This document shows positions 1-64,000 of a DNA stretch of 64,000 bases, in pieces. Origin of the DNA: Sphingomonas changnyeongensis (GTDB taxonomy: Bacteria; Pseudomonadota; Alphaproteobacteria; Sphingomonadales; Sphingomonadaceae); NCBI RefSeq assembly GCF_009913435.1, contig NZ_CP047895.1, forward strand, positions 1,434,501 to 1,498,500, given 5' to 3'. Every line of letters starts with the position of its first letter. Position 1 is the stretch's first letter. Position numbers and translations under genes: made by a program. Below the pieces are notes generated by a model. That model worked only from the letters and a program-made list of their open reading frames with translations. It was not told the origin of the DNA and made no database searches.

Positions 1-1
1 C

Positions 2-394
2 AACCAGCTGGAGACGATCGCCAGCCTGTCGGGCATGTCGCGCACCAGCCCGGCGCTGGCCGCGGCGATGATGCTGTTCATGTTCTCGCTCGCCGGCATT
101 CCGCCGCTGCTCGGCTTCTGGTCGAAGTTCGTGGTGTTCGACGCGGCGGTCGCGGCCGGGCTGTGGCCGCTCGCCGCCATCGGCATCGCCTTTTCGGTGA
201 TCGGTGCCTATTATTATCTGAAGATCGTCAAGACGATGTATTTTGACGAGCCTGCCCCTGCGTTCGCGCCGATGACCAACCGGATCGAAGGCGCGCTGAT
301 CCTGGCCGGTGCGGCGGCGATCTCGCCGCTCGGCTATCTGCTGATCCCGTCGCTTGGCCTTGCCAGCATGACGGCGGCTAAGGCGCTGTTCTGA
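2..394 (+). CDS. nuoN: NADH-quinone oxidoreductase subunit N, C-terminal part
   Basis: This is the 3' end of an inner-membrane proton-pumping subunit of complex I; the start lies outside the window, leaving 130 residues. Visible are the conserved loop and helix containing AGIPPLLGFWSKF, then a helix ending in the YYYLKIVKTMYF motif typical of NuoN, and a final hydrophobic segment near the C terminus. birA follows with a small overlap, so this looks like the last gene of a nuo operon. The family call is secure from the AGIPP/GFWSK and YYYLK motifs; NuoM and NuoL have different C-terminal ends. Confidence 0.93.
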   Translation, partial: NQLETIASLSGMSRTSPALAAAMMLFMFSLAGIPPLLGFWSKFVVFDAAVAAGLWPLAAIGIAFSVIGAYYYLKIVKTMYFDEPAPAFAPMTNRIEGALILAGAAAISPLGYLLIPSLGLASMTAAKALF

Positions 395-1092
395 TCACGC
401 TGCGCACGGTCGAGGTCACGGCCTCGACCAATGCCGACATGATCCTGCGCGCGGGTGCCGGCGCGCCCGAGGGCGAATGGCTGCGCGCCATCAGCCAGAC
501 CGCCGGGCGCGGCCGGCTGGGGCGCGACTGGGTGTCGCCGCCCGGCAACCTCTATGCCAGCACGCTGGTGCGGCTGCGCGCCGATGATCCATTGCCCGCC
601 ACGCTGGCGCTGGTCGCGGCGGTGGCGCTGGACGAGGTGCTGCGCGGCTGGGGCGCCCGGCCGGTGATCAAATGGCCGAACGACCTGCTGCTCGACGGCG
701 CGAAGCTGTCGGGCATTTTGCTCGAACGCAGCGGGGATGCGGTCATCATCGGTATCGGCGTCAATCTTGCGCATCATCCCGAGGGTCTTGGCCGTGCGGT
801 GACCAGCCTGGCGGCCGCAGGGCTGGGCGCGCCCGATCCGGCGCTATTCCTTGCCGATCTGGCCGAGGCCTTTGCCCGCTGGCTCGGCTGCTGGCGCGCC
901 GATCTGGCGGCGATCACACGGCGCTGGCGCGAGGCCGCCCATCCGCCCGGCACCGCGCTCAGCGTGCGCCTGCCGGGCGCGCCGGCGATTGACGGGCTGT
1001 TCGACGGGCTCGAAAGCGATGGCGCGCTGCGCCTGCGTCTGGCATCGGGCGAAACAAGGATCGTCCATGCGGGCGACGTGTTCATGATCTGA
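391..1092 (+). CDS. birA: biotin--[acetyl-CoA-carboxylase] ligase, BirA catalytic type
   Basis: The protein activates biotin with ATP and attaches it to the biotin carboxyl carrier protein of acetyl-CoA carboxylase. The biotinoyl-AMP loop GRGRLGRDW and the KWPNDLLL motif are present, followed by the small C-terminal domain; there is no N-terminal DNA-binding domain, so it is a monofunctional ligase. The start is uncertain. The first ATG (439) would remove the conserved segment [12 protein letters not shown]. That segment lies in the same frame after an in-frame TAA at 379, and the only plausible start before it is CTG at 391, overlapping the nuoN stop. It is translationally close to nuoN and followed by coaX after 20 bp. 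Confidence 0.88.
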
Positions 1093-1112
1093 CGGCGGGG
1101 GAGAGTGTGCCG

Positions 1113-1892
1113 ATGCTGCTCGCGATCGATGCGGGGAACACCAATGTCGTTGTCGCCCTGGTCGATCAGGGCGACATCCGGGCGCGCTGGCGCATCGCCA
1201 CCGATCCGCGCCGGACGGCGGACGAATATGCGGTGTGGCTGACCCAGCTGCTGACGCTCGAAGGGCTGGCGCGCAGCGACATCGACGCGGTGATCGTGGC
1301 GACCGTCGTGCCGCGCGCACTGCACAATCTGCAGGTGCTGGCGAGCAAATATTTCGGCGTCGAGGCGCTGATCGCCGGGCGCGCGCCGGTCGACTGGGGG
1401 ATCGAGTTGGACGTGGTCGAGCCGGCGAGCGTCGGCGCGGACCGCGTGGTCAACGCCATCGCCGCCCATGCGCGCTATCCCGGTGACCTGATCGTCATCG
1501 ATTTCGGCACCGCGACGACGTTCGACATCGTCGATTACACCGGTGCCTATAAGGGCGGTATCATCGCGCCGGGCCTCAACCTGTCCCTCGACGCGCTGGT
1601 CGGCGCGACCGCCAAGCTGCCGCGCATCGCGATCCGCGCGCCCGAGGATGGCAGCGTGATCGGCCGCACGACCGAGGCGCAGATGCTGATCGGCATCTAC
1701 ACCGGCTATCTGGCGATGATCGAAGGGCTGATCGCCCGGCTGAAAAAGCAGGTCGGCCGCCCGGTCAGGGTGATCGCGACCGGCGGGCTGGCGGCGCTGT
1801 TCCAGGATCATGACCATCTGTTCGACGCGGTCGAGCCCGATCTGACGATTCAGGGGCTGGCGATGCTGCACGCCCGCGCCCATAATGGCTGA
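1113..1892 (+). CDS. coaX: type III pantothenate kinase
   Basis: The protein phosphorylates pantothenate in the first step of coenzyme A synthesis. The N terminus carries the acetate/sugar kinase phosphate-1 motif DAGNTN, and further in are the GADR motif (about residue 110) and the phosphate-2 region DFGTATTFD. Length (259 aa) is normal for CoaX. An in-frame GTG at 1107 would add two residues, but ATG 1113 gives the family-typical [11 protein letters not shown] start and sits at a good distance from the GGGGGAGA sequence. It lies between birA and rnj, a common alphaproteobacterial arrangement. Confidence 0.95.
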
Positions 1893-1937
1893 CCGCGCGC
1901 CGACCCCCGGCCGCGCGCCCCCGCACACTGGATTTGC

Positions 1938-3578
1938 ATGACCCCCGGCAACGAACTTCTTTTCCTCGCGCTTGGCGGCTCGGGCGAAATCGGCATGAAC
2001 GTCAATCTCTACGGCACCCAGGGCAAATGGGTGATGGTGGATTGCGGCATCACCTTCGCCGATCCCGGCTATCCCGGCATCGATGTGATCCTGCCCGATC
2101 TGGCGTTCATCGAGGAACGGCTGGGCGATCTGCTCGGCATCGTGCTCACCCATGGCCATGAGGATCATATCGGCGCGCTGCCCTATCTGGCCGCCGATCT
2201 GGGCGTCCCGCTCTATGCGACGCCGTTCACCGCCGGGCTGATCCGGGGCAAGCTCGAGGAAGAGGGGGTGGCCGATCAGGTGCGGCTGCACGTCATCGAT
2301 CGTGAGCATGGCCGGTTCGAACTGGGGCCGTTCTCGTTCGACTATGTGCCGCTCGCCCATTCGATCCCCGAGGGCAATGCGCTGGTGATCGGCACGCCCT
2401 ATGGGCGCATCTTCCATACCGGCGACTGGAAGCTCGATGATGCGCCGATGCTCGGCACGCCGTCGACCGCGGAGGAACTGCGCGCCATCGGCGATGCGGG
2501 TGTGCTCGCGCTCGTCTGCGATTCGACCAATGTGTTCAACGAGGAGGCGTCCGGCTCCGAAGGCGCGGTGCGCGCCGGGCTGGATCAGGCGATCCGCGGT
2601 GCCGAGGGGCGGGTGCTGGTCACCACCTTTGCATCGAACGCCGCGCGGCTGGCGACGCTCGCCGATGTCGCGCGCGACACCGGGCGGCGCATCTGCGTGG
2701 CCGGGCGGTCGCTCGACCGCATCCTGAAGGTCGCTCGCTCGGTCGGCTATCTGCGCGATTTTCCCGAAACGGTCGATTTCGACGCCGCGATGAAGCTGCC
2801 CCCGCGCGAGGTGATGATCATCGCGACCGGCGGGCAGGGCGAGGCGCGGGCGGCGCTTGGCCGCATCGCCTTCGACCAGCACCCGATCAAGCTCGATGCC
2901 GGCGATCTGGTGGTGTTTTCATCGAAGCAGATCCCGGGCAATGAAATCGCGATCGGCCGCATCCAGAATGCGCTCGCCGCGCGCGGGATCCGGATGATCA
3001 CCGACCGTCAGGCGCATGTCCATGTCTCCGGCCATCCGGGCCGGCCCGAGCTCGAGGCGATGTATGAATGGATCCGGCCGGAGATCATCCTGCCCGTCCA
3101 TGGCGAGCGCCGCCACATGGCCGAACAGGCGCGTTTTGCGCTCGAACAGGGCGTGCCGCGCGCGATCGTGCAGGAAAATGGCCAGATGGTGCGTCTGGCC
3201 CCGGACGGGCCGGCGATCATCGGCCATGAGCGCGCGGGCCGGCTGATGCTTGACGGCGATGTGATCCTGCCCGCCGATGGCGCGACGATGCAGGAGCGGC
3301 GGCGGATCGCCTCTTACGGCCAGATTTCGGTCGCGCTTGCGCTCAATGCCAGCGGGCGTCTTGTCGGTGAGCCGCAGGTGCGCGTGCAGGGCGTGCCGGT
3401 CGAGGAAGACAAGGATGATTTCCTGATCGAGGCCGCCGATGCGGCGGGCGAGGCCGCGCGCGCCGCGCCCCGCGAGCTGGAGAAGCTGCGCGAGGCGGTG
3501 CGGCTCGCGGTGCGGCGCAAGGCGGTCGAATGGACCGGCAAGAAGCCGATCGTCGATGTGCTGGTGATCACGCTCTGA
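1938..3578 (+). CDS. rnj: ribonuclease J
   Basis: This is a 546-residue metallo-beta-lactamase/beta-CASP ribonuclease acting in mRNA decay and rRNA maturation as a 5'-3' exonuclease and endonuclease. The metal-binding motif HGHEDH lies at about residues 72-77 (H72, H74, D76, H77), the beta-CASP region follows in the middle (VFSSKQIPGNE), and the C-terminal HVSGHPGRPE and LPVHGERRH motifs complete the active site. It lacks any transmembrane or N-terminal extension. It is 45 bp downstream of coaX and probably in the same transcription unit. Confidence 0.95.
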   Translation: MTPGNELLFLALGGSGEIGMNVNLYGTQGKWVMVDCGITFADPGYPGIDVILPDLAFIEERLGDLLGIVLTHGHEDHIGALPYLAADLGVPLYATPFTAGLIRGKLEEEGVADQVRLHVIDREHGRFELGPFSFDYVPLAHSIPEGNALVIGTPYGRIFHTGDWKLDDAPMLGTPSTAEELRAIGDAGVLALVCDSTNVFNEEASGSEGAVRAGLDQAIRGAEGRVLVTTFASNAARLATLADVARDTGRRICVAGRSLDRILKVARSVGYLRDFPETVDFDAAMKLPPREVMIIATGGQGEARAALGRIAFDQHPIKLDAGDLVVFSSKQIPGNEIAIGRIQNALAARGIRMITDRQAHVHVSGHPGRPELEAMYEWIRPEIILPVHGERRHMAEQARFALEQGVPRAIVQENGQMVRLAPDGPAIIGHERAGRLMLDGDVILPADGATMQERRRIASYGQISVALALNASGRLVGEPQVRVQGVPVEEDKDDFLIEAADAAGEAARAAPRELEKLREAVRLAVRRKAVEWTGKKPIVDVLVITL

Positions 3579-3590
3579 CGCCCGGTGCCG

Positions 3591-3616
3591 GCCCGGCGCG
3601 CAGAAACGCGCCGGGC
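3591..3616 (+). terminator. stem-loop after rnj
   Basis: A perfect 10-bp inverted repeat (GCCCGGCGCG and its complement) with the loop CAGAAA starts 12 bp after the rnj stop. No T run follows, so it may be a weak or Rho-assisted terminator, or just an mRNA 3' stem. Confidence 0.4.
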
Positions 3617-3710
3617 GTCGCGTCGGCCGTTCGCGGCTTTTTCGTCCGCCGCATTTTCCGGGCCGCCGGGTGTTTCCACCCGGCTGGAAAATGCTTTAGG
3701 GGGCAGCCCC

Positions 3711-3983
3711 ATGCGCTGGACCTCGATACTTGCCATCTATCTGCTGTTCTGGGCGATGAGCGTGTTCTTCGTCCTGCCCTTCGGCGTGCGCACGCATGAC
3801 GAGGCCGGGGTCGAAAAAGTGCCCGGCCAGGCGGACAGCGCGCCCGCAAACTTCCGCGTCGGCCGCTTCGTGATGCGGACCACCATCCTGTCGGCGGTGC
3901 TGTTCGGGCTTTATTACGCCAATTACGTCAATGGCTGGATTACGGCAGACGATGTCGCCTTCATCCGGCCCCCGGCGGATTAA
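3711..3983 (+). CDS. DUF1467 family small membrane protein
   Basis: This is a 90-residue protein with two predicted membrane helices (about residues 5-24 and 57-75) separated by a polar loop. The sequence SVFFVLPFGVRT after the first helix is characteristic of the alphaproteobacterial DUF1467 family, whose function is unknown. ATG 3711 was chosen because it begins directly at the first helix; longer in-frame starts give a non-conserved extension. Upstream is rnj, downstream a convergent coiled-coil gene. Confidence 0.8.
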   Translation: MRWTSILAIYLLFWAMSVFFVLPFGVRTHDEAGVEKVPGQADSAPANFRVGRFVMRTTILSAVLFGLYYANYVNGWITADDVAFIRPPAD

Positions 3984-4017
3984 GCCTGCCCCATAAAGGC
4001 GCGGGCTGCGGGCCGTA

Positions 4018-6339
4018 TCAGGTCCGCAGCCGCTCGATCGCCTGGGCGAGTGCGACATAAAGCTTGCCCATATCGGCGCTGAGCAGCGTGACGCCGATCT
4101 GCGTGCCTTCGCGCGTCGCCAGCACATGGCGCAGCATCGCCTCGAAATCGTGGATGTAGCGGTTGACCTGATCGCGGAACTCGCCATCGGCCTCGTAATG
4201 GCGCAGGATTTCGCGCGTTTCCCCGGCCTCGAGCAGCCGCACCGCGCGCCGGGTGAACACGCCGCGATCGCCCTTCAGATAGGCGGCCCAGGCGCTGTCG
4301 GTCACCTCGCTCGACATGATCTTGGCGACGTCGATGGCGGTCGAGTTGAGCGCCTCGATCAGCAGCGAAGCACGCCGGGCAAAGCTTTCCCGGTGGCTGT
4401 CCTCGGCCATGTCGCGCGCCTTGTCGAGCCGCGCTTCGAGCAGCTGGGTGCTGTCGGTCACCGCCGCGATCTGGCGGCTGAGCCGGTCCGACGCGTAATT
4501 GGCGGCTTCAACCGCATGTTCGGCCGCCTTGGCCAGCGCGGCGATCTGCGCTTCGACCTTGTGGCCGAGCGCCTGGCGCACCGCATCCGACCCGGCTTCC
4601 GCCATTGCCGCTGCGGCTTCGGGGACGACGCGGTCGAGCGTTTCGCGCGCCCGTTCAGCGGCCTGGGCGGCGGCATCGCGCACCCGCAGCATCACGCCGA
4701 CCAGCTGCTGGCCCGCGCCATCGGCAAGATCGGCGATCCGGTCGCGCGCGGCGCCCACGGTTTCGTCCAGCTCGCCCGCCGATTTGCGGCTGGCGGTCAG
4801 CTGACGCTCGGCGCTGAGGCCGAGCAGCTCGATCGCCTCGCGCTGCTGTTCGAGCAGCTTTTCGGTCTGGGCGAGCCGGTCGAGCGCCTGGGTCGCCCCG
4901 GCCTCGATCGCCTCGATGCCCGGCGACATGGCGGCGATGCGGTCACGGCTCGCATTGCTGTACTGGTCGAGCCGGGAGAGGGCGGCGGGCAGCGTCTCGT
5001 CAATCTCGCGCGCGCTGGCGTCGAGCGCGGTCAGCAGCGTCTCGGCGCGGGTGACGAAGCTGTCGGCGGCGGCATCGGCATCGGCCAGCCGCGTCGCCAG
5101 CGTCTCGGCATGGCCGCTCAGCCCGGCCAGCGCGCCGGCCAGCCGCTCGGTCTGTGCCGCGCCTTCGGTGGCGATCCGCCCCAGCCGGGCCTCGATCCCG
5201 GCCAGACCGGTTTCCAGCCGCTCGACCAGCGCACGGCCGGTGCCGTCATGGGTGGCAAGGCCCGCGCCCAGCGATTCGATTCCCGCCGCCAGTTCGGCCA
5301 ACCGCCGGCCAAGCTCCTGAGCGGTCTCCGCCCCGGTGCGGTCAAGCGCGCCGCGCGACTGCTCGATCATCGCCAGCATCGCCGCGCCCTGCGTTTCCAT
5401 GCTGCGCCGGGCCTCGTCGAGCGCCTCGGCCGCGCGGGCAAGCGCGGCATCGACCGCCGCGCCCATGCGCCCGGCCGCCGAATCGAGCCGGTCGCCGGCG
5501 TCGCGGCTGGCCGCGTCCATGCGCTCCAGATGCGTCGCCAGCCGCTGCGCCGCGCCGGTCGCGACCTGATCGGCCTCGCGCCCGCGCGCGAGCAGGGCCG
5601 ACAGCTGCGCCTCGAGCGCACCGGCCTGATCGAGCGCGCCCGTGCCCGCTTCCTGAAGGGCAGCGGTCAGCTGCCGGGTCTGGGTCTGCGCGCGCGGCAG
5701 GGTCTGCATCAGCGCGGTCAGATCGCTGCGCGCGGCATCGGCGGCGGCCTTCAGCCCTTCGGCCTGACGCGCCATTTCCTGCGCCTCGCCGCGCATCCCG
5801 GCGGTCAGCGCGGCCAGCCGGCCGGTCGCATCGTCGCCAAGGCTGAGCATATGTTCGGCCTGGATCGCCAGCGCCTCGCGATTGGCCTCCAGCCGCGCGG
5901 TCAGTTCGGACACGCGGTAGTCGAGCGCCGCTGCCTCGGCCCGCATCCGGCGCGCCGTGTCGGCAAAGCGCAGCGATTCGGCGCGGCTGGTGCGCAGCAG
6001 CGCCAGAAAGAGGACGCCGAGCAGCGCCAGCGGTGCGCTCCACAGCGCGATCAGCCCCGCTAGATCGGCGGGCGTCATGCCCCCGGCGGACAGGCGCGGC
6101 GCGGCGGTCCACCCGGCAAAGCCTAGCCAGGCAAGCGCCAGCACGCCGGTCAATATGGCTGCCCCCCGGCCCGGGGGCGGCGCATCGGCGGCCAGGGCGT
6201 CGGCATCATGCTGCGGCCCGGCCCCGTAGTGCGGCCCGGAATCGTGCGCGGCACTGTCCGCCACCTCGATCACCCGATCATCCTGTTGGTCTTCATGCTG
6301 CTGGTCCGGCCGGAGGCCGACGATGTTCGCCCCGCTCAT
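4018..6339 (-). CDS. large two-TM coiled-coil protein, TipN-like
   Basis: This 773-residue protein has an acidic/His-rich N-terminal tail (about 1-55), two hydrophobic helices (about 60-80 and 93-113) and then roughly 550 residues of Ala/Glu/Arg/Leu-rich heptads that must form long coiled coils. A compact conserved C-terminal region (about 670-773) contains SAWAAYLKGDRGVF and LLSADMGKLYVALAQAIERL. The architecture matches alphaproteobacterial polarity proteins of the TipN type (two N-terminal TMs plus long coiled coil, about 800-900 aa), so a role in pole organisation or division-site memory is possible. That is inference from architecture only. It is monocistronic and convergent with the DUF1467 gene. 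Confidence 0.6.
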   Translation of the reverse strand: MSGANIVGLRPDQQHEDQQDDRVIEVADSAAHDSGPHYGAGPQHDADALAADAPPPGRGAAILTGVLALAWLGFAGWTAAPRLSAGGMTPADLAGLIALWSAPLALLGVLFLALLRTSRAESLRFADTARRMRAEAAALDYRVSELTARLEANREALAIQAEHMLSLGDDATGRLAALTAGMRGEAQEMARQAEGLKAAADAARSDLTALMQTLPRAQTQTRQLTAALQEAGTGALDQAGALEAQLSALLARGREADQVATGAAQRLATHLERMDAASRDAGDRLDSAAGRMGAAVDAALARAAEALDEARRSMETQGAAMLAMIEQSRGALDRTGAETAQELGRRLAELAAGIESLGAGLATHDGTGRALVERLETGLAGIEARLGRIATEGAAQTERLAGALAGLSGHAETLATRLADADAAADSFVTRAETLLTALDASAREIDETLPAALSRLDQYSNASRDRIAAMSPGIEAIEAGATQALDRLAQTEKLLEQQREAIELLGLSAERQLTASRKSAGELDETVGAARDRIADLADGAGQQLVGVMLRVRDAAAQAAERARETLDRVVPEAAAAMAEAGSDAVRQALGHKVEAQIAALAKAAEHAVEAANYASDRLSRQIAAVTDSTQLLEARLDKARDMAEDSHRESFARRASLLIEALNSTAIDVAKIMSSEVTDSAWAAYLKGDRGVFTRRAVRLLEAGETREILRHYEADGEFRDQVNRYIHDFEAMLRHVLATREGTQIGVTLLSADMGKLYVALAQAIERLRT

Positions 6340-6468
6340 CGCGCCTGTTTACCAGCTTTTCACGGCTTGAGAACAAGCCAGTGGCGAGCGCCCCGCCGGC
6401 CACCGCGCGCCCGGCCGCGACCTGCTTCTTAAACGAAGTGTTAACGCCCCCCGCGCTAGTCTTCGCCC

Positions 6469-6771
6469 ATGTCCTACGAACCCTCCGCCCTCGAACTCGC
6501 CCTTGCCGCCGCCGTCGGCGACGATCCGGGGCTGGTGGCCGAGCTTCGGTCGGCGTTCATCGACAGTGCGGCGCGCCATGCCGATGCGATGGCGCGGGCG
6601 CGCAGCGATGCGGAATGGCAGGAAGCGGCGCTGCGCCTGAAAGGGCTGGCGGCAAGCTTCGGTGCCGGGCGGCTGATCGAACTGGCCGATGAGGCCGCCG
6701 CGGCCCCGCGCGGCGATGCCGAGGCGCTGGCCGCGATCGAGCGCGCGCTGGCCGTGATGGGCGTGCAATAA
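6469..6771 (+). CDS. Hpt-like domain protein lacking the phospho-histidine
   Basis: The 100-residue all-helical protein resembles histidine phosphotransfer (Hpt) domains used in phosphorelays. The helix that normally carries HxLKG reads LRLKGLAASFGAGRL, with Leu at the usual His position, while the LKG and GA residues remain. It therefore probably cannot accept phosphate in the usual way; it could be a pseudo-Hpt that binds a kinase or regulator, or a diverged member with another function. It is divergently transcribed from the TipN-like gene and sits 68 bp before a membrane protein gene. Confidence 0.55.
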   Translation: MSYEPSALELALAAAVGDDPGLVAELRSAFIDSAARHADAMARARSDAEWQEAALRLKGLAASFGAGRLIELADEAAAAPRGDAEALAAIERALAVMGVQ

Positions 6772-6839
6772 CACCCGAACCCGTCGCACAGGCCGCGCGC
6801 CCCTTTGCGCCGCGCGCCGGAAATGCCTAACGCGGGGCC

Positions 6840-8060
6840 ATGCACGGGCCGACCGCCGGACTGATCATCGCCAATGAAGAGGCCGACGACGCACCCGGCC
6901 TGCGCGCCGAATTGTCGGTGACCGGGCAGAGCGTCGTCGAGCATCAGGCACGCCTGCTGGCGCGTGCCGGGCTGCGCCATATCGTCATCCATGCCGAACG
7001 TCTGACCGCCGGGCTGGCGGCGGCGGTCGACCGGTTGCGCCGCGACGGGCTGGCCGTCGACATTGCCCGGTCGGTCGCCGATCTGGCCGACCGCATCGGG
7101 CCGGATGCGCGCGTGCTGCTGATCGCCGATGCGCTGGTGACCGAGCCGGCGGCGGCGACCGCGCTGCTGCGCCTGCCCGGCCCCGCCATCCTGACTTTGC
7201 CCAACCAGCCCCAATATCACGCGCATGAACTGATCGATCCGGGTGCGCGCTGGGCGGGGGTGATGCTGACCGACCAGGCGGCGATCCGCCAGACGGCGCA
7301 GATGCTGGGCGACTGGGATTTCTGTTCAACGCTGCTGCGCCGCGCGGTGCAGGCCCATGCCGCGCAGGTCGACGCCGCAGCGCTGGCGCCGATGCCGCTG
7401 TTCATGGCCGCAACCGATGCCGGTGCGGCGCTCGCCGCCGAAGGGGCGCTGGCCGCGCGTGCCGTTCAGCATCCGACCGGGCTGGTCGACCGGCATCTGT
7501 TCGCACCTTTGGTCGGGCGGCTCGCCGCGCCGGCGATGGCGGCCCGGATCGATCCTGCCTGGCTGCGGCTGGGCATGGTGACGGCCTGGCTGGCCGCCGC
7601 GCTGCTTGCCCTTGCCGGCTGGCCCGGTGCGGGGCTGACGCTGATGATGGCAGCCGCGCCGTGCTGGTCGCTGGCCCGGCATCTGGCCGCCTTGGGCCAG
7701 CGTTCGGGCGGCACCGATGCGCGCTGGACGCTGGTGCGGGGCGGGGCGGCGGCGCTGGCGCTGCTCGCGCTCGGCTGGGTGCGGTCGGGCGGCGCGACGG
7801 GGCTGGCCGCGGGCTGGACACCGCTGGCGCTCGCGCTCTTCATCCTCGGCTTGGTCGCGGCGCTCATCAGCCATGTTCACTGGCTGGGACCGCCGCCGCG
7901 CCGGCCGCTCTGGCTGGCCGAGCCGGACAATATGATCTGGCTGATCGCGCCCTTTGCCGCCGCCGGCTGGTGGGAGGCGGGGCTGATCGCCCTTGCCGGC
8001 CATGCGCTGGCGAGCCTGCTGGCCGTCCAGCGCATGGCTGCGCCCGCACGCGCGCATTGA
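6840..8060 (+). CDS. membrane protein with nucleotidyltransferase-like N-terminus
   Basis: This protein has 406 residues. The first 170 or so resemble a GT-A/NTP-transferase fold (GLIIANEE start, a VEHQARLLARAGLRHIVI segment where sugar nucleotidyltransferases have LL-x-A-GV), but the glycine-rich NTP loop and metal-binding Asp are not convincing. The C-terminal half has about five to six hydrophobic helices. Its beginning (LVDRHLFAPLVGRLAAPAM, then ID-PAW) recalls the entry of CDP-alcohol phosphotransferases, but the DG/AR catalytic motif of that family is absent. It may be a degenerate relative of bifunctional NTP-transferase/CDP-alcohol enzymes. No function is assigned. Confidence 0.5.
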   Translation: MHGPTAGLIIANEEADDAPGLRAELSVTGQSVVEHQARLLARAGLRHIVIHAERLTAGLAAAVDRLRRDGLAVDIARSVADLADRIGPDARVLLIADALVTEPAAATALLRLPGPAILTLPNQPQYHAHELIDPGARWAGVMLTDQAAIRQTAQMLGDWDFCSTLLRRAVQAHAAQVDAAALAPMPLFMAATDAGAALAAEGALAARAVQHPTGLVDRHLFAPLVGRLAAPAMAARIDPAWLRLGMVTAWLAAALLALAGWPGAGLTLMMAAAPCWSLARHLAALGQRSGGTDARWTLVRGGAAALALLALGWVRSGGATGLAAGWTPLALALFILGLVAALISHVHWLGPPPRRPLWLAEPDNMIWLIAPFAAAGWWEAGLIALAGHALASLLAVQRMAAPARAH

Positions 8061-8071
8061 TGCAGGGGGGG

Positions 8072-8106
8072 CGGGCCGGGATGCGCCGGACGCGCACCCC
8101 GGCCCG
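8072..8106. terminator. stem-loop between convergent genes
   Basis: The complementary 9-mers CGGGCCGGG (8072-8080) and CCCGGCCCG (8098-8106) flank a 17-nt loop in the 51-bp gap between two convergent genes. This is a plausible bidirectional terminator, with no clear T run. Confidence 0.4.
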
Positions 8107-8111
8107 GCCGG

Positions 8112-9314
8112 TCAGGCCATCAGCTCCACGGCCATCGCGGTCGCTTCGCCGCCGCCGATGCACAGCGAGGCCAGGCCCCTTTTCTGCCCGTGCCGGCGCA
8201 GCGCGGCGATGAGGGTCGCGAGGATGCGCGCACCGCTCGCGCCGATCGGATGGCCGAGCGCACAGGCCCCGCCATGGATGTTGACGACATCATGGGCGAG
8301 GCTCAGGTCACGCATCGCGATCATCGCCACGACGGCAAAGGCCTCGTTCACCTCGAACAGATCAACGTCGCCGACGCTCCACCCGGCCTTGTCCAGCGCC
8401 TTGCGCATCGCCGCCACCGGGGCGGTGGTAAAGCGTGCGGGCTGATGGGCATGGGCGGCATGGGCGACGATGCGGGCAACCGGCGTCACGCCCAGCCGTT
8501 CCGCGACGCTGGCGCGGGTGAGGACAAGCGCCGCCGCGCCGTCCGAGATCGACGAGGCATTGGCCGCGGTGATCGTGCCATTGGCGGCAAAGGCGGGCCG
8601 GAGCGTCGGGATCTTCGCCGCATCGCCCTTTTGCGGCTGTTCATCGAGGCTGATGGTCACATTGCCCTTGCGGCCGGCAATCTCGACCGGGACGATCTCG
8701 TCGTCGAACGCGCCGCTCGTCTGGGCGGCCTGTGCGCGGGTGAGCGAGGCGATCGCATAATCGTCCTGCGCGGCGCGGCTGAACTGATATTCGCCCGCCA
8801 CCTCTTCGGCGAACGCGCCCATCAGCTTGCCCGGCTCATAGGCGTCTTCCAGCCCGTCCAGATACATATGGTCGAACATCCGGTCATGGCCGATGCGCGC
8901 CCCGCCGCGATGCTTGGTCATCAGATAGGGGGCGTTGGTCATGCTCTCCATGCCGCCGGCGACGATCAGGTCGACCCACCGGGCGGCCAGCGCCTCGGCG
9001 GCCATGATCGTGGCCTGCATGCCCGAACCGCACATCTTGTTGACGGTCGTGGCCTCGACCGACTGGGGCAGCCCGGCATGAAGCGCGGCCTGGCGCGCCG
9101 GGGCCTGGCCAAGCCCGGCGGGCAGCACGCAGCCCATATAGATGCGCTCGACCGCATCGCCGGCAACGCCCGCGCGGGCAACCGCCGCGCCGACCGCGCT
9201 GGCGCCGAGTGCGGTCGCGCCCGCGCCGCCGAGCACGCCCTGAAACCCGCCCATCGGCGTGCGCGCATAAGACAGGATGACGATCGGGTCGGCGGACATC
9301 GGATCTGCGGACAT
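8112..9314 (-). CDS. acetyl-CoA C-acyltransferase (thiolase)
   Basis: This is a 400-residue thiolase of the acetyl-CoA acetyltransferase type, which condenses or cleaves acyl-CoA and beta-ketoacyl-CoA. The acylated cysteine lies in NKMCGSGMQ, the catalytic His in the NEAF and GHPIGASGARI regions, and the second cysteine in LCIGGGEA. Two in-frame starts exist (MSADPMSADPIVIL); the second ATG may be used. It is isolated, convergent with the preceding membrane protein, and followed by a divergent prepilin peptidase. Whether it acts in beta-oxidation or acetoacetyl-CoA formation cannot be told from sequence. Confidence 0.93.
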   Translation of the reverse strand: MSADPMSADPIVILSYARTPMGGFQGVLGGAGATALGASAVGAAVARAGVAGDAVERIYMGCVLPAGLGQAPARQAALHAGLPQSVEATTVNKMCGSGMQATIMAAEALAARWVDLIVAGGMESMTNAPYLMTKHRGGARIGHDRMFDHMYLDGLEDAYEPGKLMGAFAEEVAGEYQFSRAAQDDYAIASLTRAQAAQTSGAFDDEIVPVEIAGRKGNVTISLDEQPQKGDAAKIPTLRPAFAANGTITAANASSISDGAAALVLTRASVAERLGVTPVARIVAHAAHAHQPARFTTAPVAAMRKALDKAGWSVGDVDLFEVNEAFAVVAMIAMRDLSLAHDVVNIHGGACALGHPIGASGARILATLIAALRRHGQKRGLASLCIGGGEATAMAVELMA

Positions 9315-9486
9315 GGTGCGGACCTTTTTTGTTGGCGGTAATGGCTTTGATCGTCCCCTTGCGGACGATCCGGCGCGATTTCAAGCCGGGAGGACCTGGC
9401 CGCCCGTTCCCCCACCCGTTCTCCCGCCTGCCCCCTGACCCGCCGCCAATCGACCTTTGCCGGCAAAGCGGTTAGCAGCCCCGGCC

Positions 9487-10233
9487 ATGGACATGATCTG
9501 GGCAGCGTTGGGGGGCGTGCTGGGGGCGGTTGCCGGATCGTTCCTCGCCACCGCCGCGCTGCGCTGGCCCGCCGGGCGCTCGGTCATGCATGGCCGGTCG
9601 CGCTGCGATGCCTGCGGGGTGGTGATCGGCGCGCGCGATCTGGTGCCGCTGATCAGCTTTGCCGTGCGGCGCGGGCGCTGCGCGGCGTGCGGGGCGCGGA
9701 TCGATCCGCGTCATCCGGCGATGGAGGCGCTGTGCGCCGTGATCGGCGCGACTGCATTCGGGCTGGCGCCGGGGCTGACCGGGCTGGGCGGCGCGCTGTT
9801 CGGCTGGCTGCTGGCGCTGCTGGCGCTCACCGATCTCGATCATTTCTGGCTGCCGGACCGGGTGACCGCCACGCTCGCGCTCACCGGTCTCGCCTTCGGG
9901 GCGCTGGGCGCGCCGCCCTGGCCGATCGACCGGGTGATCGGCCTGGCAGCCGGTTATCTGGGGCTGGCGGCGATCGGCCTTGGCTATCGGCTGGCGCGCG
10001 GGCGCGAAGGGCTGGGCGGCGGCGATCCCAAGCTGCTGGGCGCGATCGGGGCCTGGCTGGGCTGGGCCTTGCTGCCGCAGATGCTGGTGCTCGCCGCGCT
10101 CGTCGGGCTGGCCGCCGCCTTCATCCTGTGGCGGCGCGGAGTCGCGGTCGGGCCGCAGACGCGGCTGCCGTTCGGGACGCTGATGGCGCTGGCGGCATGG
10201 CCGATCTGGGTGTTCGCCTACGCGCATGGCTGA
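9487..10233 (+). CDS. prepilin peptidase / leader peptidase (A24 family)
   Basis: This is an inner-membrane aspartic peptidase that cleaves type IV prepilin and pseudopilin leaders; bifunctional members also N-methylate the new N terminus. The N-terminal cytoplasmic domain carries a CDAC...CAAC zinc site typical of the bifunctional type, and the two catalytic Asp lie in TDLDHFWLPD and GGGDPKLLG. About seven hydrophobic helices are visible. ATG 9487 starts directly at the first helix; an upstream ATG at 9457 would add ten residues of uncertain value. No pilus genes are next to it, so it must serve substrates encoded elsewhere. Confidence 0.92.
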   Translation: MDMIWAALGGVLGAVAGSFLATAALRWPAGRSVMHGRSRCDACGVVIGARDLVPLISFAVRRGRCAACGARIDPRHPAMEALCAVIGATAFGLAPGLTGLGGALFGWLLALLALTDLDHFWLPDRVTATLALTGLAFGALGAPPWPIDRVIGLAAGYLGLAAIGLGYRLARGREGLGGGDPKLLGAIGAWLGWALLPQMLVLAALVGLAAAFILWRRGVAVGPQTRLPFGTLMALAAWPIWVFAYAHG

Positions 10234-10252
10234 GCGCGGTGGCGATCAGGGC

Positions 10253-10295
10253 AAGAACGGCACCGGATGTCGTTGGTTGGGAAGAACGGCACCGG
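10253..10295 (+). repeat. 14-bp direct repeat pair
   Basis: The sequence AAGAACGGCACCGG occurs at 10253-10266 and again at 10282-10295. Its second half recurs in the arm of the large palindrome downstream. This is typical of an intergenic repetitive element that has partly duplicated. Confidence 0.6.
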
Positions 10296-10332
10296 CCCGC
10301 TCCGGTTGTTTGTGGTGCGGCTTACGCCGCAC

Positions 10333-10416
10333 GGCGGCACCGGCCCGCTCCCCCACCCGGCCACCCAACGGCAGGATCATATGGGTGGCCGGGTGGGGGA
10401 GCGGGCCGGTGCCGCC
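10333..10416. repeat. perfect 35-bp inverted repeat (REP-like palindrome)
   Basis: The left arm (10333-10367) and the right arm (10382-10416) are exact reverse complements, with a 14-nt loop containing ATCAT. The arms contain GGCACCGGCCCGCTCCC. It lies between the 3' ends of the convergent prepilin peptidase and eda genes, so it could act as a very strong bidirectional transcription barrier. Perfect arms this long suggest recent mobility or selection on a structure rather than a plain terminator. A smaller hairpin (GTGCGGC, loop TTAC) sits just upstream. Confidence 0.85.
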
Positions 10417-10448
10417 CCTGCGCCCGTGAGGCGCGCAAAAAATCCCCC

Positions 10449-11063
10449 TTAGCGGCGCAGCTGCGCCGCGCGCTGGGCGTTCTTGGTGATGCCGTCCATG
10501 TCCATGCCGGCTTTGACCAGCCAGGATCCGCCCACGCACAGCACCGCCTCTTCATCCAGCCATTCGCCCGCCGTCGCCGGGGTGATGCCCCCGGTCGGGC
10601 AGAAGCGGACATCGCCGAACGGTCCCGACAGCGCCCGGAGCGCGCGGATGCCGCCCGATGATTCGGCGGGGAAGAACTTGAACCGGTCCAGCCCCAGATC
10701 CAGCCCGCGCATGATATCCGACGCATTGGCGATGCCGGGCAGGAACGCGGCCTGGCGGTCGATCGCTGCACGGGCGAGGGGGTCGGTCAGGCCCGGGCTG
10801 ACGATGAACTGTGCGCCCGCGTCCAGCGCCTGATCGAGCTGGGCGGGATTGAGCACCGTGCCCGCGCCGACGATTGCGCCGTCGACGGCCGCCATTTCGC
10901 GGATCACGTCGAGCGCGACCGGCGTGCGCAGCGTGACCTCCAGCACCGGCAGCCCGCCGGCGACCAGCGCGGCCGCAATCGGCGCGGCGCTTGCCACATC
11001 GTCGATGACGAGCACCGGGATCACGGGCGCGGTGCGCATGACGGTTTCGATCGGGCTGGTCAT
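10449..11063 (-). CDS. eda: 2-dehydro-3-deoxyphosphogluconate aldolase
   Basis: This 204-residue class I aldolase cleaves KDPG to pyruvate and glyceraldehyde 3-phosphate in the Entner-Doudoroff pathway, the main glycolytic route of sphingomonads. The catalytic Glu is in LEVTLRTP and the Schiff-base Lys in RFKFFPAE; the phosphate loop GAGT and the CPTGGI segment are present. ATG 11063 was chosen because it gives the family-typical start; an upstream in-frame ATG at 11141 would add 26 residues of compositionally biased sequence. It stands alone and is divergent from trmD. Confidence 0.93.
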
Positions 11064-11193
11064 CTTGTCCCCTTCTGTCTCCGGCCTCTGCCCCCCATGC
11101 GGGGCGCGCAGAGGCATTGCCGCCCGTGCCGCGGCGCGCAAGTGGTTTGTGGCCGGGGTTTTCGGCGGCGCGTGCTTCTGTCAGGGGAGGGGC

Positions 11194-11931
11194 ATGAGTT
11201 TTGCTGCCACGATCCTCACCCTTTACCCCGACATGTTTCCCGGACCGCTTGGCCACAGCCTGGCGGGGCGGGCGCTGGGCACCGGGGTCTGGACGCTCGA
11301 CACGCTCCAGATCCGCGATTTCGCCGAGGACCGGCACCGGTCGGTCGATGACACGCCGGCCGGTGGCGGGGCGGGGATGGTGATGAAGGCCGATGTGCTG
11401 GCGCGCGCGGTCGATGCGGCGCTGGCGGCGCGGCCCGACTGCCCGGTGCTGGCGATGACGCCGCGCGGCGCGCCGCTGACCCAGGACCGGGTGCGCACGC
11501 TGGCGGCGGGGCCGGGGGTCACATTGCTGTGCGGCCGGTTCGAGGGGATGGACGAGCGGCTGTTCGAGGCCCGGCCGGTCGAGCCGGTGTCGATCGGCGA
11601 CTATGTGCTGTCGGGCGGGGAGATGGCCGCGCTCACCCTGCTTGATGCTTGCATTCGGCTGCTTCCCGGCGTAATGGGCGCGGCTTCGAGCGGGGTCGAG
11701 GAGAGCTTTGAAAGCGGGCTCCTCGAATATCCGCAATATACCCGACCTGTCACATGGGAAGGGCGCACGATCCCCGAAGTGCTGCGATCGGGGGATCATG
11801 CGAAGATCGCCGCCTGGCGGGCACAAAGGGCGGCGGACGATACACGGCTAAGGCGGCCGGACCTTTGGGAGCGCTATAGGAGCGCTCGGGACCGACCGCC
11901 CTCTGGCGCGCAGCGACGAGACAGGGACTGA
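11194..11931 (+). CDS. trmD: tRNA (guanine-37-N1)-methyltransferase
   Basis: TrmD methylates G37 of tRNAs reading CNN codons, preventing frameshifts. The trefoil-knot SAM site is visible as [13 protein letters not shown] and [11 protein letters not shown], and the N terminus has the family pattern [12 protein letters not shown] 11194 has a GGGGAGGGG ribosome-binding site. Its stop is three bases before the rplS ATG, giving the well-known trmD-rplS pair. rpsP and rimM, often just upstream in other bacteria, are not here. Confidence 0.95.
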
Positions 11932-11934
11932 ACC

Positions 11935-12324
11935 ATGAATCTGATCCAGCAGCTCGAAGCCGAGCAGATCGCCAAGTTCAAGGAAACGAAGAGCATCCCC
12001 GATTTCCGTCCGGGCGACACGCTGCGCGTCGGCGTGAAGGTCGTCGAAGGCGACCGCACCCGCGTCCAGGCCTATGAAGGCGTGTGCATCGCGCGCGCGA
12101 ACAAGGGCATGGGGTCGAGCTTCACCGTCCGCAAGATTTCGTTCGGCGAAGGCGTGGAGCGCGTGTTCCCGCTCTATTCGCCGAACATCGATTCGATCGA
12201 AGTCGTCCGCAAGGGCGTCGTGCGCCGCGCCAAGCTCTATTATCTGCGCGGCCGCCGCGGCAAGTCGGCGCGCATCGCCGAGCGTCGCGACACCCGCACG
12301 ACCGAGGCGACCGCCGCCGAATAA
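11935..12324 (+). CDS. rplS: 50S ribosomal protein L19
   Basis: L19 sits at the 30S-50S interface. The protein has 129 residues, with the conserved core from [14 protein letters not shown] through [12 protein letters not shown] to [11 protein letters not shown] and a basic end ([18 protein letters not shown]). It is co-transcribed with trmD and followed by a strong terminator. Confidence 0.97.
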
Positions 12325-12354
12325 GCGTCGGCCGGTCATCGACCGCGACCTGAA

Positions 12355-12389
12355 GGGCCGGCCATCCATGCGGGATGGCCGGCCCTTTT
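12355..12389 (+). terminator. Rho-independent terminator of trmD-rplS
   Basis: A perfect 13-bp stem (GGGCCGGCCATCC and complement) with the 5-nt loop ATGCG is followed immediately by TTTT at 12386-12389, 30 bp after the rplS stop. Confidence 0.9.
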
Positions 12390-12464
12390 CGCATCAGCCG
12401 GTTCCGCGCGTCGCGCCCGGCGACATGGTCTTGCCGCGCCGCGCCGGGCAGGCAAGAACGGGTC

Positions 12465-13880
12465 ATGCTGTTTGAAACGCTGCGGGCCGGGTTTCCGGCC
12501 GATCCCGCCACCATTGCGATCGAAGGACCGGGGCTGACGCCGCTCAGCTATGGCGATCTGGACGCGATGACCGCCCGGCTGGCCGCCGCGCTGGCCGCAC
12601 GCGGGGTCCGGCCGGGCGACCGCATCCTCGCGACCGCGCCCAAATCGGTCGAGGCGCTCACCGTCTATCTGGCCGCCATCCGCGCCGGCATCGTCTATGT
12701 GCCGGTCAATCCCGGCGCGACCGCGCATGAGCTGGATTATTTCCGCGCCGATGCCGAACCGGCGCTGATTGTCGACGCCGCGATGCTGGCCGCGCTGGGC
12801 GGGGAGGCCGCCGCTGCCGCCCCGTCGCCGCTGCCGCCGCCATCCGCCGATGCGCTGGCGGCGATCCTCTACACATCGGGCACGACCGGCCGGCCCAAGG
12901 GGGCGATGCTCAGCCATGGCAATCTTGCCGCCAATGCGACGACGCTGATCCGCGCCTGGGGATTTTCCGCCGCTGACCGGCTGATCCATGCGCTGCCGAT
13001 CTTTCACGTCCATGGCCTGTTCGTCGCCAGCCACTGCGCGCTCGGGTCCGGGGCGCGGATGATCTGGCATGGCGGCTTCGATGCCGGCCGGGTGGCCGGG
13101 GATCTGGCGCGGGCGACCGTGCTGATGGGCGTGCCGACCTTTTACAGCCGGCTGCTCGACCGGTCCGACCTGACGCCCGACCGGGTGGCGGCGATGCGGC
13201 TGTTCATTTCCGGCTCGGCGCCCTTGTCTGCCGAAGTGCACCGCGCCTTTGCCGCGCGCACCGGCCATGCGATCCTTGAACGCTATGGCATGACGGAAAC
13301 GGGCATGCTGGCGTCGAACCCGCTCGCCGGGGCGCGGGTGCCGGGCAGTGTCGGGCCGCCGCTGCCGGGGGTCGCGATCCGCATCGACGATCCCGATGAT
13401 GACGGTGTCGGCGGGATCGAGGTCAGCGGACCCAATGTGTTTGGCGGCTATTGGCGGCAGGCGGATCGCACTGCCGAAGCCTTTGCCGCCAATGGCTGGT
13501 TCCGCACCGGCGATCTGGGCCGGTTTGACGATGCCGGCTATCTGCACATTGTCGGCCGCGCCAAGGATCTGGTCATCACCGGCGGGCTCAATGTCTATCC
13601 GGCCGAGGTCGAGGCCGAGATCGACCGGCTGCCGGGCGTGGCGGAGGCGGCGGTGATCGGCGTGCCGCATCCCGATTTCGGCGAAGCGGTGGTCGCCATC
13701 GTCGCCCCTGCGGCTGGCGCCCGGCTCGATCCGGCATCGATCCCGGCGGCGCTCAGGGACAGGCTGGCGGCCTACAAGATCCCCAAGGCCGTGCATGTGG
13801 TCGACGCGCTGCCGCGCAACACCATGGGCAAGATCGAGAAGGCGGCGCTGCGGCAGCGCCACGCGTCAATCTTTTCCTGA
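12465..13880 (+). CDS. matB: MatB-like malonate/acyl-CoA ligase (AMP-binding)
   Basis: This 471-residue adenylate-forming enzyme activates a carboxylic acid with ATP and joins it to CoA. The P-loop is YTSGTTGRPKGAML, the A5 motif YGMTET, the A7 motif WFRTGDLG, the hinge GRAKDLVITGGLNVYP, and the A10 lysine lies in NTMGKIEK. The GGLNVYPAEVE hinge and short length resemble malonyl-CoA synthetase MatB rather than long-chain ligases, but substrate cannot be proven here. ATG 12465 begins the recognisable N terminus. The neighbouring MaoC-like hydratase is convergent, so a shared pathway is only a possibility. Confidence 0.8.
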   Translation: MLFETLRAGFPADPATIAIEGPGLTPLSYGDLDAMTARLAAALAARGVRPGDRILATAPKSVEALTVYLAAIRAGIVYVPVNPGATAHELDYFRADAEPALIVDAAMLAALGGEAAAAAPSPLPPPSADALAAILYTSGTTGRPKGAMLSHGNLAANATTLIRAWGFSAADRLIHALPIFHVHGLFVASHCALGSGARMIWHGGFDAGRVAGDLARATVLMGVPTFYSRLLDRSDLTPDRVAAMRLFISGSAPLSAEVHRAFAARTGHAILERYGMTETGMLASNPLAGARVPGSVGPPLPGVAIRIDDPDDDGVGGIEVSGPNVFGGYWRQADRTAEAFAANGWFRTGDLGRFDDAGYLHIVGRAKDLVITGGLNVYPAEVEAEIDRLPGVAEAAVIGVPHPDFGEAVVAIVAPAAGARLDPASIPAALRDRLAAYKIPKAVHVVDALPRNTMGKIEKAALRQRHASIFS

Positions 13881-13911
13881 CGTCAATCCTCTCCTGACGC
13901 CAAGGCCCGGC

Positions 13912-14361
13912 TCAGCCGGCCGGGCGGCGGCGGATCAGGCCGATCGAGCGCAGCGTCATCACCGGTTCGTCATGCTGGTTGAACACCGTCGCCCGCGTCT
14001 TGTAGCTGCCCATGTCCGGGCGGCTGCGCGACGGCGTTTTCTCGAGGATCTCGCTTTCCATGCGCAGCGTGTCGCCCGGATAGACGGGCTTCAGCCAGCG
14101 CAGCTCGTCGATCCCGGGCGAGCCGAGGCCGGCCTGTTTCGTCTCGGTCATGTGATCGACGAGCATCCGCATCATCATCGCGCAGCTGTGCCAGCCCGAG
14201 GCGGCGATGCGGCCGAAATGGGTCTGGGCGGCGGCCTCGTCCGACAAATGGAAGGGCTGGGGATCGTAGCGCCGGGCAAAGTCGATCACCTCCTCGCGCA
14301 AGACGTGATAGGCCCCGAACCGCGCCGTCGCCCCGACCTCGATATCCTCAAAATAGATCAT
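13912..14361 (-). CDS. MaoC family hot-dog dehydratase
   Basis: This 149-residue single hot-dog domain of the (R)-specific enoyl-CoA hydratase type has the motif FARRYDPQPFHLSDEAA, in which Asp and His form the hydratase active site, followed by FGRIAASGWHS. The C-terminal half contains LRWLKPVYPGDTL, typical of MaoC-like proteins. The short length suggests a homodimer. It is convergent with the MatB-like ligase and 92 bp after a secreted phosphodiesterase gene on the same strand. Confidence 0.88.
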   Translation of the reverse strand: MIYFEDIEVGATARFGAYHVLREEVIDFARRYDPQPFHLSDEAAAQTHFGRIAASGWHSCAMMMRMLVDHMTETKQAGLGSPGIDELRWLKPVYPGDTLRMESEILEKTPSRSRPDMGSYKTRATVFNQHDEPVMTLRSIGLIRRRPAG

Positions 14362-14453
14362 GCGCCCGTCATCCTGTTCCGCTCCCCGGTCCGGCTGTCG
14401 CGCCGGATCGATGCGAGCCTGAACCGGGTCGGGCAGGGCGATCAAGACCCCGT

Positions 14454-15722
14454 TCAGCGGCGGCGAAGCGCGCCCGCCAATGCCGTAGCGTCCCCGTCCA
14501 GACCTTTTTTCGGAAGGATGCCAAGCAGCCGCGCGATCAGCGGATAGACGGCAACATTGTCGAATCCGGACAGCCGCGTGCCGCGCCGGAAGGCCGGGCC
14601 ATGGCCGATGAACAGCGCCGCCATGTCGGGCGCATCCTGCGCATAGCCATGCGCGCCGCCGGTCCAGCTTTCGGTCGGCGCGGTGCGGACGATCGTCCAG
14701 CCGCTGTCGGCAAGGCACAGATAGGGCGGCACGCGCGGGTGGCGGCCATAGCCGAGCCGGGCCGGCACATCGCCCTTGCGCCAGCATTGCATGTGCGGGT
14801 GCGGGGCAAGCAGCGCCGCTTCCAGCGCGGCTTCGCGGCCAGCGGCGGGCACGAAGCTGGCATAGGGGCCGGCCTCGACCAGCCGGTAGAGCGAAGGATC
14901 GACGATCCGGTCGAGCGCGATCACCCGCGCGCTCGACGTCGCGGCCATGCCATGGTCGGCGACGATCACCAGATTGGCCCGCGCCCCGAGGCGCGCCAGC
15001 CCGTCGATCAGCAGGCCGATGTCGCGGTCAAGCGCGGCGATGGCGGCGTTGGTGCGCGGATCGTCAGGCCCGAATTCATGCCCCGCCGTGTCGACCGTGT
15101 CGAAATACAAGGTGATGAAGCCGGGCCGGATCGCGGGCGGACGGCGCAGCCAGTCGAGCACGGCATTTACCCGCTGCACCCCGGTGACCGCCTGGTTGAA
15201 CTGCACCCAGTCGGCCGGGCGGCTGCCGCTTTCGACCGGGGCATAGCGTGCCGCGGGCTTGGTGCCGCCCCAGCCGACATTGGACCCCGGCCAGAACATC
15301 GTCGCCGTGCGCACGCCGGCGCGTTCGGCCGCGACCCAGATCGGTTCGGCCTCGTTCCACCAGAACGGATCGTCGCTCGCCATCGTGAACTGTTCGTCCG
15401 GGCGGCGCGCATCCTCCATCACATTGGCGACGATGCCGTGCCGGTCGGGCCTGAGGCCGGTGACGAGCGTCCAGTGATTGGGAAAAGTCTTGGACGGAAA
15501 GGCGGGGCGCATCGGCCCGGTCGCGCCCTGGCGCGCCAGCCGCGACAGCACCGGGGTGACGCCGCGCTCCAGATAATCAGGCCGGAAGCCGTCGACCGAG
15601 ATCAGGATGGTCGGCACCCGCGCCGCCGCGCCGCGTGCCGCCACCGGCCCGCCCGGCACCAGCAGCGCGGCCAGCAGCAACAGGGCGGCGAGCGCGCGCC
15701 GCCAGCCGCCCCGTTCAGACAT
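14454..15722 (-). CDS. exported nucleotide pyrophosphatase/phosphodiesterase (alkaline phosphatase superfamily)
   Basis: This 422-residue protein begins with an Arg-containing N-terminus and a strong hydrophobic stretch (about residues 9-29, ending near VAARGAAA), a likely signal peptide. The mature part shows ISVDGFRPDY, the nucleophile Thr in FPSKTFPNHWTLVTG, then FDTVDTAGHEFGP and VIVADHGMA, which are the metal-binding motifs of NPP enzymes. It probably hydrolyses phosphodiester or pyrophosphate bonds of nucleotides or lipids in the periplasm. Its start overlaps the 3' end of ychF by 8 bp, so it is co-transcribed with it. Confidence 0.88.
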   Translation of the reverse strand: MSERGGWRRALAALLLLAALLVPGGPVAARGAAARVPTILISVDGFRPDYLERGVTPVLSRLARQGATGPMRPAFPSKTFPNHWTLVTGLRPDRHGIVANVMEDARRPDEQFTMASDDPFWWNEAEPIWVAAERAGVRTATMFWPGSNVGWGGTKPAARYAPVESGSRPADWVQFNQAVTGVQRVNAVLDWLRRPPAIRPGFITLYFDTVDTAGHEFGPDDPRTNAAIAALDRDIGLLIDGLARLGARANLVIVADHGMAATSSARVIALDRIVDPSLYRLVEAGPYASFVPAAGREAALEAALLAPHPHMQCWRKGDVPARLGYGRHPRVPPYLCLADSGWTIVRTAPTESWTGGAHGYAQDAPDMAALFIGHGPAFRRGTRLSGFDNVAVYPLIARLLGILPKKGLDGDATALAGALRRR

Positions 15723-16815
15723 TGAAGCGGAACAGCATGACGTCGCCGTCCTGGACGACATAGTCCTTGCCTTCCTGGCGCAGCTTGCCCGCCTCGCGCG
15801 CGCCGGCTTCGCCGCCGGTCGTGACATAATCGTCATAGGCGATCGTTTCGGCACGGATGAAGCCGCGTTCGAAATCCGAATGGATGACCCCGGCCGCCTG
15901 CGGCGCGCGGGCGCCCTTGTGCACCGTCCAGGCGCGCGCCTCCTTGGGGCCGCAGGTGAAGAAGGTGATGAGATCAAGCAGCGCATAGCCGGCGCGGATC
16001 ACCCGGGCGAGGCCGGTTTCCTCAAGGCCGAGATCGGCGAGGAACGAGGCCCGGTCACCCGGTTCCAGCGTCGCGATCTCCGCCTCGATCGCGGCCGAGA
16101 CGACAACGGCCTGCGCCCCTTCGGCCGCCGCCTTGGCGAACACCCGCGCCGACAGCGCGTTGCCGTCGGCGGCATTGGCCTCGTCGACATTGCAGACATA
16201 GAGAACCGGCTTGCTGGTCAGCAGCTGCGCCATGTCGAAATGGCGGCGCTCCTCCTCGTCCTGGCAATCGACCAGCCGCGCCGGCTTGCCGTCGCGCAGC
16301 AGGTCGAGCACCCGCGACAGGATCGCGGCGGCGGCCTTGGCGTCCTTGTCGCCCTGCTGGCCGCGCTTGACGAGGTTGGGCACCCGCTTTTCGAGGCTCT
16401 CCAGATCGGCGAGCATCAGCTCGGTCTCGACCGTCTCGGCATCGGCGATCGGATCGACCCGGCCCTCGACATGGGTGATGTCGCCGTCCTCAAAGCAGCG
16501 CAGCACATGGACGATGGCGTCGACCTCGCGGATATTGGCGAGGAACTGGTTGCCAAGGCCCTCGCCGCGCGATGCGCCGCGCACCAGCCCGGCAATGTCG
16601 ACAAAGGCGAGCTGCGTCTCGATCTTCTTGGCCGAGCCTGCAATCTCCGCCAATCGGTCGAGCCGCGGGTCGGGCACCGCGACCTGCCCGACATTGGGCT
16701 CGATCGTGCAGAAGGGATAATTGGCCGCCTGCGCCGCCGCCGTTTCGGTGAGCGCGTTGAACAGCGTCGACTTGCCGACATTGGGCAGCCCGACAATGCC
16801 GCATTTAAAACCCAT
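15715..16815 (-). CDS. ychF: redox-regulated ATPase YchF
   Basis: This 366-residue Obg-family P-loop protein prefers ATP and binds the ribosome. Visible are GLPNVGKSTLFNALT (G1), the FVDIAGLVRGASRGEGLGNQFL switch region, NVDE replacing the GTP-specific NKxD (G4), and the C-terminal TGS-like domain with LITFFTCGPKEARAW, HSDFERGFIRAE and the VQDGDVMLFRFNV end. Length and order are standard. It is followed by an overlapping phosphodiesterase gene. Confidence 0.96.
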   Translation of the reverse strand: MGFKCGIVGLPNVGKSTLFNALTETAAAQAANYPFCTIEPNVGQVAVPDPRLDRLAEIAGSAKKIETQLAFVDIAGLVRGASRGEGLGNQFLANIREVDAIVHVLRCFEDGDITHVEGRVDPIADAETVETELMLADLESLEKRVPNLVKRGQQGDKDAKAAAAILSRVLDLLRDGKPARLVDCQDEEERRHFDMAQLLTSKPVLYVCNVDEANAADGNALSARVFAKAAAEGAQAVVVSAAIEAEIATLEPGDRASFLADLGLEETGLARVIRAGYALLDLITFFTCGPKEARAWTVHKGARAPQAAGVIHSDFERGFIRAETIAYDDYVTTGGEAGAREAGKLRQEGKDYVVQDGDVMLFRFNV

Positions 16816-16928
16816 GGATGCTCCCTTGCGGCGCGTTCATGGCCGCGTCCTGTGCGGCGCCGTGGCCGACGCCCTTCGTCAGCGCCCGCCCATAGGGCGA
16901 TCCGGGCCGCTCCCGCAACTCCCGCGCG

Positions 16929-17533
16929 TCACCAGCGATAGTTGAAGCTGATGCTGATCCGGTCGGCGCGGGCGGTGCTGGGCAGGACTTCGTGGCGAAG
17001 CCAGCTTTCCCAGAGCAGCAGCCGGCCGGGGGCGGGGCGACATGGACGAAATTCTGTGTTTCCGCCGGTGCGTCGGCGCGGCGGAGCGGCGCTGCCATCA
17101 GCAGCGGCAGGCGCGGGTCTTCAAACCGGATCGCCCCCGCGCCCGGCGGCGTTTCGACATAGAGCGTGCCTGACACCACGCTGTGCGGATGGATATGGCC
17201 GCTGTGCGCGCCGCCCGGGCGCAGGATGTTGACCCACAGGCTGTCGAGCTTCAGCCGCCGCCCGGCGAGATCGAGTGCCGCCTGCTCGGCAAAGCCGGCA
17301 ACATGACGGTCGAGCAGCTTTTTCAGATCGGCAAAGCGCGGATCGCGCAGCGGCAGATCGTTGAGCGAGGCATAGGAGGTGTAGCCGCGATAGCCATTGG
17401 CGCGTGACCAGCGCTGCCCGGCGCGGTCCTCGGCGGCGAGCGCACGGGCCGCATCGGCCAGTTCGGCGATCAGCGCCGGCTGGCCCAGATCGGCCTCGTA
17501 AAGCGGGGTGGCAAAGAGATGGCGGACCGTCAT
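16929..17533 (-). pseudogene. TIGR02466-like 2OG-Fe(II) oxygenase, frameshifted
   Basis: The first 165 or so residues read as a 2-oxoglutarate/Fe(II) oxygenase of the putative TIGR02466 family: LFATPLYEADL start, SLWVNILRPGGAHSGHIHPHSVVSGTLYV with the iron-binding HxH, then FEDPR and NFVHVAP. After VAP the original frame turns into low-complexity sequence, while the next frame gives RLLLWESWLRHEVLP followed by ISISFNYRW and a stop, exactly the expected C-terminal end. One C missing from a run near 17030 explains it. It is either a recent null mutation or a base-call error. It lies upstream of ychF on the same strand. Confidence 0.75.
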
Positions 17534-17538
17534 GATCC

Positions 17539-18108
17539 TCAGTCCTGCAGCCTGAGCGCGACGTCGTTCATGAAGCGCGTGGCATCGCCGGCGGCAAGCG
17601 AGCCTGCCTCGGCGGCGATCGCGCCCAGCATGTCGGTCAGCGGCTCGATTTCCGCCTTGGCGAAATTGCCGAGCACATGGCCGGTCACCCGGTCCTTGTG
17701 GCCGGGATGGCCGATGCCCAGCCGCACCCGGCGGAACTCGGCGCCGATATGCGCCTCGGTCGAGCGCAGGCCGTTATGTCCGGCGGTGCCGCCGCCCTGC
17801 TTCACCTTGACCTTGAAGGGCGCGAGATCGAGTTCGTCGTGAAACACGGTCACGTCCGCGGGCGTCAGCTTGTAGAAGCGCATCGCCTCGCCGATCGCGC
17901 GGCCGCTTTCGTTCATGAAGGTTGCGGGCTTCAGCAGCAGCAGCTTGTGCGCGCCGATCCGGCCATCCTGCGCCCAGCCCTGAAAGGCGCGGCGGGGGGC
18001 GGGGAAACCGTGCACTTCGGCGATCGCATCGATCGCCATGAAGCCGACATTGTGGCGGTGAAGCGCATATTGCGCGCCCGGATTGCCCAGGCCGACCCAG
18101 ATCTGCAT
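17539..18108 (-). CDS. pth: peptidyl-tRNA hydrolase
   Basis: This 189-residue enzyme releases tRNA from prematurely dropped peptidyl-tRNA. It shows VGLGNPGAQYALHRHNVGF with the catalytic His, KPATFMNESG, VFHDELDL, and QGGGTAGHNGLRS. It follows rplY on the same strand, the normal bacterial pair. A 5-bp gap separates it from the oxygenase gene downstream. Confidence 0.96.
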   Translation of the reverse strand: MQIWVGLGNPGAQYALHRHNVGFMAIDAIAEVHGFPAPRRAFQGWAQDGRIGAHKLLLLKPATFMNESGRAIGEAMRFYKLTPADVTVFHDELDLAPFKVKVKQGGGTAGHNGLRSTEAHIGAEFRRVRLGIGHPGHKDRVTGHVLGNFAKAEIEPLTDMLGAIAAEAGSLAAGDATRFMNDVALRLQD

Positions 18109-18168
18109 CGCTGCCCGTCCTGGCGGGGGTGGGTGACTGTCCTGCGCGGCCCGGCGGCTTCAGATGTT

Positions 18169-18211
18169 CCGGCCACCGCCCCCTGGCCAAAGGCGCGGGG
18201 GCGGTGGCCGG
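18169..18211. terminator. 15-bp perfect stem-loop between rplY and pth
   Basis: The arm CCGGCCACCGCCCCC at 18169-18183 pairs perfectly with 18197-18211 across a 13-nt loop. It lies in the rplY-pth spacer and lacks a T run, so it may stabilise the rplY mRNA end or attenuate pth expression. Confidence 0.5.
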
Positions 18212-18235
18212 TCAAACACCGGTTATCGGCCGGAA

Positions 18236-18838
18236 TCAGCCTTCGGCGGCTTCGCCTTCCGACGACTTCAGACCCGACGGCGCGATGATGGTCGCGATGG
18301 TGAAGTCGCGGTCTTCGATCGCGGCGCGCGCGCCGGCCGGCAGCTTGATCTGGCTGACATGGATCGAATCACCGACTTCATAGCCGGCCAGATCGACGAT
18401 CACTTCGTCCGGGATCTCGGCGGCATCGACCACCAGTTCGATCTCGTGGCGGACGATGTTGAGCACGCCGCCGCGCTTCAGGCCCGGCGAGGCCGCTTCG
18501 TTGGTGAAGTGCACCGGCACTTCGACCGTCACGGTCGAATGTTCGCCGATGCGCAGGAAGTCGACATGCAGCGGACGGTCGGTCACCGGGTGGAACTGGA
18601 CGTCCTTGGGCAGGGTGCGGATCGCGCCGTTCGGCGTTTCGATCATCACCACCGCGTTCATGAAGTGACCGGTGTTGAGCAGCTTGTTGAGCGCACGTTC
18701 TTCAACGTGAATGCCCAGCGGCTCTTCCTTGTTGCCGTAAATGACGGCGGGCACGCGGCCTTCGCGGCGAATGGCGCGGGAGGCTCCCTTGCCTGCCCGC
18801 TCGCGCACCTCGGCCGACAGCGTCAGCGTCTCGCTCAT
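18236..18838 (-). CDS. rplY: 50S ribosomal protein L25/general stress protein Ctc
   Basis: This 200-residue two-domain L25 (CTC form) binds 5S rRNA. The N-terminal domain has [24 protein letters not shown]; the C-terminal beta domain has [21 protein letters not shown] and the segment [16 protein letters not shown]. Length agrees with the long form found in alphaproteobacteria. It is followed by pth. Confidence 0.95.
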
Positions 18839-18976
18839 CGCATGTCTCCAAATCTTGTCGGTTGCACAGTTTATCCGCCACGCCTCCAGGGATGACCATA
18901 GCGGAAGCGCGGGCGCATAGCCGAGAAGGCGCGCGACCGCAAGGCTGGCCGCCCGCGCTGCTCCGGTCCGCCGGGA

Positions 18977-19864
18977 TTACTGGACCCGCTCGACCCGCAG
19001 CCCGGCGGCTTCCAGGCGCTCGATCACCGATCCCTTGCCCGCCAGATGGCCCGCGCCGACGGCGACGACGACCGTGCCCGGCCGATCCATCCGGTCGCGC
19101 AGCCAGCCGACCCAGTTGGCGTTGCGGCGGTCAAGCAGCACCTCGGCCAGTTCGGGCGAGCGGCGCAGTTCGTTGTCGAACGTCTCGGCGATCGCCTTGA
19201 CGTCGCCGCGCGACCAGGCGGTGATCATCTGGTCGAAATCGGCGGCGGCCTTGTCCGAATCATCGACGATGCTGGTCAGCAGCTCGCGCTGCGTCGCTTC
19301 ATCGAGCGTGTCGAAATAGCCGAGCTGCTGGGCGGTCGTCTCCAGCCCGTCGATGCGCTTGTTCTTGCCCTTATCCTTGCCATTGTCCTTGAACGCGCGC
19401 GTCAGCTGGCGCTCGACCCCGTTTTCGACGGTCATGCCCATCCCCGCATAGACGGCAGAGCCGAGCGTGACCGCCGCCGCCCAGGTTTCGAGCATGTCGA
19501 GCTGGCCCGGCTTCAGCCCCGCCTTGGCAAGCAGCGCATCGAGCTTGGCGCGCCGGTCCGCCGGCAGGCGGTCGGCCAGCGGCGGCAGGCCCGGCGAGAT
19601 GGCAAGGCCGGCAAAGGTCGCCGCCATCTGCTGCTTGTCGTCCTGATCGGCGATTTCCAGCACCAGCTCATCGGCGCTGGCCAGCGTGTCCTTGAGCCTG
19701 GGCGTCTGCCAGTCGATCCTGGGGGGCAGCACATGCACGGTGCCGAACAGATAGATGGTGGTGTCGGGGTCCGCGACCTTCCAGATGGCCGGACGGGCCG
19801 GGGCAGGGGCGGCCGAACAGGCGGCGAGGGTGAAGGCCAGCAGGCCCGAGATCAGTGTGCGCAT
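18977..19864 (-). CDS. TraB/GumN family lipoprotein
   Basis: This 295-residue protein with a lipobox (LAAC at about residues 14-17 after a hydrophobic stretch) is probably a periplasm-facing lipoprotein. The body has the TraB/GumN signature: TIYLFGTVHVLPP near the start, ADELVLEI, and a C-terminal VVVAVGAGHLAGKGSV with the conserved GxxH. The family includes predicted metalloproteases (TIKI-like), but the bacterial role is unproven. ATG 19864 was chosen because it begins the signal sequence. It precedes no other gene on its strand within 130 bp. Confidence 0.87.
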   Translation of the reverse strand: MRTLISGLLAFTLAACSAAPAPARPAIWKVADPDTTIYLFGTVHVLPPRIDWQTPRLKDTLASADELVLEIADQDDKQQMAATFAGLAISPGLPPLADRLPADRRAKLDALLAKAGLKPGQLDMLETWAAAVTLGSAVYAGMGMTVENGVERQLTRAFKDNGKDKGKNKRIDGLETTAQQLGYFDTLDEATQRELLTSIVDDSDKAAADFDQMITAWSRGDVKAIAETFDNELRRSPELAEVLLDRRNANWVGWLRDRMDRPGTVVVAVGAGHLAGKGSVIERLEAAGLRVERVQ

Positions 19865-19926
19865 GCGCGTGTTCCTATCGCCGAAGAGGTGAACGGATCG
19901 CAACCTTGGTGCCGCCCGGCGGCGGT

Positions 19927-20616
19927 TCAGGGAACCCGCCGGGCGCTGGTGATCCGCACCGGCGCGGCCAGCATCTGGCCCCGGAAGCTGCCCGAGCCGA
20001 GCGTCGGCGAGATCGGCGCGGCCAGCACGGCGCGCACCACGTCCATGCCCTCGACCACGCGGCCGAACGCGGCATAGCCCTGATTGTCGCCCGCGGCCTT
20101 GGGATCGGCGTCGAGCGAGGGCATGTCGCCCACCACGATGAAGAAGTCGCCCTGACCGGTGCCGGGTGCGCCGCGCGCCAGCGAGATCGTGCCGCTCAGA
20201 TGCGTCAGGCCGGTGCGCGTCGTGGGTTCATGCGCGATCGGCGGCAACAGCCTTTGCGGCAGCGGATTGAGGCCGAACTGCACCAGCCCATATTCGGTCG
20301 ATCCGGGCGAGGCGGCGGCACGGTAGAAGCTCGCGCCGTCGAGCCGCTTCTGATCGACATAGCGCAGGAAATTGGCGGAAGTGACGGGCGCACGGGCGCG
20401 GTCCACCTCGATCACGATCGGCCCGAGCGCGGTCTGGAGCGTGACGCGCACCGGTGCCGGCGCGGGGGACGTCGCGGGTGGCGGCGCAGGCTGGGCGCGA
20501 AGCGCGGCCGCCGGCACCGCCGCCATGGCGCAGAGCAGGCCGATAAGGGCGGCCCTGCCCAGAATGGGCCGACGCCCCGTCAGGCGGCGGTCCGGGCTGC
20601 CGCTGTGGTTGCTCAT
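19927..20616 (-). CDS. exported cyclophilin-type peptidyl-prolyl isomerase
   Basis: This protein of about 229 residues has an Arg-rich N-terminus, a hydrophobic segment (LIGLLCAMAAVPAAALRA) and a Pro-rich linker, then a cyclophilin domain: ARAPVTSANFLRYVD, the SFYRAA segment, GTISLARG, and a QGDFFIVVGD motif in the place of the FFI signature. The FGRVVEGMDVV segment matches the family. It probably speeds prolyl isomerisation in the periplasm. A second in-frame ATG six bases upstream (20622) is possible. It is divergent from the GTA cluster. Confidence 0.88.
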   Translation of the reverse strand: MSNHSGSPDRRLTGRRPILGRAALIGLLCAMAAVPAAALRAQPAPPPATSPAPAPVRVTLQTALGPIVIEVDRARAPVTSANFLRYVDQKRLDGASFYRAAASPGSTEYGLVQFGLNPLPQRLLPPIAHEPTTRTGLTHLSGTISLARGAPGTGQGDFFIVVGDMPSLDADPKAAGDNQGYAAFGRVVEGMDVVRAVLAAPISPTLGSGSFRGQMLAAPVRITSARRVP

Positions 20617-20783
20617 CTGCATCTCCCCATGGCCTGAGCGTTGCAGACCGGCTTTTGCCCTGTTGCGCTGCGGCGCTCAATGCCCGGAGTGCTGGGGCAC
20701 GCGACATGCGCGGAGGCGCGTGCCTGGGAGGCGATAAAAAATAACCAGATAGGCAAAAACAGATTGACATTGTCACGCTCATA

Positions 20784-20799
20784 TGGCACAAGCAGCGCA
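20784..20799 (+). promoter_or_regulatory. sigma-54-like -24/-12 element upstream of the GTA cluster
   Basis: TGGCACA followed by GCA keeps the GG-N10-GC spacing of a sigma-54 promoter (GG at 20785-20786, GC at 20797-20798), though the -12 half is only partly matched. A TTGACA at 20764-20769 inside a palindrome-like TTGACATTGTCA is an alternative -35, but no good -10 follows at the right distance. This is a weak candidate only. Confidence 0.3.
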
Positions 20800-20816
20800 T
20801 CGTGAGAAAAGCCGGC

Positions 20817-20849
20817 CGGGCCGGGGGCACATGCCTCCCGGCCCGTTTT
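20817..20849 (+). terminator. terminator/attenuator-like hairpin before the GTA portal gene
   Basis: The stem CGGGCCGGG (20817-20825) pairs with CCCGGCCCG (20837-20845), followed by TTTT. It points towards the portal gene, 57 bp upstream of its ATG, so it is not the end of the divergent cyclophilin gene. It could end a short leader RNA or gate transcription of the GTA operon. Confidence 0.7.
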
Positions 20850-20906
20850 CGTGCCGGCGATGCCGGGCCGCCTGGGCGGGGCCGGCCCGGGCGATGGGGA
20901 GCAGTC

Positions 20907-22040
20907 ATGTTCAGGTTCGGACGCAAATCGGCGCGCCCTGCGGCGCGGCCGGCGCTTGGGCGCGACTTTGCCCTTGGCGCGCAGGGCGGGGATTGGCCGC
21001 GCAGCTATGAAGCGCAGGTTCGCGATGCCTATGCGGCCAATCCGGTTGCGCAGCGCGCGGTCCGGCTGGTGGCCGAAAGCGTCGGTCAGGCACCGATCGC
21101 CTGCTCCGATCCCGATGCTGCCGCGCTGATCGCCGCCAAATCGGGCGGGCAGGATCTGGTCGAGACGGTCGCCGCGCATCTGCTGCTGAATGGCAATGCC
21201 TATGTCCAGATCATGGCCGCCGACAGCGGTGCGCCGGTCGAGCTGTTCGCGCTGCGGCCCGAACGCATCACCATCGAGGCCGATGCGCGCGGCTGGCCCG
21301 CCACCTATGTCTACCGTGCCGGGGACAGCGTGCTGCGGCTCGATCCCGCCGGTCCGCAGCCTGAGGTCGTGCACCTAAAGGCGTTCCACCCGCTCGATGA
21401 TCACAGGGGGCTGGGCTGTCTGGGCGCAGCGGCTGGGGCGGTCGCCATCCACAATGCCGCGACGCGGTGGAACAAGGCGCTGCTCGACAATGCCGCCCGG
21501 CCATCGGGCGCGCTGATCCATGATCCGGGCGAGGGGATGCCGCTGTCGGCCGACCAGATCGCCCGGCTGCGCGGCGAGCTGGACCAGCTGTTCCAGGGCG
21601 CGGGCAATGCCGGGCGGCCATTGCTGCTGGAAGGCGGGCTGAAATGGCAGGCGCTGAGCCTGACCCCCGCCGATATGGATTTTGTCGAGCTGAAGGCGGT
21701 TGCCGCGCGCGAGATATCGCTGGCGTTCGGCGTGCCGCCGATGCTGCTCGGTCTGCCTGGCGATGCCACCTATGCCAATTACCGCGAGGCCAACCGGGCC
21801 TTGTGGCGGCTGACCATCCTGCCGCTGGCCGCCAAGATCCTGACCGGACTGGCCCAGGCGCTGCGGCCATGGCGGCCGGACCTCATGCTGGCCGTCGATG
21901 TCGACCGGGTGCCCGAGCTGGCCGAGGAGCGCGAGCGGCTGTGGACGATGCTGGGCAGCGCCGATTTCCTGACCGCGGACGAGAAGCGGGCGATGATCGG
22001 CCTTGGACCGCGCGGATCGGAGATGGTCGATGGCCAATGA
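20907..22040 (+). CDS. GTA portal protein (HK97/GTA gp3 family)
   Basis: This 377-residue portal protein forms the dodecameric DNA entry ring of the capsid. Visible are VAQRAVRLVAESVGQAPI, LLLNGNAYVQI, PEVVHLKAFHPLDDHRGLG, and GVPPMLLGLPGDATYANYREANRALWR, all typical of HK97-type portals. ATG 20907 is preceded by GGGGAGCAG; an earlier in-frame start would read through the terminator hairpin. It is the first structural gene of the cluster here. The terminase gene that normally precedes the portal is missing. Confidence 0.92.
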   Translation: MFRFGRKSARPAARPALGRDFALGAQGGDWPRSYEAQVRDAYAANPVAQRAVRLVAESVGQAPIACSDPDAAALIAAKSGGQDLVETVAAHLLLNGNAYVQIMAADSGAPVELFALRPERITIEADARGWPATYVYRAGDSVLRLDPAGPQPEVVHLKAFHPLDDHRGLGCLGAAAGAVAIHNAATRWNKALLDNAARPSGALIHDPGEGMPLSADQIARLRGELDQLFQGAGNAGRPLLLEGGLKWQALSLTPADMDFVELKAVAAREISLAFGVPPMLLGLPGDATYANYREANRALWRLTILPLAAKILTGLAQALRPWRPDLMLAVDVDRVPELAEERERLWTMLGSADFLTADEKRAMIGLGPRGSEMVDGQ

Positions 22041-22353
22041 GATGGTGCTTGCCGCGCTGGTGCAGCAGGCGCGGGACGAGGGCGCGGCGATGACGACGCT
22101 GCGCGGGCTGATCGAGGAGGCGAGCGCGCTTGGCGCGCACCGGGCGCTCGAGGCGCTGGGCCTGGCCGATGAGCATGCCGACCGCGATGTGCGCGAGCTG
22201 CGCGGGCTGTTGAAGGCGTGGCGCGACGTGCGCAGCTCGGCGCTGAAGGCGCTTGCCGGCTGGCTGGCGCGGATGTTGCTGGCGCTGCTCGTTCTCGGGC
22301 TGACGGTGCGGCTCGGGGCGTGGGGGCTGGGGCCGTGGAGCCGGGGGGCGTGA
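22030..22353 (+). CDS. DUF6127-like small protein (GTA gp3.5 position)
   Basis: This 107-residue protein overlaps the portal stop by 11 bp. A charged helical N-terminal part (about 1-70) precedes a single hydrophobic helix near residues 76-98. Sphingomonad GTA clusters carry a small protein of this kind, named DUF6127, at the same place; its role is unknown. It also overlaps the start of the prohead protease frame by 4 bp (GTGA). Confidence 0.6.
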   Translation: MANEMVLAALVQQARDEGAAMTTLRGLIEEASALGAHRALEALGLADEHADRDVRELRGLLKAWRDVRSSALKALAGWLARMLLALLVLGLTVRLGAWGLGPWSRGA

Positions 22354-22696
22354 TCCGCTTTTCCGGCTATGCCGCGATTTTCGACCGGCCCGATCGGGGG
22401 GCGACATCATCCGCCCCCATGCCTTTGCCGCCGCATCCGCGCCGCTGCCGCTGCTGTGGGAACATGGCGCGCCAGCGGGCACGGTCGAATGGCTGGGTGA
22501 GGACGGTCAGGGGCTGGCGGTCGTCTGCCGGACCGACCGGCCGGTCCGGCCCGGCATGGGCCTTTCGATCGGTTACCGCGTGCGCGCGGCGCGCCGGTCG
22601 GCAGCAGCGCGCGAGCTGATCGATCTCGCGCTGATGGAAGTCAGCCTAGTGCACCTGCCGATGCAGGCCTGGGCGCGGGTGATTGCGGTCGAGTAA
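22350..22696 (+). pseudogene. GTA prohead protease (gp4), frameshifted
   Basis: Starting at GTG 22350 the frame reads IRFSGYAAIFDRPDRG, the normal start of an HK97-type prohead protease (peptidase U35/S78). At a G6 run (22396-22401) the frame is lost. With one extra G it continues as GDIIRPHAF, the active-site region LPLLWEHGAP (with the catalytic His), then MGLSIGYRVR and LMEVSLVHLPMQ, and ends at TAA 22696. The intact form would be about 116 residues. This enzyme normally processes the capsid protein during GTA assembly, so the break matters if it is real. A missed G in sequencing would look identical. Confidence 0.8.
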
Positions 22697-22713
22697 CAGC
22701 CAAGGAGACAGTG

Positions 22714-23781
22714 ATGGAACAGGGAACGGGCCCGCTTGGCGCGGGTTTCGGGGCGATGGCGGGTGTCGTCGGCGCGGGGAGCGGGCAGCGTCCGCCGCTG
22801 GCCGCCGCACGCGACCAGGGCGCGCGGAGCGCCTTTGTCGAGGGGTATCTGCGGCGCGGGGCGGACCATGAGGTCAAGAGCCTGGCGGGCACCAGCGGCA
22901 TCGAGGGCGGCTTTGCCGTGCCGCGCGAGATCGATGCGCGCATCGATGCCACGCTCGTCAGCCTGTCGCCGATCCGGGCGATCGCCGGGGTCGTGCGCGT
23001 CGGATCGGCCGGCTATCGCAAGCTGGTGACGACCGGCGGCACGCCGTCGGGCTGGGTCAGCGAAACGGCGTCGCGGCCGGAAACCGACACCCCCGATTTC
23101 CGCGAAATCGCCCCGCCGATGGGCGAGCTTTACGCCAATCCCGCCGCCAGTCAGGCGATGCTCGACGATGCCGCGTTCGATGTCGAGGCGTGGCTGGCCG
23201 GCGAAATCGCGACCGAGTTTGCCCGCGCCGAGGGGGCGGCCTTTGTCGCTGGTGACGGCGTCAACAAGCCGCGCGGCTTCCTGGCCGGGCCGGTCAGCAC
23301 CGCCGGCGACGCGACGCGCCCGTTCGGGACGCTGCAATATCTGCCTGCCGGTGCTGCGGGCGGATTTCCGGCCAGCAATCCGCAGGACCGGCTGGTCGAT
23401 CTGATCCAGTCGCTGCGCGCGCCCTATCGTCAGGGAGCGGCGTTCGTAATGAACGCGGCGACGCTGGCCCGCATCCGCAAGTTCAAGACCGCCGACGGCG
23501 CGTTCCTGTGGCAGCCCGGCCTGACCGGCGGTCAGCCCGACACGCTGCTCGGCTATCCGGTGGTCGAGGCCGAGGACATGCCCGACATCGCGCCCGACAG
23601 CCTGTCGATCGCGTTCGGCAACTTCCGCATCGGCTATCTGATTGCTGAGCGTGGCGAGACGAGCATCCTGCGCGATCCGTTCTCGAACAAGCCGTTCGTC
23701 CATTTCTATGCGGTCAAGCGGCTGGGCGGCGCGGTTGCGAACAGCGAGGCGATCAAGCTGCTGCGCTTCTCGGCCAGCTGA
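22714..23781 (+). CDS. GTA major capsid protein (HK97 fold, gp5)
   Basis: This 355-residue HK97-fold capsid protein includes KSLAGTSGIEGGFAVPREI at the usual start of the mature domain, PETDTPDFREIAPPMGELYANP, the EIATEFARAEGAAFVAGDG helix, and GYPVVEAEDMP with IAFGNFRIGYLI near the C terminus. An AAGGAGA site precedes ATG 22714 (a GTG at 22711 is also in frame). Only about 55 residues precede the mature core, so the propeptide is short. It directly follows the broken protease gene, and the spike genes come next. Confidence 0.94.
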   Translation: MEQGTGPLGAGFGAMAGVVGAGSGQRPPLAAARDQGARSAFVEGYLRRGADHEVKSLAGTSGIEGGFAVPREIDARIDATLVSLSPIRAIAGVVRVGSAGYRKLVTTGGTPSGWVSETASRPETDTPDFREIAPPMGELYANPAASQAMLDDAAFDVEAWLAGEIATEFARAEGAAFVAGDGVNKPRGFLAGPVSTAGDATRPFGTLQYLPAGAAGGFPASNPQDRLVDLIQSLRAPYRQGAAFVMNAATLARIRKFKTADGAFLWQPGLTGGQPDTLLGYPVVEAEDMPDIAPDSLSIAFGNFRIGYLIAERGETSILRDPFSNKPFVHFYAVKRLGGAVANSEAIKLLRFSAS

Positions 23782-23868
23782 CCGGCACCGGCTTCAGGCC
23801 CTGCCACGCCAATCGGGGTGGCAGGGCCGGACCCGTCCCTGTTTTCCCATCTTCTGGAGATGCCCGCC

Positions 23869-24135
23869 ATGTCCGATCCCTTTGCCGGGCTGGTCGACGG
23901 GGTGAGCGCGCCGGCCACCCGCGCGCTTGCCGTCACGCCCAGCGACACCGTTCCGCTGCCCCATCTGCCCAAGGCGCTGTTCATCGGCGGGGGTGGCGAT
24001 CTGGTCGCGCGCGGCATGAACGACGACCGCGACACCGTGTTCCGGGGGCTGGCCGCCGGCGCGATCCTGCCGTTCCGCGCCAGTTTCGTCCGCGCGACCG
24101 GCACCAGCGCGACCCATATCGTGGCGCTTTGCTGA
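23869..24135 (+). CDS. GTA head-spike base protein (Rcc01079/GhsA-like)
   Basis: This 88-residue beta-rich protein has the pattern LAVTPSDTVPLPHLPKALFIG, then GGGGDLVARG, VFRGLAAGAILPFR, and VRATGTSATHIVAL. This strongly resembles the spike base family named after Rhodobacter capsulatus rcc01079, the protein that holds GTA head spikes on the capsid vertices. In Rhodobacter the gene lies away from the main cluster; here it follows the capsid gene. Its stop overlaps the start of the large fibre gene (TGATG), implying coupled translation. The family call is from recalled pattern, not a search. Confidence 0.78.
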   Translation: MSDPFAGLVDGVSAPATRALAVTPSDTVPLPHLPKALFIGGGGDLVARGMNDDRDTVFRGLAAGAILPFRASFVRATGTSATHIVALC

Positions 24136-26411
24136 TGACGGCGATCGGCTTTTCAGTCGGGCTGGGGGTGAGGCCGCGCCGCATCGCGGCGGGGACAGCG
24201 CCCGCGCCTTCGCCGACCCCGACGCCCTCACCCGCGAGCACCATCACCGGCCTGACCGTGCTGGGTGCAGGGCCGCTGCCCGATGGCGCGGATGCGGCGG
24301 ACGGCAATGGCTGGGTGGCGCGGGTGACGCTGCCCGAGATTGCCGGGGCGACCTTCGACCCGACGCGCATCGTGCTCACGGTCCGCGATCCGGGGTTCGA
24401 GGATGGCGTCGCCGTCACCCGCACGCGCACCGTGCGCGGCGGCGCGGTCATCCGGCGGCAGGCCCCCAACCAGACGCAGCGGCTGGCCGGGGCGACGGCC
24501 GGGGTGATGACCGTCCATTTCTCGCTGGCCGAGGATGTCTATGCCGGCTCGACGCTGGTCTCGGCGACGGCCGAGGCCGGCTATTATGGCGCGGCACCGG
24601 CGGGCAGCGTGGCGGGGCTCGCCAACCAGTCGAGCCTTGCCTATCCCAAGCCGCTGGCCGGCGCGCTCAACCGGCAGGAGGAGCGGGCGACCGGCAGCGC
24701 CTTTGCCTTCGAGCTGGTCGCCGTCCACACCCATGCGATGCGCGGCCGGCAGGTCGATTGCATCAAGGCGATCGCGCGCGACGAGAGCGGCAACACGACG
24801 CCCGAGAGCGTCATCACCCAGCCGGCGCTGTCCGACTTCCAGACCGCCGGCACCCGGCCCGAGGCCTATAAGGGCTCGATCCCGCTTGCCCCGCTGATCC
24901 AAGGGCAGACCTGCCAGGTCGAATGGGATGTCTATCCGCATATCGGCGATGCCTCGGCGGTGCTGCGCGTGGCGAGCGACGGCTTTGCCTGGCCGACGCC
25001 GCGCCCGCACACGCCGCTGCGCTTCCTGTGCGACAAGACCGGGGGCTATGGCGGCGCGCATGCCGCCGTCAGGATCGGGGCGAGCGGCGGCGCGGTGGCC
25101 GCGAGCCGCGCGAGCGCCGAGGCGACGCCTTATCCGACCATCCCCGCCGCGCTTGCCGCCGTGCGCGCCTGGAACGCGGCCAATAAGGGCCATGACGATC
25201 ACAGCGGCGCGACCATCTGGCTGATGGAGGCCTTAGCCGGGGCGGGTGCCGACCATGTCGTCGGATCGACCTCTGCGGTTGCGGCTGGCAAATGCTGGAC
25301 CGAGATCCGGGTCAGCCCCGGCGCGACCGGCCCGGTGCGCGCGGTGGTCAACGAGATCGTAGGCGTGGCCGACAAGCTCTGCTTTGCCTGCCCGGTCCAC
25401 AATAGCGGCTTTACCGCGCTCGACGGCGGCGGCGGTGTCAGCCGGATGCTGGCGTTCGAGGGGATGACGCTCAGCCAGGGCGGCAGCCTGCAGATCAACT
25501 ATCAGGTGCCGCTCGTCTATTGGCGCAACGTGACGGTGACGAGCGGGCCGAACCCGCTGTTCACCTTCTCCAACGTCCGCACCAGCGCGGCGCTGGCGCT
25601 GGGCGTGACGCTGCAAGCGGGCGTGTCGGGGCTGGTCGCGCCCTATATCGTCGCCGGGTGCCGGTTCGACGGCCAGCGGCTGGGCGAGTTCCCGACCAGC
25701 CATCCCAATGCGGTCACGCATGACGGGGCGATCATCGTCAGCAGCGCGTTCATGCGTCTGTCGGGGCCGTGCCAGCTGGGGTTCCAGCGCCCGGTTGCCC
25801 TTGGCATCGGGATGCTCAATGTCGTCATCGAGCGTGCTGCCGCCGCCCCGTCCGAACCCGCGCTGCAGATCGGTGCCGACGATGCGGTCCAGCCGATCGC
25901 CAATGTCGTGCTACATTACCTGACGGTGCCGGGGGTCGATATCGCGGGGCGTTCGAACCTTGCCTATACCGACGCGGCCGGCGCAGCCGGGGTGGTCAAG
26001 CGGCTGAGCCGGCGCGGCTCGATCTTCAGCCAGCTCAATATCAAGACCGATACGTTCGGGACCGGCACGGGACGCACCGGCAACTGGCATCCGCGCTATG
26101 GCGTCGGATCGGCCTGGAATGTCGTTGCGCGCGGCGACACCGATGGCGCAACCGCGCCCGATGCCAGCGGCGGCAACTGGATCGGTGAATATGTCGATCC
26201 GGGCACGGTACTGCAGGCGGGTATCGCCTTCGTGTCCGACCAGAGTGGTCAGGCCAGGCCGGGGGGCGGCGATTACCGCTTGAGCGGTGCCGGCTCGCCC
26301 GCCTTGGGCCGCATCCCGGCAGGCCGGGCGCTTGCGGCGTTCGATCTGGCCGGCACCGCCCGCCGCAACGACGGCACCGGCGCGGCCGGGGCGTTTGAAG
26401 CAACTGTCTGA
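24135..26411 (+). CDS. GTA head-spike fibre, beta-helix type
   Basis: This 758-residue protein follows the spike base in translational coupling, so it is probably the capsule-binding head fibre (functional counterpart of GhsB). Residues 1-34 form a short N-terminus ending in a Pro/Thr/Ser linker (APAPSPTPTPSPAS); the rest is shared with the prophage fibre at 36294-38837. The body is rich in short beta strands, Gly and Asn, with repeated stretches such as VTHDGAIIVSSAFMRLSGP and VLHYLTVPGVDIAGRS that fit a right-handed parallel beta helix of the pectate-lyase kind. No catalytic residues could be assigned. It replaces what is usually a direct capsid-to-adaptor junction. Confidence 0.7.
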   Translation: MTAIGFSVGLGVRPRRIAAGTAPAPSPTPTPSPASTITGLTVLGAGPLPDGADAADGNGWVARVTLPEIAGATFDPTRIVLTVRDPGFEDGVAVTRTRTVRGGAVIRRQAPNQTQRLAGATAGVMTVHFSLAEDVYAGSTLVSATAEAGYYGAAPAGSVAGLANQSSLAYPKPLAGALNRQEERATGSAFAFELVAVHTHAMRGRQVDCIKAIARDESGNTTPESVITQPALSDFQTAGTRPEAYKGSIPLAPLIQGQTCQVEWDVYPHIGDASAVLRVASDGFAWPTPRPHTPLRFLCDKTGGYGGAHAAVRIGASGGAVAASRASAEATPYPTIPAALAAVRAWNAANKGHDDHSGATIWLMEALAGAGADHVVGSTSAVAAGKCWTEIRVSPGATGPVRAVVNEIVGVADKLCFACPVHNSGFTALDGGGGVSRMLAFEGMTLSQGGSLQINYQVPLVYWRNVTVTSGPNPLFTFSNVRTSAALALGVTLQAGVSGLVAPYIVAGCRFDGQRLGEFPTSHPNAVTHDGAIIVSSAFMRLSGPCQLGFQRPVALGIGMLNVVIERAAAAPSEPALQIGADDAVQPIANVVLHYLTVPGVDIAGRSNLAYTDAAGAAGVVKRLSRRGSIFSQLNIKTDTFGTGTGRTGNWHPRYGVGSAWNVVARGDTDGATAPDASGGNWIGEYVDPGTVLQAGIAFVSDQSGQARPGGGDYRLSGAGSPALGRIPAGRALAAFDLAGTARRNDGTGAAGAFEATV
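24237..26399 (+). repeat. 2163-bp inverted duplication, GTA copy
   Basis: This segment matches 36306-38468 in reverse complement over equal length (2163 bp each). It starts at the codons for STITGLTVLGAG and ends at the codons for GAFE just before the stop. By eye the protein copies differ at roughly 45 of 721 positions, with differences clustering in the last 200 residues. The copies are separated by about 9.9 kb. Confidence 0.93.
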
Positions 26412-26483
26412 TCCGGAAAGCCTTTTGGCTGGCGATCAACATCTGGTCCGGGCGGCATGCGCCGTCCGGCGGGGGAGGCGCAT

Positions 26484-27038
26484 GTGCTGACATTGGCGGA
26501 AATGGCCGCCGCGGACCTCGCCGCGGCACGAGCGGCCGCGCGCGATCATGCGCGGATCACCCAGTCCGGCGAGGAGACCGTGCTCGACGCGCAGATCCTC
26601 GCCGCGCTTGGCCTGTGCGAGGCGTTTTGCGGTTGTCAGATGCTGTCCCGCACCGCGGCGCAGATCCTGCCGGCGCGCGGCGACTGGCAGCGGCTGGCGG
26701 CCCGTCCGGTCGCCGCGATCCTCAATGTCGAGGGCATCCCGGCCGAGGGGGCGGGCTTTGCCCTGCCGGTCGATGCCTATGCGATCGACATTGACGAGGA
26801 CGGCACCGGATTGCTGCGGGTGATCGCGCCGGGGGCTGCCGGCCGGGTGCGCGTCCAGTATCGCGCCGGGCTGGCACCGGACTGGGCGGCGCTGCCCGCA
26901 CCCATCGCCCAGGGCATTGTCCGCCTGGCCGTTCATCTGTTTTCCAGCCGCGAGATGCCGGGCACGCCATCGGCGGCGCTGCCGCCTGCGGCGGTCGCGG
27001 CGCTGTGGCGGCCATGGCGCCGGATGGGGCTGGCCTGA
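26484..27038 (+). CDS. GTA head-tail connector/adaptor (gp6-like)
   Basis: This 184-residue, mostly helical protein starts VLTLAEMAAADLAAARAAARDHA, contains EAFCGCQ and GRVRVQYRAGLAPDWAALPAPIAQGIVRLAVHLF, and ends in a short Pro-rich segment. The helix-turn-beta order and the final helix match the phage head-tail connector (gp6) family that closes the portal. GTG 26484 was preferred over ATG 26457 because GGGGGAGG lies 5 bp before it. The fibre gene upstream ends 72 bp away. Confidence 0.8.
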   Translation: MLTLAEMAAADLAAARAAARDHARITQSGEETVLDAQILAALGLCEAFCGCQMLSRTAAQILPARGDWQRLAARPVAAILNVEGIPAEGAGFALPVDAYAIDIDEDGTGLLRVIAPGAAGRVRVQYRAGLAPDWAALPAPIAQGIVRLAVHLFSSREMPGTPSAALPPAAVAALWRPWRRMGLA

Positions 27039-27256
27039 TGGTCGGGCAGCGATTCCTGCCGGGGCTGGCCGCCCGCGCGGCGGCGCTGGCCGAGGCGAAG
27101 CGCGGGCGCGTGGCTGACCGGCTGGCCGAGGCGCTTGGCCGCGCCGGCATTCGCGCCCGGCGGATCCCGTCCGGGATCATCGTCAGCGGACACGGGCTGC
27201 GCCGCCGCTTCATCGTCGAACCCGCGTTGCGCGCGCTCAAGGGGCTGATCCGATGA
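27038..27256 (+). CDS. small head-tail joining protein (GTA gp7-position)
   Basis: This 72-residue basic protein begins by TGATG overlap with the previous stop. The N-terminal half is a charged helix (AARAAALAEAKRGRVADRLAEAL); the second half is beta-rich (IRARRIPSGIIVSGHGLRRRFIVEP). It resembles the short HK97 gp10-like joining proteins at this position in sphingomonad GTA clusters, much shorter than the usual 100 or more residues. Assignment is mainly by position. Confidence 0.55.
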   Translation: MVGQRFLPGLAARAAALAEAKRGRVADRLAEALGRAGIRARRIPSGIIVSGHGLRRRFIVEPALRALKGLIR

Positions 27257-28092
27257 CGACCCAGATACTGGTCGCGGCGATCATCGCCGCGCTTGAGGAT
27301 GATGCGGCGATCCGCGCGCGGGTGAATGGCGTGTTCGCCGGCCCGCCGCTGCGCGCCACGCCGCCCTGGATCGAGGTCGAACCGCCGCAATGGGCCGACT
27401 GGTCGGTCAAGGACGCGGCGGGGCGCGAGCTGCGCATCGCGCTGTGGGTGCGCGACGAGGGCGATGATCCGCGCCGGGCGGGCGATCTGGTCGATGCGGT
27501 CGATGCGGCGCTCACGCGCCTGCCGCGCCGCCTGCCGGGCTGGATGCTGGGCGGCGCGCAGATGATCCGCGTCCGGATGCTGCGCGAAGCGCGTGGCTGG
27601 GCCGGGCTGGTCGAACACCGGCTGCGGATGCTGGCCGATGGCGGGGCCCGGACGAGGCCCGTGCGAAACAAGGGAGACAAGGCGATGCCGATTGAACGCG
27701 GGAGCGCGTTTCTGCTCAAGATCAGCGATGGTGCGGCACCGCCCGCCTATCAGACCGTGGCCGGGCTGCGCACGACGCAGCTGAGCATCAATGGCGAAGC
27801 GGTGGTCGTGACCAACAAGGGGTCGGGCGGCTGGCGCGAATTGCTGTCGGGGGCCGGGGTCCGGTCAGTCTCGGTGTCGGGCGCGGGCGTGTTCACCGGT
27901 TCGGCGGCTGAGGCGCGGCTGAAGGCCCATGCGCTGTCCGGGACGCTCGCGGACTGCGAGTTGAGCTTTGAGGGCGGCGAGCGGATGCAGGGGCGCTTTC
28001 TCGTCGCGCGCCTTGATTATGCCGGCGATTTCAACGGCGAGCGCAGCTACACGCTTGCCCTTGAAAGCTCCGGCGCGGTGGCCGCGCTGTGA
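27253..28092 (+). CDS. in-frame fusion of DUF3168 (gp8) and TP901-1 major tail protein (gp9)
   Basis: This 279-residue open frame joins two normally separate proteins. Residues 1-130 are DUF3168, a tail terminator-like neck protein (PPWIEVEPPQWADWSVKDAAGRELRIALWV). Residues 145-279 are the TP901-1-type major tail protein. The joint RPVRNKGDKA is encoded by what looks like an untranslated spacer with its own ribosome-binding site. No stop codon is found in this frame between them. The DUF3168 stop may have been lost, so both a fusion and a free tail protein could be made. Confidence 0.75.
   Translation: MTTQILVAAIIAALEDDAAIRARVNGVFAGPPLRATPPWIEVEPPQWADWSVKDAAGRELRIALWVRDEGDDPRRAGDLVDAVDAALTRLPRRLPGWMLGGAQMIRVRMLREARGWAGLVEHRLRMLADGGARTRPVRNKGDKAMPIERGSAFLLKISDGAAPPAYQTVAGLRTTQLSINGEAVVVTNKGSGGWRELLSGAGVRSVSVSGAGVFTGSAAEARLKAHALSGTLADCELSFEGGERMQGRFLVARLDYAGDFNGERSYTLALESSGAVAAL
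27685..28092 (+). CDS. GTA major tail protein (gp9, TP901-1 family), internal start
   Basis: From ATG 27685 the same frame encodes 135 residues that form a complete major tail tube subunit: IERGSAFLLKISDG, AGLRTTQLSINGEAVVVTNKGSGGW, and SVSVSGAGVFTG to the FLVARLDYAGDFNGERSYTLALESSG end. The sequence AAGGGAGACAAGG lies just upstream at normal spacing, which argues that this start is used. Tail tube subunits polymerise around the tape measure, so the free form is needed even if the longer fusion is also made. Confidence 0.75.
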   Translation: MPIERGSAFLLKISDGAAPPAYQTVAGLRTTQLSINGEAVVVTNKGSGGWRELLSGAGVRSVSVSGAGVFTGSAAEARLKAHALSGTLADCELSFEGGERMQGRFLVARLDYAGDFNGERSYTLALESSGAVAAL

Positions 28093-28400
28093 GCGGGGCC
28101 AATCCCGTGCGCGGCGAGGCCAGCCTGCGCGTCGGCGCGGCCGATCTGGTGCTGCGGCCAAGCTTTGCGGCGCTGGTGGCGGCGGAGTCGGAACTCGGGT
28201 CGCTGTTTGCGCTTGTCGAGCGTGCCGCCGCCGGTCAGCTGACCCTGCAGGAGATGACTGCGCTGTTCTGGCACTGCCTGCGCGACCGGCCGGTGGAGCT
28301 GAGCCGCGAAGCGCTCGGCGAGGCGGTGGCGGCGGCCGGGCTTGCCGCCGCGACACCGGCGCTCGCCACGCTGCTGCGCCAGATCCTTGAGGGGCGCTGA
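28089..28400 (+). CDS. GTA gp10 family protein (GTA tail chaperone)
   Basis: This 103-residue protein overlaps the major tail stop (GTGA). The N-terminal half (GEASLRVGAADLVLRPSFAALVAAESELGSLF) matches the gene transfer agent gp10 family, which resembles the tail-assembly chaperones encoded after the major tail gene in siphophages. The C-terminal half is helical. GTG start at 28089. Confidence 0.8.
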   Translation: MSGANPVRGEASLRVGAADLVLRPSFAALVAAESELGSLFALVERAAAGQLTLQEMTALFWHCLRDRPVELSREALGEAVAAAGLAAATPALATLLRQILEGR

Positions 28401-28402
28401 CC

Positions 28403-28603
28403 ATGGCCGGGCGTGGCTTTTCCGCCGCCGCCGCGCAGCTGGCGGGGCACGCCCAGGCGATGCTCGGCTGGCGGCCCGATGAGTTCTGGGCGGCGACGCC
28501 TGCCGATCTGGCGCTGGCGGTGGCCGGTCTGGTCCCGACGGCGGAGGTGCCCGCCGATGGCGCGCTGCTCACAAGGCTGAAGGAGCTGTTTCCCGATGGA
28601 TGA
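28403..28603 (+). CDS. tail assembly chaperone, DUF2376-like
   Basis: This 66-residue protein contains GWRPDEFWAATPADLALAVAGL, the characteristic core of the short chaperone that follows gp10 in GTA clusters (W-x-PxEFW-x-xTPxEL pattern). In siphophages the equivalent protein is often made by frameshifting; here it has its own ATG three bases after the gp10 stop. It overlaps the tape measure start by 8 bp. Confidence 0.8.
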   Translation: MAGRGFSAAAAQLAGHAQAMLGWRPDEFWAATPADLALAVAGLVPTAEVPADGALLTRLKELFPDG

Positions 28604-29183
28604 GGAAATCGAACGGCTGGTGATCGGCGTGCGCGCCGACACCGCCGGCTTTGCCCGCGATCTGGAGGCGATGCGCGCCCAGCTCGAAGGGCCGTTCGGC
28701 GACGGGGTGGCGCGCGCCGGGCGCGGGCTGGAGGCGGTGCTGGCCCGCGCGGTGCGCACCGGCCGGCTGGGCTTTGAGGATCTGAAGCGCGTGGCGTTGC
28801 AGGTGCTGGGCGAGATCGCCGCATCCGCCGTCACATCGGGCATCGGCGCAATCCTGGCCGGCATCGGTGCTGGCGGGGGCGGGACGGGCAGGGGCGGGAT
28901 TGCCGGCGGTCTGCTCGGCGGGCTGACCGGCGGCCTGATCGGCGGACTGCCGGGCCGCGCGACCGGCGGGCCGGTCAGCCCCGGCCAGGCCTATCTGGTC
29001 GGTGAGCGGGGGCCGGAACTGTTCGTGCCGACCATGTCGGGCCGGATCGCGCCCGGCGCTGCGCCGGGCCGCGACGTGCGCATCGCGATCACCGTCAACG
29101 CGCCCGGCGGCACCGATCAGGCGCAGGCGCTGGCGCGGTCCAGCCGCCAGATCGCGCGCGAGGTCCGCCGGGCGCTCGGCTGA
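28596..29183 (+). CDS. GTA tape measure protein (short)
   Basis: This 195-residue protein has an N-terminal helical part (EIERLVIGVRADTAGFARDLEAMRAQLEG), a central Gly/Ile-rich stretch (about residues 75-125) that is membrane-like, and a C-terminal segment ATGGPVSPGQAYLVGERGPELFVP, a well-known end of small tape measure proteins. GTA tails are very short, in line with the length. The final IAITVNAPGGTDQAQALARSS region is typical of the family. Confidence 0.85.
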   Translation: MDEEIERLVIGVRADTAGFARDLEAMRAQLEGPFGDGVARAGRGLEAVLARAVRTGRLGFEDLKRVALQVLGEIAASAVTSGIGAILAGIGAGGGGTGRGGIAGGLLGGLTGGLIGGLPGRATGGPVSPGQAYLVGERGPELFVPTMSGRIAPGAAPGRDVRIAITVNAPGGTDQAQALARSSRQIAREVRRALG

Positions 29184-29220
29184 ACCACAGACCGCGCCGG
29201 CGGGCGGCAGGGAGGAACGG

Positions 29221-31509
29221 ATGGGGTATTGGCTGGCCCGGCAACGCAGCGTCCAGGAGACGAGCTTTATCAAGCGGTTCGATCCGCAATATTGGACGGT
29301 CGATTTTCCGCGCCCGATGATGGCATCGGTGGTGACCACCGCGCCCGATGCGCTGCGCGTCGATGCGGTGTTTTACGCGCGCGACGAACTGGCCGGGCTG
29401 ATCTGGTGGTCCGAGGATCGGCATGATCATCCGCTGCTCGCCTATGAAACGCGGCGCGATTATCGCGGCTGCCGGCTGCGCTTCCGGTGGCGGGCGGCTG
29501 GGGTGGTGCCGCTCGATGCGGTCAATGGCCCGACCCTCACCATCGAGGGCCGCGATGCGGCCGGGCAGGCGCGGGCATGGTATGTCCGGCTGTGGAATTA
29601 CGCCGAGGGCAGCCCCGAGGATGCGGCGATCACGCTTGATTTCGGGGATCTGGCTGGCGGGTTCCTGCTGCCGGACGAGGCCGATCCGGTCTTTGCCGGC
29701 GATATCGACCGGATGTTCATCTCGCTGGTGCCGCCGGGCTATGCGCCCGCAGGCGGTGCGCTGCCCGCGCCGGTCGAGGCCTTTGTCGAACTGACGGAGA
29801 TCGCCTGTGACGGCCCGGCTTCGGTGCTGGAGATCGGCGACGTGCTGGTGCCGCCGCACAGCCTCAGGATCGCGACCGGCTATGACGACGCCTATAACGT
29901 CACCCCCGCGCGGCTGCTGCGGACGATCCTGCACCTCGGCTATCGCGGGACCATCAACCATTATGTCGGGATGAGCCATTATTTCCGCCTGGCCGGCGGG
30001 CTGGTGAGCGGGGCTGACGCCGATCCGCTGTGTGTGCCCTGCACGGCATGGCACCGCGATCTGGCGGCGCGGGCGCGGGCGCTTGATTATGATCTGATCT
30101 GGTCATTGAGCTATGAGCTGTTCGACGCCCATTGCCCGGAAGACTGGAAGCAGCGTGCGGCCAATGGCGATCCGGCGCTGACCGGCTGGTCGCCGCCATC
30201 GACGCTGTTGTCGCCGGCCAGTGCGGCGGCAATGGCCTATCTGCAGGCTGTGGGTCGCGCCTTTGCCGTCATTGCGCGCGATGCGGGCCTGACGATGCGC
30301 TTTCAGGTCGGGGAGCCGTGGTGGTGGGTCGGCCGGGACTTGCGGCTGCACATCTATGACGCCGCCGCGCGCGCCGCCCTGGGTCCCGATCTGCCAGTGA
30401 TCGACGATGTCGGCGCGCCGATGGGGGCAGCCGAGCGGGCGCTGCTCGACCGCGCCGGGGCTTTGCTTGCGGCATCGACAGCCGATCTGGTCGCCGCCGT
30501 CCGCACCGTCGTGCCGGATGCCGAGGCGCTGATCCTGCTCTATCTGCCGACGATCTTTTCAGCGCCCGAACTGCCGCGCGCGCTCGCCCCGCTGGGCTGG
30601 CGCAAGCCCGCCTTCGATGTCCTCCAGCTCGAGGATTATGAATGGGTCACGGACGGGCTGACCGCGCGCAGCGCGCCGGGGCTGGCGGAAATGGGGACGC
30701 GGCTCGGCTATCCGCTTGAGGAGCAGCATTATCTGAGCGGCTTTGTGCTGCGGCCCGAGGATCGCGGCCAATGGGCGCCGATTGCGGCGGCGGCGCGCGC
30801 GGCGATGGCGCGCGGCGTCGCGCAGACCTTTGTGTGGGCGCTGCCGCAGGTGATCCGCGACGGCTTTACCTGGTTTCCGGAGGAAGAGCGCATGGATGCT
30901 TTCGACGATGTGGTCTTTCCGCTCGAGATCGGGCGCGAGGCGAGCATGAGTGCGATGACCTCGACCGCCATTGCCAGCGGCGCCGGCGGCCATGAACAGC
31001 GCAGCGCCGAATGGGCCGAGGCGCGGCTGCGCTTCGATGCCGGGCCGGGCGTTCGGTCGGAAAGCGATCTTGCTGATCTGGTGGCGTTTTTTCGTGGACG
31101 GCGCGGCCCGGCACGGGCGTTTCGGTTCCGGGATCCGTTCGATGACCGGTCCTGTGCTGCCGCCGCTGCGCCCGATCCGGCCGACCAGCTGATCGGGACG
31201 GGCGACGGCCGCACCAGCCGGTTCCCGCTCATCAAGCGCTATGGCGATGTCACGCGGCGCATCACCCGCCCGGTTGCGGCGACCGTCAGGGTGGCGGTGG
31301 CGGGCGATGAAGTGACCGGCTTTGCGCTCGAAGCGGGCGGGGTGGTCGCGTTCGACCGGCCCCCTCCCGCCGGTGCGGCGGTAACCGCCGGTTTCCGTTT
31401 CGACGTGCCGGTGCGCTTTGCCGAGGACCGGCTGGACATTGCCCGCGCGACATTCCTGGCCGGCGAGGCCCCGAGCGTCCCGCTGATCGAGGTGAAGGAA
31501 GACCGATGA
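29221..31509 (+). CDS. sheath-like/glycosidase-like N-terminal region fused to DUF2460 distal tail protein (gp12)
   Basis: This 762-residue protein has two parts. Residues 1-556 form a large domain starting MGYWLARQRSVQETSFIKRF, with TIM-barrel-like features and several Trp (EPWWWVGRDLRLHIYD, LQLEDYEWVTDG, TFVWALPQVI). I believe relatives are called non-contractile tail sheath proteins in sphingomonads, but I cannot confirm that here. Residues 558-762 are DUF2460, the distal tail protein of GTA particles (FDDVVFPLEIGREASMSAM to VPVRFAEDRLDIA). A strong internal ribosome-binding site lies at the border, so fusion and free DUF2460 may both be made. ATG 29221 follows a GGGAGGAACGG site. Confidence 0.75.
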   Translation: MGYWLARQRSVQETSFIKRFDPQYWTVDFPRPMMASVVTTAPDALRVDAVFYARDELAGLIWWSEDRHDHPLLAYETRRDYRGCRLRFRWRAAGVVPLDAVNGPTLTIEGRDAAGQARAWYVRLWNYAEGSPEDAAITLDFGDLAGGFLLPDEADPVFAGDIDRMFISLVPPGYAPAGGALPAPVEAFVELTEIACDGPASVLEIGDVLVPPHSLRIATGYDDAYNVTPARLLRTILHLGYRGTINHYVGMSHYFRLAGGLVSGADADPLCVPCTAWHRDLAARARALDYDLIWSLSYELFDAHCPEDWKQRAANGDPALTGWSPPSTLLSPASAAAMAYLQAVGRAFAVIARDAGLTMRFQVGEPWWWVGRDLRLHIYDAAARAALGPDLPVIDDVGAPMGAAERALLDRAGALLAASTADLVAAVRTVVPDAEALILLYLPTIFSAPELPRALAPLGWRKPAFDVLQLEDYEWVTDGLTARSAPGLAEMGTRLGYPLEEQHYLSGFVLRPEDRGQWAPIAAAARAAMARGVAQTFVWALPQVIRDGFTWFPEEERMDAFDDVVFPLEIGREASMSAMTSTAIASGAGGHEQRSAEWAEARLRFDAGPGVRSESDLADLVAFFRGRRGPARAFRFRDPFDDRSCAAAAAPDPADQLIGTGDGRTSRFPLIKRYGDVTRRITRPVAATVRVAVAGDEVTGFALEAGGVVAFDRPPPAGAAVTAGFRFDVPVRFAEDRLDIARATFLAGEAPSVPLIEVKEDR
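30892..31509 (+). CDS. DUF2460 distal tail protein (gp12), internal start
   Basis: ATG 30892 in the same frame is preceded by GGAGGAAGAG at three to four bases and begins MDAFDDVVFPLEIG, the usual DUF2460 N terminus. The 205-residue product has the normal family length. It would form the distal tail ring between tube and hub. Confidence 0.6.
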   Translation: MDAFDDVVFPLEIGREASMSAMTSTAIASGAGGHEQRSAEWAEARLRFDAGPGVRSESDLADLVAFFRGRRGPARAFRFRDPFDDRSCAAAAAPDPADQLIGTGDGRTSRFPLIKRYGDVTRRITRPVAATVRVAVAGDEVTGFALEAGGVVAFDRPPPAGAAVTAGFRFDVPVRFAEDRLDIARATFLAGEAPSVPLIEVKEDR

Positions 31510-32324
31510 GCGCGATTGCGGATACGGCGCTGGTGCATCTGGCGCTGTGCTGGCGCATCGAACGGCGCGACGGCGTCGCCATCGGCCTGACCGGCCATGA
31601 TCGTCAACTGGAGATTGACGGCTTTGTCTATCGTGCCGCGCCCGGCCTGACCCCGTCGGCGATCGAGCAGGTCACGGGCGGCAGGCCGGGCGACGGGGCG
31701 ATGGAAATCAGCGGCGCGCTGACCGCCGATGCGCTGGGTGCCGACGATCTGGGCGCAGGCCGCTGGGACGGGGCGGCGGTCACGCTGATCGTGGCGGACT
31801 GGACGGCCCCGGCGCGCCATGTCGTGATCGCTGAAGGGCGGCTTGGTCCGGTAAGCGCGGGCCAGGGGCGGTTCACCGCCGAACTGGAAGGGCCGGAGAT
31901 GCTGCTGGCCCGGCCCGTCGTCGAGGAGGTGACGCCGGAATGCCGGGCAGCCCTGGGTGATCGCAGGTGCCGGGTCGACCTGGCCGGTCGCACACGGATC
32001 GGCCATGTGCGCAGCGCCGACGGCCCCATTGTCGATCTCGATATCGTCGAGCCGGTGGCCAATGGCTGGGGCTGGGGGCAGCTGCGCTGGCTTGACGGGC
32101 GCAATGGCGGGCTGAGCCAGCTGGTGCTGGCGAGCAGCGGCGCGCGTGTCACCCTGGCTGCCCCGCCGGCATTTCCGCCCTTGGCGGGCGAGCGGGTGGT
32201 GATGATCGAGGGATGCGACCGGCTGCTCGCCACCTGCTCTGTCCGGTTCGGCAATGCCCGCAACTTCCAGGGCGAGCCGCATGTCCCCGGCAATGATCTG
32301 TTGACGCGTTATCCGCCGCCATGA
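31506..32324 (+). CDS. GTA baseplate hub protein, DUF2163 (gp13)
   Basis: This 272-residue protein has the DUF2163 pattern: LCWRIERRDGVAIGLTGHDR near the N terminus, and a C-terminal domain with four cysteines in ECRAALGDRRC and GCDRLLATC followed by RFGNARNFQGEPHVPGNDLL. In the Rhodobacter GTA structure the hub protein binds an iron-sulphur cluster; the four Cys here are consistent with that. It overlaps its neighbours by 4 bp on both sides (ATGA), so translation is coupled. Confidence 0.9.
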   Translation: MSAIADTALVHLALCWRIERRDGVAIGLTGHDRQLEIDGFVYRAAPGLTPSAIEQVTGGRPGDGAMEISGALTADALGADDLGAGRWDGAAVTLIVADWTAPARHVVIAEGRLGPVSAGQGRFTAELEGPEMLLARPVVEEVTPECRAALGDRRCRVDLAGRTRIGHVRSADGPIVDLDIVEPVANGWGWGQLRWLDGRNGGLSQLVLASSGARVTLAAPPAFPPLAGERVVMIEGCDRLLATCSVRFGNARNFQGEPHVPGNDLLTRYPPP

Positions 32325-32701
32325 CCGAGATTGTTGTGGCAGCACGCGCGCTGGTGGGCGTGCGCTTTCGCCTGCATGGCCGCGATCCGGCGCACGGCCT
32401 GGACTGTATCGGGCTGGTGGCGCTGGCGCTCGGGCGGACTGCGCCCGGCGGCTATGGCTTGCGCGGCGGCGATCCGGCGCGGGTCGCCGCCGCCCTTGCC
32501 GAGGCCGGGCTGGTCGCGGCCCCGGCGCAGGATCCGCAGCCTGGCGACATTCTGCTGATGCGGCCCGGCGCGGCGCAGCTGCATCTTGGGGTGCGGACGG
32601 CGACCGGGCTGATCCATGCCGATGCGGCGCTGGGCCGGGTGGTTGAACGGCCCGGCCCCATTCCCTGGGAGGTGATCGGATCATGGCGACGCTTGTTCTG
32701 A
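32321..32701 (+). CDS. GTA NlpC/P60 peptidoglycan peptidase (gp14)
   Basis: This 126-residue papain-like peptidase acts in the tail tip and probably opens peptidoglycan during DNA delivery. The catalytic Cys lies in HGLDCIGL and the His in AAQLHLGV, with LIHADAALGRVVE after it. It lacks a signal peptide, as expected of a particle component. It overlaps gp13 and gp15 frames. Confidence 0.9.
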   Translation: MTEIVVAARALVGVRFRLHGRDPAHGLDCIGLVALALGRTAPGGYGLRGGDPARVAAALAEAGLVAAPAQDPQPGDILLMRPGAAQLHLGVRTATGLIHADAALGRVVERPGPIPWEVIGSWRRLF

Positions 32702-34839
32702 CCTCGCTTGGCGCGGTGCTGGGGCCGGTTGGTGCCGCCATCGGGGCGACGCTTGGCCAACTTGTCGACCGGCGCATTTTCGGGCCGCGCGGCGCATCGG
32801 GGCCGCGCCTTCAGGATCTCAGGATCCAGACATCGTCCTATGGCGCACCAATCCCGCAGCTGTTCGGCACGGTCCGTGTCGCCGGCACCTTGATCTGGTC
32901 GACCGACCTCATTGAAACGCGCAACCGGCAAGGGGGCGGCAAGGGGCGGCCCAGCACGACCAGCTACAGCTATTCGGCGTCCTTTGCGGTGCTGCTGTCC
33001 GGCCGGCGGGTGGGCGCGGTGCGCCGGATCTGGGCCGATGGGAACCTGCTGCGCGGCGCGGGGGGCGACTGGAAGGGCGAAATCGGTGGTTTTCGCCTGC
33101 ACGACGGACGTGCGGATCAGCCGCCCGATCCGCTGATCGCCGCGCTGGAGCCTGCCGCACCTGCCTATCGGGGGCGTGCCTATGCGGTATTCGAGCAATT
33201 GCAGCTGGCACCGTTCGGCAACCGCATTCCGGCGCTGACGTTCGAGGTGGAGGCTGATCCCGGCCCGGTGATGCTCGACGATGTGCTGGCCGAGCTGGGC
33301 GGCGGGGCGGTTGTCGGGCAGGGGGGTGATGCGGTCAGCGGGTTGGTCGTCGCCGCCGACACGCTCGGTCAGGCGGTCGAGACGTTTGCCGATCTGCTGC
33401 CGGCCATGCCGGTGCCGGCTGGCCGGGGCCTGCGGATCGGCGCGGCGGGCCCGCCCGTCACCCTGGGTCCGGATGAAATCGGGATCGAGGATCGGCAGAC
33501 GCGCAGCTCCGCTGCCGGCCCGACCGCGCTGTCGCTTGGCTATTTCGATCCGGCCCGGGACTATCAGGCCGGGGTGCAGCGTGCCCGGCGGCCGGGTGCG
33601 GGGGAAAGCCAGGCGCGCATCGATCTGCCTGTCACGCTCGACGCCGGGGCGGCGCGGCAGCTTGCCGAGCGGGCGATTGATCGCAGGCGAACGGGGATGC
33701 GGCAGCGGACGCTGCGCTGCGGCTGGCGACGCCTAACGCTTGCGCCGGGCGATCTGGTGCAGACCCCCGATGAGGCGCGGATCTGGCGCGTCACCGAACG
33801 GCGGATCGGCCGCGACGGCGTGATGCTGAGCCTTGTCGCCATCGCCCATGGCCTGACCGCCGATCTGCCTGCGGCTCCCGGCCGGCCCGCCCTGCCGCCG
33901 GACGCGGTGCATGGGCCGACGCGCGTCCATCTGCTCGATCTGCCGCCGCTCGATGATGCGCCGGTCGCGCGACCCCGTCTGCTGGTGGCAGCCGCCGGGG
34001 CGATGCCGGGATGGCGGCGCGCCGCGCTGCTGATCGGGCGTGCCGCCACCGCAGAGCTGCAGCCGATCGGCGATACCGTCGCGCCGGCGCTGATCGGCAC
34101 CGCGCTGGCGGCGCTGCCTCCGGCCGATCCGGGGCTGTTCGACCTGCGGCACAGCGTTGACGTGGCAATGGCCCATGCCGGGATGATGCTGGCGGATGCC
34201 GATGACGGCCGGCTGATTGCGGGGGCAAATCTGGCGCTCATCGGGGACGAGCTGGTGCAATATGGCATGGCCCGGCCGCTGGGCGAGGGGCGCTGGCGCC
34301 TTTCCCGCCTCGTGCGCGGGCGGCGCGGCACCGGCGCGGCGGTGGCGGGGCACCGCGCGGGGGAGCGGTTTTTGCTCATCGAGCCGGATGCGCTGCGCGT
34401 CCATGAACCGCCGGTCGATGCCATCGGTGCGGACATGGTGGTGCTGGCCAGCGGGATCGGCGACCCGCAGCCGGTCGAGAGCGTGGCCCGCGGCATCGGT
34501 GCTGCCGTGCGGCCGCTGCCGCCCGTGCATCTTGCCGCCCGGCGTCGCGCGGACGGCGGCTTTGACCTGTCCTGGATCCGGCAGAGCCGCGAAGGCGGGC
34601 GCTGGATTGACGGCACAGACGCGCCGCTTGGCGAGGAGCGCGAGGCTTATCGGCTTGAGATTGTAACGGAATCCGGTCCTGCGCGCAGCTGGCTGAGCGA
34701 CCGCGCGTTTCATGTCTATGGCCCCGATGACGTCGCGCGCGACCGGCTGGCCGGTGTCAGCGTGACGATGCGGGTCGTGCAGCTGGGCAGCTTTGCCGCC
34801 TCGCAGCCCGCCCAGCTGCGGATCGCGCTGGGAGCCTGA
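32683..34839 (+). CDS. GTA gp15 tail tip/host-specificity protein
   Basis: This 718-residue megatron-type tail tip protein starts ATLVLTSLGAVLGPVGAAIGA, followed by the conserved GPRLQDLRIQTSSYGAPIPQLFGTVRVAGTLIW. The middle has the phage tail hub (GTA TIM-barrel successor) region; the C terminus ends in QLGSFAASQPAQLRIALG, a normal family end. Shorter than Rhodobacter gp15 (about 1300 aa) but usual for sphingomonads as far as I recall. The prophage begins two bases after its stop codon. Confidence 0.9.
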   Translation: MATLVLTSLGAVLGPVGAAIGATLGQLVDRRIFGPRGASGPRLQDLRIQTSSYGAPIPQLFGTVRVAGTLIWSTDLIETRNRQGGGKGRPSTTSYSYSASFAVLLSGRRVGAVRRIWADGNLLRGAGGDWKGEIGGFRLHDGRADQPPDPLIAALEPAAPAYRGRAYAVFEQLQLAPFGNRIPALTFEVEADPGPVMLDDVLAELGGGAVVGQGGDAVSGLVVAADTLGQAVETFADLLPAMPVPAGRGLRIGAAGPPVTLGPDEIGIEDRQTRSSAAGPTALSLGYFDPARDYQAGVQRARRPGAGESQARIDLPVTLDAGAARQLAERAIDRRRTGMRQRTLRCGWRRLTLAPGDLVQTPDEARIWRVTERRIGRDGVMLSLVAIAHGLTADLPAAPGRPALPPDAVHGPTRVHLLDLPPLDDAPVARPRLLVAAAGAMPGWRRAALLIGRAATAELQPIGDTVAPALIGTALAALPPADPGLFDLRHSVDVAMAHAGMMLADADDGRLIAGANLALIGDELVQYGMARPLGEGRWRLSRLVRGRRGTGAAVAGHRAGERFLLIEPDALRVHEPPVDAIGADMVVLASGIGDPQPVESVARGIGAAVRPLPPVHLAARRRADGGFDLSWIRQSREGGRWIDGTDAPLGEEREAYRLEIVTESGPARSWLSDRAFHVYGPDDVARDRLAGVSVTMRVVQLGSFAASQPAQLRIALGA

Positions 34840-34840
34840 A

Positions 34841-34960
34841 TGTGACCCGCCAATAAATCTATCGAGATAAACGGCCCGGGATTTGGCGGGATACCGTGGG
34901 ACAAAATGGCGGATTTCCGCCGTTCGGAGGCGCGAAACGGGCGCCACATGTTTTCTGGCG
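34841..34960. promoter_or_regulatory. candidate prophage left end with transposase-binding repeats
   Basis: The terminal TGTGACCCGCCAATAAAT contains, on the minus strand, TATTGGCGGG. Related copies follow on the plus strand as ATTTGGCGGG (about 34875) and AAATGGCGGA (about 34902). Subterminal repeats of both orientations within the first 100 bp are what MuA-type transposases bind. Assignment rests on position and repeats only. Confidence 0.5.
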
Positions 34961-35106
34961 CGTCGCTTCCCAGATCCGCAGTCTGCTGTGGTGGAAAATG
35001 GCTGAAAACCGCGGTGCATCCCCATTGCAATTTGGGCCACTTCCCAGTTTGCGAAACAACTATGCTCGCCAGCCATAAAAACCCCGCGAAAACAACAGGA
35101 TGAGGG

Positions 35107-36294
35107 CTAGACGGCGCGCGCGCCAGAAATGGGAGCCGCCGCTTGCCGCCGCAGCGTGCGAAGCCTGCTGTCGATTTGCCGGATACGCCGTGAGATCGCC
35201 GCGCGTTGCGCGTCCAGGTCGCCGCGCTCGGCGGTCAGCCTCGCGATCTCGTCCATAAGCGGATCAGTGGCCGCGCTCTTTTTCCGGTGGCGCGCCAGCC
35301 ACGCTGAGGCAATCTGGTCGGCCTGTGCCAGGGTGATCTGCGGCGAGACGGTAAAGCCTTCAACCTGCGCGTTGTATCGGCCAGGTAGTAGCAGTCGCGA
35401 TGCTGTCGAGCGGCGGAACTCAGCCCCATCTTTACGGGCGATGTTGATGCGAGCTTCAACGACCTGTTGACCGCCCGGAGGCTCGCTGGGCGCGGGACGG
35501 CCACCCTGGATCATCAGCGCTTGCACGTCCTCGATCACGAGGCCGCCTCCCGCTACGTCGAGTGCCAGCGCGTCCCAGCCCGCCCCCAGCAAGATGTCGC
35601 GCTTGAAATGGATGTCACGATGCGGCCGACCCGCCCTGAGTGCGCAGTCATCGAGATCTTGAAAATAGATGCCTTGCACCTTGTTGTCCGGGTCGCAGAA
35701 GATCAGATTGTCTTCAAACAATCCACGTTCGCAGCCTTCTTCGTATCCAGGGACCGCCATGAGCTGCACCGCATCGCCGTGCGGTGACACATGGGCAGAA
35801 AGGGTCGGGTCGAAAGCCAAGTGGAAGCCGCGAAAAATGTTGCGGCGCAACACGAAGTTTTTCAGGACTGCGCCCTGTAGCCCGAAATTGCCGAGGTTCG
35901 CGAAATCGCAATCCTCGATGGCCAGGCCGTCCACCCTGTTGATCAAAGCGCCCTGATTGCCGTCGCCAAGTCGGCAGCGCCGGAGCGCAATCCGCTCGCC
36001 ACGCTCCACATACAATCCGCGCGCGTAGCGCTCGTACTCGGACACCACCACGGCCTCGAAATGGCTGTCCACAAACTCGATGCTGGCGCACTGATGGACC
36101 TCAACAGCGTTCGTCCACCCATTTCGGGCGCGTTGATCGGCGCGAAAATGCCCGGTGATCCGCACGGGCTTGTCGACCGGGAAGCGGTAGCCATGCAGGC
36201 TGACACCCGTGAGCGGCGCGGCGGATTCGATATGCTCGCCGCCGACGCACTTCCGGAGCGCGGCCGCGAGATCCTGTGCTGTCGTGATCCGCAT
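35107..36294 (-). CDS. prophage beta-helix fibre/spike protein with C-terminal coiled coil
   Basis: This 395-residue protein's first 270 residues show repeated short strands such as RCRLGDGNQGALINRVDGLAIEDC, FANLGNFGLQG, and LFEDNLIFCDPDN that are typical of right-handed parallel beta-helix proteins binding or cutting polysaccharide. The last 55 residues (DEIARLTAERGDLDAQRAAI and after) form a heptad coiled coil, probably for trimerisation. It is translationally coupled (TGATG) to the large fibre upstream. It is the last gene before the prophage left end. No lyase residues could be assigned. Confidence 0.6.
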   Translation of the reverse strand: MRITTAQDLAAALRKCVGGEHIESAAPLTGVSLHGYRFPVDKPVRITGHFRADQRARNGWTNAVEVHQCASIEFVDSHFEAVVVSEYERYARGLYVERGERIALRRCRLGDGNQGALINRVDGLAIEDCDFANLGNFGLQGAVLKNFVLRRNIFRGFHLAFDPTLSAHVSPHGDAVQLMAVPGYEEGCERGLFEDNLIFCDPDNKVQGIYFQDLDDCALRAGRPHRDIHFKRDILLGAGWDALALDVAGGGLVIEDVQALMIQGGRPAPSEPPGGQQVVEARINIARKDGAEFRRSTASRLLLPGRYNAQVEGFTVSPQITLAQADQIASAWLARHRKKSAATDPLMDEIARLTAERGDLDAQRAAISRRIRQIDSRLRTLRRQAAAPISGARAV

Positions 36295-38837
36295 CACACC
36301 GTCCTTTCGAACGCCCCGGCCGCGCCGGTGCCGTCGTTGCGCCGGGCGGCGCCGGCCAGATCGAATGCCGCGAGCGCTCCGCCCGCCGGGATGCGGCCAT
36401 AGGCCGGCGAGCTGGCGCCACTCAGGCGGTAGTCCCCGTTGCCCGGCCTGGCCTGGCCGCTCTGGTCGGACACGAAAGCGACGGTCGCCGGCACCACGGT
36501 GCCCGGATCGACATATTCGCCGATCCAGTTGCTGCCGCTCGCATTGGGCGCGGTCGCACCATTGGTGTCGCCCAGCGTGATGACGTTCCAGGCCGATCCG
36601 ACGCTGTAGCGCGGATGCCAGTTGCCGGTTCGGCCCGAGCCAGTCCCGAAGGTATCGGTCTTGATGTTGAACTGGCTGAAAAGGCAGCCGCGCCGGCTCA
36701 GCCGCTTGACCACCCCCGCCGCGCCGGCCACGTCGGCATAGGCAAGGTTCGAACGCCCCGCGATGTCGACCCCCGGCACCGTCAGGTGATGCAGCACGAC
36801 ATTGGCGATCGGCTGGACCGCATCGTCGGCACCGATCTGCAGCGCCGGTTCCGACGGGGCCGATGCCGCGCGCTCGATGACGACGTTGAGCATTCCGATG
36901 CCAAGGGCGATCGGACGCTGGAACCCGAGCTGGCACGGCCCCGACAGACGCATGAACGCGCTGCTGACGATGATCGCCCCGTCATGCGTGACCGCATTGG
37001 GGTGGCTGGTCGGGAACTCGCCCAGTGACTGGCCGTCGAACCGGCACCCGGCGACGATATAGGGCGCGACCAGCCCCGACACGCCCGCCTGCAGCGTCAC
37101 GCCCAGCGCCAGCGCCGCGCTGGTGCGGACGTTGGAGAAGGTGAACAGCGGGTTCGGCCCGCTCGTCACCGTCACGTTGCGCCAATAGACGAGCGGCACC
37201 TGATAGTTGATCTGCAGGCTGCCACCCTGGCTGAGCGTCATCCCCTCAAACGCCAGCATCCGGCTGACACCACCGCCGCCGTCGAGCGCATGGAAGCCGA
37301 GCGAGGCCACCGGGCAGGCAAAGCAGAGCTTGTCGGCCACGCCCACGATCTCGTTGACCACCGCGCGCACCGGGCCGGTCGCCCCGGGGCTGACGCGGAT
37401 CTCGGTCCAGCACTTGCCGGCCGCAACCGCAGAGGTCGATCCGACGACATGGTCGGCACCCGCCCCGGCCGAGGCCTCCATCAGCCAGATGGTCGCGCCG
37501 CTGTGATCGTCATGGCCCTTATTGGCCGCGTTCCAGGCGCGCACGGCGGCAAGCGCGGCGGGTATGGTCGGATAAGGCGTTGCCTCGGCGCTCGCGCGGT
37601 TTGCCGCCACCGCGCCGCCGCTCGCCCCGATCCTGACAGCGGCATGTGCGCCGCCATAGCCCCCGGTCTTGTCGCACAGGAAGCGCAGCGGCGTGTGCGG
37701 GCGCGGCGTCGGCCAGGCAAAGCCATCGCTCGCCACGCGCAGCACCGCCGAGGCATCGCCGATATGCGGATAGACCTCCCATTCGACCTGGCAGGTCTGC
37801 CCCTGGGTCAGCGGGGCAAGCGGGATCGACCCCTTATAGGCCTCGGGCCGGGTGCCGGCGCTCTGGAAGTCGGACAGCGCCGGCTGGGTGATGACGATCT
37901 CGGGCGTCGTGTTGCCGCTCTCGTCGCGCGCGATCGCCTTGATGCAATCGACCTGCCGGCCGCGCATCGCATGGCTGTGGACGGCGACCAGCTCAAAGGC
38001 AAAGGCGCTGCCGGTCGCCCGCTCCTCCTGCCGGTTGAGCGCACCGGCCAGGGGCTTGGGATAGGCAAGGCTCGACTGGTTGGCGAGCCCCGCCACGCTG
38101 CCCGCCGGTGCCGCGCCATAATAGCCGGCCTCGGCCGTCGCCGACACCAGCGTTGAGCCGGCATAGACATCCTCGGCCAGCGAGAAATGGACGGTCATCA
38201 CCCCGGCCGTCGCCCCGGCCAGCCGCTGGGTCTGGTTGGGGGCCTGGCGCCGGATAACCGCGCCGCCGCGCACGGTGCGCGTGCGGGTGACGGCGACGCC
38301 ATCCTCGAACCCGGGATCGCGAACCGTGAGCACAATGCGCGTCGGATCGAAGGTCGCCCCGGCAATCTCGGGTAGCGTCACCCGCGCCACCCAGCCATTG
38401 CCGTCCGCCGCGTCCGCGCCATCGGGCAACTGCCCCGCGCCCAGCACGGTCAGGCCGGTGATGGTGCTTGATGGGGCCGGGCTGGGTGTGGGGGCCGGGC
38501 TGGGCGTGGGCGAAGGCGTCGGAGCAGCCGCTGCCAGGAAAGAGAGCGTTTCCGCCGTCTCGCGCCGCCCGTCTGCGCTGGTTGCTCGAACCTTGAGCTC
38601 GTATCTGGTGCCGACGATCGACGCGGAGGCCCCACGACTGACTCGACCGCTGGCCGCATCGAAGGCCAGCTGCCCGGGTATGCCGCCGATTGCCGCCAGC
38701 ACCGTCGCAGGCCCGAACGGGCGATTGACGTCGGCAATGATGGCGCCTTGGGCGGCGCTCGCCAGAAAGGCATTGGCCGACGCGCGAAGAGATGCGCCTG
38801 CAGATCCGACCGTGGCTCTTGAGAGCACGCTCCTCAT
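36294..38837 (-). CDS. prophage spike/fibre sharing its body with the GTA head fibre
   Basis: This 847-residue protein's residues 1-103 form an N-terminal module absent from the GTA copy (FGPATVLAAIGGIPGQLAFDAASG and TRYELKVRATSADGRRETAE, an Ig/cadherin-like strand pattern). A Pro/Ser/Thr linker follows, then about 720 residues nearly identical to the GTA fibre. The N terminus should attach it to the phage particle, the shared body to the cell surface. Start ATG overlaps the stop of the 107-aa gene (ATGA). The gene is on the leftward packaging arm after MuF. Confidence 0.7.
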   Translation of the reverse strand: MRSVLSRATVGSAGASLRASANAFLASAAQGAIIADVNRPFGPATVLAAIGGIPGQLAFDAASGRVSRGASASIVGTRYELKVRATSADGRRETAETLSFLAAAAPTPSPTPSPAPTPSPAPSSTITGLTVLGAGQLPDGADAADGNGWVARVTLPEIAGATFDPTRIVLTVRDPGFEDGVAVTRTRTVRGGAVIRRQAPNQTQRLAGATAGVMTVHFSLAEDVYAGSTLVSATAEAGYYGAAPAGSVAGLANQSSLAYPKPLAGALNRQEERATGSAFAFELVAVHSHAMRGRQVDCIKAIARDESGNTTPEIVITQPALSDFQSAGTRPEAYKGSIPLAPLTQGQTCQVEWEVYPHIGDASAVLRVASDGFAWPTPRPHTPLRFLCDKTGGYGGAHAAVRIGASGGAVAANRASAEATPYPTIPAALAAVRAWNAANKGHDDHSGATIWLMEASAGAGADHVVGSTSAVAAGKCWTEIRVSPGATGPVRAVVNEIVGVADKLCFACPVASLGFHALDGGGGVSRMLAFEGMTLSQGGSLQINYQVPLVYWRNVTVTSGPNPLFTFSNVRTSAALALGVTLQAGVSGLVAPYIVAGCRFDGQSLGEFPTSHPNAVTHDGAIIVSSAFMRLSGPCQLGFQRPIALGIGMLNVVIERAASAPSEPALQIGADDAVQPIANVVLHHLTVPGVDIAGRSNLAYADVAGAAGVVKRLSRRGCLFSQFNIKTDTFGTGSGRTGNWHPRYSVGSAWNVITLGDTNGATAPNASGSNWIGEYVDPGTVVPATVAFVSDQSGQARPGNGDYRLSGASSPAYGRIPAGGALAAFDLAGAARRNDGTGAAGAFERTV
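36306..38468 (-). repeat. 2163-bp inverted duplication, prophage copy
   Basis: Reverse complement partner of 24237-26399, with the same length and no net insertions or deletions. The homology begins right after the Pro/Ser/Thr linker codons and ends at the last few codons of the gene. Confidence 0.93.
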
Positions 38838-39157
38838 CGGCTGATCCGCCAGTTTGCGGCCCCGGACGTCAGAGAGGTCGCGCGGAACCGATACAGCATG
38901 CCGCTTTCGAGCTCGTCGACCTCTTCGCTCATCGGCCCGGTGAAATCGACCGGCACGCCGCCGACTGTGACGGGCACCCAGGTGACGCCGGCGTCAAAAC
39001 TCCTCTCAAGGCGCAGCGTGCCGACGAAACCGCCGGAGATCGTGACGTTGGTGCGGCCGATCACGCGCACCGCATCGCCGACTGTAGCTGCTGAGGTCAG
39101 TGCGCCCTCGTCAACCTGCGCGGCAAGGTCCGTGCTACCAGCTGTCAGTTTACCCAT
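38834..39157 (-). CDS. small beta-sandwich protein before the prophage fibre
   Basis: This 107-residue protein reads GTLRLERSFDAGVTWVPVT, then ELESGMLYRFRATSLTSGAANWRIS, a pattern common to small phage proteins next to fibres, where it may be an adaptor or carbohydrate-binding module. It takes the position that the Rcc01079-like spike base holds in the GTA pair, but the sequence is different. ATGA overlap couples it to the fibre gene. Confidence 0.55.
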   Translation of the reverse strand: MGKLTAGSTDLAAQVDEGALTSAATVGDAVRVIGRTNVTISGGFVGTLRLERSFDAGVTWVPVTVGGVPVDFTGPMSEEVDELESGMLYRFRATSLTSGAANWRISR

Positions 39158-39289
39158 GTCTCACCCTCTGATGACTGATCTTGAAAGTCGGCTTGCGCTG
39201 GCGTAAGAAGACCGGACCGCACGGCGGCTGCGCCGCGCTGTTCGATGCCTGGCGGTGGTGGGTCCAAGAGCAGCGGAAAACTTGGGAAG

Positions 39290-39312
39290 AGCCCGGCTTC
39301 GGCCGGGCTTTT
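39290..39312. terminator. hairpin after the MuF gene
   Basis: AGCCCGGC-TTCG-GCCGGGCT with TTTT on the plus-strand side immediately follows the MuF stop (39313, minus strand). On the minus strand an A run precedes and only CTTCCC follows the stem, so it would terminate plus-strand transcription better. The 155-bp gap from here to 39158 shows no gene and may hold a promoter for the fibre genes. Confidence 0.6.
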
Positions 39313-40659
39313 CTATTCGGGGCGACGCCATGCAAGCACGCCTCCCCTCTGGTTGGTCAGATAATTTGTGCCGCGCTTTGATGCGAAGGCAGACACGCCC
39401 TCCCAGCCGGCCGCGCCAGTATTCATGGACAGGATCATTGCGCGGGTCTGCCCGTCCACCAGAAAGCGAGCCAAATAACGGCGGCGCATCTGCCACCGGC
39501 CGAGCGCGTCGAAATACTCCCATGCCCACCAAATCTCGTCGGGCGAGATCAATGTCTCAGCGAGCAAAAGCAGATGTTCGGTGCGAAATCCCTTATCGTC
39601 GAGCTTCAGCGGTCCTTGGCCTGCAACGCCGCCCCGGAAAAAGAAGCTGTCCGAGATCACGAGCGGCTCACCTGCCACGTCCTCGATGAGGCGCACCACG
39701 CCGTCCGTAATCCCGCGCTGCCCGAAATGGTCGAGAAAGCGCTGAATGGCGTCCTCTGGCGGTGTGTCGCGGGACAGCAGCAGGTCGGACGAGACCTCAC
39801 GCGGTTGAGGCATTGGCGGCAGTTCGGCGAGCCGGTCGAGGCGGGCGGTCCGTTCGGCCGGCGTTTCATCTGACGCCTTGCGGTCGGGACCGATGATCGG
39901 AAATCGCAGCCCGCCGTCTATCGGTCCTGGGGCGAGCCCGCGTAGATGTGCTTTCCCAGGGTTGTAGGCGAACCCGGGATCGATCCCTTGAGGCACCTGG
40001 ACGACAGTGCCATCCGATTTTCGCCACGGCCGCAGGCTGCTGTCCGGCGGGGTCTCAGTGACCTTCCAGCCGCGCGCTTTCAGGTCACGATCAGAAAGCT
40101 GCACCACGGTGCATCGGCACCGCCATCCGCACGGCGGGAAGTGCGTGTCCCACCAAGGATGGTCGACCGGCAGGATGGTGCCATGCCACAGCCGGTGGTC
40201 AGGGCGCGTGCGGCTGTCCAGGATTGCCGAGTAGCGCAGATACGGAGCGACGGACTTTAGCGCCTGAATGCGCTTCCATTTGCCTGCGGCCCGCGCCATG
40301 CGCAGGTTCGTGTCGTAGATGGTCCGAAGGCGTCCCTCTCCGACAAATATCGGATAGTCGACGCCGGTCAGCTCCGGCCGCCCATCGATGCGCCCATACC
40401 AGCCAGCGGCCTGCAGCTGGGGCACAATCGTCTGTTTCCACTGCTCAAAAGTGCCGCCCTTGGCGATCACGTCATCCAACGACGCCCGGACCCGCTCCGC
40501 AAGCGTGCGATCGAGCATCTTGGTGACATAAAATGCGCGAGCATTTTCTTCCTGCCACACCCGGTCCCAGTCGGCCGTGACCGGATAGACGCCCTTCGAA
40601 CGGAACGCCTCGAGCGTGTCAGTGGGCGGCAGCCCGATCGAGGCGCGAATATCTGCCAT
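39313..40659 (-). CDS. MuF-type head morphogenesis protein with C-terminal nuclease-like (PBECR-type) domain
   Basis: This protein has 448 residues. The N-terminal 190 residues are MuF (Mu gp30): NLRMARAAGKWKRI, SRTRPDHRLWHGTILPVDHPWW and the CGWRCRC motif (177-183). A linker region (about 230-295) is followed by a separate domain (about 300-448) with TEHLLLLAETLISPDEIWWAW, RRRYLARFL and an RGGVLAWRR end. This looks like the phage Barnase-EndoU-ColicinE5-RelE-like (PBECR) nuclease domains often fused to MuF. Such domains are carried in the particle and may act in the newly infected cell. Start overlaps the portal stop (TGATG). Confidence 0.78.
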   Translation of the reverse strand: MADIRASIGLPPTDTLEAFRSKGVYPVTADWDRVWQEENARAFYVTKMLDRTLAERVRASLDDVIAKGGTFEQWKQTIVPQLQAAGWYGRIDGRPELTGVDYPIFVGEGRLRTIYDTNLRMARAAGKWKRIQALKSVAPYLRYSAILDSRTRPDHRLWHGTILPVDHPWWDTHFPPCGWRCRCTVVQLSDRDLKARGWKVTETPPDSSLRPWRKSDGTVVQVPQGIDPGFAYNPGKAHLRGLAPGPIDGGLRFPIIGPDRKASDETPAERTARLDRLAELPPMPQPREVSSDLLLSRDTPPEDAIQRFLDHFGQRGITDGVVRLIEDVAGEPLVISDSFFFRGGVAGQGPLKLDDKGFRTEHLLLLAETLISPDEIWWAWEYFDALGRWQMRRRYLARFLVDGQTRAMILSMNTGAAGWEGVSAFASKRGTNYLTNQRGGVLAWRRPE

Positions 40660-42593
40660 CAGCTGTCCGCGCCGCCTTCGGCGGCCATCCGTAAGCCGAA
40701 GCCGGCGCGCGCTAGCAGCTGGGCCAACTCTTCAACGCGCGTGGCATCGACCGCACCAAGGAGGTTGCGCTCAAGTTCCTCGGCCGAGGCCGATGTCTCG
40801 ATCGCCTGGATAAGCGGGATCAGCATCGGGCTCATGGCGGTTAGGCCTTGGTCGACCAGACGGGCAGCCACTGCATCGACGATATCGCCGTCGCCCTCGG
40901 CAAAGCTGACCTCGGCAATCTCGTCCCGCCAGTCGAGGTTGAGAGGTTCGAACTGCTCCGGGCCGAACTCGAGCGCTCCGGTGAAGGGTTGGATCGCGTC
41001 GAGATCGAGATCGTCGCCCTGATATGTCAGGGTGATGTGAGGCAGATATTCGGGGAAGTCGTGGCTGGCCCCAGCCCGCACCATTTCGTCATGACGCCAG
41101 GCGAGACGGGAGCTGCCAAATAGCAGCGCCACGCCATCGCCCATGCGCGCCAAGCGACGGGGGCCGCCGGCTGGAATGATCAGCGGCTCGCCGCTTGTCC
41201 AGTCGTCGGCGAGCGCGAACCAATCGACCGGCCGCCTCGAGTAAAGCACGGTGACGTGCATCTGATCGGCCGGGATGAGTGCGCTGAAGCCCTGTTGCAT
41301 CGCCCATGCAACGAGCTCGTCGCTGTTGCGAAGGCGCCGCTGGACATATAGCGGAGCAGGGTCGGCCACGCCGAAGCTGACAGCGGCCGTTCGACCGGGC
41401 CGCGCATCATTGGCAGGCGCTGGAGCGGTTGCTGACCGCTGTGCCATTCGCTCAAAGCCATCGCCATAGACGTCGCGGAAACTGTCGTCGTTCCTGGTCC
41501 AGCCGAGACGGCTCAGCCCCTCGTCGACTTCGACCTGGTGCTTGAGGTCCGCTTCCTCTTCGACGATGCGGACGAAGCGCGGCGATGCGACATCTGGGCC
41601 GTAATTCAGGTCGGTCCACCAGCGCGCCACACTTTCGTTGAAGCTGTCGCTTTGCGTGTCGGCGTCTGCCTTGATGACTTCGAGCTTGACGCCCGCGTGG
41701 ATCTGGCCGGTCGCGCGCCCGCCGGCCCCGTCCTCGGTGGTCATGGTCTGGGACAGGACGATCTTGGCGATGGCCTCATCCATGTAGCGCGGCATTGCTT
41801 CGAAGGCCGGGCCGCTGTTGACCGCCTGTAGCAGCTCGACGGCCGCGCCATCGGGGATGGCGATCCCGGTGTCGTTGGCGATCGCCGCCAGCGCGCGCAG
41901 CAGCCGTTCGACTTCCTCTCGCGGTGCGCCAGGGCGATACCTGCCAAGCGCGGTCGGCACCGCGAATTTGTCGAGGAACTTGTTCCAGAAGCGGATGCCG
42001 TTCCGCTTGAACAGCACGGGCCAGTAGAGCCATTCGGCGAGGCCGCGACCGTAGTGCTCGTCGTCGTCGGTGCCACCCGACCTGACCACCCAGAATTTGC
42101 GATCAGGGAGGGCTTCGCCGCGCGGCGCGGTTGTTGTCAGCAGGCGCAGATCGCCTTCCGGCGTGAATCGGAAACGGCGCGCATGCCGCACTTTGAAACG
42201 AAAATCGATGCGCTCAGGACCGGGCACCCAGATGATCTCTGCGACCTGATATCCGTAGAAGGTCGCCCAAAGCATCTTCTCCTGGACGCGGTCGATCGAC
42301 GCCTGCTCGAGCACCAGCTTCAGGGCATCGGCCGCCTGCACGGATCGCGGGTCGGCGTCATCGCCCGGCAGGACGTCCCAGTCGCGCGAGACCACAGCCG
42401 CGATCCGCTGGGCCATGGTCGATCGGACCTGATCGTCCAACTTGATCCGGTCATAGACGCCCCAGTCGACGGCACCCAGCAGTCGTGGATCGCTCGGCTC
42501 CTCAAGGTCTCTCGTGTAGGGGCGCGTAATGTCGCGACCCATTCCGGTGGTCGCGATTTCGCGTGCCAGCTCGGCAGGCACCTTTCTGGCCAT
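40659..42593 (-). CDS. DUF935 portal protein fused to a 2H phosphoesterase-like domain
   Basis: The protein has 644 residues. Residues 1-390 are the Mu gp29/DUF935 portal: SDPRLLGAVDWGVYDRIKLDDQV, MLWATFYGYQVAEI, and FWNKFLDKFAVPTALGRY. Residues about 410-555 form a separate domain with two HxT motifs, MHVTVLYSRR (H446, T448) and PHITLTYQG (H519, T521), at the spacing of 2H phosphoesterases. The last 80 residues are helical (portal C terminus). 2H enzymes cleave 2'-5' or cyclic oligonucleotides, and anti-CBASS Acb1 is one. ATG 42593 follows the terminase stop by one base; a TTG at 42608 is unlikely. Confidence 0.85.
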   Translation of the reverse strand: MARKVPAELAREIATTGMGRDITRPYTRDLEEPSDPRLLGAVDWGVYDRIKLDDQVRSTMAQRIAAVVSRDWDVLPGDDADPRSVQAADALKLVLEQASIDRVQEKMLWATFYGYQVAEIIWVPGPERIDFRFKVRHARRFRFTPEGDLRLLTTTAPRGEALPDRKFWVVRSGGTDDDEHYGRGLAEWLYWPVLFKRNGIRFWNKFLDKFAVPTALGRYRPGAPREEVERLLRALAAIANDTGIAIPDGAAVELLQAVNSGPAFEAMPRYMDEAIAKIVLSQTMTTEDGAGGRATGQIHAGVKLEVIKADADTQSDSFNESVARWWTDLNYGPDVASPRFVRIVEEEADLKHQVEVDEGLSRLGWTRNDDSFRDVYGDGFERMAQRSATAPAPANDARPGRTAAVSFGVADPAPLYVQRRLRNSDELVAWAMQQGFSALIPADQMHVTVLYSRRPVDWFALADDWTSGEPLIIPAGGPRRLARMGDGVALLFGSSRLAWRHDEMVRAGASHDFPEYLPHITLTYQGDDLDLDAIQPFTGALEFGPEQFEPLNLDWRDEIAEVSFAEGDGDIVDAVAARLVDQGLTAMSPMLIPLIQAIETSASAEELERNLLGAVDATRVEELAQLLARAGFGLRMAAEGGADS

Positions 42594-42594
42594 G

Positions 42595-44130
42595 TTAGAA
42601 CCCCGCAATGTCTGAGCGGCCGGCGACAGTGCCGAACCCGCGATGCGAAATCATGAGATCGGGCGTGCTCTGACGCGGCCCGGTCGATAGAAAGTCGAAC
42701 GGCCCCGTGTCGGCATCTGCCGCCGCGCGGAGGTGCATCAGGGCGATCGCATTGTCGCCATGACGCTGACCTTTGGCTCCGTCCGCCTTGGACATAACCG
42801 ACCGGTCCGGGATCTTCGGCACGCCGCGCACCAGCTTGATCATGCGCAGATCCTCGAGCGTCCCCTCGTCGTGCGGGATCAGCATCGTTCGATCCTCGAT
42901 GGCGGCCCGCAAGAGTGGCATGAAGGCGAGGTAGGTCTTGTCCGTCGCCTGGACGGCTTCGATGCGATCGAAGCCCCAGCGCTGCTGCATCGCCTCGGCT
43001 AGAGCCGAGCCGTTGCCGCGTGCGTCCATCTTGCCGGCCGAAAAAAGCGGCAGCCGGTCAAGCACCCAGTTGGCCGCGAACTCCTGCTCTCGGAACGGCG
43101 TATTGCGCATCTCGAGGATGAACCGCGCCAGCAGCACCATTTGGGCATCGTGCTGCCCGAAGGCCAGTGGCGATACGTCGCCGGTGCGGGCAAAGTCCTG
43201 GCCGAAAAAGGACCGGCGGTTGCGGTCAAACTGGTCGATCAGCGGCCGGACATGCTCCTCCAGCCACTCGCGCACGAAGTCTTGCCGATAGGCGTCGGTT
43301 TCGCGCTCGAAGCCGTCGGGACACCGAAGCCGGACGACCGTGAGCTCGGGCCGCATTGCAGCCAGGATGGTCGCACGCGCGAGGTAGGTGCCAGATCCGC
43401 GCGCGGGAATGACGTCGAGCTCCTCCTCGGCCGCGTCGCCGTAGGTTTTGCGGAGCTTCGCCTCCCATTCGGCCTCGGCCTCAGGCGACCAGGCTTTACC
43501 AGTGACCAGGCAGATGCGCCGGTAAAGGCCTTGTTCGAGGGCGTCGCGGAGTGTGACGCGGTGCACCACACCCGCGCGTTTGCCGGCCCGGATATCTTCG
43601 ATCAGCGCGTTGAAGGGGTTGTCTGCGCCATCATGGGTCGAAATGACGACGACGCGGCCGCCCCACATGAGCAGCGCGAGGGCTGCTTTCAGCAATTCAT
43701 CCAGATTGTCGTGGAATGCGGCCTCGTCGATCAGCACCTTGCCTTGCTTGCCGCGCAAAGAGCGGGGCTTGGAGCTCAGGGCAACGATCGAGTGCCCAGA
43801 CGGGAAGTCGATCCGAAAGGCTTTGATGCCTTCATCCGAGCCGTCGTCGAACAGGAATTCTGCCGGCTCGCTCGCGGCTTCGTTGAAGAGCTTCGCGAAA
43901 GTGCCCGCATAGTCGATAAACTCGCGGGTCATGTCGAGATTATAGGCGATGTAGAAGAAGTCCATTCCCGCGCGCCCAGGCGGGGCAGCCGTAAGGACCG
44001 CGTCGGCGGCAAAACCGTATGTCAAGCCGGTGCGCCGCGACTTTTCGCAGACGTATAGGTCATGGCTGGCGGAAAGCTTTAGCGCCTCCGCCTGATAGGG
44101 CAGCAGGACTGCTGGGATAGCGGCGCTCAT
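42595..44130 (-). CDS. large terminase subunit (Mu gp28-like)
   Basis: The 511-residue packaging ATPase-nuclease begins LLPYQAEALKLSASHDLYVCEKSRRTGLTYG, in which the Walker A region is the degenerate EKSRRTGLT form used by Mu-type terminases. The Walker B segment is KVLIDEAAFHDN with the following VVVISTHDG coupling motif. The C-terminal RNase H-like nuclease has FFGQDFARTGDVS and a late GQRHGDNAIALMH. ATG 44130 overlaps the upstream gene stop (ATGA). Confidence 0.93.
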   Translation of the reverse strand: MSAAIPAVLLPYQAEALKLSASHDLYVCEKSRRTGLTYGFAADAVLTAAPPGRAGMDFFYIAYNLDMTREFIDYAGTFAKLFNEAASEPAEFLFDDGSDEGIKAFRIDFPSGHSIVALSSKPRSLRGKQGKVLIDEAAFHDNLDELLKAALALLMWGGRVVVISTHDGADNPFNALIEDIRAGKRAGVVHRVTLRDALEQGLYRRICLVTGKAWSPEAEAEWEAKLRKTYGDAAEEELDVIPARGSGTYLARATILAAMRPELTVVRLRCPDGFERETDAYRQDFVREWLEEHVRPLIDQFDRNRRSFFGQDFARTGDVSPLAFGQHDAQMVLLARFILEMRNTPFREQEFAANWVLDRLPLFSAGKMDARGNGSALAEAMQQRWGFDRIEAVQATDKTYLAFMPLLRAAIEDRTMLIPHDEGTLEDLRMIKLVRGVPKIPDRSVMSKADGAKGQRHGDNAIALMHLRAAADADTGPFDFLSTGPRQSTPDLMISHRGFGTVAGRSDIAGF

Positions 44131-44501
44131 CGCCGCCGCCTTGCGCTGCGGATTTCGGGCGTGAAATGCGGCAACCGCCCCGAGGCGATCTCGTCCAGCC
44201 ACTGGATCGCTTGCTCGATGCCCGAATGCGCATCAATCGACACGAGGTCGAAGTGCGGCGGGCGATGGTGATTGTGCTTGAGCGGCCGGCGGTGATTGGA
44301 CACGCGAAACCGCCAGATCTGCCGGCGTGCGTCCACCATATCGATATAGCGGCTGCCGGAGGTGACATCATGGCTGGCGGCGATCCTCTGCACGCTGATG
44401 CCGCGCATCCTCGCCGCATCGGCGATCTTGAATGCCAGGAGGCCGACAGCCTGGGGCGTGGATCGCCCTTGGCCGATGACCAGGCGCATCGGCTGCATCA
44501 A
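44127..44501 (-). CDS. unknown protein inserted between terminase subunit genes
   Basis: This 124-residue protein overlaps both neighbours by 4 bp. It is basic and His-rich in the middle (RVSNHRRPLKHNHHRPPHFD) and ends in a basic tail. The N terminus (LVIGQGRSTPQAVGLLAFKIADAARMRG) looks helical. I do not recognise the family. The canonical Mu order has gp27 directly followed by gp28, so this is an extra gene; coupling suggests a packaging-related or DNA-binding role, by position only. Confidence 0.55.
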   Translation of the reverse strand: MMQPMRLVIGQGRSTPQAVGLLAFKIADAARMRGISVQRIAASHDVTSGSRYIDMVDARRQIWRFRVSNHRRPLKHNHHRPPHFDLVSIDAHSGIEQAIQWLDEIASGRLPHFTPEIRSARRRR

Positions 44502-45040
44502 TCGATCCCCAGGATCTTGCGCTTGATGGCGTCGATGGTCTCGGGGGTCGCCCCGGCGCTCCGGCCGGCGCTCTCGGCAGCTGCCGCCGCTTCCTCGCGC
44601 GCGCGCTTCCGGGTCTCCTCGCGGATCTTTGCCTCGCGATCGACGTCGATTTTAGACGCCGATGCGACGTCCTTCACGGCGCGGGCGAGATAGTGCAGTT
44701 CCTGCCCGTTGAGTTCGATCTCGTCGCCGCTGGCAACGGGCAGGATCGCGCGCGTGATGACGGAGGTCAGCGCCTGGATCATGAAGCGCCCCTGCCGGTC
44801 ATCCGCCTCGCCAAACTCGGTCGCGAATGCCTGGGCGACCGAGGAGATTTGCCGCTGCTGAGCGGCGAACTCGCGAAACTGCTGACTGTAGCGTCCGACA
44901 GCCGAGCGGCTGATGTGATCCGCACCAAGCTCACGCAGGCGAGCTACAATGTCGTCGATGGTGAGGCCGCGCTTGATCGCGGCATCGACCTCTTCCCTGA
45001 TCTGCGGCGGCAGCTGATCGATTGAAGAGCGCTTCGCCAT
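44498..45040 (-). CDS. DUF3486 small terminase-like protein (Mu gp27)
   Basis: The 180-residue protein starts AKRSSIDQLPPQIREEVDAAIKRGLTIDDIVARL and continues to ISRSAVGRYSQQF, the helix-turn-helix of DUF3486/Mu gp27, which recognises phage DNA for packaging. The second half is a long charged helix (KIREETRKRAREEAAAAAES). Order gp25-gp26-gp27 is as in Mu. Confidence 0.92.
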   Translation of the reverse strand: MAKRSSIDQLPPQIREEVDAAIKRGLTIDDIVARLRELGADHISRSAVGRYSQQFREFAAQQRQISSVAQAFATEFGEADDRQGRFMIQALTSVITRAILPVASGDEIELNGQELHYLARAVKDVASASKIDVDREAKIREETRKRAREEAAAAAESAGRSAGATPETIDAIKRKILGID

Positions 45041-45041
45041 C

Positions 45042-45335
45042 TCAATCGCCCGTCTTATGGCGGCTGATGCCGTCGACGGTCATAAGGCCGTTCGACACGT
45101 CGCGGCCGTCGGCCAGTACGCGCGCGACCAGATACGGCCCGACTTCTTCAAGCGAGACCAGATCCTGCGAGTGGAGCCAGCGCAGCTGGTCGCGAACTTC
45201 ACGGCGCGCGACGCGGTGCCCCACCCCTACCAGCCAGCGTGCGACGACGTCGTCATTATGCTCGCCGCCGATCTCGGTCAGGAGATCGAGGATCGCACGA
45301 CGGACGAGTTCGATGATCGGCTGAGGCAGTCTCAT
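45042..45335 (-). CDS. Mu gp26-like winged-helix protein
   Basis: This 97-residue protein, RREVRDQLRWLHSQDLVSLEEVGPYLVARVLADGRDVSNGL, has a winged-helix pattern like the Mu gp26 family found before DUF3486. The function is not known. It overlaps the DUF2730 stop by 4 bp. Confidence 0.8.
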   Translation of the reverse strand: MRLPQPIIELVRRAILDLLTEIGGEHNDDVVARWLVGVGHRVARREVRDQLRWLHSQDLVSLEEVGPYLVARVLADGRDVSNGLMTVDGISRHKTGD

Positions 45336-45625
45336 CGGCCAAGGCCCTTCTCGAGCACGGTGTGGAGATAGTCATTGAGCGTGCCGACCATGCGCTGCAG
45401 CGCGTCGAGGCCGGTCTCGAGGCCGCGCACGCGCTCGGCCACTTTGCCAATGTCCTTGGAGAGCTCGCTGGGCAGCGGACTGGCCTGACGATGGCGCTCG
45501 ATCGCTTCGATCCGCGCCTCGGCCGCTGCGAGCCGGTGACCGAGCCACCACAAGCCGGTGACGAGGATGATTGGCGTAAGGCCGGACAGGGCAGCGCCGA
45601 TCTGGACGAGATCGCGCAGCGTCAT
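45332..45625 (-). CDS. DUF2730 protein (Mu gp25-like)
   Basis: This 97-residue protein has one N-terminal transmembrane helix (about 8-28) followed by a coiled coil (AAAEARIEAIERHRQ to ERVRGLETGLDALQRMVG). It matches the Mu gp25/DUF2730 type. An N-terminal extension to 45697 is open but not family-like; ATG 45625 starts at the helix. No endolysin or holin gene is found in front of it, where Mu has its lysis genes. Confidence 0.82.
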   Translation of the reverse strand: MTLRDLVQIGAALSGLTPIILVTGLWWLGHRLAAAEARIEAIERHRQASPLPSELSKDIGKVAERVRGLETGLDALQRMVGTLNDYLHTVLEKGLGR

Positions 45626-45741
45626 GGCCGCCGCCGGTAGCAGTGATGAGGATAGGTCACGCGGTGCTCCTCGATTTGAGGAGCTACCTTGGATCACCCC
45701 GCGCGGGAGACATGCTTCCGCTACCGTTAGACGAGCGAGCT

Positions 45742-46248
45742 TTAAGCCTGCTGGTCGTCTCCAAACATATCGATTTGTCGCGGATCAACTGCCCGCCTGC
45801 GAGCGCGGAACTCAGGGGGCGGGACCACGCCGGTGCCTTCAGTGGTCTCGTGCAGCAGGTAGGACACGTAGGTGCGCGAGGTGCGCAGGATACGCGTGGC
45901 TTCCTGTCCTGTCAGCAGGTTTGCGCGAACAGCCGCCAAAATAGGCTGGCGCTTCGCATACGCGATCGCCCGCCGTCCGGTCGGCAGGAAAACCCGCTCG
46001 CCCCGGTAGACTTGACGGAGCGTTGCTGCAGCCTCCGCGCCCAGAAGCTCGGCCAGAGGGCCATCCGCGAAAGCCTGGGTGAAAGACAGCTGCTGGCCGC
46101 CATACCGGTCAATAAGGACAAGGGTCAGATAGGCTCCAATGTGTCCGGCCATCTCGACCATCTGGGGCGTCCAATAAGGCCCCGGCCGCGTGTCGGCGGG
46201 GATTGGCAGATCCTCGATCGTCAGGTGTGGCGCGGGCGGTGGGCTCAT
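45742..46248 (-). CDS. mor: Mor-family middle/late transcription activator
   Basis: The C-terminal two thirds of this 168-residue protein read LRQVYRGERVFLPTGRRAIAYAKRQPILAAVRANLLTG followed by SRTYVSYLL, matching Mu Mor/C: dimerisation strands then a helix-turn-helix. It probably activates the packaging arm just downstream, where a 116-bp gap at 45626-45741 would hold its target promoter. No separate C activator is seen. ATGA overlap with gemA. Confidence 0.82.
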   Translation of the reverse strand: MSPPPAPHLTIEDLPIPADTRPGPYWTPQMVEMAGHIGAYLTLVLIDRYGGQQLSFTQAFADGPLAELLGAEAAATLRQVYRGERVFLPTGRRAIAYAKRQPILAAVRANLLTGQEATRILRTSRTYVSYLLHETTEGTGVVPPPEFRARRRAVDPRQIDMFGDDQQA

Positions 46249-46955
46249 GGCTGCACCTCGCGGTCAAGCAGCCGGCGATGCCGTTTTCCGCAAAGACGGA
46301 TTGCGGCGTCGAGCTCGTGAGCGCTCCAAGCCCAGTGATTGGCACCCAGCCCGAGAGCGGACCGGATATAGGGCAGGTGCCCGTTCCAATGGATCTCGCC
46401 CCGGTCAACCAGCTTATCCGTGATCGCCCGAAGCACCGCATGGCGCTCGAGAAGCTGCATCGTGACATCCGGGTGGCCAAGCCGTGCGGCCTCAAGGTCC
46501 GCCGGTTCCGGCCAGCGCACGCCGGCACGGCTCGCCCAGGACTTCAATGCCTCGATCAGCGGCGCCGCGGCCTGGTGGTCGACAAATCGCAGGCTCGCGC
46601 GCCCGCTTTGCCGCTTCACCCAAGAATCGATTGCGCGCGAAGAAGCGTCGTGGACGGCGCCCACCCAATACAGCGTCCACCATAGGGCACGGATTTTAGG
46701 TGTCGTCGCACGTGAGCCGGTCGGCTGCCAGCCACGGTTGAGATGGTCCAGCACGCGCCCGATCTCGGCCAGTGTCATGTCGCTCAACGACGTCTTGCCG
46801 GTGATCTGGGCCTGCAGCGCGCGACGGTCGTCGTCTGCAAGGCCGCTGCGATGCGCCGCTGCCCTGACCGCTCCGATCAGACGCTTGCGGCTGTCGGACT
46901 TGCCATCTGCCGTCCGCAGCGCGCGCCCGGCCAGCGCCTTAAAGGATTGAGCCAT
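46245..46955 (-). CDS. gemA: GemA-family regulatory protein (Mu gp16, DUF1018)
   Basis: This protein has 236 residues. The family core begins with RKRLIGAVRAAAHRSGLADDD, continues with MTLAEIGRVLDHL and contains the diagnostic KIRALWWTLYWVGAVHDAS and SWVKRQSG segments. GemA of Mu modulates host gene expression and DNA topology. The 5' end overlaps the 3' end of the DnaA-like gene by 79 bp. Confidence 0.88.
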   Translation of the reverse strand: MAQSFKALAGRALRTADGKSDSRKRLIGAVRAAAHRSGLADDDRRALQAQITGKTSLSDMTLAEIGRVLDHLNRGWQPTGSRATTPKIRALWWTLYWVGAVHDASSRAIDSWVKRQSGRASLRFVDHQAAAPLIEALKSWASRAGVRWPEPADLEAARLGHPDVTMQLLERHAVLRAITDKLVDRGEIHWNGHLPYIRSALGLGANHWAWSAHELDAAIRLCGKRHRRLLDREVQP

Positions 46956-47377
46956 TCAGCTTTCCCCGTGCTCATTGATTTCGGACTGCATGGCCGCCCC
47001 CTGGCGGTCGCACGCTCCAGGAGGTCGTTTGCCAGCAGGCGAAAATGCGGATCGCGATGGCACAGGCGGTCGGCCTGCCTGACGCTCAGGATGATGGTCG
47101 TGTGATCGCGGCCGCCCAGTGCTTGGCCGATGTCCTGCAGGGAGATCGCATGTGCCTTGCGCGCCACCCAGCAGACGAGGTGTCGCGCGCGCGCCGTGGT
47201 GCGGTCGCGACCGGCACCGACCAGCTTCGCTGCCGGCACTCCGGTCGCTGTCGCAACGTCGCCCACGAGCGCGGTGATTAGCCGGTCACCACGGACAAGC
47301 TTGATCTCGTCGGGCGACAGGAGAGAGAGGCGCTGCTCCAGCGCGGCCATGCGACGCTCCAGTGCGTCGAGCCTCAT
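46877..47377 (-). CDS. DnaA domain IV-like DNA-binding protein
   Basis: The 166-residue protein has a short coiled coil (MRLDALERRMAALEQRL), then a domain matching DnaA domain IV: RTTARARHLVCWVARKAHAISLQDIGQALGGRDHTTI, where GGRDHTTI is the DnaA box-binding signature. No ATPase domain is present. It might compete with DnaA or bring the phage to DnaA boxes. TTG 47395 is an alternative start overlapping the upstream stop. The C-terminal 30 residues overlap gemA and may not be conserved. Confidence 0.75.
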   Translation of the reverse strand: MRLDALERRMAALEQRLSLLSPDEIKLVRGDRLITALVGDVATATGVPAAKLVGAGRDRTTARARHLVCWVARKAHAISLQDIGQALGGRDHTTIILSVRQADRLCHRDPHFRLLANDLLERATARGRPCSPKSMSTGKAEWLNPLRRWPGARCGRQMASPTAASV

Positions 47378-47391
47378 TGGTGTTAGGTCGG

Positions 47392-47622
47392 TCAATGCAC
47401 GGCCCTTTCCGGGTCTGCCTCGACACAATCGGCCATCAGATGCGCGATTGTGTTCAGCTGGGACAGGGTAAGCCGGGCGGACAGGCACCCGCCGTCGCGG
47501 TGCATGATCGTGAGCACAATGACCCCCAACCTATCTCGCCCGACCGCGACACCCTCCAGATGCCGCTCGTGCTGAACTGGGACCACATGGGCCGGCACGA
47601 TACTGACTTGATATTTGCTCAT
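47392..47622 (-). CDS. small unknown early protein
   Basis: This 76-residue protein starts SKYQVSIVPAHVVPVQHERH; it is beta-rich first, then has a helix (LTLSQLNTIAHLMADCVEAD). I do not recognise it. The first 92 bp overlap the end of the upstream gene in another frame, so one of the two boundaries may be wrong. Confidence 0.4.
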   Translation of the reverse strand: MSKYQVSIVPAHVVPVQHERHLEGVAVGRDRLGVIVLTIMHRDGGCLSARLTLSQLNTIAHLMADCVEADPERAVH

Positions 47623-47890
47623 CGTGCGGCCCCCCAGGAACGCGGACTTCAATGGCGTCCACCATCCGGTGGTAGGCGCGCTCGAGCTCAGCAAAGGTCT
47701 CGGCTTCAGGCATGCCGGGCACCAGAAGGCTGGAGTCCCTCCGGCTGTGTCGGGCCAAAACGGTCACTGCGGCCTCGAGCCGGTCAGCTTCGGCGCGCGA
47801 GCGGCCGGTGCCGAGCGGTAGGACGGCGCGCGGGAGTGTGTCTCCCCAGCCAATGATCCCTTCGAAGGTCACCCAGAAATGCGTGGTCAT
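47531..47890 (-). CDS. small unknown early protein
   Basis: The 119-residue protein starts TTHFWVTFEGIIGWGDTLPRA at an ATGA overlap with gam, then has a helical region with ELERAYHRMVDAIE. The last 30 residues are Ser/Arg/Gly-rich and lie in the overlap with the next gene. Function unknown; it may be shortened by a frameshift. Confidence 0.45.
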   Translation of the reverse strand: MTTHFWVTFEGIIGWGDTLPRAVLPLGTGRSRAEADRLEAAVTVLARHSRRDSSLLVPGMPEAETFAELERAYHRMVDAIEVRVPGGPHDEQISSQYRAGPCGPSSARAASGGCRGRAR

Positions 47891-48459
47891 GCCGCATCCT
47901 CCGGTTCGACAATTTCGGTCGGAGCCGGCTTTTCGCCGGAACGATCGATGAAGAACTCTTCACGCTGGCGCCTGGAGAGGCCGTAGGATGCCAAGCGCTC
48001 GCCCAGATCCTCAAGCGGCAAGCGCCCGAGTTCGCGAAGGATGGTTTGCCTGTCCAGGTCGTGCTTTGTGCGGATTACGGCCTCGAGGCCGTCGCTCAGC
48101 AGCCGAGCCACCAGATCTTCGGCTTTGGCGCCACCCAGATCCAGTCTCGGCATGCTCGTGCGATGACCGATGATGCAGCCGGCGATTTCCACCGACCGCC
48201 GCTTTCCGTCGGTAAGGTGCGGGGCGGCCACAGCCCACCATGTGCGCAGCTGGGTGAAGATGGTCTTCATCCGCTCGTCGAGCGGCTTGAGCCAGCCATC
48301 GCGGGCAGATTGAATTTCGGCGATCGCCGCGTCCGCGTCGGCGCGGATCTGCTCGGCCTGCGTCAGGCACAGTGCGTAATCGGAGAGCAGCTGGGTAGCC
48401 TGCTCGATGGTCTGTGGCGCGTCCAGGCTGACAGCCTTACGCCGCGGGCGTGCGGACAT
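47887..48459 (-). CDS. gam: host-nuclease inhibitor Gam-like protein
   Basis: This 190-residue Mu Gam-type protein forms a Ku-like dimer on DNA ends. The N-terminal half is a long helix (EQATQLLSDYALCLTQAEQIRADADAAIAEI), then WLKPLDERMKTIFTQLRTWW and KRRSVEIAGCIIGHRT. These match the family order. It would protect phage DNA from exonucleases after infection. GAAAGGAA precedes the ATG. Confidence 0.88.
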   Translation of the reverse strand: MSARPRRKAVSLDAPQTIEQATQLLSDYALCLTQAEQIRADADAAIAEIQSARDGWLKPLDERMKTIFTQLRTWWAVAAPHLTDGKRRSVEIAGCIIGHRTSMPRLDLGGAKAEDLVARLLSDGLEAVIRTKHDLDRQTILRELGRLPLEDLGERLASYGLSRRQREEFFIDRSGEKPAPTEIVEPEDAA

Positions 48460-48607
48460 TACGGTTCCTTTCTTTCAGGTTGAAAAGGGGGAGCGGCAGG
48501 TTGCAGCTGGCGCATTCGGCGCTCTGTCGTCCGACGACCCAGCTTGCCGACCCGCAATCAGGGCAGGCGATGCCTGACCGCCAAACGGGGACCGTGCGCG
48601 GCGTCAC
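48437..48607 (-). CDS. small zinc-ribbon protein
   Basis: This 56-residue protein has GTG start overlapping the previous stop (GTGA). It has a four-Cys zinc ribbon: IACPDCGSASWVVG and SAECASCNLPLP. The 3' end overlaps gam by 23 bp. Small zinc ribbons of this sort are common in Mu-like early operons; they may bind DNA or RNA. No function can be given. Confidence 0.55.
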   Translation of the reverse strand: MTPRTVPVWRSGIACPDCGSASWVVGRQSAECASCNLPLPLFNLKERNRNVRTPAA

Positions 48608-48834
48608 AGCGCGAGCAATCCGAGTGCGGTGACGATCGCCATCATCGTCACAAGCGCAGTGGCGACCAGGTCAGGCCAGTAGATCGGCATCAGCCATCCA
48701 CGGCTGTCGCACCGAGGGCAGTGCCGGCTGTTGTCGCCGCACTGGCACTCGCGGATGCGCTGGCGAATGATAGGTGCCGGGTCGCCGAGCTGGCCTGTCG
48801 GCTGAGGCCTTTGAAACGGACGTGAAATGCGCAT
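48604..48834 (-). CDS. small zinc-finger protein with C-terminal TM helix
   Basis: The 76-residue protein has Cys residues in ECQCGDNSRHCPRCDSRGW that could bind zinc, followed by a hydrophobic helix (LVATALVTMMAIVTALGLLAL) that reaches the C terminus, so it would be tail-anchored in the membrane. Unknown function. Confidence 0.5.
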   Translation of the reverse strand: MRISRPFQRPQPTGQLGDPAPIIRQRIRECQCGDNSRHCPRCDSRGWLMPIYWPDLVATALVTMMAIVTALGLLAL

Positions 48835-49788
48835 TCAGCCCTCCTGAGCGTCGGTGTTGTTCGGGCAGCTCGGGCAAAGGCGCGCGTAAAGGCGCCGGAT
48901 GGCCGTGGTCGGCGGATCGCGGCGGCGGCGGGAGCGCACGCAGCTGGCCAGCGGGATGGTGTCGGCGAAAGCCGGGCAAACCACGCCCTCTTGACCGAAG
49001 GCGGCTCGCACGAGCGTCTCCGCCTCTGAGTAGCTGCCAGCGTAGGAGCGATTTATGAGGCGGCTGACATACCCGTTGGATTTACCGAGCCGCTCAGCAA
49101 CGGTTCGTTGATTGGTCGTGTCGCAAGCGCTTGCCAGCAGACGCACCCAGTCCGGCAGATCACTGCTCCAGGCGGCCAGCGCCTTGGCGAGGTTTGTGCC
49201 ATGGTTAACAAACATGGTTAACTTCCCCCCGTCCGACGTTTCGCGTTCGGACCGGATCTCGCGGCGGCTGCCGTCATTGCGATCGAGGATGATGGTCGTG
49301 CCGCCGCGCTGGGTGACGGCGGGCGCTCGCCGGCCGGTGTTGAGGGCGAGCTGATAGACCGACCAGCTGCCCGCCTTGTGATGGCCGCGGGTGACCCGGC
49401 GGACATAACCGCCGCGCATCAGGGCGTTCAGGTAGGTCTCCACCGCACGGCGTGAGGCTTCGGCCGCGATCTGCAGCGTCGGGACATCGAACCGCTTGAG
49501 GATGCGGATCGACGCCCAGATGCGCTGGCGCGCCGTGGTCCGAGGCGGCGCGATACTGTCTGCCCGGGGAGGTGTTTCATATTTGCGGATATCGGGTGCC
49601 ATGATGATCCTGATCGGCTTCTGGTCGGGGAGGCGGCGGACAAAGCCGGCGCGCTCCCATCGGGCGAGGATGCGCACGACCGCATTGCGGCGGCCGGACG
49701 TCGCCTGCGCGAGATCGCGGACGGTCATCGGGGCGGTCTTTCGGGCGAGCAGCGACCACAAAGGCCTGGCAAGGGGTTGCGCCTGCAT
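48835..49788 (-). CDS. winged-helix regulator fused to a Mu-type HTH regulator
   Basis: This protein has 317 residues from ATG 49788 (ATGA overlap with B). Residues 1-150 hold two winged-helix units (LLARKTAPMTVRDLAQATSGRRNAVVRILARWERAG and a second like it around 90-140). Residues from about 192 resemble a small regulator usually encoded separately in Mu-like phages: DLPDWVRLLASACDTTNQRTVAERLGKSNGYVSRLIN with a Cys-rich end (LYARLCPSCPNN). An internal ATG at 49215 with GGGGGGAAG in front may start that part alone. Confidence 0.65.
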   Translation of the reverse strand: MQAQPLARPLWSLLARKTAPMTVRDLAQATSGRRNAVVRILARWERAGFVRRLPDQKPIRIIMAPDIRKYETPPRADSIAPPRTTARQRIWASIRILKRFDVPTLQIAAEASRRAVETYLNALMRGGYVRRVTRGHHKAGSWSVYQLALNTGRRAPAVTQRGGTTIILDRNDGSRREIRSERETSDGGKLTMFVNHGTNLAKALAAWSSDLPDWVRLLASACDTTNQRTVAERLGKSNGYVSRLINRSYAGSYSEAETLVRAAFGQEGVVCPAFADTIPLASCVRSRRRRDPPTTAIRRLYARLCPSCPNNTDAQEG

Positions 49789-50549
49789 CACGCCGCCCTG
49801 CGCAGCTGGACGTCGCCGGTAAGCACCGGCCTTCGGCCCCACCAGGCACGGTCGATGAGGTCAGCCCCTTCTTCGAGCGCAATGCGCTGCGCCTGCTGCA
49901 GGTTGGTCACCACGCGCCGGGTGACGCCCTTTGTCGCGGCGACAAAATAGGCCACCAGGTCGTCTGCGATCGCCACCCGTGCGCAGTAATGGTCGCGCAG
50001 CTTCAGGCCGTCATCGAGGCTGGCCGGGTGAGCCGCGCTCGCGACCAGGATGCGATTGTCGAAACGCTCCCATTCCTTCAGCTTTGCGGGCAGCGCCTCT
50101 TCGCCGATCATCATGATCGGGATGCCCGCGCCGTCGTGGATATCGCGGATCACCTCCACCGACTGCTTTTTGACCAGGTGATCCATCTCATCGATGATCA
50201 GCGGCCGCGGCTCGTGCAGCAGCGCGTCGATGATCTGTTGCAGGATCTTCGGGTTGGTGCGCGCGAGCCGGGAGACGCCCAGCTCGAGGGCTATGGCCTC
50301 GAGGATCGACCGCTGCGCCCAGACCGATTTGGCTTCGACGAACGCGGCGTCGAACCGGCCAGCGCAGAAGGCCGCGGCAACTGACTTTCCGTAACCGCTT
50401 GGGCCGTAAAAGACGCTCAGGCGGGGGCTGCCCTCAGGCGCTTCGATGCAATCGAGCATTGTGCGCAATGCCACCGACATGTTTGTCAGGTGCGCCTGCG
50501 CCGGCTGGCCCGGCTCCAGAGCGAGTTGAGGTTGAAAAGGCTGGGTCAT
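49788..50549 (-). CDS. B: transposition ATPase, MuB-like
   Basis: This 253-residue AAA+ ATPase picks target DNA and stimulates the transposase. Walker A is GPSGYGKS (about 49-56), Walker B LIIDEMDH (about 117-124), and sensor-like residues follow in IMMIGEE. The B gene starts inside the A stop (ATGA). No N-terminal Mu B DNA-binding extension is present. Confidence 0.93.
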   Translation of the reverse strand: MTQPFQPQLALEPGQPAQAHLTNMSVALRTMLDCIEAPEGSPRLSVFYGPSGYGKSVAAAFCAGRFDAAFVEAKSVWAQRSILEAIALELGVSRLARTNPKILQQIIDALLHEPRPLIIDEMDHLVKKQSVEVIRDIHDGAGIPIMMIGEEALPAKLKEWERFDNRILVASAAHPASLDDGLKLRDHYCARVAIADDLVAYFVAATKGVTRRVVTNLQQAQRIALEEGADLIDRAWWGRRPVLTGDVQLRRAA

Positions 50550-52345
50550 GTGCGCTCCTCAGGATGCGGCCCGGCGGGCCTGGATGGGGTTGGGGCGAAG
50601 TCGCCGGTGATCAGCTTCTCGGCGCGGTATTGGCTCGAGGCAGTGAACAGCCGGGCGCGGCGCAGCTCGTCGGGGTCGACGGTGTCGCCGCGCTCGGCGG
50701 CGGCGATGATCGCATCGGTGCGGGCGACGCGTTCCGCGACTGTCTCGCCACGCTTGGGTTGCTCGCTTTGTGTCCAGGCGGCGGCGAGCCGGGCCGGCGC
50801 CGGCATTTCCGCCGCCGGTCGTGCAACAATGCTCCGCATCGCGACCGTCTCGCGCTGTTCGGTGGGCAGCGGCAGTGCATGCAGCTTCCCAGCCCGTTCG
50901 GCATCGCGGCGGAGCAGAAGCTGTTTCGCCTCGTCGATGCCGAAACCGCGCTGCCGCTCTCGGACTTGCGCGCGGGCCTGCCGGGTCCATTCGGCCTGTT
51001 GCCGTTTGGCCTCGGCGGCGAAATCCGCTTCGGAGAAGCCGGCGCGCTCGGCGTTCACGGCAGTGCCGATGAAATGCCCGTCTTCATCGAAGGCAAAGAG
51101 CGCGCCGAGATCTTCCTCGTCGCGGCGCACGACCACTTGCCTGCCAATCCACGGCGTCAGTTCAGCGGTCCAATAGCGGCCGGCCTTCCACTGAATGCCG
51201 CGCTTGCCAACCTTATGTGTGCCGACCAGCGCGGAGAGCGCGACGCGCAGCACGTCTTCCGAAGGCGCAGCCGTCGCTGGCACCGGAGAGGACAGCCATT
51301 TTTGCATCGGCGTCATCCGGAGCGCGCTGTGCTCACGTTGGTGATAGACGCCGTCCACCCAAGCATCGAGGATCGCCTGGAGATCTTCTGGTTCCAGTTC
51401 GGCGACAATAACCGCTCGGCCGGTCTGCTTCTTGGCGACCGCGCGCAGACGTTGTGCTTCGGCCACGCTGTGCCCGGCAAAGCCGGCGAGCAGCTGCGCG
51501 CGTTCGCGGGTGAAGGTGCCGAAAAGCCGCTCCACAAAGGGCTTCTTTTCAGGGCTGCCGGGTGGGCAGATGCGGTGTTCGATGCCGAGCGTATCGAGCG
51601 CGGTCCGGATCGAGGCATTGATGTATCCCGCGCCATTGTCGGTCGCGACTGTCTCGGGCATCACGCCCCACGCGCGGATCGTGTCGATCAGCAGCCGGCG
51701 CACGCTCTGGCCGCTTTCCGATGGCGCAACCAGGAACCGCGCGCGCCGCGACCAGCGATCAATGACGCCGAGCACCATCCGGCGCCCGCCGCGTGTCATC
51801 ACATCGGCTTTGGTGGTGTCGAGTTCCCAGACCTGGTGCGCGCGATCGACGCCGCCGTCCGCGCGGCCGAGCGCCAGGCGGAAACGGCTCTTATATGCAT
51901 CAGGGTCGCGCATCGACGCGAGGAGCGCGGGCTTTGTCCGCTCGACCATTGCGCACCGGCGCTGCAGCGACCGGAGCGAGGGCAGCTCATCGAACCGCGT
52001 TTCGAGCAGCTCGAGCACCCGGGGAGCCGCGATCCGCTGTTCGGCGAGGATCGCTTCCACCGCGTCTGCCACATCCGGGTGCCGTGTCCAGAAATCGGTG
52101 TCTTTTGGCCGCCCCCGCCTGCGACGATTGTCGCCTGACATTCGCTCTGCAATGTCCACCTGGGCGGGTGCCGGCAGATCCGCAAGTGCATAGAGCAAGC
52201 CACCGCCGCGGCCGGACCTGCGGATTGCGGTCCAGCCCTCAGCTTCGGCGCGCAGATGGATGCCACGCTTGGTGCGGGGCAAGCCATCAAGACCGAGCTT
52301 CGCCAGCTGTTCGGCGCTCAGATGAGTGGTGCCGGGCGCGATCAT
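50546..52345 (-). CDS. A: Mu-like DDE transposase A
   Basis: This protein has 599 residues from ATG 52345, which has a GGAGG site. The N-terminal winged helix binds DNA (about 1-60, LRAEAEGWTAIRRSGRGGG). The rve/RNase H core has D176 in VWELDTTKADV, D236 in VATDNGAGY and E272 in PFVERLFGTF, spaced DD35E. The mu-transposase C-terminal beta barrel (about 370-440) and a charged helical tail for B contact follow. It is responsible for integration and replicative transposition. Confidence 0.95.
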   Translation of the reverse strand: MIAPGTTHLSAEQLAKLGLDGLPRTKRGIHLRAEAEGWTAIRRSGRGGGLLYALADLPAPAQVDIAERMSGDNRRRRGRPKDTDFWTRHPDVADAVEAILAEQRIAAPRVLELLETRFDELPSLRSLQRRCAMVERTKPALLASMRDPDAYKSRFRLALGRADGGVDRAHQVWELDTTKADVMTRGGRRMVLGVIDRWSRRARFLVAPSESGQSVRRLLIDTIRAWGVMPETVATDNGAGYINASIRTALDTLGIEHRICPPGSPEKKPFVERLFGTFTRERAQLLAGFAGHSVAEAQRLRAVAKKQTGRAVIVAELEPEDLQAILDAWVDGVYHQREHSALRMTPMQKWLSSPVPATAAPSEDVLRVALSALVGTHKVGKRGIQWKAGRYWTAELTPWIGRQVVVRRDEEDLGALFAFDEDGHFIGTAVNAERAGFSEADFAAEAKRQQAEWTRQARAQVRERQRGFGIDEAKQLLLRRDAERAGKLHALPLPTEQRETVAMRSIVARPAAEMPAPARLAAAWTQSEQPKRGETVAERVARTDAIIAAAERGDTVDPDELRRARLFTASSQYRAEKLITGDFAPTPSRPAGPHPEERT

Positions 52346-52439
52346 CCGCGCCTCCAGCAAAAGGTGCCAAGCCGAGACACTGGGCCGCGGGCGCGGTTTT
52401 CTGTGTGGATAAAGGTGTGAGGATTAATATAGAACCCGC

Positions 52440-52721
52440 TCATGCGTGCTGCTCCAGAAAGCGGGCAGAGCGCCAATAGTTGGCGGACGGCTGGGGGCGC
52501 TTGCGCGAGCCGTCCGGATTGTAACGGGAGGGCCAGATCTGATGAGCCTCAACACCGATCGCAGCGGCGATCAGCTGTTCAGGGCGCTCGCTCGGCATCG
52601 CGAGCGCGTTCGCCATTGCCTGCCGCGAAATGCCGGCGCGCCGACCGATCATGGCGAGGCTGGTGCCACGCTTCCGCACGGCAGCCTTGATGTCCTCGGG
52701 ATGCCAATCAGCGACGCTCAA
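52440..52721 (-). CDS. ner: Ner/Nlp-type DNA-binding regulator
   Basis: This 93-residue protein begins SVADWHPEDIKAAVRKRGTSLAMIGRRAGISRQAMANAL with HQIWPSRY after it, the full Ner pattern. Ner limits early transcription and repressor expression in lytic growth. The start codon is TTG 52721, preceded by GGGAG. Between it and A is a 94-bp gap without a gene. Confidence 0.93.
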   Translation of the reverse strand: MSVADWHPEDIKAAVRKRGTSLAMIGRRAGISRQAMANALAMPSERPEQLIAAAIGVEAHQIWPSRYNPDGSRKRPQPSANYWRSARFLEQHA

Positions 52722-52773
52722 CTTTACACTCCCTGGTCGAGTTGTCGCCTTTTTATGGACAAGTCAGGTTTAC
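52722..52773. promoter_or_regulatory. divergent repressor/ner control region
   Basis: The 52-bp gap between the divergent ner and repressor starts contains GGACAAGTC (near-palindrome) and, across the repressor start, TTGACATGTAAA on the minus strand. A related, longer palindrome ATTGACA-T-TGTCAAT lies inside the repressor gene near 53019-53033. These are the likely operators; no footprint can be inferred. Confidence 0.5.
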
Positions 52774-53433
52774 ATGTCAACTGATCCGCGATCGGGGGTG
52801 TCGGGCCTGTCGCCCGAAGCGCGCGAGCGCCTTGCGGCTGCGGTCAAAAAGGCTGGCGGCCAGTCGGAAATCGCACGGCGGTTGCAGATCAGCCGGCAGA
52901 ACCTGAACAACGTGCTGCGGTCGGGCAAAGGGATAGGCGCATCGAGGCTGGCTGCGATCGCCGCTGAGGCGGGTGTGAGCGTCGATTACATTCTGTCGGG
53001 TGAAGACCAGACAAGCGAGATTGACATTGTCAATTTGCCGATCGTCGAGATTGAGGCTGCCGCAGGTGCCGGCCGGGCGGCTGCCACGCGCCCGGCGATT
53101 GTTGACCACATGCCATTCCCGGCCGCTTATGCTCGGCAGCTCGGCCAAATCGCAGCACTGCGTCTGGTAACGGCGCGTGGCGACAGCCAGGAGCCGGACA
53201 TCCGCGACGGCGACCTGATCATGTACGAGGAGGGGACGCCCTACCGAGCTGAAGGCATGTATGTGATCGTGCTTGACGGCGATCTGATGGTGAAGCGGCT
53301 GCAGCGCAGCGCGGCCGGTTTCCGGATCTTGAGTATGAATCCTGCCTACGGTCCGATTGAGATACCGGCGACGGAGGTCGATCTTAGGCTCATCGTGCTT
53401 GGTCGTGTGGTTTGGAGTGGAAAGCAGTGGTGA
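52774..53433 (+). CDS. LexA/CI-like phage repressor with S24 domain
   Basis: This 219-residue protein has an N-terminal helix-turn-helix in QSEIARRLQISRQNLNNVLR (about 30-49) and a C-terminal S24 peptidase fold, with Ser138 in ARGDSQEPDIRDGDL and Lys174 in LMVKRL, a dyad spaced as in LexA. An Ala-Gly bond in EAAAGAG (97-98) is a possible self-cleavage site. The prophage may thus be induced by the SOS response rather than by heat or ClpXP as in Mu. ATG 52774 is preferred; longer frames overlap ner. Confidence 0.92.
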   Translation: MSTDPRSGVSGLSPEARERLAAAVKKAGGQSEIARRLQISRQNLNNVLRSGKGIGASRLAAIAAEAGVSVDYILSGEDQTSEIDIVNLPIVEIEAAAGAGRAAATRPAIVDHMPFPAAYARQLGQIAALRLVTARGDSQEPDIRDGDLIMYEEGTPYRAEGMYVIVLDGDLMVKRLQRSAAGFRILSMNPAYGPIEIPATEVDLRLIVLGRVVWSGKQW

Positions 53434-53840
53434 TGATCATGGCGCTGGCGCTGGCTCTTCAGTCGCCATTTTCCTCCTGCGCCGATCCGGATGCAGCGAC
53501 GGCGGCCGGCGCGCGTGCTCTGGCCGCGGGAGAGAAATGCCGCAAGATTTTGCCACCCGTGCAGCTTACGGCGGCCGAAAAGGCGCGTGCGGTGGCTGCG
53601 ATCGGCAGGGGGCTTCGGGACGCATCGTCGGCCAGATACGAATGGCTGCCGCGCATCGGTGGCCGGCCGACAGTCTGCGCCCTGGTGAACGCAAAGAATG
53701 CTTATGGCGCCTATGCTGGGTTCCAGTGGGTGGCCTTTTTCCTGCCTGCCGGCGGCGGCGCAGTCACCTCGGTGGAGCTAGATCCGGGCGAGGCTTACCT
53801 CCAGTGCACAGCGTTCGGCTATCCCACCGAAGCCTTGTGA
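53433..53840 (+). CDS. small probably exported protein co-transcribed with the repressor
   Basis: The 135-residue protein starts at TGATG with the repressor stop, so it is expressed in the lysogen. The N terminus (IMALALALQSPFSSCADPDA) is weakly signal-like; further Cys at about 36, 86 and 127 could form disulphides. The core has LRDASSARYEWLPRIGGRPTVCALVNAKNAYGAY. Such genes next to repressors often code for superinfection exclusion or lysogenic conversion; that is inference only. No family is recognised with certainty. Confidence 0.55.
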   Translation: MIMALALALQSPFSSCADPDAATAAGARALAAGEKCRKILPPVQLTAAEKARAVAAIGRGLRDASSARYEWLPRIGGRPTVCALVNAKNAYGAYAGFQWVAFFLPAGGGAVTSVELDPGEAYLQCTAFGYPTEAL

Positions 53841-53937
53841 ATGTAGGGCGGCCAGTCGGGTTGGGCTGGGCTGCCGCATAGAGCCCCGTTGAGGCGCATG
53901 TGCTGCCCGTCCGGCCCTTCACCCCAAATCTTATGTC

Positions 53938-53968
53938 GATTGCCCTGTCCAGCGTGGTCAGGGCAATC
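53938..53968. terminator. stem-loop between convergent genes
   Basis: GATTGCCCTG (53938-53947) and its complement (53959-53968) flank an 11-nt loop in the gap between the exported-protein gene and the convergent small gene at 54001. No T run. Confidence 0.45.
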
Positions 53969-54000
53969 TGGCTGCATTCTGATTTGAGGGTGGCCTTGGC

Positions 54001-54207
54001 TCAGGCTGCAAGGCCCGGTTCGGTATCTTCCGCCAACCGCTCGATCCTGACGAACGGGTGCAGGTAGATCCGGTGACCCCGCCCGTCAGGCTGCTCGAAC
54101 TCGTCAACTGAGCCTAGGCCCGCGCGCACTGCATCCAGCATCGCGCGCCGTTGGGTATCGCGCCACGGCCCGCGTTGTTTCCCCGGTGTCACGAACCTGA
54201 ACCACAT
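54001..54207 (-). CDS. small conserved phage-type protein
   Basis: This 68-residue protein begins WFRFVTPGKQRGPWRDTQRRAMLDAV with AAGGAGGGA before ATG 54207. It continues with DGRGHRIYLHPFVRIE. Unknown function; the short basic N terminus followed by a strand pattern may bind nucleic acid. The longer frame up to 54342 is not supported by a ribosome-binding site. Confidence 0.5.
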   Translation of the reverse strand: MWFRFVTPGKQRGPWRDTQRRAMLDAVRAGLGSVDEFEQPDGRGHRIYLHPFVRIERLAEDTEPGLAA

Positions 54208-54338
54208 CGATGTCCCTCCTTTTGTTCTCGTTGCGACTCGTTCGTCGTTTGGAACGGATGGGGAACAATAGGAAAGGGGAAAAACGGTCCGATTTGAACC
54301 CGTTGGGCGGGCGGCATCGTGTGCCGCCCGCGTAGGTG

Positions 54339-55139
54339 TCATCGGGGCTGGATGATCAGCTCGCGCGCAGACGTCGGCTTGCCGCTGATCTGGTAGGTCA
54401 GGTCGACCGGCTGCAGGTCGAATTTGCTGAAGATCGTGCGGATTTCGGCGGTGTCATTGATCGACAGCACGAAGCGGCCCTTCAGCAGGGCCAGCTGATC
54501 GGCAAGCGTCTCAAAGTCGCCTCGGGTAAAGACTTTTGGGCCATAGTCGGTTTCGCAGCCCCAATATGGCGGATCGAGATAGAAAAGCGCGCCTGGATGG
54601 TCATACCGGTCGATGAAAGCGCCGTAGTCCAGCTGTTCGATCACGACGCCTGACAGGCGCTCGTGGATCTCCGCGAGCATCGGTTCAAGCCGTGTGATAT
54701 CGAACCGTGCGGGTGCCTGCGCCTGGACGCCGAAATGGCGGCCGGCGACTTTGCCGCCAAACGCCAGCCTCTGGACATAGAGGAACCGCGCGGCCCGCTG
54801 TAGATCGGTCAGCCGGTCGCCTGGCAGTGATAACAGGCGGTCGAATTCCGCGCGGCTGGTCAGTCGCCAGCGCAGCATATCGACGAAATAGGCGTAATGC
54901 TCCTGGAGCACGCGAAACAGCGTCGCGACATCGCCAGAGATGTCATTGATCGCCTCGGTCTTCGGCCGCGACGTCCGGCGCAGGAATATTCCTCCCATGC
55001 CAACAAACGGCTCGAAATAGGCGCTGTGGTCGATCGTTTCGATCAGCTTGACGATGCGCCGCGCTAGGTTGCGTTTGCCCCCGATGTAAGGGGCGATCGG
55101 TCGCACAGGGCGCACAGCGGTGTTGGGACTCGACTCCAT
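54339..55139 (-). CDS. D12-class DNA adenine methyltransferase (Dam-like)
   Basis: This 266-residue N6-adenine methyltransferase has the SAM site in YIGGKRNLARRIV and FEPFVGMGGIFLRR, the catalytic DPPYWG motif, and FVLSINDT. It may protect phage DNA from restriction or affect regulation through methylation, much as Mu carries mom. It is transcribed towards the repressor, against the late genes, and has its own 280-bp upstream region (55140-55421), in which I see no other convincing gene. A TTG at 55148 is also in frame. Confidence 0.93.
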   Translation of the reverse strand: MESSPNTAVRPVRPIAPYIGGKRNLARRIVKLIETIDHSAYFEPFVGMGGIFLRRTSRPKTEAINDISGDVATLFRVLQEHYAYFVDMLRWRLTSRAEFDRLLSLPGDRLTDLQRAARFLYVQRLAFGGKVAGRHFGVQAQAPARFDITRLEPMLAEIHERLSGVVIEQLDYGAFIDRYDHPGALFYLDPPYWGCETDYGPKVFTRGDFETLADQLALLKGRFVLSINDTAEIRTIFSKFDLQPVDLTYQISGKPTSARELIIQPR

Positions 55140-55421
55140 GGTTTTCAACTGCTCTATGACCCTCGCGGGGTGCCCGCCGAGGGAACGGATCGCGGCCCGG
55201 GCCGCGTGATGTGCGGGCTATCTCCCGCGGCTTAGGGCGTGCCACCGCCCTTGGCCTCCCTCGTTGCCTGTCGCAGCGGCCATGCATTGCGGTTGCAATC
55301 CACATACACGCTTGGCGAAAAGGCTCGGGTGGCTTACCCCGGCCCTAGTGCTGCCGCGCCGATCCGCCGCTTTACGCTGGCGGAAGCATAGCCGCCGCCG
55401 ACCAGCGCCCATGACCGGCGC

Positions 55422-56354
55422 ATGGACCGCACAATCGTCATCATGCGCCCGGGCACCTTCACCTCGGTCGAGGGGCAGGCTGTAAGTTTTACTGCCGAAG
55501 ATTTGGCCGGCGTCGCTGCGGCCTATGATCCCGCAGCTGATCCGGCGCCGCTTGTCGTCGGCCATCCGCAGCTTGATGCGCCCGCTTACGGCTGGGCGAA
55601 GGCGCTCCGCATGGATGGCGATCGCCTCGTAGCGGACGCCGAGCGGATCGAGCCTGCCTTCGCCGAGGCTGTCAAGGATGGCCGCTACGCCAAGATCTCA
55701 TCCAGCTTCTATCCGCCCGATCACCCCGCCAACCCGGCGCCAGGTCGCTGGTATCTGAAGCACATCGGCTTTCTGGGGGCCGCAGCCCCGGCGGTGAAGG
55801 GGCTGGGCACCGTCCAATTTCGCGAGGCGGTCGACCAGGCGCCGCTCGCGACCTTCGAACAAGAGGAGAAGATCACCGTGACCGACAAGACCGTCAGCCT
55901 CGCCGAGCGTGAGAAGGATATCGAGGCGCGCGAAGCTGCGCTGCGGGAGCGTGAAGCGGCAGCGACTGCAGCCGCCCGCGCCGCACTGCATGCGGCCAAC
56001 GTGTCATTTGCTGAGGGGATGGTTGCCGAGGCCAAGCTCGCCCCGGCAGGGAAGTCGCTGCTGGTCGGTGTGCTCGACAGCCTTGAGGCGGTGGAGACCG
56101 TGTCGTTCGGCGAGGCTGGCGAGCTTGCGCCTGCCGCGGCGCTCAAGAAGCTGCTGAGCGGTGCCAAGCCCCTGGTGTCGCTTGGCGAGGCGGCCGGCGC
56201 GGAAAAGGCGACGACTGGTGCCATCAGCTTCGCTGCGCCGTCGGGGTATTCTGTCGACCCCAAGGGCGCCGAGATCCACCGCCGCGCCAAGGCGCTGCAG
56301 GCGTCCACGCCCAACCTCGGCTGGATGGACGCGGTCCGGCTGGCTCAGGGCTGA
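55422..56354 (+). CDS. phage protease/scaffold protein (Mu gpI-like)
   Basis: This protein has 310 residues. The N-terminal 140 residues form the protease domain of the Mu I type (ADPAPLVVGHPQLDAPAYGWAKAL with the catalytic His region, RYAKISSSFYPP, KHIGFLGAAAPAVKG). The rest is a scaffold: a coiled coil (LAEREKDIEAREAALREREA) and Ala-rich helices to the conserved LGWMDAVRLAQ end. It opens the rightward late arm, with the decoration and capsid genes after it. Confidence 0.88.
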   Translation: MDRTIVIMRPGTFTSVEGQAVSFTAEDLAGVAAAYDPAADPAPLVVGHPQLDAPAYGWAKALRMDGDRLVADAERIEPAFAEAVKDGRYAKISSSFYPPDHPANPAPGRWYLKHIGFLGAAAPAVKGLGTVQFREAVDQAPLATFEQEEKITVTDKTVSLAEREKDIEAREAALREREAAATAAARAALHAANVSFAEGMVAEAKLAPAGKSLLVGVLDSLEAVETVSFGEAGELAPAAALKKLLSGAKPLVSLGEAAGAEKATTGAISFAAPSGYSVDPKGAEIHRRAKALQASTPNLGWMDAVRLAQG

Positions 56355-56395
56355 CCGCGCCCGATCACGAAAATTTTCACGAAAAGGATCGATTC

Positions 56396-56728
56396 ATGCA
56401 GCAGCGACCCGTTCTCGAATACCCGATCATCACATCCGCCGCGATCGCCCGAAAGCGCTTCGTTACCTATGCGCGAACGCAGGCGGTCGCCAACGAGCGC
56501 GCCCTTGGTGTTGCTGACTATGAGGCTGCGGCGGCCCGGCCTCTCAACGTGGTCGTGCTCGGCACAGCCACCGTTGAAACGGGCGGCGCAGTGGCGGTGG
56601 GTGATGAAGTCCAGTCGGACGCGCAGGGGCGCGCCATTGTTCGCGCGGCTGGCGTTGCCAACGGCCGCGCCCTGACCCCCGCTACGGCGGCCGGCCAGAT
56701 GATCGAGATCCTCCTGATCAAGAACTGA
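56396..56728 (+). CDS. capsid decoration protein
   Basis: This 110-residue beta-rich protein contains RPLNVVVLGTATVETGGAVAVGDEVQSDAQGRAIV, ending in AGQMIEILLI, the pattern of DUF2190-like decoration/cement proteins found between protease and capsid genes. ATG 56396 is 41 bp after the protease stop. Confidence 0.8.
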   Translation: MQQRPVLEYPIITSAAIARKRFVTYARTQAVANERALGVADYEAAAARPLNVVVLGTATVETGGAVAVGDEVQSDAQGRAIVRAAGVANGRALTPATAAGQMIEILLIKN

Positions 56729-56813
56729 TCGCCCACTCCAAGGCAAGTGCGGCGCAGGCCGCAGGCGGTGAAATGCCGCCAACGTTCAAAAACTTGCAGA
56801 AAGGCTCAGACCC

Positions 56814-57743
56814 ATGATGTCCCCCGACCAGGCCCGTGTTGTCGATCCGGTCCTCACCGAACACGCCCGTGGCTATTCGAACGCCGATTATGTCGGCGGC
56901 GCGCTGTTCCCGAGCGTGACCATGCCCACCCGTGCCGCCAAGCGGATCGAGTTCGACCGTTCGTCCTTCCGTCGCCGTCAGATCCAGCGTGCGCCTGGCG
57001 CGCGCATCGCCCAGATCCAGTTCGGCTATGAGGGCAAGCCGGTGTCCCTGATCCAGCGCGCGATCGCGGCGAAGACGCCGGTCGAGCACATGGAAGAAGC
57101 GCAGGAGGTGCCCGGCCTCGATCTCCAGCAGATGGGCGTCGACCTTGTGCTGGCGACCGTTGCGCTGGACAAGGAAATCTCGCAGGCCGAGACGGCGCGC
57201 AACGCCGCCGCTTATGCTGCGAGCAACAAGACGGCGCTGGCCGGCGCGGACAAGTGGAGCGATCCGGCTTCGCGGCCGAAAACGCTCGTCTTCGATGCCA
57301 AGGAGACCATCCGTCGCCGGATCGGCCGTCGTCCGAACACCATGCTGGTGGGCGGCGCGGTCGCGAGCAAGCTTCAGGTCCATCCGCAGATCCTCGAGAA
57401 CTTCAAATACACCGCGCAGGACTCGGTCACCATGGACCAGCTGCGGCGCTACTTCGAGGTCGACACGATGGTCGCCGGCGATGCGATCTACGATCTGGCC
57501 GACGGCACCTCGGTGGATATCTGGGGCAATGACGTGATCCTGGCCTGGGTTCCGCCGGCCGGAGCGCAGCGCCAGATGGGGCTGCCCAGCTTCGGCTACA
57601 CCTATCAGCTGCGCAACCACCCGTTCGTCGCCCCGGTGCGCTGGGACGGCGACACCCGCAGCTGGCTCAACGATTGCTTCGATGAGTTTTCGCCCGAACT
57701 GGTCGGGGCCGACGCCGGCTTTCTGATCCAGGCGGCGATCTGA
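56814..57743 (+). CDS. major capsid protein of the Mu-like prophage
   Basis: This 309-residue coat protein starts VVDPVLTEHARGYSNADYVGGALFPSV and includes EFDRSSFRRRQIQRAPGARI, HPQILENFKY and a C-terminal GYTYQLRNHPFVAPVRWDGDTRSWLN. The order (protease, decoration, capsid) and length fit the major capsid proteins of B3/D3112-like phages. It is unrelated in sequence to the GTA capsid. A second ATG at 56817 is equally good. Confidence 0.88.
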   Translation: MMSPDQARVVDPVLTEHARGYSNADYVGGALFPSVTMPTRAAKRIEFDRSSFRRRQIQRAPGARIAQIQFGYEGKPVSLIQRAIAAKTPVEHMEEAQEVPGLDLQQMGVDLVLATVALDKEISQAETARNAAAYAASNKTALAGADKWSDPASRPKTLVFDAKETIRRRIGRRPNTMLVGGAVASKLQVHPQILENFKYTAQDSVTMDQLRRYFEVDTMVAGDAIYDLADGTSVDIWGNDVILAWVPPAGAQRQMGLPSFGYTYQLRNHPFVAPVRWDGDTRSWLNDCFDEFSPELVGADAGFLIQAAI

Positions 57744-57794
57744 TCCACAGGCGGCGGCCGCTCGGTCGCCGCCGCTTTAGCGACCGAGGTTCAT

Positions 57795-58265
57795 ATGGAA
57801 GTGTTGGCCGATACGGTGATCGTCGAGGCGATCACCCCGCTCCGCATCGACGGAAAGCTTGTGGCCCCTGGCGGCAGCGGCGTGATGGCTGCCGACCAGG
57901 CAGGTGAGCTTGAGGGCGTCGGTGCACTCAAGATCCTGGGCGTCGTCGATGGCACCGTCGCTGCCGATCGCCCGGGCGCAGTGCTCGCGCTTGTCGTTGA
58001 CGAGGCGGGCGTCGTTCAGAAGCTCGGCCATTTCGATGATGAGGCCGCCGCACTCACGGCGGCGGCGCCGTTCGTGGCTGCGGCCGCCAACGCGGCCGAG
58101 GAGCTCCGGGGCTGGAAAGACCTAGCGGAGTCGCGGCTGGATGAGATCATCCGGCTCGAGGGGAGCTCCGCCGCATGCCGACCGGTGGCGATACCGCCAG
58201 TCAGGCCCCGGCCCCGGCTCCCACTGCGCCCCAGCCCGCCCCGGTGTCGATCGAGATGCGGCTGA
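57795..58265 (+). CDS. small head/neck protein, unknown
   Basis: This protein has 156 residues in this frame. The first part (EVLADTVIVEAITPLRIDGKLVAPG) is beta-rich like head-completion proteins, then an Ala-rich helix and ELRGWKDLAESRLDEIIRLE. From about residue 124 the sequence turns into Pro/Arg-rich filler that overlaps the next gene, so the true protein may be continuous with it through a frameshift. Confidence 0.5.
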   Translation: MEVLADTVIVEAITPLRIDGKLVAPGGSGVMAADQAGELEGVGALKILGVVDGTVAADRPGAVLALVVDEAGVVQKLGHFDDEAAALTAAAPFVAAAANAAEELRGWKDLAESRLDEIIRLEGSSAACRPVAIPPVRPRPRLPLRPSPPRCRSRCG

Positions 58266-58381
58266 CCGATCTCCGCAAGGTCGCCGCCGAGGAAGGCGTG
58301 AAGTTCGACAATAACGACACCAAGGCAGAGCTCGTTGCCAAGATTGGGGCGGGCCGCGTCACCGCCCGGGGCGCGGCGTGA
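58175..58381 (+). CDS. HeH/LEM-like domain protein
   Basis: The 68-residue protein has a Pro/Ala-rich linker and then SIEMRLTDLRKVAAEEGVKFDNNDTKAELVAKI, a helix-extension-helix pattern often found as a tail on small phage head proteins. It overlaps the upstream gene by 91 bp in another frame; a single-base indel could separate parts of one protein. It overlaps the next gene by GTGA. Confidence 0.55.
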   Translation: MPTGGDTASQAPAPAPTAPQPAPVSIEMRLTDLRKVAAEEGVKFDNNDTKAELVAKIGAGRVTARGAA

Positions 58382-59103
58382 TCCAGACCGTCATCAAGCA
58401 ACCGGCAGAGGTGATCAGCCAGCTGGTGCCGTTCGGCGCGCCCGTCACACAGATACTCGCCGCGACCCCGGTTGCGCGTGGCATGGTGGCGGGCGCTGCG
58501 GCGCTGCAGGCAGACGCAGTTCTGGTCGACGGCTCGGTGACGGTCACGCTGGCGGGCGGCACGGATGGTGAGCGCTATCTCGTCACAGTGCGGGCCACGC
58601 TCGCCACAGGCGAGGAGCGCGAAGCCGAGGCGGAGATCGTCGTCATCGACGCCGCGTGGGTGATGCCGGATGGCGGCGCGCCCTATTTGTCGATCGAAGA
58701 TTTTGTCCGCCGCTTCGGCCTGCCGGAGATCGTGCGGATGACGGACGCCGATGGCAGCGGGCGGATTGATCGAGACTTGCTGGTGGCGCAGCTGGTCGAT
58801 GCGCAGGCGATTGTCGAGGCGCACTTGGCCGGGCGCTATGCGCTCCCGCTCGCCGAGGTGCCGCTGCCAGTCAAGAAGGCCATTGCCGATCTGGCACGGG
58901 CCAGTCTGTATCCCGGCGGCGCTCCGGATGGCGTGGCTGATGCGGCGCGCGCCAGCATGCGGATGCTGGAGCAGATCCGTGACGGCCGGCTGACTTTGCC
59001 TTCTGCGGTCCCTCTTGCCGCCGCTGCCATCGCCGCCGACCCTGTGTTGTTCGATGCGGGCGAGCGGGCCTATCCCGATGGCCTGCAGGATTATCGGCTG
59101 TGA
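58378..59103 (+). CDS. DUF1320 head-tail protein (Mu gp36-like) with N-terminal extension
   Basis: This protein has 241 residues. Residues 100-241 are DUF1320: PYLSIEDFVRRFGLPEIVRMTD, LVDAQAIVEAHLAGRYALPLAEVP, KKAIADLARASLY. The first 95 residues are a separate beta-sandwich (VARGMVAGAAALQADAVLVDG, YLVTVRATLATGEEREAEAEIVV), not part of Mu gp36, resembling fibre-tail adaptor modules. GTG start overlapping the previous stop. Confidence 0.85.
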   Translation: MIQTVIKQPAEVISQLVPFGAPVTQILAATPVARGMVAGAAALQADAVLVDGSVTVTLAGGTDGERYLVTVRATLATGEEREAEAEIVVIDAAWVMPDGGAPYLSIEDFVRRFGLPEIVRMTDADGSGRIDRDLLVAQLVDAQAIVEAHLAGRYALPLAEVPLPVKKAIADLARASLYPGGAPDGVADAARASMRMLEQIRDGRLTLPSAVPLAAAAIAADPVLFDAGERAYPDGLQDYRL

Positions 59104-59606
59104 CCGGCATCGCCGTGCAGATCGAGGTCGGTGGCGATCTGCGGCGCGCTTTGTCCCGCGCGGCGGAGGCAAGTGCGGACCTGACCGGGCCGATGCAGGA
59201 GATCGCGGTCCATCTGGCTGCCACGACCGTCGAACGATTTGACCAGGAGCGCGATCCCACAGGCATGCCCTGGAAGCCGTCGCGCCGCACGCTCGAGGAG
59301 CCGGGGGCCAAGACGCTCAATCTGAGCGGCTTCCTGCGCCAATCGATCGAGCCGGATTGGGGTCGCGACTATGCGGCGGCCGGGGTCGAGGCATCAGGGG
59401 GCCCAGCCGTCTATGCGGCGGTGCATCAGTTTGGCGCAACCATCACCCCGAGGACGGCCAAGGCACTCAGCTTCGCCGGCCGGGTGGTTGCACGTGCGGT
59501 CATTCCGGCCCGGCCATTCCTGGGTTTTTCCGACGAAAACCGAGCGTTCGCGCTCGACGTGATCACCGATCACCTCGCTGAGGTATTCGGAGGGACGCCG
59601 TCGTGA
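59100..59606 (+). CDS. phage virion morphogenesis protein (Mu gpG-like)
   Basis: The 168-residue protein has ERFDQERDPTGMPWKPSRRTLE, LNLSGFLRQSIEP, VYAAVHQFGATI and IPARPFLGFSDEN, the full signature of the gpG/tail-completion family. In Mu, G lies before I; here it follows DUF1320. GTGA overlap at its start. Confidence 0.92.
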   Translation: MTGIAVQIEVGGDLRRALSRAAEASADLTGPMQEIAVHLAATTVERFDQERDPTGMPWKPSRRTLEEPGAKTLNLSGFLRQSIEPDWGRDYAAAGVEASGGPAVYAAVHQFGATITPRTAKALSFAGRVVARAVIPARPFLGFSDENRAFALDVITDHLAEVFGGTPS

Positions 59607-60013
59607 GGCTCCAGCCATTCGTCGACCGGTTGCGAGACCAGGGGCTGCGCGCGTGGGGCGCGATGGAGTTTGCTGGCCTGCGCACGGCACCGTCGGGCCA
59701 GAGCTTCTATGTGATCCCGTCCCAGTCGGCGGCCGCACCGAATGCGCTCGCCGGACAGACGGCCATCGACCAGCAGGTCACCGAGCAGCTGCTGGTCGCC
59801 ATCGTGCTGCCTGCCCAGGCGCGTCAGCCCGAGCGGGTGGCCGAGGACATCCACGCGGCCGAGCAGCAGGCGATCGATGCCCTGGCAGGTTGGACGCATC
59901 CCGACGCCAGCCGCCCGGTCGAGTTCGCGGGCGGGCGGCTGCTGTCCGTCGACGGAAGCAGTCTGGTCTGGGGGGTGCAGTTTAGGACGGCCTGGAGACT
60001 TCGCCGAACCTGA
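59603..60013 (+). CDS. tail terminator-like protein (Mu gp37 position)
   Basis: The 136-residue protein starts RLQPFVDRLRDQGLRAWGAMEFAGL, has VTEQLLVAIVLPAQARQPERVAEDIHAAEQQA and a final LLSVDGSSLVWGVQFRTAWRLR. The pattern and place between gpG and the tail tube match phage tail terminator/gp37-type proteins. GTG start overlapping the gpG stop. Confidence 0.7.
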   Translation: MRLQPFVDRLRDQGLRAWGAMEFAGLRTAPSGQSFYVIPSQSAAAPNALAGQTAIDQQVTEQLLVAIVLPAQARQPERVAEDIHAAEQQAIDALAGWTHPDASRPVEFAGGRLLSVDGSSLVWGVQFRTAWRLRRT

Positions 60014-60023
60014 GGAGATTTCG

Positions 60024-60209
60024 ATGACGCGCCGCGCGCCACGGATTGAGGATGGGCCGACACAGCCGAGGCCTGCCAACGCCGCCGGCTATCTGCTCGA
60101 CGGTCATGGCCTGCCGCTGTCCGGTCCGGCCCGGCTTCGGGCGCTCGATGGGCGGCCGGACCCGGCCGATGCGCCCGCTGATACCGCAGCCGAACAGCCC
60201 AAGGAGTGA
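60024..60209 (+). CDS. very small unknown protein before the tail tube gene
   Basis: This 61-residue Pro/Ala/Asp-rich protein with GAGGAGA before ATG 60024 is probably disordered. Small proteins of this type (DUF2635-like length and place) occur before the tail tube or sheath gene in Mu-like phages; the sequence NAAGYLLDGHGLPL may support that, but it is weak. Confidence 0.5.
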   Translation: MTRRAPRIEDGPTQPRPANAAGYLLDGHGLPLSGPARLRALDGRPDPADAPADTAAEQPKE

Positions 60210-60212
60210 CCC

Positions 60213-61151
60213 ATGGTTGATGTCGTCAAGACGATCCTCTTCAAGAAGGAGGCGGTGTATGGCACCGATGCCGTGCCGACAGCTGCGGCCAACGCCGCGC
60301 TGACGCGTAACTTTCAGCGCACGCCGGTTCAGACCGACACGCTCGAGCGGAATTTGGACGTGCCCTCGCGCGGCCGGTCGCCCACGGGCAGCACGAATGC
60401 GCGGTCGGCTTTCTCCTACGAGCTTGAGCTCGCCGGGTCGGGCGCGGCCGGCACCGCGCCGGCGTGGATGGAACACCTGGAGGCGTGCGGCATGGCTGCG
60501 CCCACGCTGGTCGCAGGCCAGAGTGCAAGCCTGCGGTTCGCTGCTGCAGGCGCGGCACTGTCCTCCGCAACCGCTTATCACTGGCGCGGCAACCAGCAGG
60601 CAATCTCGCTGGGCGCACGCGGCACCTATGGCTTTAACTTCACCGCAGGGGCCTATCCTTTCCTGTCGCTCTCTTTCGTGGGCATGCTGCCGACTGGCCA
60701 GCCGGTCGTTGAGGCTGCGCCCGCCGCGCCCGATTTCTCGCGCTGGCGCGCGCCGCTCGAAGTCAACACCGCCAACACCGATTTCACGCTCGACGGCTAT
60801 GCGGCCAAGTTGCAGAGCCTGACCGGCGAAATCGGCGCGCAGCCTGCCATCCGGAACTTGGTCGGCGAAAACTATGTGCAGCGCGGCAATCATGCGCTTA
60901 CAGGCCAGATGGTGATCAAGGCGCCCTCGGTCGCGGAGCGAAACTATTTCGCCACGCTGCGCGCGGGCGCGGAAATCTCGTGCGAGCTCATCCACGGCAC
61001 TGCCGCCGGCAACATCATCGAGCTTGTCATGGGCTTCCTGCAGATCCTCGCAATCGAGGAGCAGGAGGATGGCGACGACCTGATGTATACGATCTCCTAC
61101 GGCGCGAATGTGAGGGCCGGTCAGGACGACATCATTTGGAGGGCCAAGTGA
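60213..61151 (+). CDS. phage tail tube protein
   Basis: The 312-residue protein begins VDVVKTILFKKEAVYGTDAVPTAA and has RNFQRTPVQTDTLERNLDVPSRG, FSYELELAGSG and two tube-type beta domains. It matches the siphophage tail tube proteins of B3/D3112-like phages. No sheath gene is next to it, so the tail is non-contractile. Confidence 0.85.
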   Translation: MVDVVKTILFKKEAVYGTDAVPTAAANAALTRNFQRTPVQTDTLERNLDVPSRGRSPTGSTNARSAFSYELELAGSGAAGTAPAWMEHLEACGMAAPTLVAGQSASLRFAAAGAALSSATAYHWRGNQQAISLGARGTYGFNFTAGAYPFLSLSFVGMLPTGQPVVEAAPAAPDFSRWRAPLEVNTANTDFTLDGYAAKLQSLTGEIGAQPAIRNLVGENYVQRGNHALTGQMVIKAPSVAERNYFATLRAGAEISCELIHGTAAGNIIELVMGFLQILAIEEQEDGDDLMYTISYGANVRAGQDDIIWRAK

Positions 61152-61564
61152 TGTTCAAGCTTGTCCCCGATCAGTCCGCCTGGTGGCCCGTCAGATGGCC
61201 TGGCGTCAGCGAAGATGGCTCCATTATCGAGAATCGCATCGAGCTGCGGTTCCGGTTGCTGGACACCGACCAGGTGATTGACCTGCAGGTGGAGGGTGCC
61301 CGGGTCGACCAGCGGGTGGCGGAGATCGGTGCGGCCATGCTTTCGGGTGAGGCCGAAGCTGCGACTGCGACCGAGATCTGGGCCGAGTATCTCGGTCGCA
61401 TCGTGATTGACTGGCGTGGCGTGGGCGCGGCCAATGGTGAGCCCCTGCCGTTCAATGCGACCAATCTGCAGCGGCTTCTCAAGGTGAACGGCGTCTTCGG
61501 ATCGATCCTGCGGGCTTTCGACGCGTGCATCGCCGCGCGCGAGGAGACGCGCCGGGGAAACTGA
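61151..61564 (+). CDS. tail assembly chaperone (G-type)
   Basis: The 137-residue protein starts at TGATG, FKLVPDQSAWWPVRWPGVSEDGSI, and ends REETRRGN. It is in the place of lambda G. Its last codons are a GGGAAAC slippery heptamer directly before TGA, and the -1 frame is open into the next protein, so a longer G-T fusion should be made by a part of the ribosomes. Confidence 0.85.
   Translation: MFKLVPDQSAWWPVRWPGVSEDGSIIENRIELRFRLLDTDQVIDLQVEGARVDQRVAEIGAAMLSGEAEAATATEIWAEYLGRIVIDWRGVGAANGEPLPFNATNLQRLLKVNGVFGSILRAFDACIAAREETRRGN
61555..61561 (+). promoter_or_regulatory. programmed -1 frameshift site GGGAAAC
   Basis: The heptamer GGGAAAC is in the correct phase (G-GGA-AAC) for tandem -1 slippage and lies directly before the TGA at 61562-61564. 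The -1 frame continues LIAAARAWATG without a stop into the DUF1799-like protein. Confidence 0.85.
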
Positions 61565-61902
61565 TCGCCGCCGCGCGCGCCTGGGCTACGGGGCACGGCG
61601 GCGGAGCCCAGGCGGATCACGATGCTCTTACGCGGGCGAGCGATCTGCCAACATGGGTCCGCCCGCGGACAGCCCAGGCGCAGATTGAGGTCGGACCTGA
61701 GGAGGTCGATGCTGTGGCGCTTTTCATCTCCCTTGGCACGCAGTGGCAGGTCCATCCGATGGCCGGCACGCGGCTTGGGCTGCGCTACGAAGCGGTGCCG
61801 GTCGCTGCGGCCGCACTCGGCTTGAGCCTCACTCCCGCCCTTTTCGGTGATCTGCGGGTGATGGAGGGCGCCGCCCTCGCGGCCTGGGCGGAGCGGCCAT
61901 GA
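61561..61902 (+). CDS. DUF1799-like T part of the tail chaperone (via frameshift)
   Basis: The -1 frame after GGGAAAC codes for about 113 residues. The end has EVDAVALFISLGTQWQVHPMAGTRLGLRYEAVPVAA, matching the short DUF1799 proteins that precede tape measure genes. No convincing independent start with a ribosome-binding site is seen, in line with expression only as a frameshift fusion. Its stop overlaps the tape measure start (ATGA). Confidence 0.75.
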   Translation: MIAAARAWATGHGGGAQADHDALTRASDLPTWVRPRTAQAQIEVGPEEVDAVALFISLGTQWQVHPMAGTRLGLRYEAVPVAAAALGLSLTPALFGDLRVMEGAALAAWAERP

Positions 61903-64000
61903 CCGATCTTGTCGTCTCCGTCCGGCTCACCGCGCAGGATGGCGGCCTTGTCGGCCAGATCCGCGCCACCGAAGCCGAGATCCAGGGCTTGGCGAAGGCG
62001 GAGCAGCAGGCAGCTGCGGCGGCCGGAGCTTTGCGCGATCAGACCGGCGGTGCCGCTACCGCGATCGGCCAAGCGGGTGCCGCTGCTGACGGCATGGCGG
62101 CCGCCAGCCGAGCTGCGGCTGCGGCCGCGACTGGGCTGGCCGCGGCGCAAGGGCGGGTCGGCGACGCAGGCAGGGCCGCTGTAGCCACCGCCGGCCAGCA
62201 GCGTGCGGCTTACGCGCAGCTGGGCCTGCAGGTGCAGGACGTTTTTGCATCGCTGTCGACCGGGACCAGCGTCTTTGCGATCCTTGCGCAGCAGGGTGGG
62301 CAGGTCGCTGGTGCCTTGACCGGGCTCGGCGGTGTGGTGGGTCTGTCGCCACTTTCTTCTCAGGGCCGCTGGGTGCAGCTCTGCTCGGCTCGGTCAGCGT
62401 AGCCGGCCTGCTTGCCACAACGCTGTTTCGGACCGCCGACGCAGCAAAATCGCTGCAGCGCGAGCAGGTCGCCCTTGCATCGATCGTCGATCAGACGACT
62501 GGTCAGCTGCGCCGCCAGATCTCGGTCGTGCAGGCGCTTGCCTTGGCAGATCAGCGCGCGGCGACCTTTGCGCGTCAACGGGCCGATTTTTCCCAACGCC
62601 GGACCGCGCTGATCGCGGCCGGCCTCGAGGCCGGCCAGCAGCGAACTTCTGGCGGTGAGCGCGGCTTTGGGATCGCCATCCCCGGTCAGGCGTCGGCGAG
62701 CGCCCGAGAGGTCGCCAAGCTGGCCGCCGCCTATAGCCAGGGAGCCATCAACGCCGAGCAGCTGAGCCGGCAGGTGGATCGTATCGCGTCGACCGACCCC
62801 AAAATTCAGGGGCTCGCAACCCGGATCAGGCAGCTGGCGGCGTCCACGATCGAAAGTGCGCGCGCAGCAGAAGGCACGCGGCTCGAGATCGCGCAAATCG
62901 CCGTCGCGGCAGGGTCGGCAACGGCGGCGCAGAAGCGGCTCGTGGAGGCGCGCCGCGAACAGGAGCCGGTCAATGTTTCATTGATCGAGGCCGAGGCCGC
63001 CCTCGCAGCATCCACCGATCGTGTCTCGCGTGCACGCGAGCAGCTGCGGATCGTGGAGCTTCGCGGGCGGGACGCAGCCAAGGCGGGTGGCGCGGCCGCC
63101 GATGAGTATAGAGCCAATCTCCTCGAAGCGCGCCGCGAGGTAAATGCCGCAGAGGCGGCCGAGGCCCGTGCTGCTCAGGCGCGTCGCATCACCACGATAG
63201 CGACCCGTCAGGCCGCCCAAGCTCAACGCGAACTGGAAACTGCGTTGGTCGGCCTCGAGCGTCGGTTTGATGGCGTGGCGGCGGCGAACCGCGAATACAG
63301 CGAGACCATCGCCGATATCGAACGCCTCAAGAGAACAGGATCGATCAGCGACGACGAAGCTTTTGCGTTGCGTGTAGATGCCGGTGCGCGAAATGCCGAG
63401 CAGGTCAACCAGGCACGTGAGCAGCAAAGGCGGGCGCGGTTAGGCGAGGCGGGACGAGCCATCGTTGAGGGTGCTGATAAGCCTCTCGCCGATCTTGCCG
63501 ATAACGTCACTGCCCGGATGGAGGATGCTGGCCGCGCTGGTGGAGAGGCTTTTCGCGACGCCGGCCTGGATGCCGCTCAGGCAATCTCGCAGGTGTTTGG
63601 CGGGCGTCTTGGGCGGTCGGTCTCTGCCTTGCTCGGGCTCATTCAGGGCCGCAACACCGGCAGCTTCACCAGTGTTGGCGGTCGCGCGGGCGGCGTGCTG
63701 CAGCTGCTGGCCGGTGGCTCGCCATCGGCGGGCGGTGCAGCGCGGCGCACCCAGGATGATACCATTGAGGCTCTCGGCAAAGAGGTCGCGCGGTCGACTG
63801 TCAAGGCGCGATCAAAGGGCGGTTTCGGTGCCGGGGTGGATGAAACGCTCGGAGGCTTCACGCGCGACATAAAATCGATCTTTGGTGAGACGGGGATTTT
63901 CTCGGGCGCGCTTGGGAAAACGCTGGGCAAGGCGTTCGGTGGTGCCACCATTGGCAGTCAGATCGGCAAGCCGGTCACGTCCGCACTGGGCATCAAGGGA
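61899..64000 (+). pseudogene. tape measure protein, frameshifted and cut by window end
   Basis: From ATG 61899 the frame codes for a tape measure N terminus (VSVRLTAQDGGLVGQIRATEAEI, Ala-rich helices, QLGLQVQDVFASLSTGTSVFAILAQQGGQVAGAL) up to about 62340. There the frame turns to SPLSSQG and stops at 62402. The -1 frame goes on without any stop to the end of the window as VATFFSGPLGAALLGSVSVAGLL (a TM-like stretch) and then long coiled coils. One missing base near 62335-62347 explains it. Either the prophage is defective or there is a sequence error. Confidence 0.8.

Follow-up and report, generated by a model that had tools for sequence, protein, structure and literature searches.

Gene transfer agents (GTAs) are thought to be inherited with their hosts, and phages come and go. 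Module exchange among phage tail fibres yields mosaic receptor-binding proteins, in which the anchor stays constant and the receptor-facing part is swapped. Transposable Mu-like phages of the D3112/B3 type encode MuA, MuB, Gam, Mor and GemA, have TG...CA ends and leave a 5-bp target-site duplication (TSD); RcapMu is likewise a transposable phage. Virus-mediated transfer of the recognition loci of the Rhodobacter capsulatus GTA (RcGTA) has reportedly been described by Hynes et al. 2016, at the level of genes and across the Rhodobacterales. The RcGTA spike binds the capsule of R. capsulatus (PMC10218006), an RcGTA tailspike that can detach and has no full homologues in phages is the subject of a 2026 preprint (PMC13420450), DUF2793 is a GTA tail-fibre family (PMC10883770), and matches to the spike genes rcc01080 and rcc01079 are recorded in phages RcapMu and RcapNL (PMC8601537). 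Because of these last matches, the statement in a preliminary description of the present locus that no case was known of a GTA spike sharing its adhesin so directly with a resident prophage is too strong. Titles and abstract openings of the literature on GTA/Mu-like insertion, transposable phages, gene conversion and sphingomonad fibre transfer describe no case like the one below, nor do they mention a target preference of Mu-like phages for a GTA end.

The window is a stretch of 64,000 nucleotides of the Sphingomonas changnyeongensis genome (contig NZ_CP047895.1), in which a GTA-type cluster lies directly beside a Mu-like prophage. In window coordinates, the features are:

20802..22040, plus strand: GTA portal (PF04860, E 3.6e-72)
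22711..23781, plus strand: GTA major capsid protein (PF05065, E 3e-86; RcGTA capsid Rcc01687, E 1.1e-85)
23818..24135, plus strand: head spike base of the RcGTA Rcc01079 (GhsA) family (NF048002, E 1.4e-28; PDB 6tb9, E 2.7e-9)
24135..26411, plus strand: GTA-type head-spike fibre gene, directly after the spike base (AF2 model)
24237..26399, plus strand: GTA copy of the shared spike body, repeated in inverse orientation at 36306..38468 with 93.7% identity
26457..34839, plus strand: GTA tail genes (adaptor, terminator/tube fusion, gp10, short tape measure, NCTSP TIM-barrel + DUF2460, g13, g14, g15)
34836..34840: target-site duplication CTGAA, overlapping the g15 stop and repeated after the right prophage end at 72052
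34841..72051 (37,211 bp): Mu-like prophage, running past the window end at 64000; left end TGTGACCCGCCAATAAAT, right end ...GGCGCGCTACA
35107..36294, minus strand: second left-end prophage protein, with a weak beta-helix match (PF13229, E 4e-4) below the family cut-off
36294..38837, minus strand: prophage spike gene, made up of a distinct N-terminal part of about 123 residues that includes the linker, followed by the shared body
36306..38468, minus strand: shared spike body, prophage copy; the inverted repeat partner
38834..39157, minus strand: small gene immediately before the prophage spike gene; the two overlap by 4 bp
39313..44202, minus strand: Mu-type gpF, portal (C-terminal Acb1 domain) and TerL
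44498..52360, minus strand: TerS, Mor, GemA, Gam, MuB and MuA
52780..61151: right arm, with repressor (plus), D12 methylase (minus), capsid E (plus) and tail tube (plus)

The head-tail cluster follows the canonical gene order, its capsid, portal and tail genes being of the RcGTA type, and has the host genes gumN and L25 upstream. It is adjoined by both an RcGTA-type spike base, for which the PDB match 6tb9 is titled 'Head spike base Rcc01079' and which matches RcapNL at 48%, and a member of the DUF2793 tail-fibre family; in this genome the prophage now sits between g15 and the DUF2793 gene. Such clusters are widespread in the family, mostly in one copy and without phage replication genes; the NCTSP marker was found in 80 of 119 family genomes, with a single match in 76 of the 80. 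An intact GTA large terminase was not found: none lies beside the portal, and the sole PF03237 match in the genome, some 0.3 Mb away (G000:C1 about 1775.2-1776.5 kb, L048), consists of pieces in different frames. Since the only GTA-type terminase found is frame-broken, we speak of a GTA-type cluster rather than of a functional GTA; judged by gene content, the plus-strand vehicle would be a putative RcGTA-like agent. Eight GTA genes compared with those of Sphingomonas sp. UBA1000 have dN/dS values of 0.08-0.26, and the terminase of the adjoining prophage is intact. The product of gp12 (29002-31509) is a non-contractile tail-sheath TIM-barrel protein fused to DUF2460; for the g15 gene, Pfam gave no match to a TIM-barrel. 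A GTA remnant occurs in G200:C55 (L051), where a terminase and the start of a portal are joined straight to the end of g15, the middle being missing.

The preliminary description had noticed, by eye, an inverted module of 2163 bp, equal in length and about 94% identical in its two copies. Repeat search and blastn confirm this: the copies (24237-26399 on the plus strand, 36306-38468 on the minus strand) are 2163 bp each and align with 93.7% identity over 2165 columns, with two gap openings and an E-value of 0. The repeat search gave inverted arms at 24199-25396/37309-38506 (95%) and 25406-26417/36288-37299 (91%), in a single register. In the ungapped register, GTA and prophage copies differ at 137 of 2163 bases, and unevenly so, with 60 differences in the 1503 bases before 25740 and 77 in the 660 after it (Fisher p 1.5e-10). 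Thirteen differences are packed into 25397-25433, the rest of the first 1.5 kb being about 97% alike; this patch is perhaps a small tract of third origin. Identity extends from a Pro/Ser/Thr linker to the stop codon, and alignments also bear out the earlier placement of the junction within this linker, upstream of which the N-terminal parts of the two genes are unrelated (about 36 residues in the GTA fibre, about 123 in the prophage spike). Both frames are open, with a copy-to-copy dN of 0.031 and dS of 0.182 (ratio 0.17). These are the only full copies in the 3.0-Mb genome, further matches to the body being just two, of 80 and 54 bp, at 76 and 80%.

Although the two copies had been placed correctly before, the limits of the surrounding features needed mending. 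The GTA fibre frame opens at TTG 24129, and its start is most likely ATG 24135, which overlaps the spike-base stop; the prophage extends to 72051. Of an inversion of the 10 kb between the copies (about 9.9 kb), which recombination was proposed to be able to bring about, no trace was seen, the gene order of the window being that of relatives without the prophage.

The prophage abuts g15 and has the traits of Mu-like phages: MuA/MuB, Gam, Mor, a Mu-type portal, TG...CA ends and a 5-bp target duplication. From its ends, TSD and genes for transposition, packaging, capsid and tail, it looks complete. A truncated Mu-like element using GTA capsids was considered and ruled out by the right end at 72051 and by the capsid and tail genes of the right arm. 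Each of the two spike genes is overlapped at its start by a small gene of 105-107 codons. That of the prophage, orf38834, likely encodes the base or adaptor of the prophage spike; it is present in all five aligned clade members, the other four being 57-93% identical to it. Comparisons gave no support for kinship between the GTA spike base and orf38834, nor between either of them and the C-terminal extension of siphophage fibres discussed below. Relatives of orf38834 (38834-39157) were found at at least 44 viral-contig loci (L258-L301), with Mu-like neighbours such as gpF and TerL at 3 of the 44 among the matches listed, and may possibly form a wider spike-adaptor family. The Mu-type portal (40659-42608, minus strand) carries a C-terminal Acb1 (anti-CBASS) domain at residues 419-562 (PF23474, E 1.7e-37), and is a structural protein fused to what is likely an anti-defence domain. 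This domain is aligned in the clade members UBA1000, G298 and G299; the G300 match skips residues 410-553, so it seems absent there.

The AF2 model of the GTA fibre has a pLDDT of 89.6 and a pTM of 0.90. In it, the spike body of about 720 residues is modelled as FN3/Ig-like domains and a carbohydrate-enzyme-like, right-handed beta-helix, which is predicted to bind or cut surface polysaccharide. No family in Pfam, PHROGs or NCBIfam covers the fibre, and PDB sequences gave no match. The Foldseek PDB list of the model contains mostly antibody and FN3-type domains, and the viral list three matches at E <= 0.001 with low TM-scores. A metagenomic protein, P0011 (1093 residues), combines the spike body with a listed head-tail connector domain (PF05135), perhaps uniting fibre and adaptor in one protein.

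The body was matched in 9 of 298 family genomes and strongly in only four, all from the genus of the window and including its own genome; compare the GTA tail marker, in 80 of 119. Within the genus, 4 of 6 genomes have it, and in G081 and G149 it occupies the same GTA place, without a prophage terminase (viral-collection loci L303 and L306 are probably these two genomes, their identity values being equal). Near-universal presence, with a phylogeny of its own for each vehicle, had been named beforehand as what would speak against recent exchange; the distribution is far narrower than that. Among 20 viral-collection loci with the body, GTA genes adjoin in 10, Mu-like genes in two (one of them the UBA1000 population) and temperate siphophage genes in one, the other seven not being assigned to a vehicle. 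The siphophage locus (L018 = P0026) has terminase, portal, capsid, primase, repressor and endolysin. Records that coincide were not counted as further cases: L019 matches the UBA1000 contig at 100% over 10,037 bp, L154 is that contig, and L057, L321 and L337 are one IMG/VR record.

A second pair is present in Sphingomonas sp. UBA1000 (G276), a fragmented, 80%-complete metagenome-assembled genome (MAG); no GTA capsid gene was found in it. On one of its contigs, two body ends in inverted orientation enclose GTA tail genes, and a second carries Mu-like genes and reaches just into the start of the body; as these contigs break inside the repeats, they are uninformative on the inverted arrangement. 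The two prophages do not descend from one ancestral insertion common to both genomes, since insertion points and TSDs differ. For Mu genes, dS between the two genomes ranges from 0.12 to 1.5, leaving aside orf39161 and orf44060, which overlap other genes; the phages are mosaic. Over the last 653 nt of the body, the only part compared across the two genomes, copies within a genome are 87.4 and 89.6% alike and copies across genomes 84.2 and 85.1%. Sites group the copies within genomes in 37 cases, by vehicle in 15 and crosswise in none, and these classes segregate along the body sequence (p 1.3e-4; 0 of 1000 permutations). Within-genome likeness thus exceeds cross-species likeness in tracts, as gene conversion would leave it; in one portion of the 3' end, an older split between GTA and phage survives. 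These patterns, from two genomes of which one is the UBA1000 MAG, make the likely history an old duplication, followed in either genome by conversion that spared some of the 3' end and is likely ongoing.

Trees of the body do not follow the vehicles, which supports the earlier proposal that the GTA-type cluster and the resident prophage exchange it. In a 65-row tree, which leaves out the partial sequences P0049 and P0050, the prophage body groups with the GTA body of the same genome, with a support of only 89/70 for the pair over P0003. P0003 joins them at 100/100; it is 91% identical and has a short GTA-like N-terminus. Two other Mu-like bodies lie outside the pair on long branches, and for long rows, L059 and L314 among them, the placement is unsure; a 46-row tree is the same set minus 19 long-branch, unclear or duplicate rows. 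On these sequences, the prophage body appears to nest among GTA-type bodies, GTA context having been observed for rows with GTA genes at the locus and read from the short N-terminus for the others, including P0003 and P0004. Another near relative, P0005, is without the short N-terminus. As the root is not fixed, the direction of transfer is not fixed either; from GTA to phage is likely.

Nine further fibres share a C-terminal extension (42-73% alike), and their bodies are scattered among GTA-type bodies; phage context was observed for one of the nine (L018) and inferred for eight. The extension label requires six changes on the tree, all forced by starred branches; it is somewhat clustered, shuffled labels needing 8.3 changes on average and as few in 9 of 500 shuffles. 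An AU test rejects a single clade for extension-type bodies, a group named after the tree was seen, which counts against a separate phylogeny for each vehicle. The GTA body L017 and the siphophage body L018, from the same metagenome, are 78% alike. Related phages and GTA clusters appear from these trees to have swapped such bodies several times, and exchange of the body between vehicles is well supported.

We consider it probable that a Mu-like lineage took up a GTA-type spike body, and that homologous recombination has kept re-copying it between prophage and GTA-type cluster. The observations behind this are the two copies, their differing attachment ends, the spike base, the prophage ends and TSD, the pair in a second species and the tree incongruence. 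Crossover or gene conversion could find the homology it needs in the linker and the body themselves. Each vehicle would keep its own anchor and exchange only the part that meets the cell surface: the GTA would attach through the spike base and about 36 residues, the Mu-like phage through the small upstream protein and about 123 residues, and the siphophage through its C-terminal extension. Since the host surface changes and has to be recognised by both particles alike, the copy in the cell's own GTA would offer the prophage a matched template, and the prophage copy would do so for the GTA. That the prophage lies beside the cluster may ease such exchange.

A simpler history would be one old capture of the GTA body by a phage, after which the copies drifted without further exchange. 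The 15 vehicle-wise sites, with none crossed, do suggest that the split predates the separation of the two genomes, but the 37 sites and the overall identities, mostly from a different part of the body, group the copies within each genome, divergence within the genome is strongly uneven, and the two prophages sit at different insertion points. Drift alone is an unlikely account. Just as improbable, in our judgement, is transfer the other way, a Mu-like phage body having replaced the GTA body in this lineage. The unfixed root would allow it, P0005, without the short GTA-like N-terminus, lies close by, and bodies of this family occur in several phages; yet P0003 and P0004, the rows closest to the pair, begin with a short N-terminus of the GTA-like kind, the GTA loci of the genus members G081 and G149 carry the gene at the same place, and fibres of the other Mu-like clade members are either unlike the body or about 32% identical. 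Assembly collapse, raised earlier as a threat to the duplication itself, is made unlikely by the 6% divergence of the copies and by their joint presence in an independent second assembly. The UBA1000 assembly is in fragments and its contigs are broken at the repeat, but intact frames, a two-contig genome and prophage TSDs in both genomes leave artefact or contamination a scarcely credible explanation. Re-copying between prophage and GTA-type cluster remains the preferred reading.

The site of insertion is a separate matter. Four members of the Mu-like clade, whose left end motif is TGTGAC..G.CAATAA, are inserted near the GTA 3' end; their four positions differ but all fall within about 0.7 kb, and the orientation is the same in each. 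In this genome, the left end is at the g15 stop (TSD CTGAA); in UBA1000, the insertion is inside the DUF2793 gene after codon 132 (TSD GCCAG); in G299, it is 8 bp beyond the UBA1000 point; and in G298, inside g15 after about codon 635. The G298 and G299 contigs hold only the left end, and their TSDs are therefore unreadable. In G081 and G149, the gene after g15 is a relative of the DUF2793 gene beyond the present prophage. G298 and G299 have no fibre between GTA capsid and adaptor, so adjacency to the GTA is not caused by the shared body.

Among 397 family genomes, four have the end pattern. In two of them, the present genome and that of UBA1000, it lies at the GTA; G122 has a distant Mu-like element whose examined flank holds no GTA genes, and G132 was rejected as a chance match without Mu genes. 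Three of the same four were found in 396 order genomes, and a backward-pattern control gave none among the matches listed. GTA genes flank 2 of 160 gpF loci from two collections (L056 = G298 and L058 = G299), of which 82 have more than 6 kb after gpF and the UBA1000 fragments end inside the prophage. No further close member emerged when 84,980 species were scanned by gpF, with UBA1000 at 90% and the next at 51% or less. No distant Mu-like relative was seen at a GTA in stretches from 10 genomes, which may fall short of the prophage ends. The four insertions are suggestive of a target preference for the GTA 3' end. That the four insertions instead reflect chance or collection bias seems to us possible, if doubtful: virus collections may keep prophage and GTA as one contig, two members are from IMG/VR, only four members have a visible left flank (the fifth, G300, ends inside the prophage), and the more distant relatives G122 and G257/SRS2 lack GTA genes in the flanks fetched. 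Against this stand the four different points in one orientation, the placing at the GTA of both close members by end pattern, and the failure of the gpF scan to find other close members. More tentatively, a transposable phage lineage may home on the GTA 3' end and copy the GTA spike body, parasitising the GTA as a receptor library so that its own spike stays matched to the present host surface, and sometimes breaking the DUF2793 or g15 gene as it inserts.

Passage of a host-range part between vehicles would link the host ranges of GTA and phage. Phages could serve a GTA as a source of renewed target recognition, and the GTA of a new host could provide a phage with the means to recognise the surface of that host. 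Paired copies in one genome are a natural experiment, with conversion tracts datable strain by strain; if the Mu-like insertions do cluster at the end of the GTA, this would be a target preference.

Like RcGTA with GhsA and GhsB, the cluster has a fibre gene that follows a spike base, and the two bases belong to one family; the present base and fibre are encoded within the head-tail cluster, and the fibre matches no family or PDB sequence. Compared with the gene matches in RcapMu and RcapNL, the present body is 94% identical at the DNA level, in one chromosome, with the phage adjoining and signs of conversion. The transfers reportedly described by Hynes et al. also move recognition genes between GTA and phages, whereas here bodies are swapped onto separate anchors, in the Sphingomonas group. 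The prophage shares transposition genes, ends and TSD length with Mu-like phages of the D3112/B3 type, and differs in its two divergent arms, its portal with Acb1 and the four clade insertions at the GTA 3' end. In contrast to module exchange among phage tail fibres, one partner in this exchange is a host-encoded GTA-type cluster.
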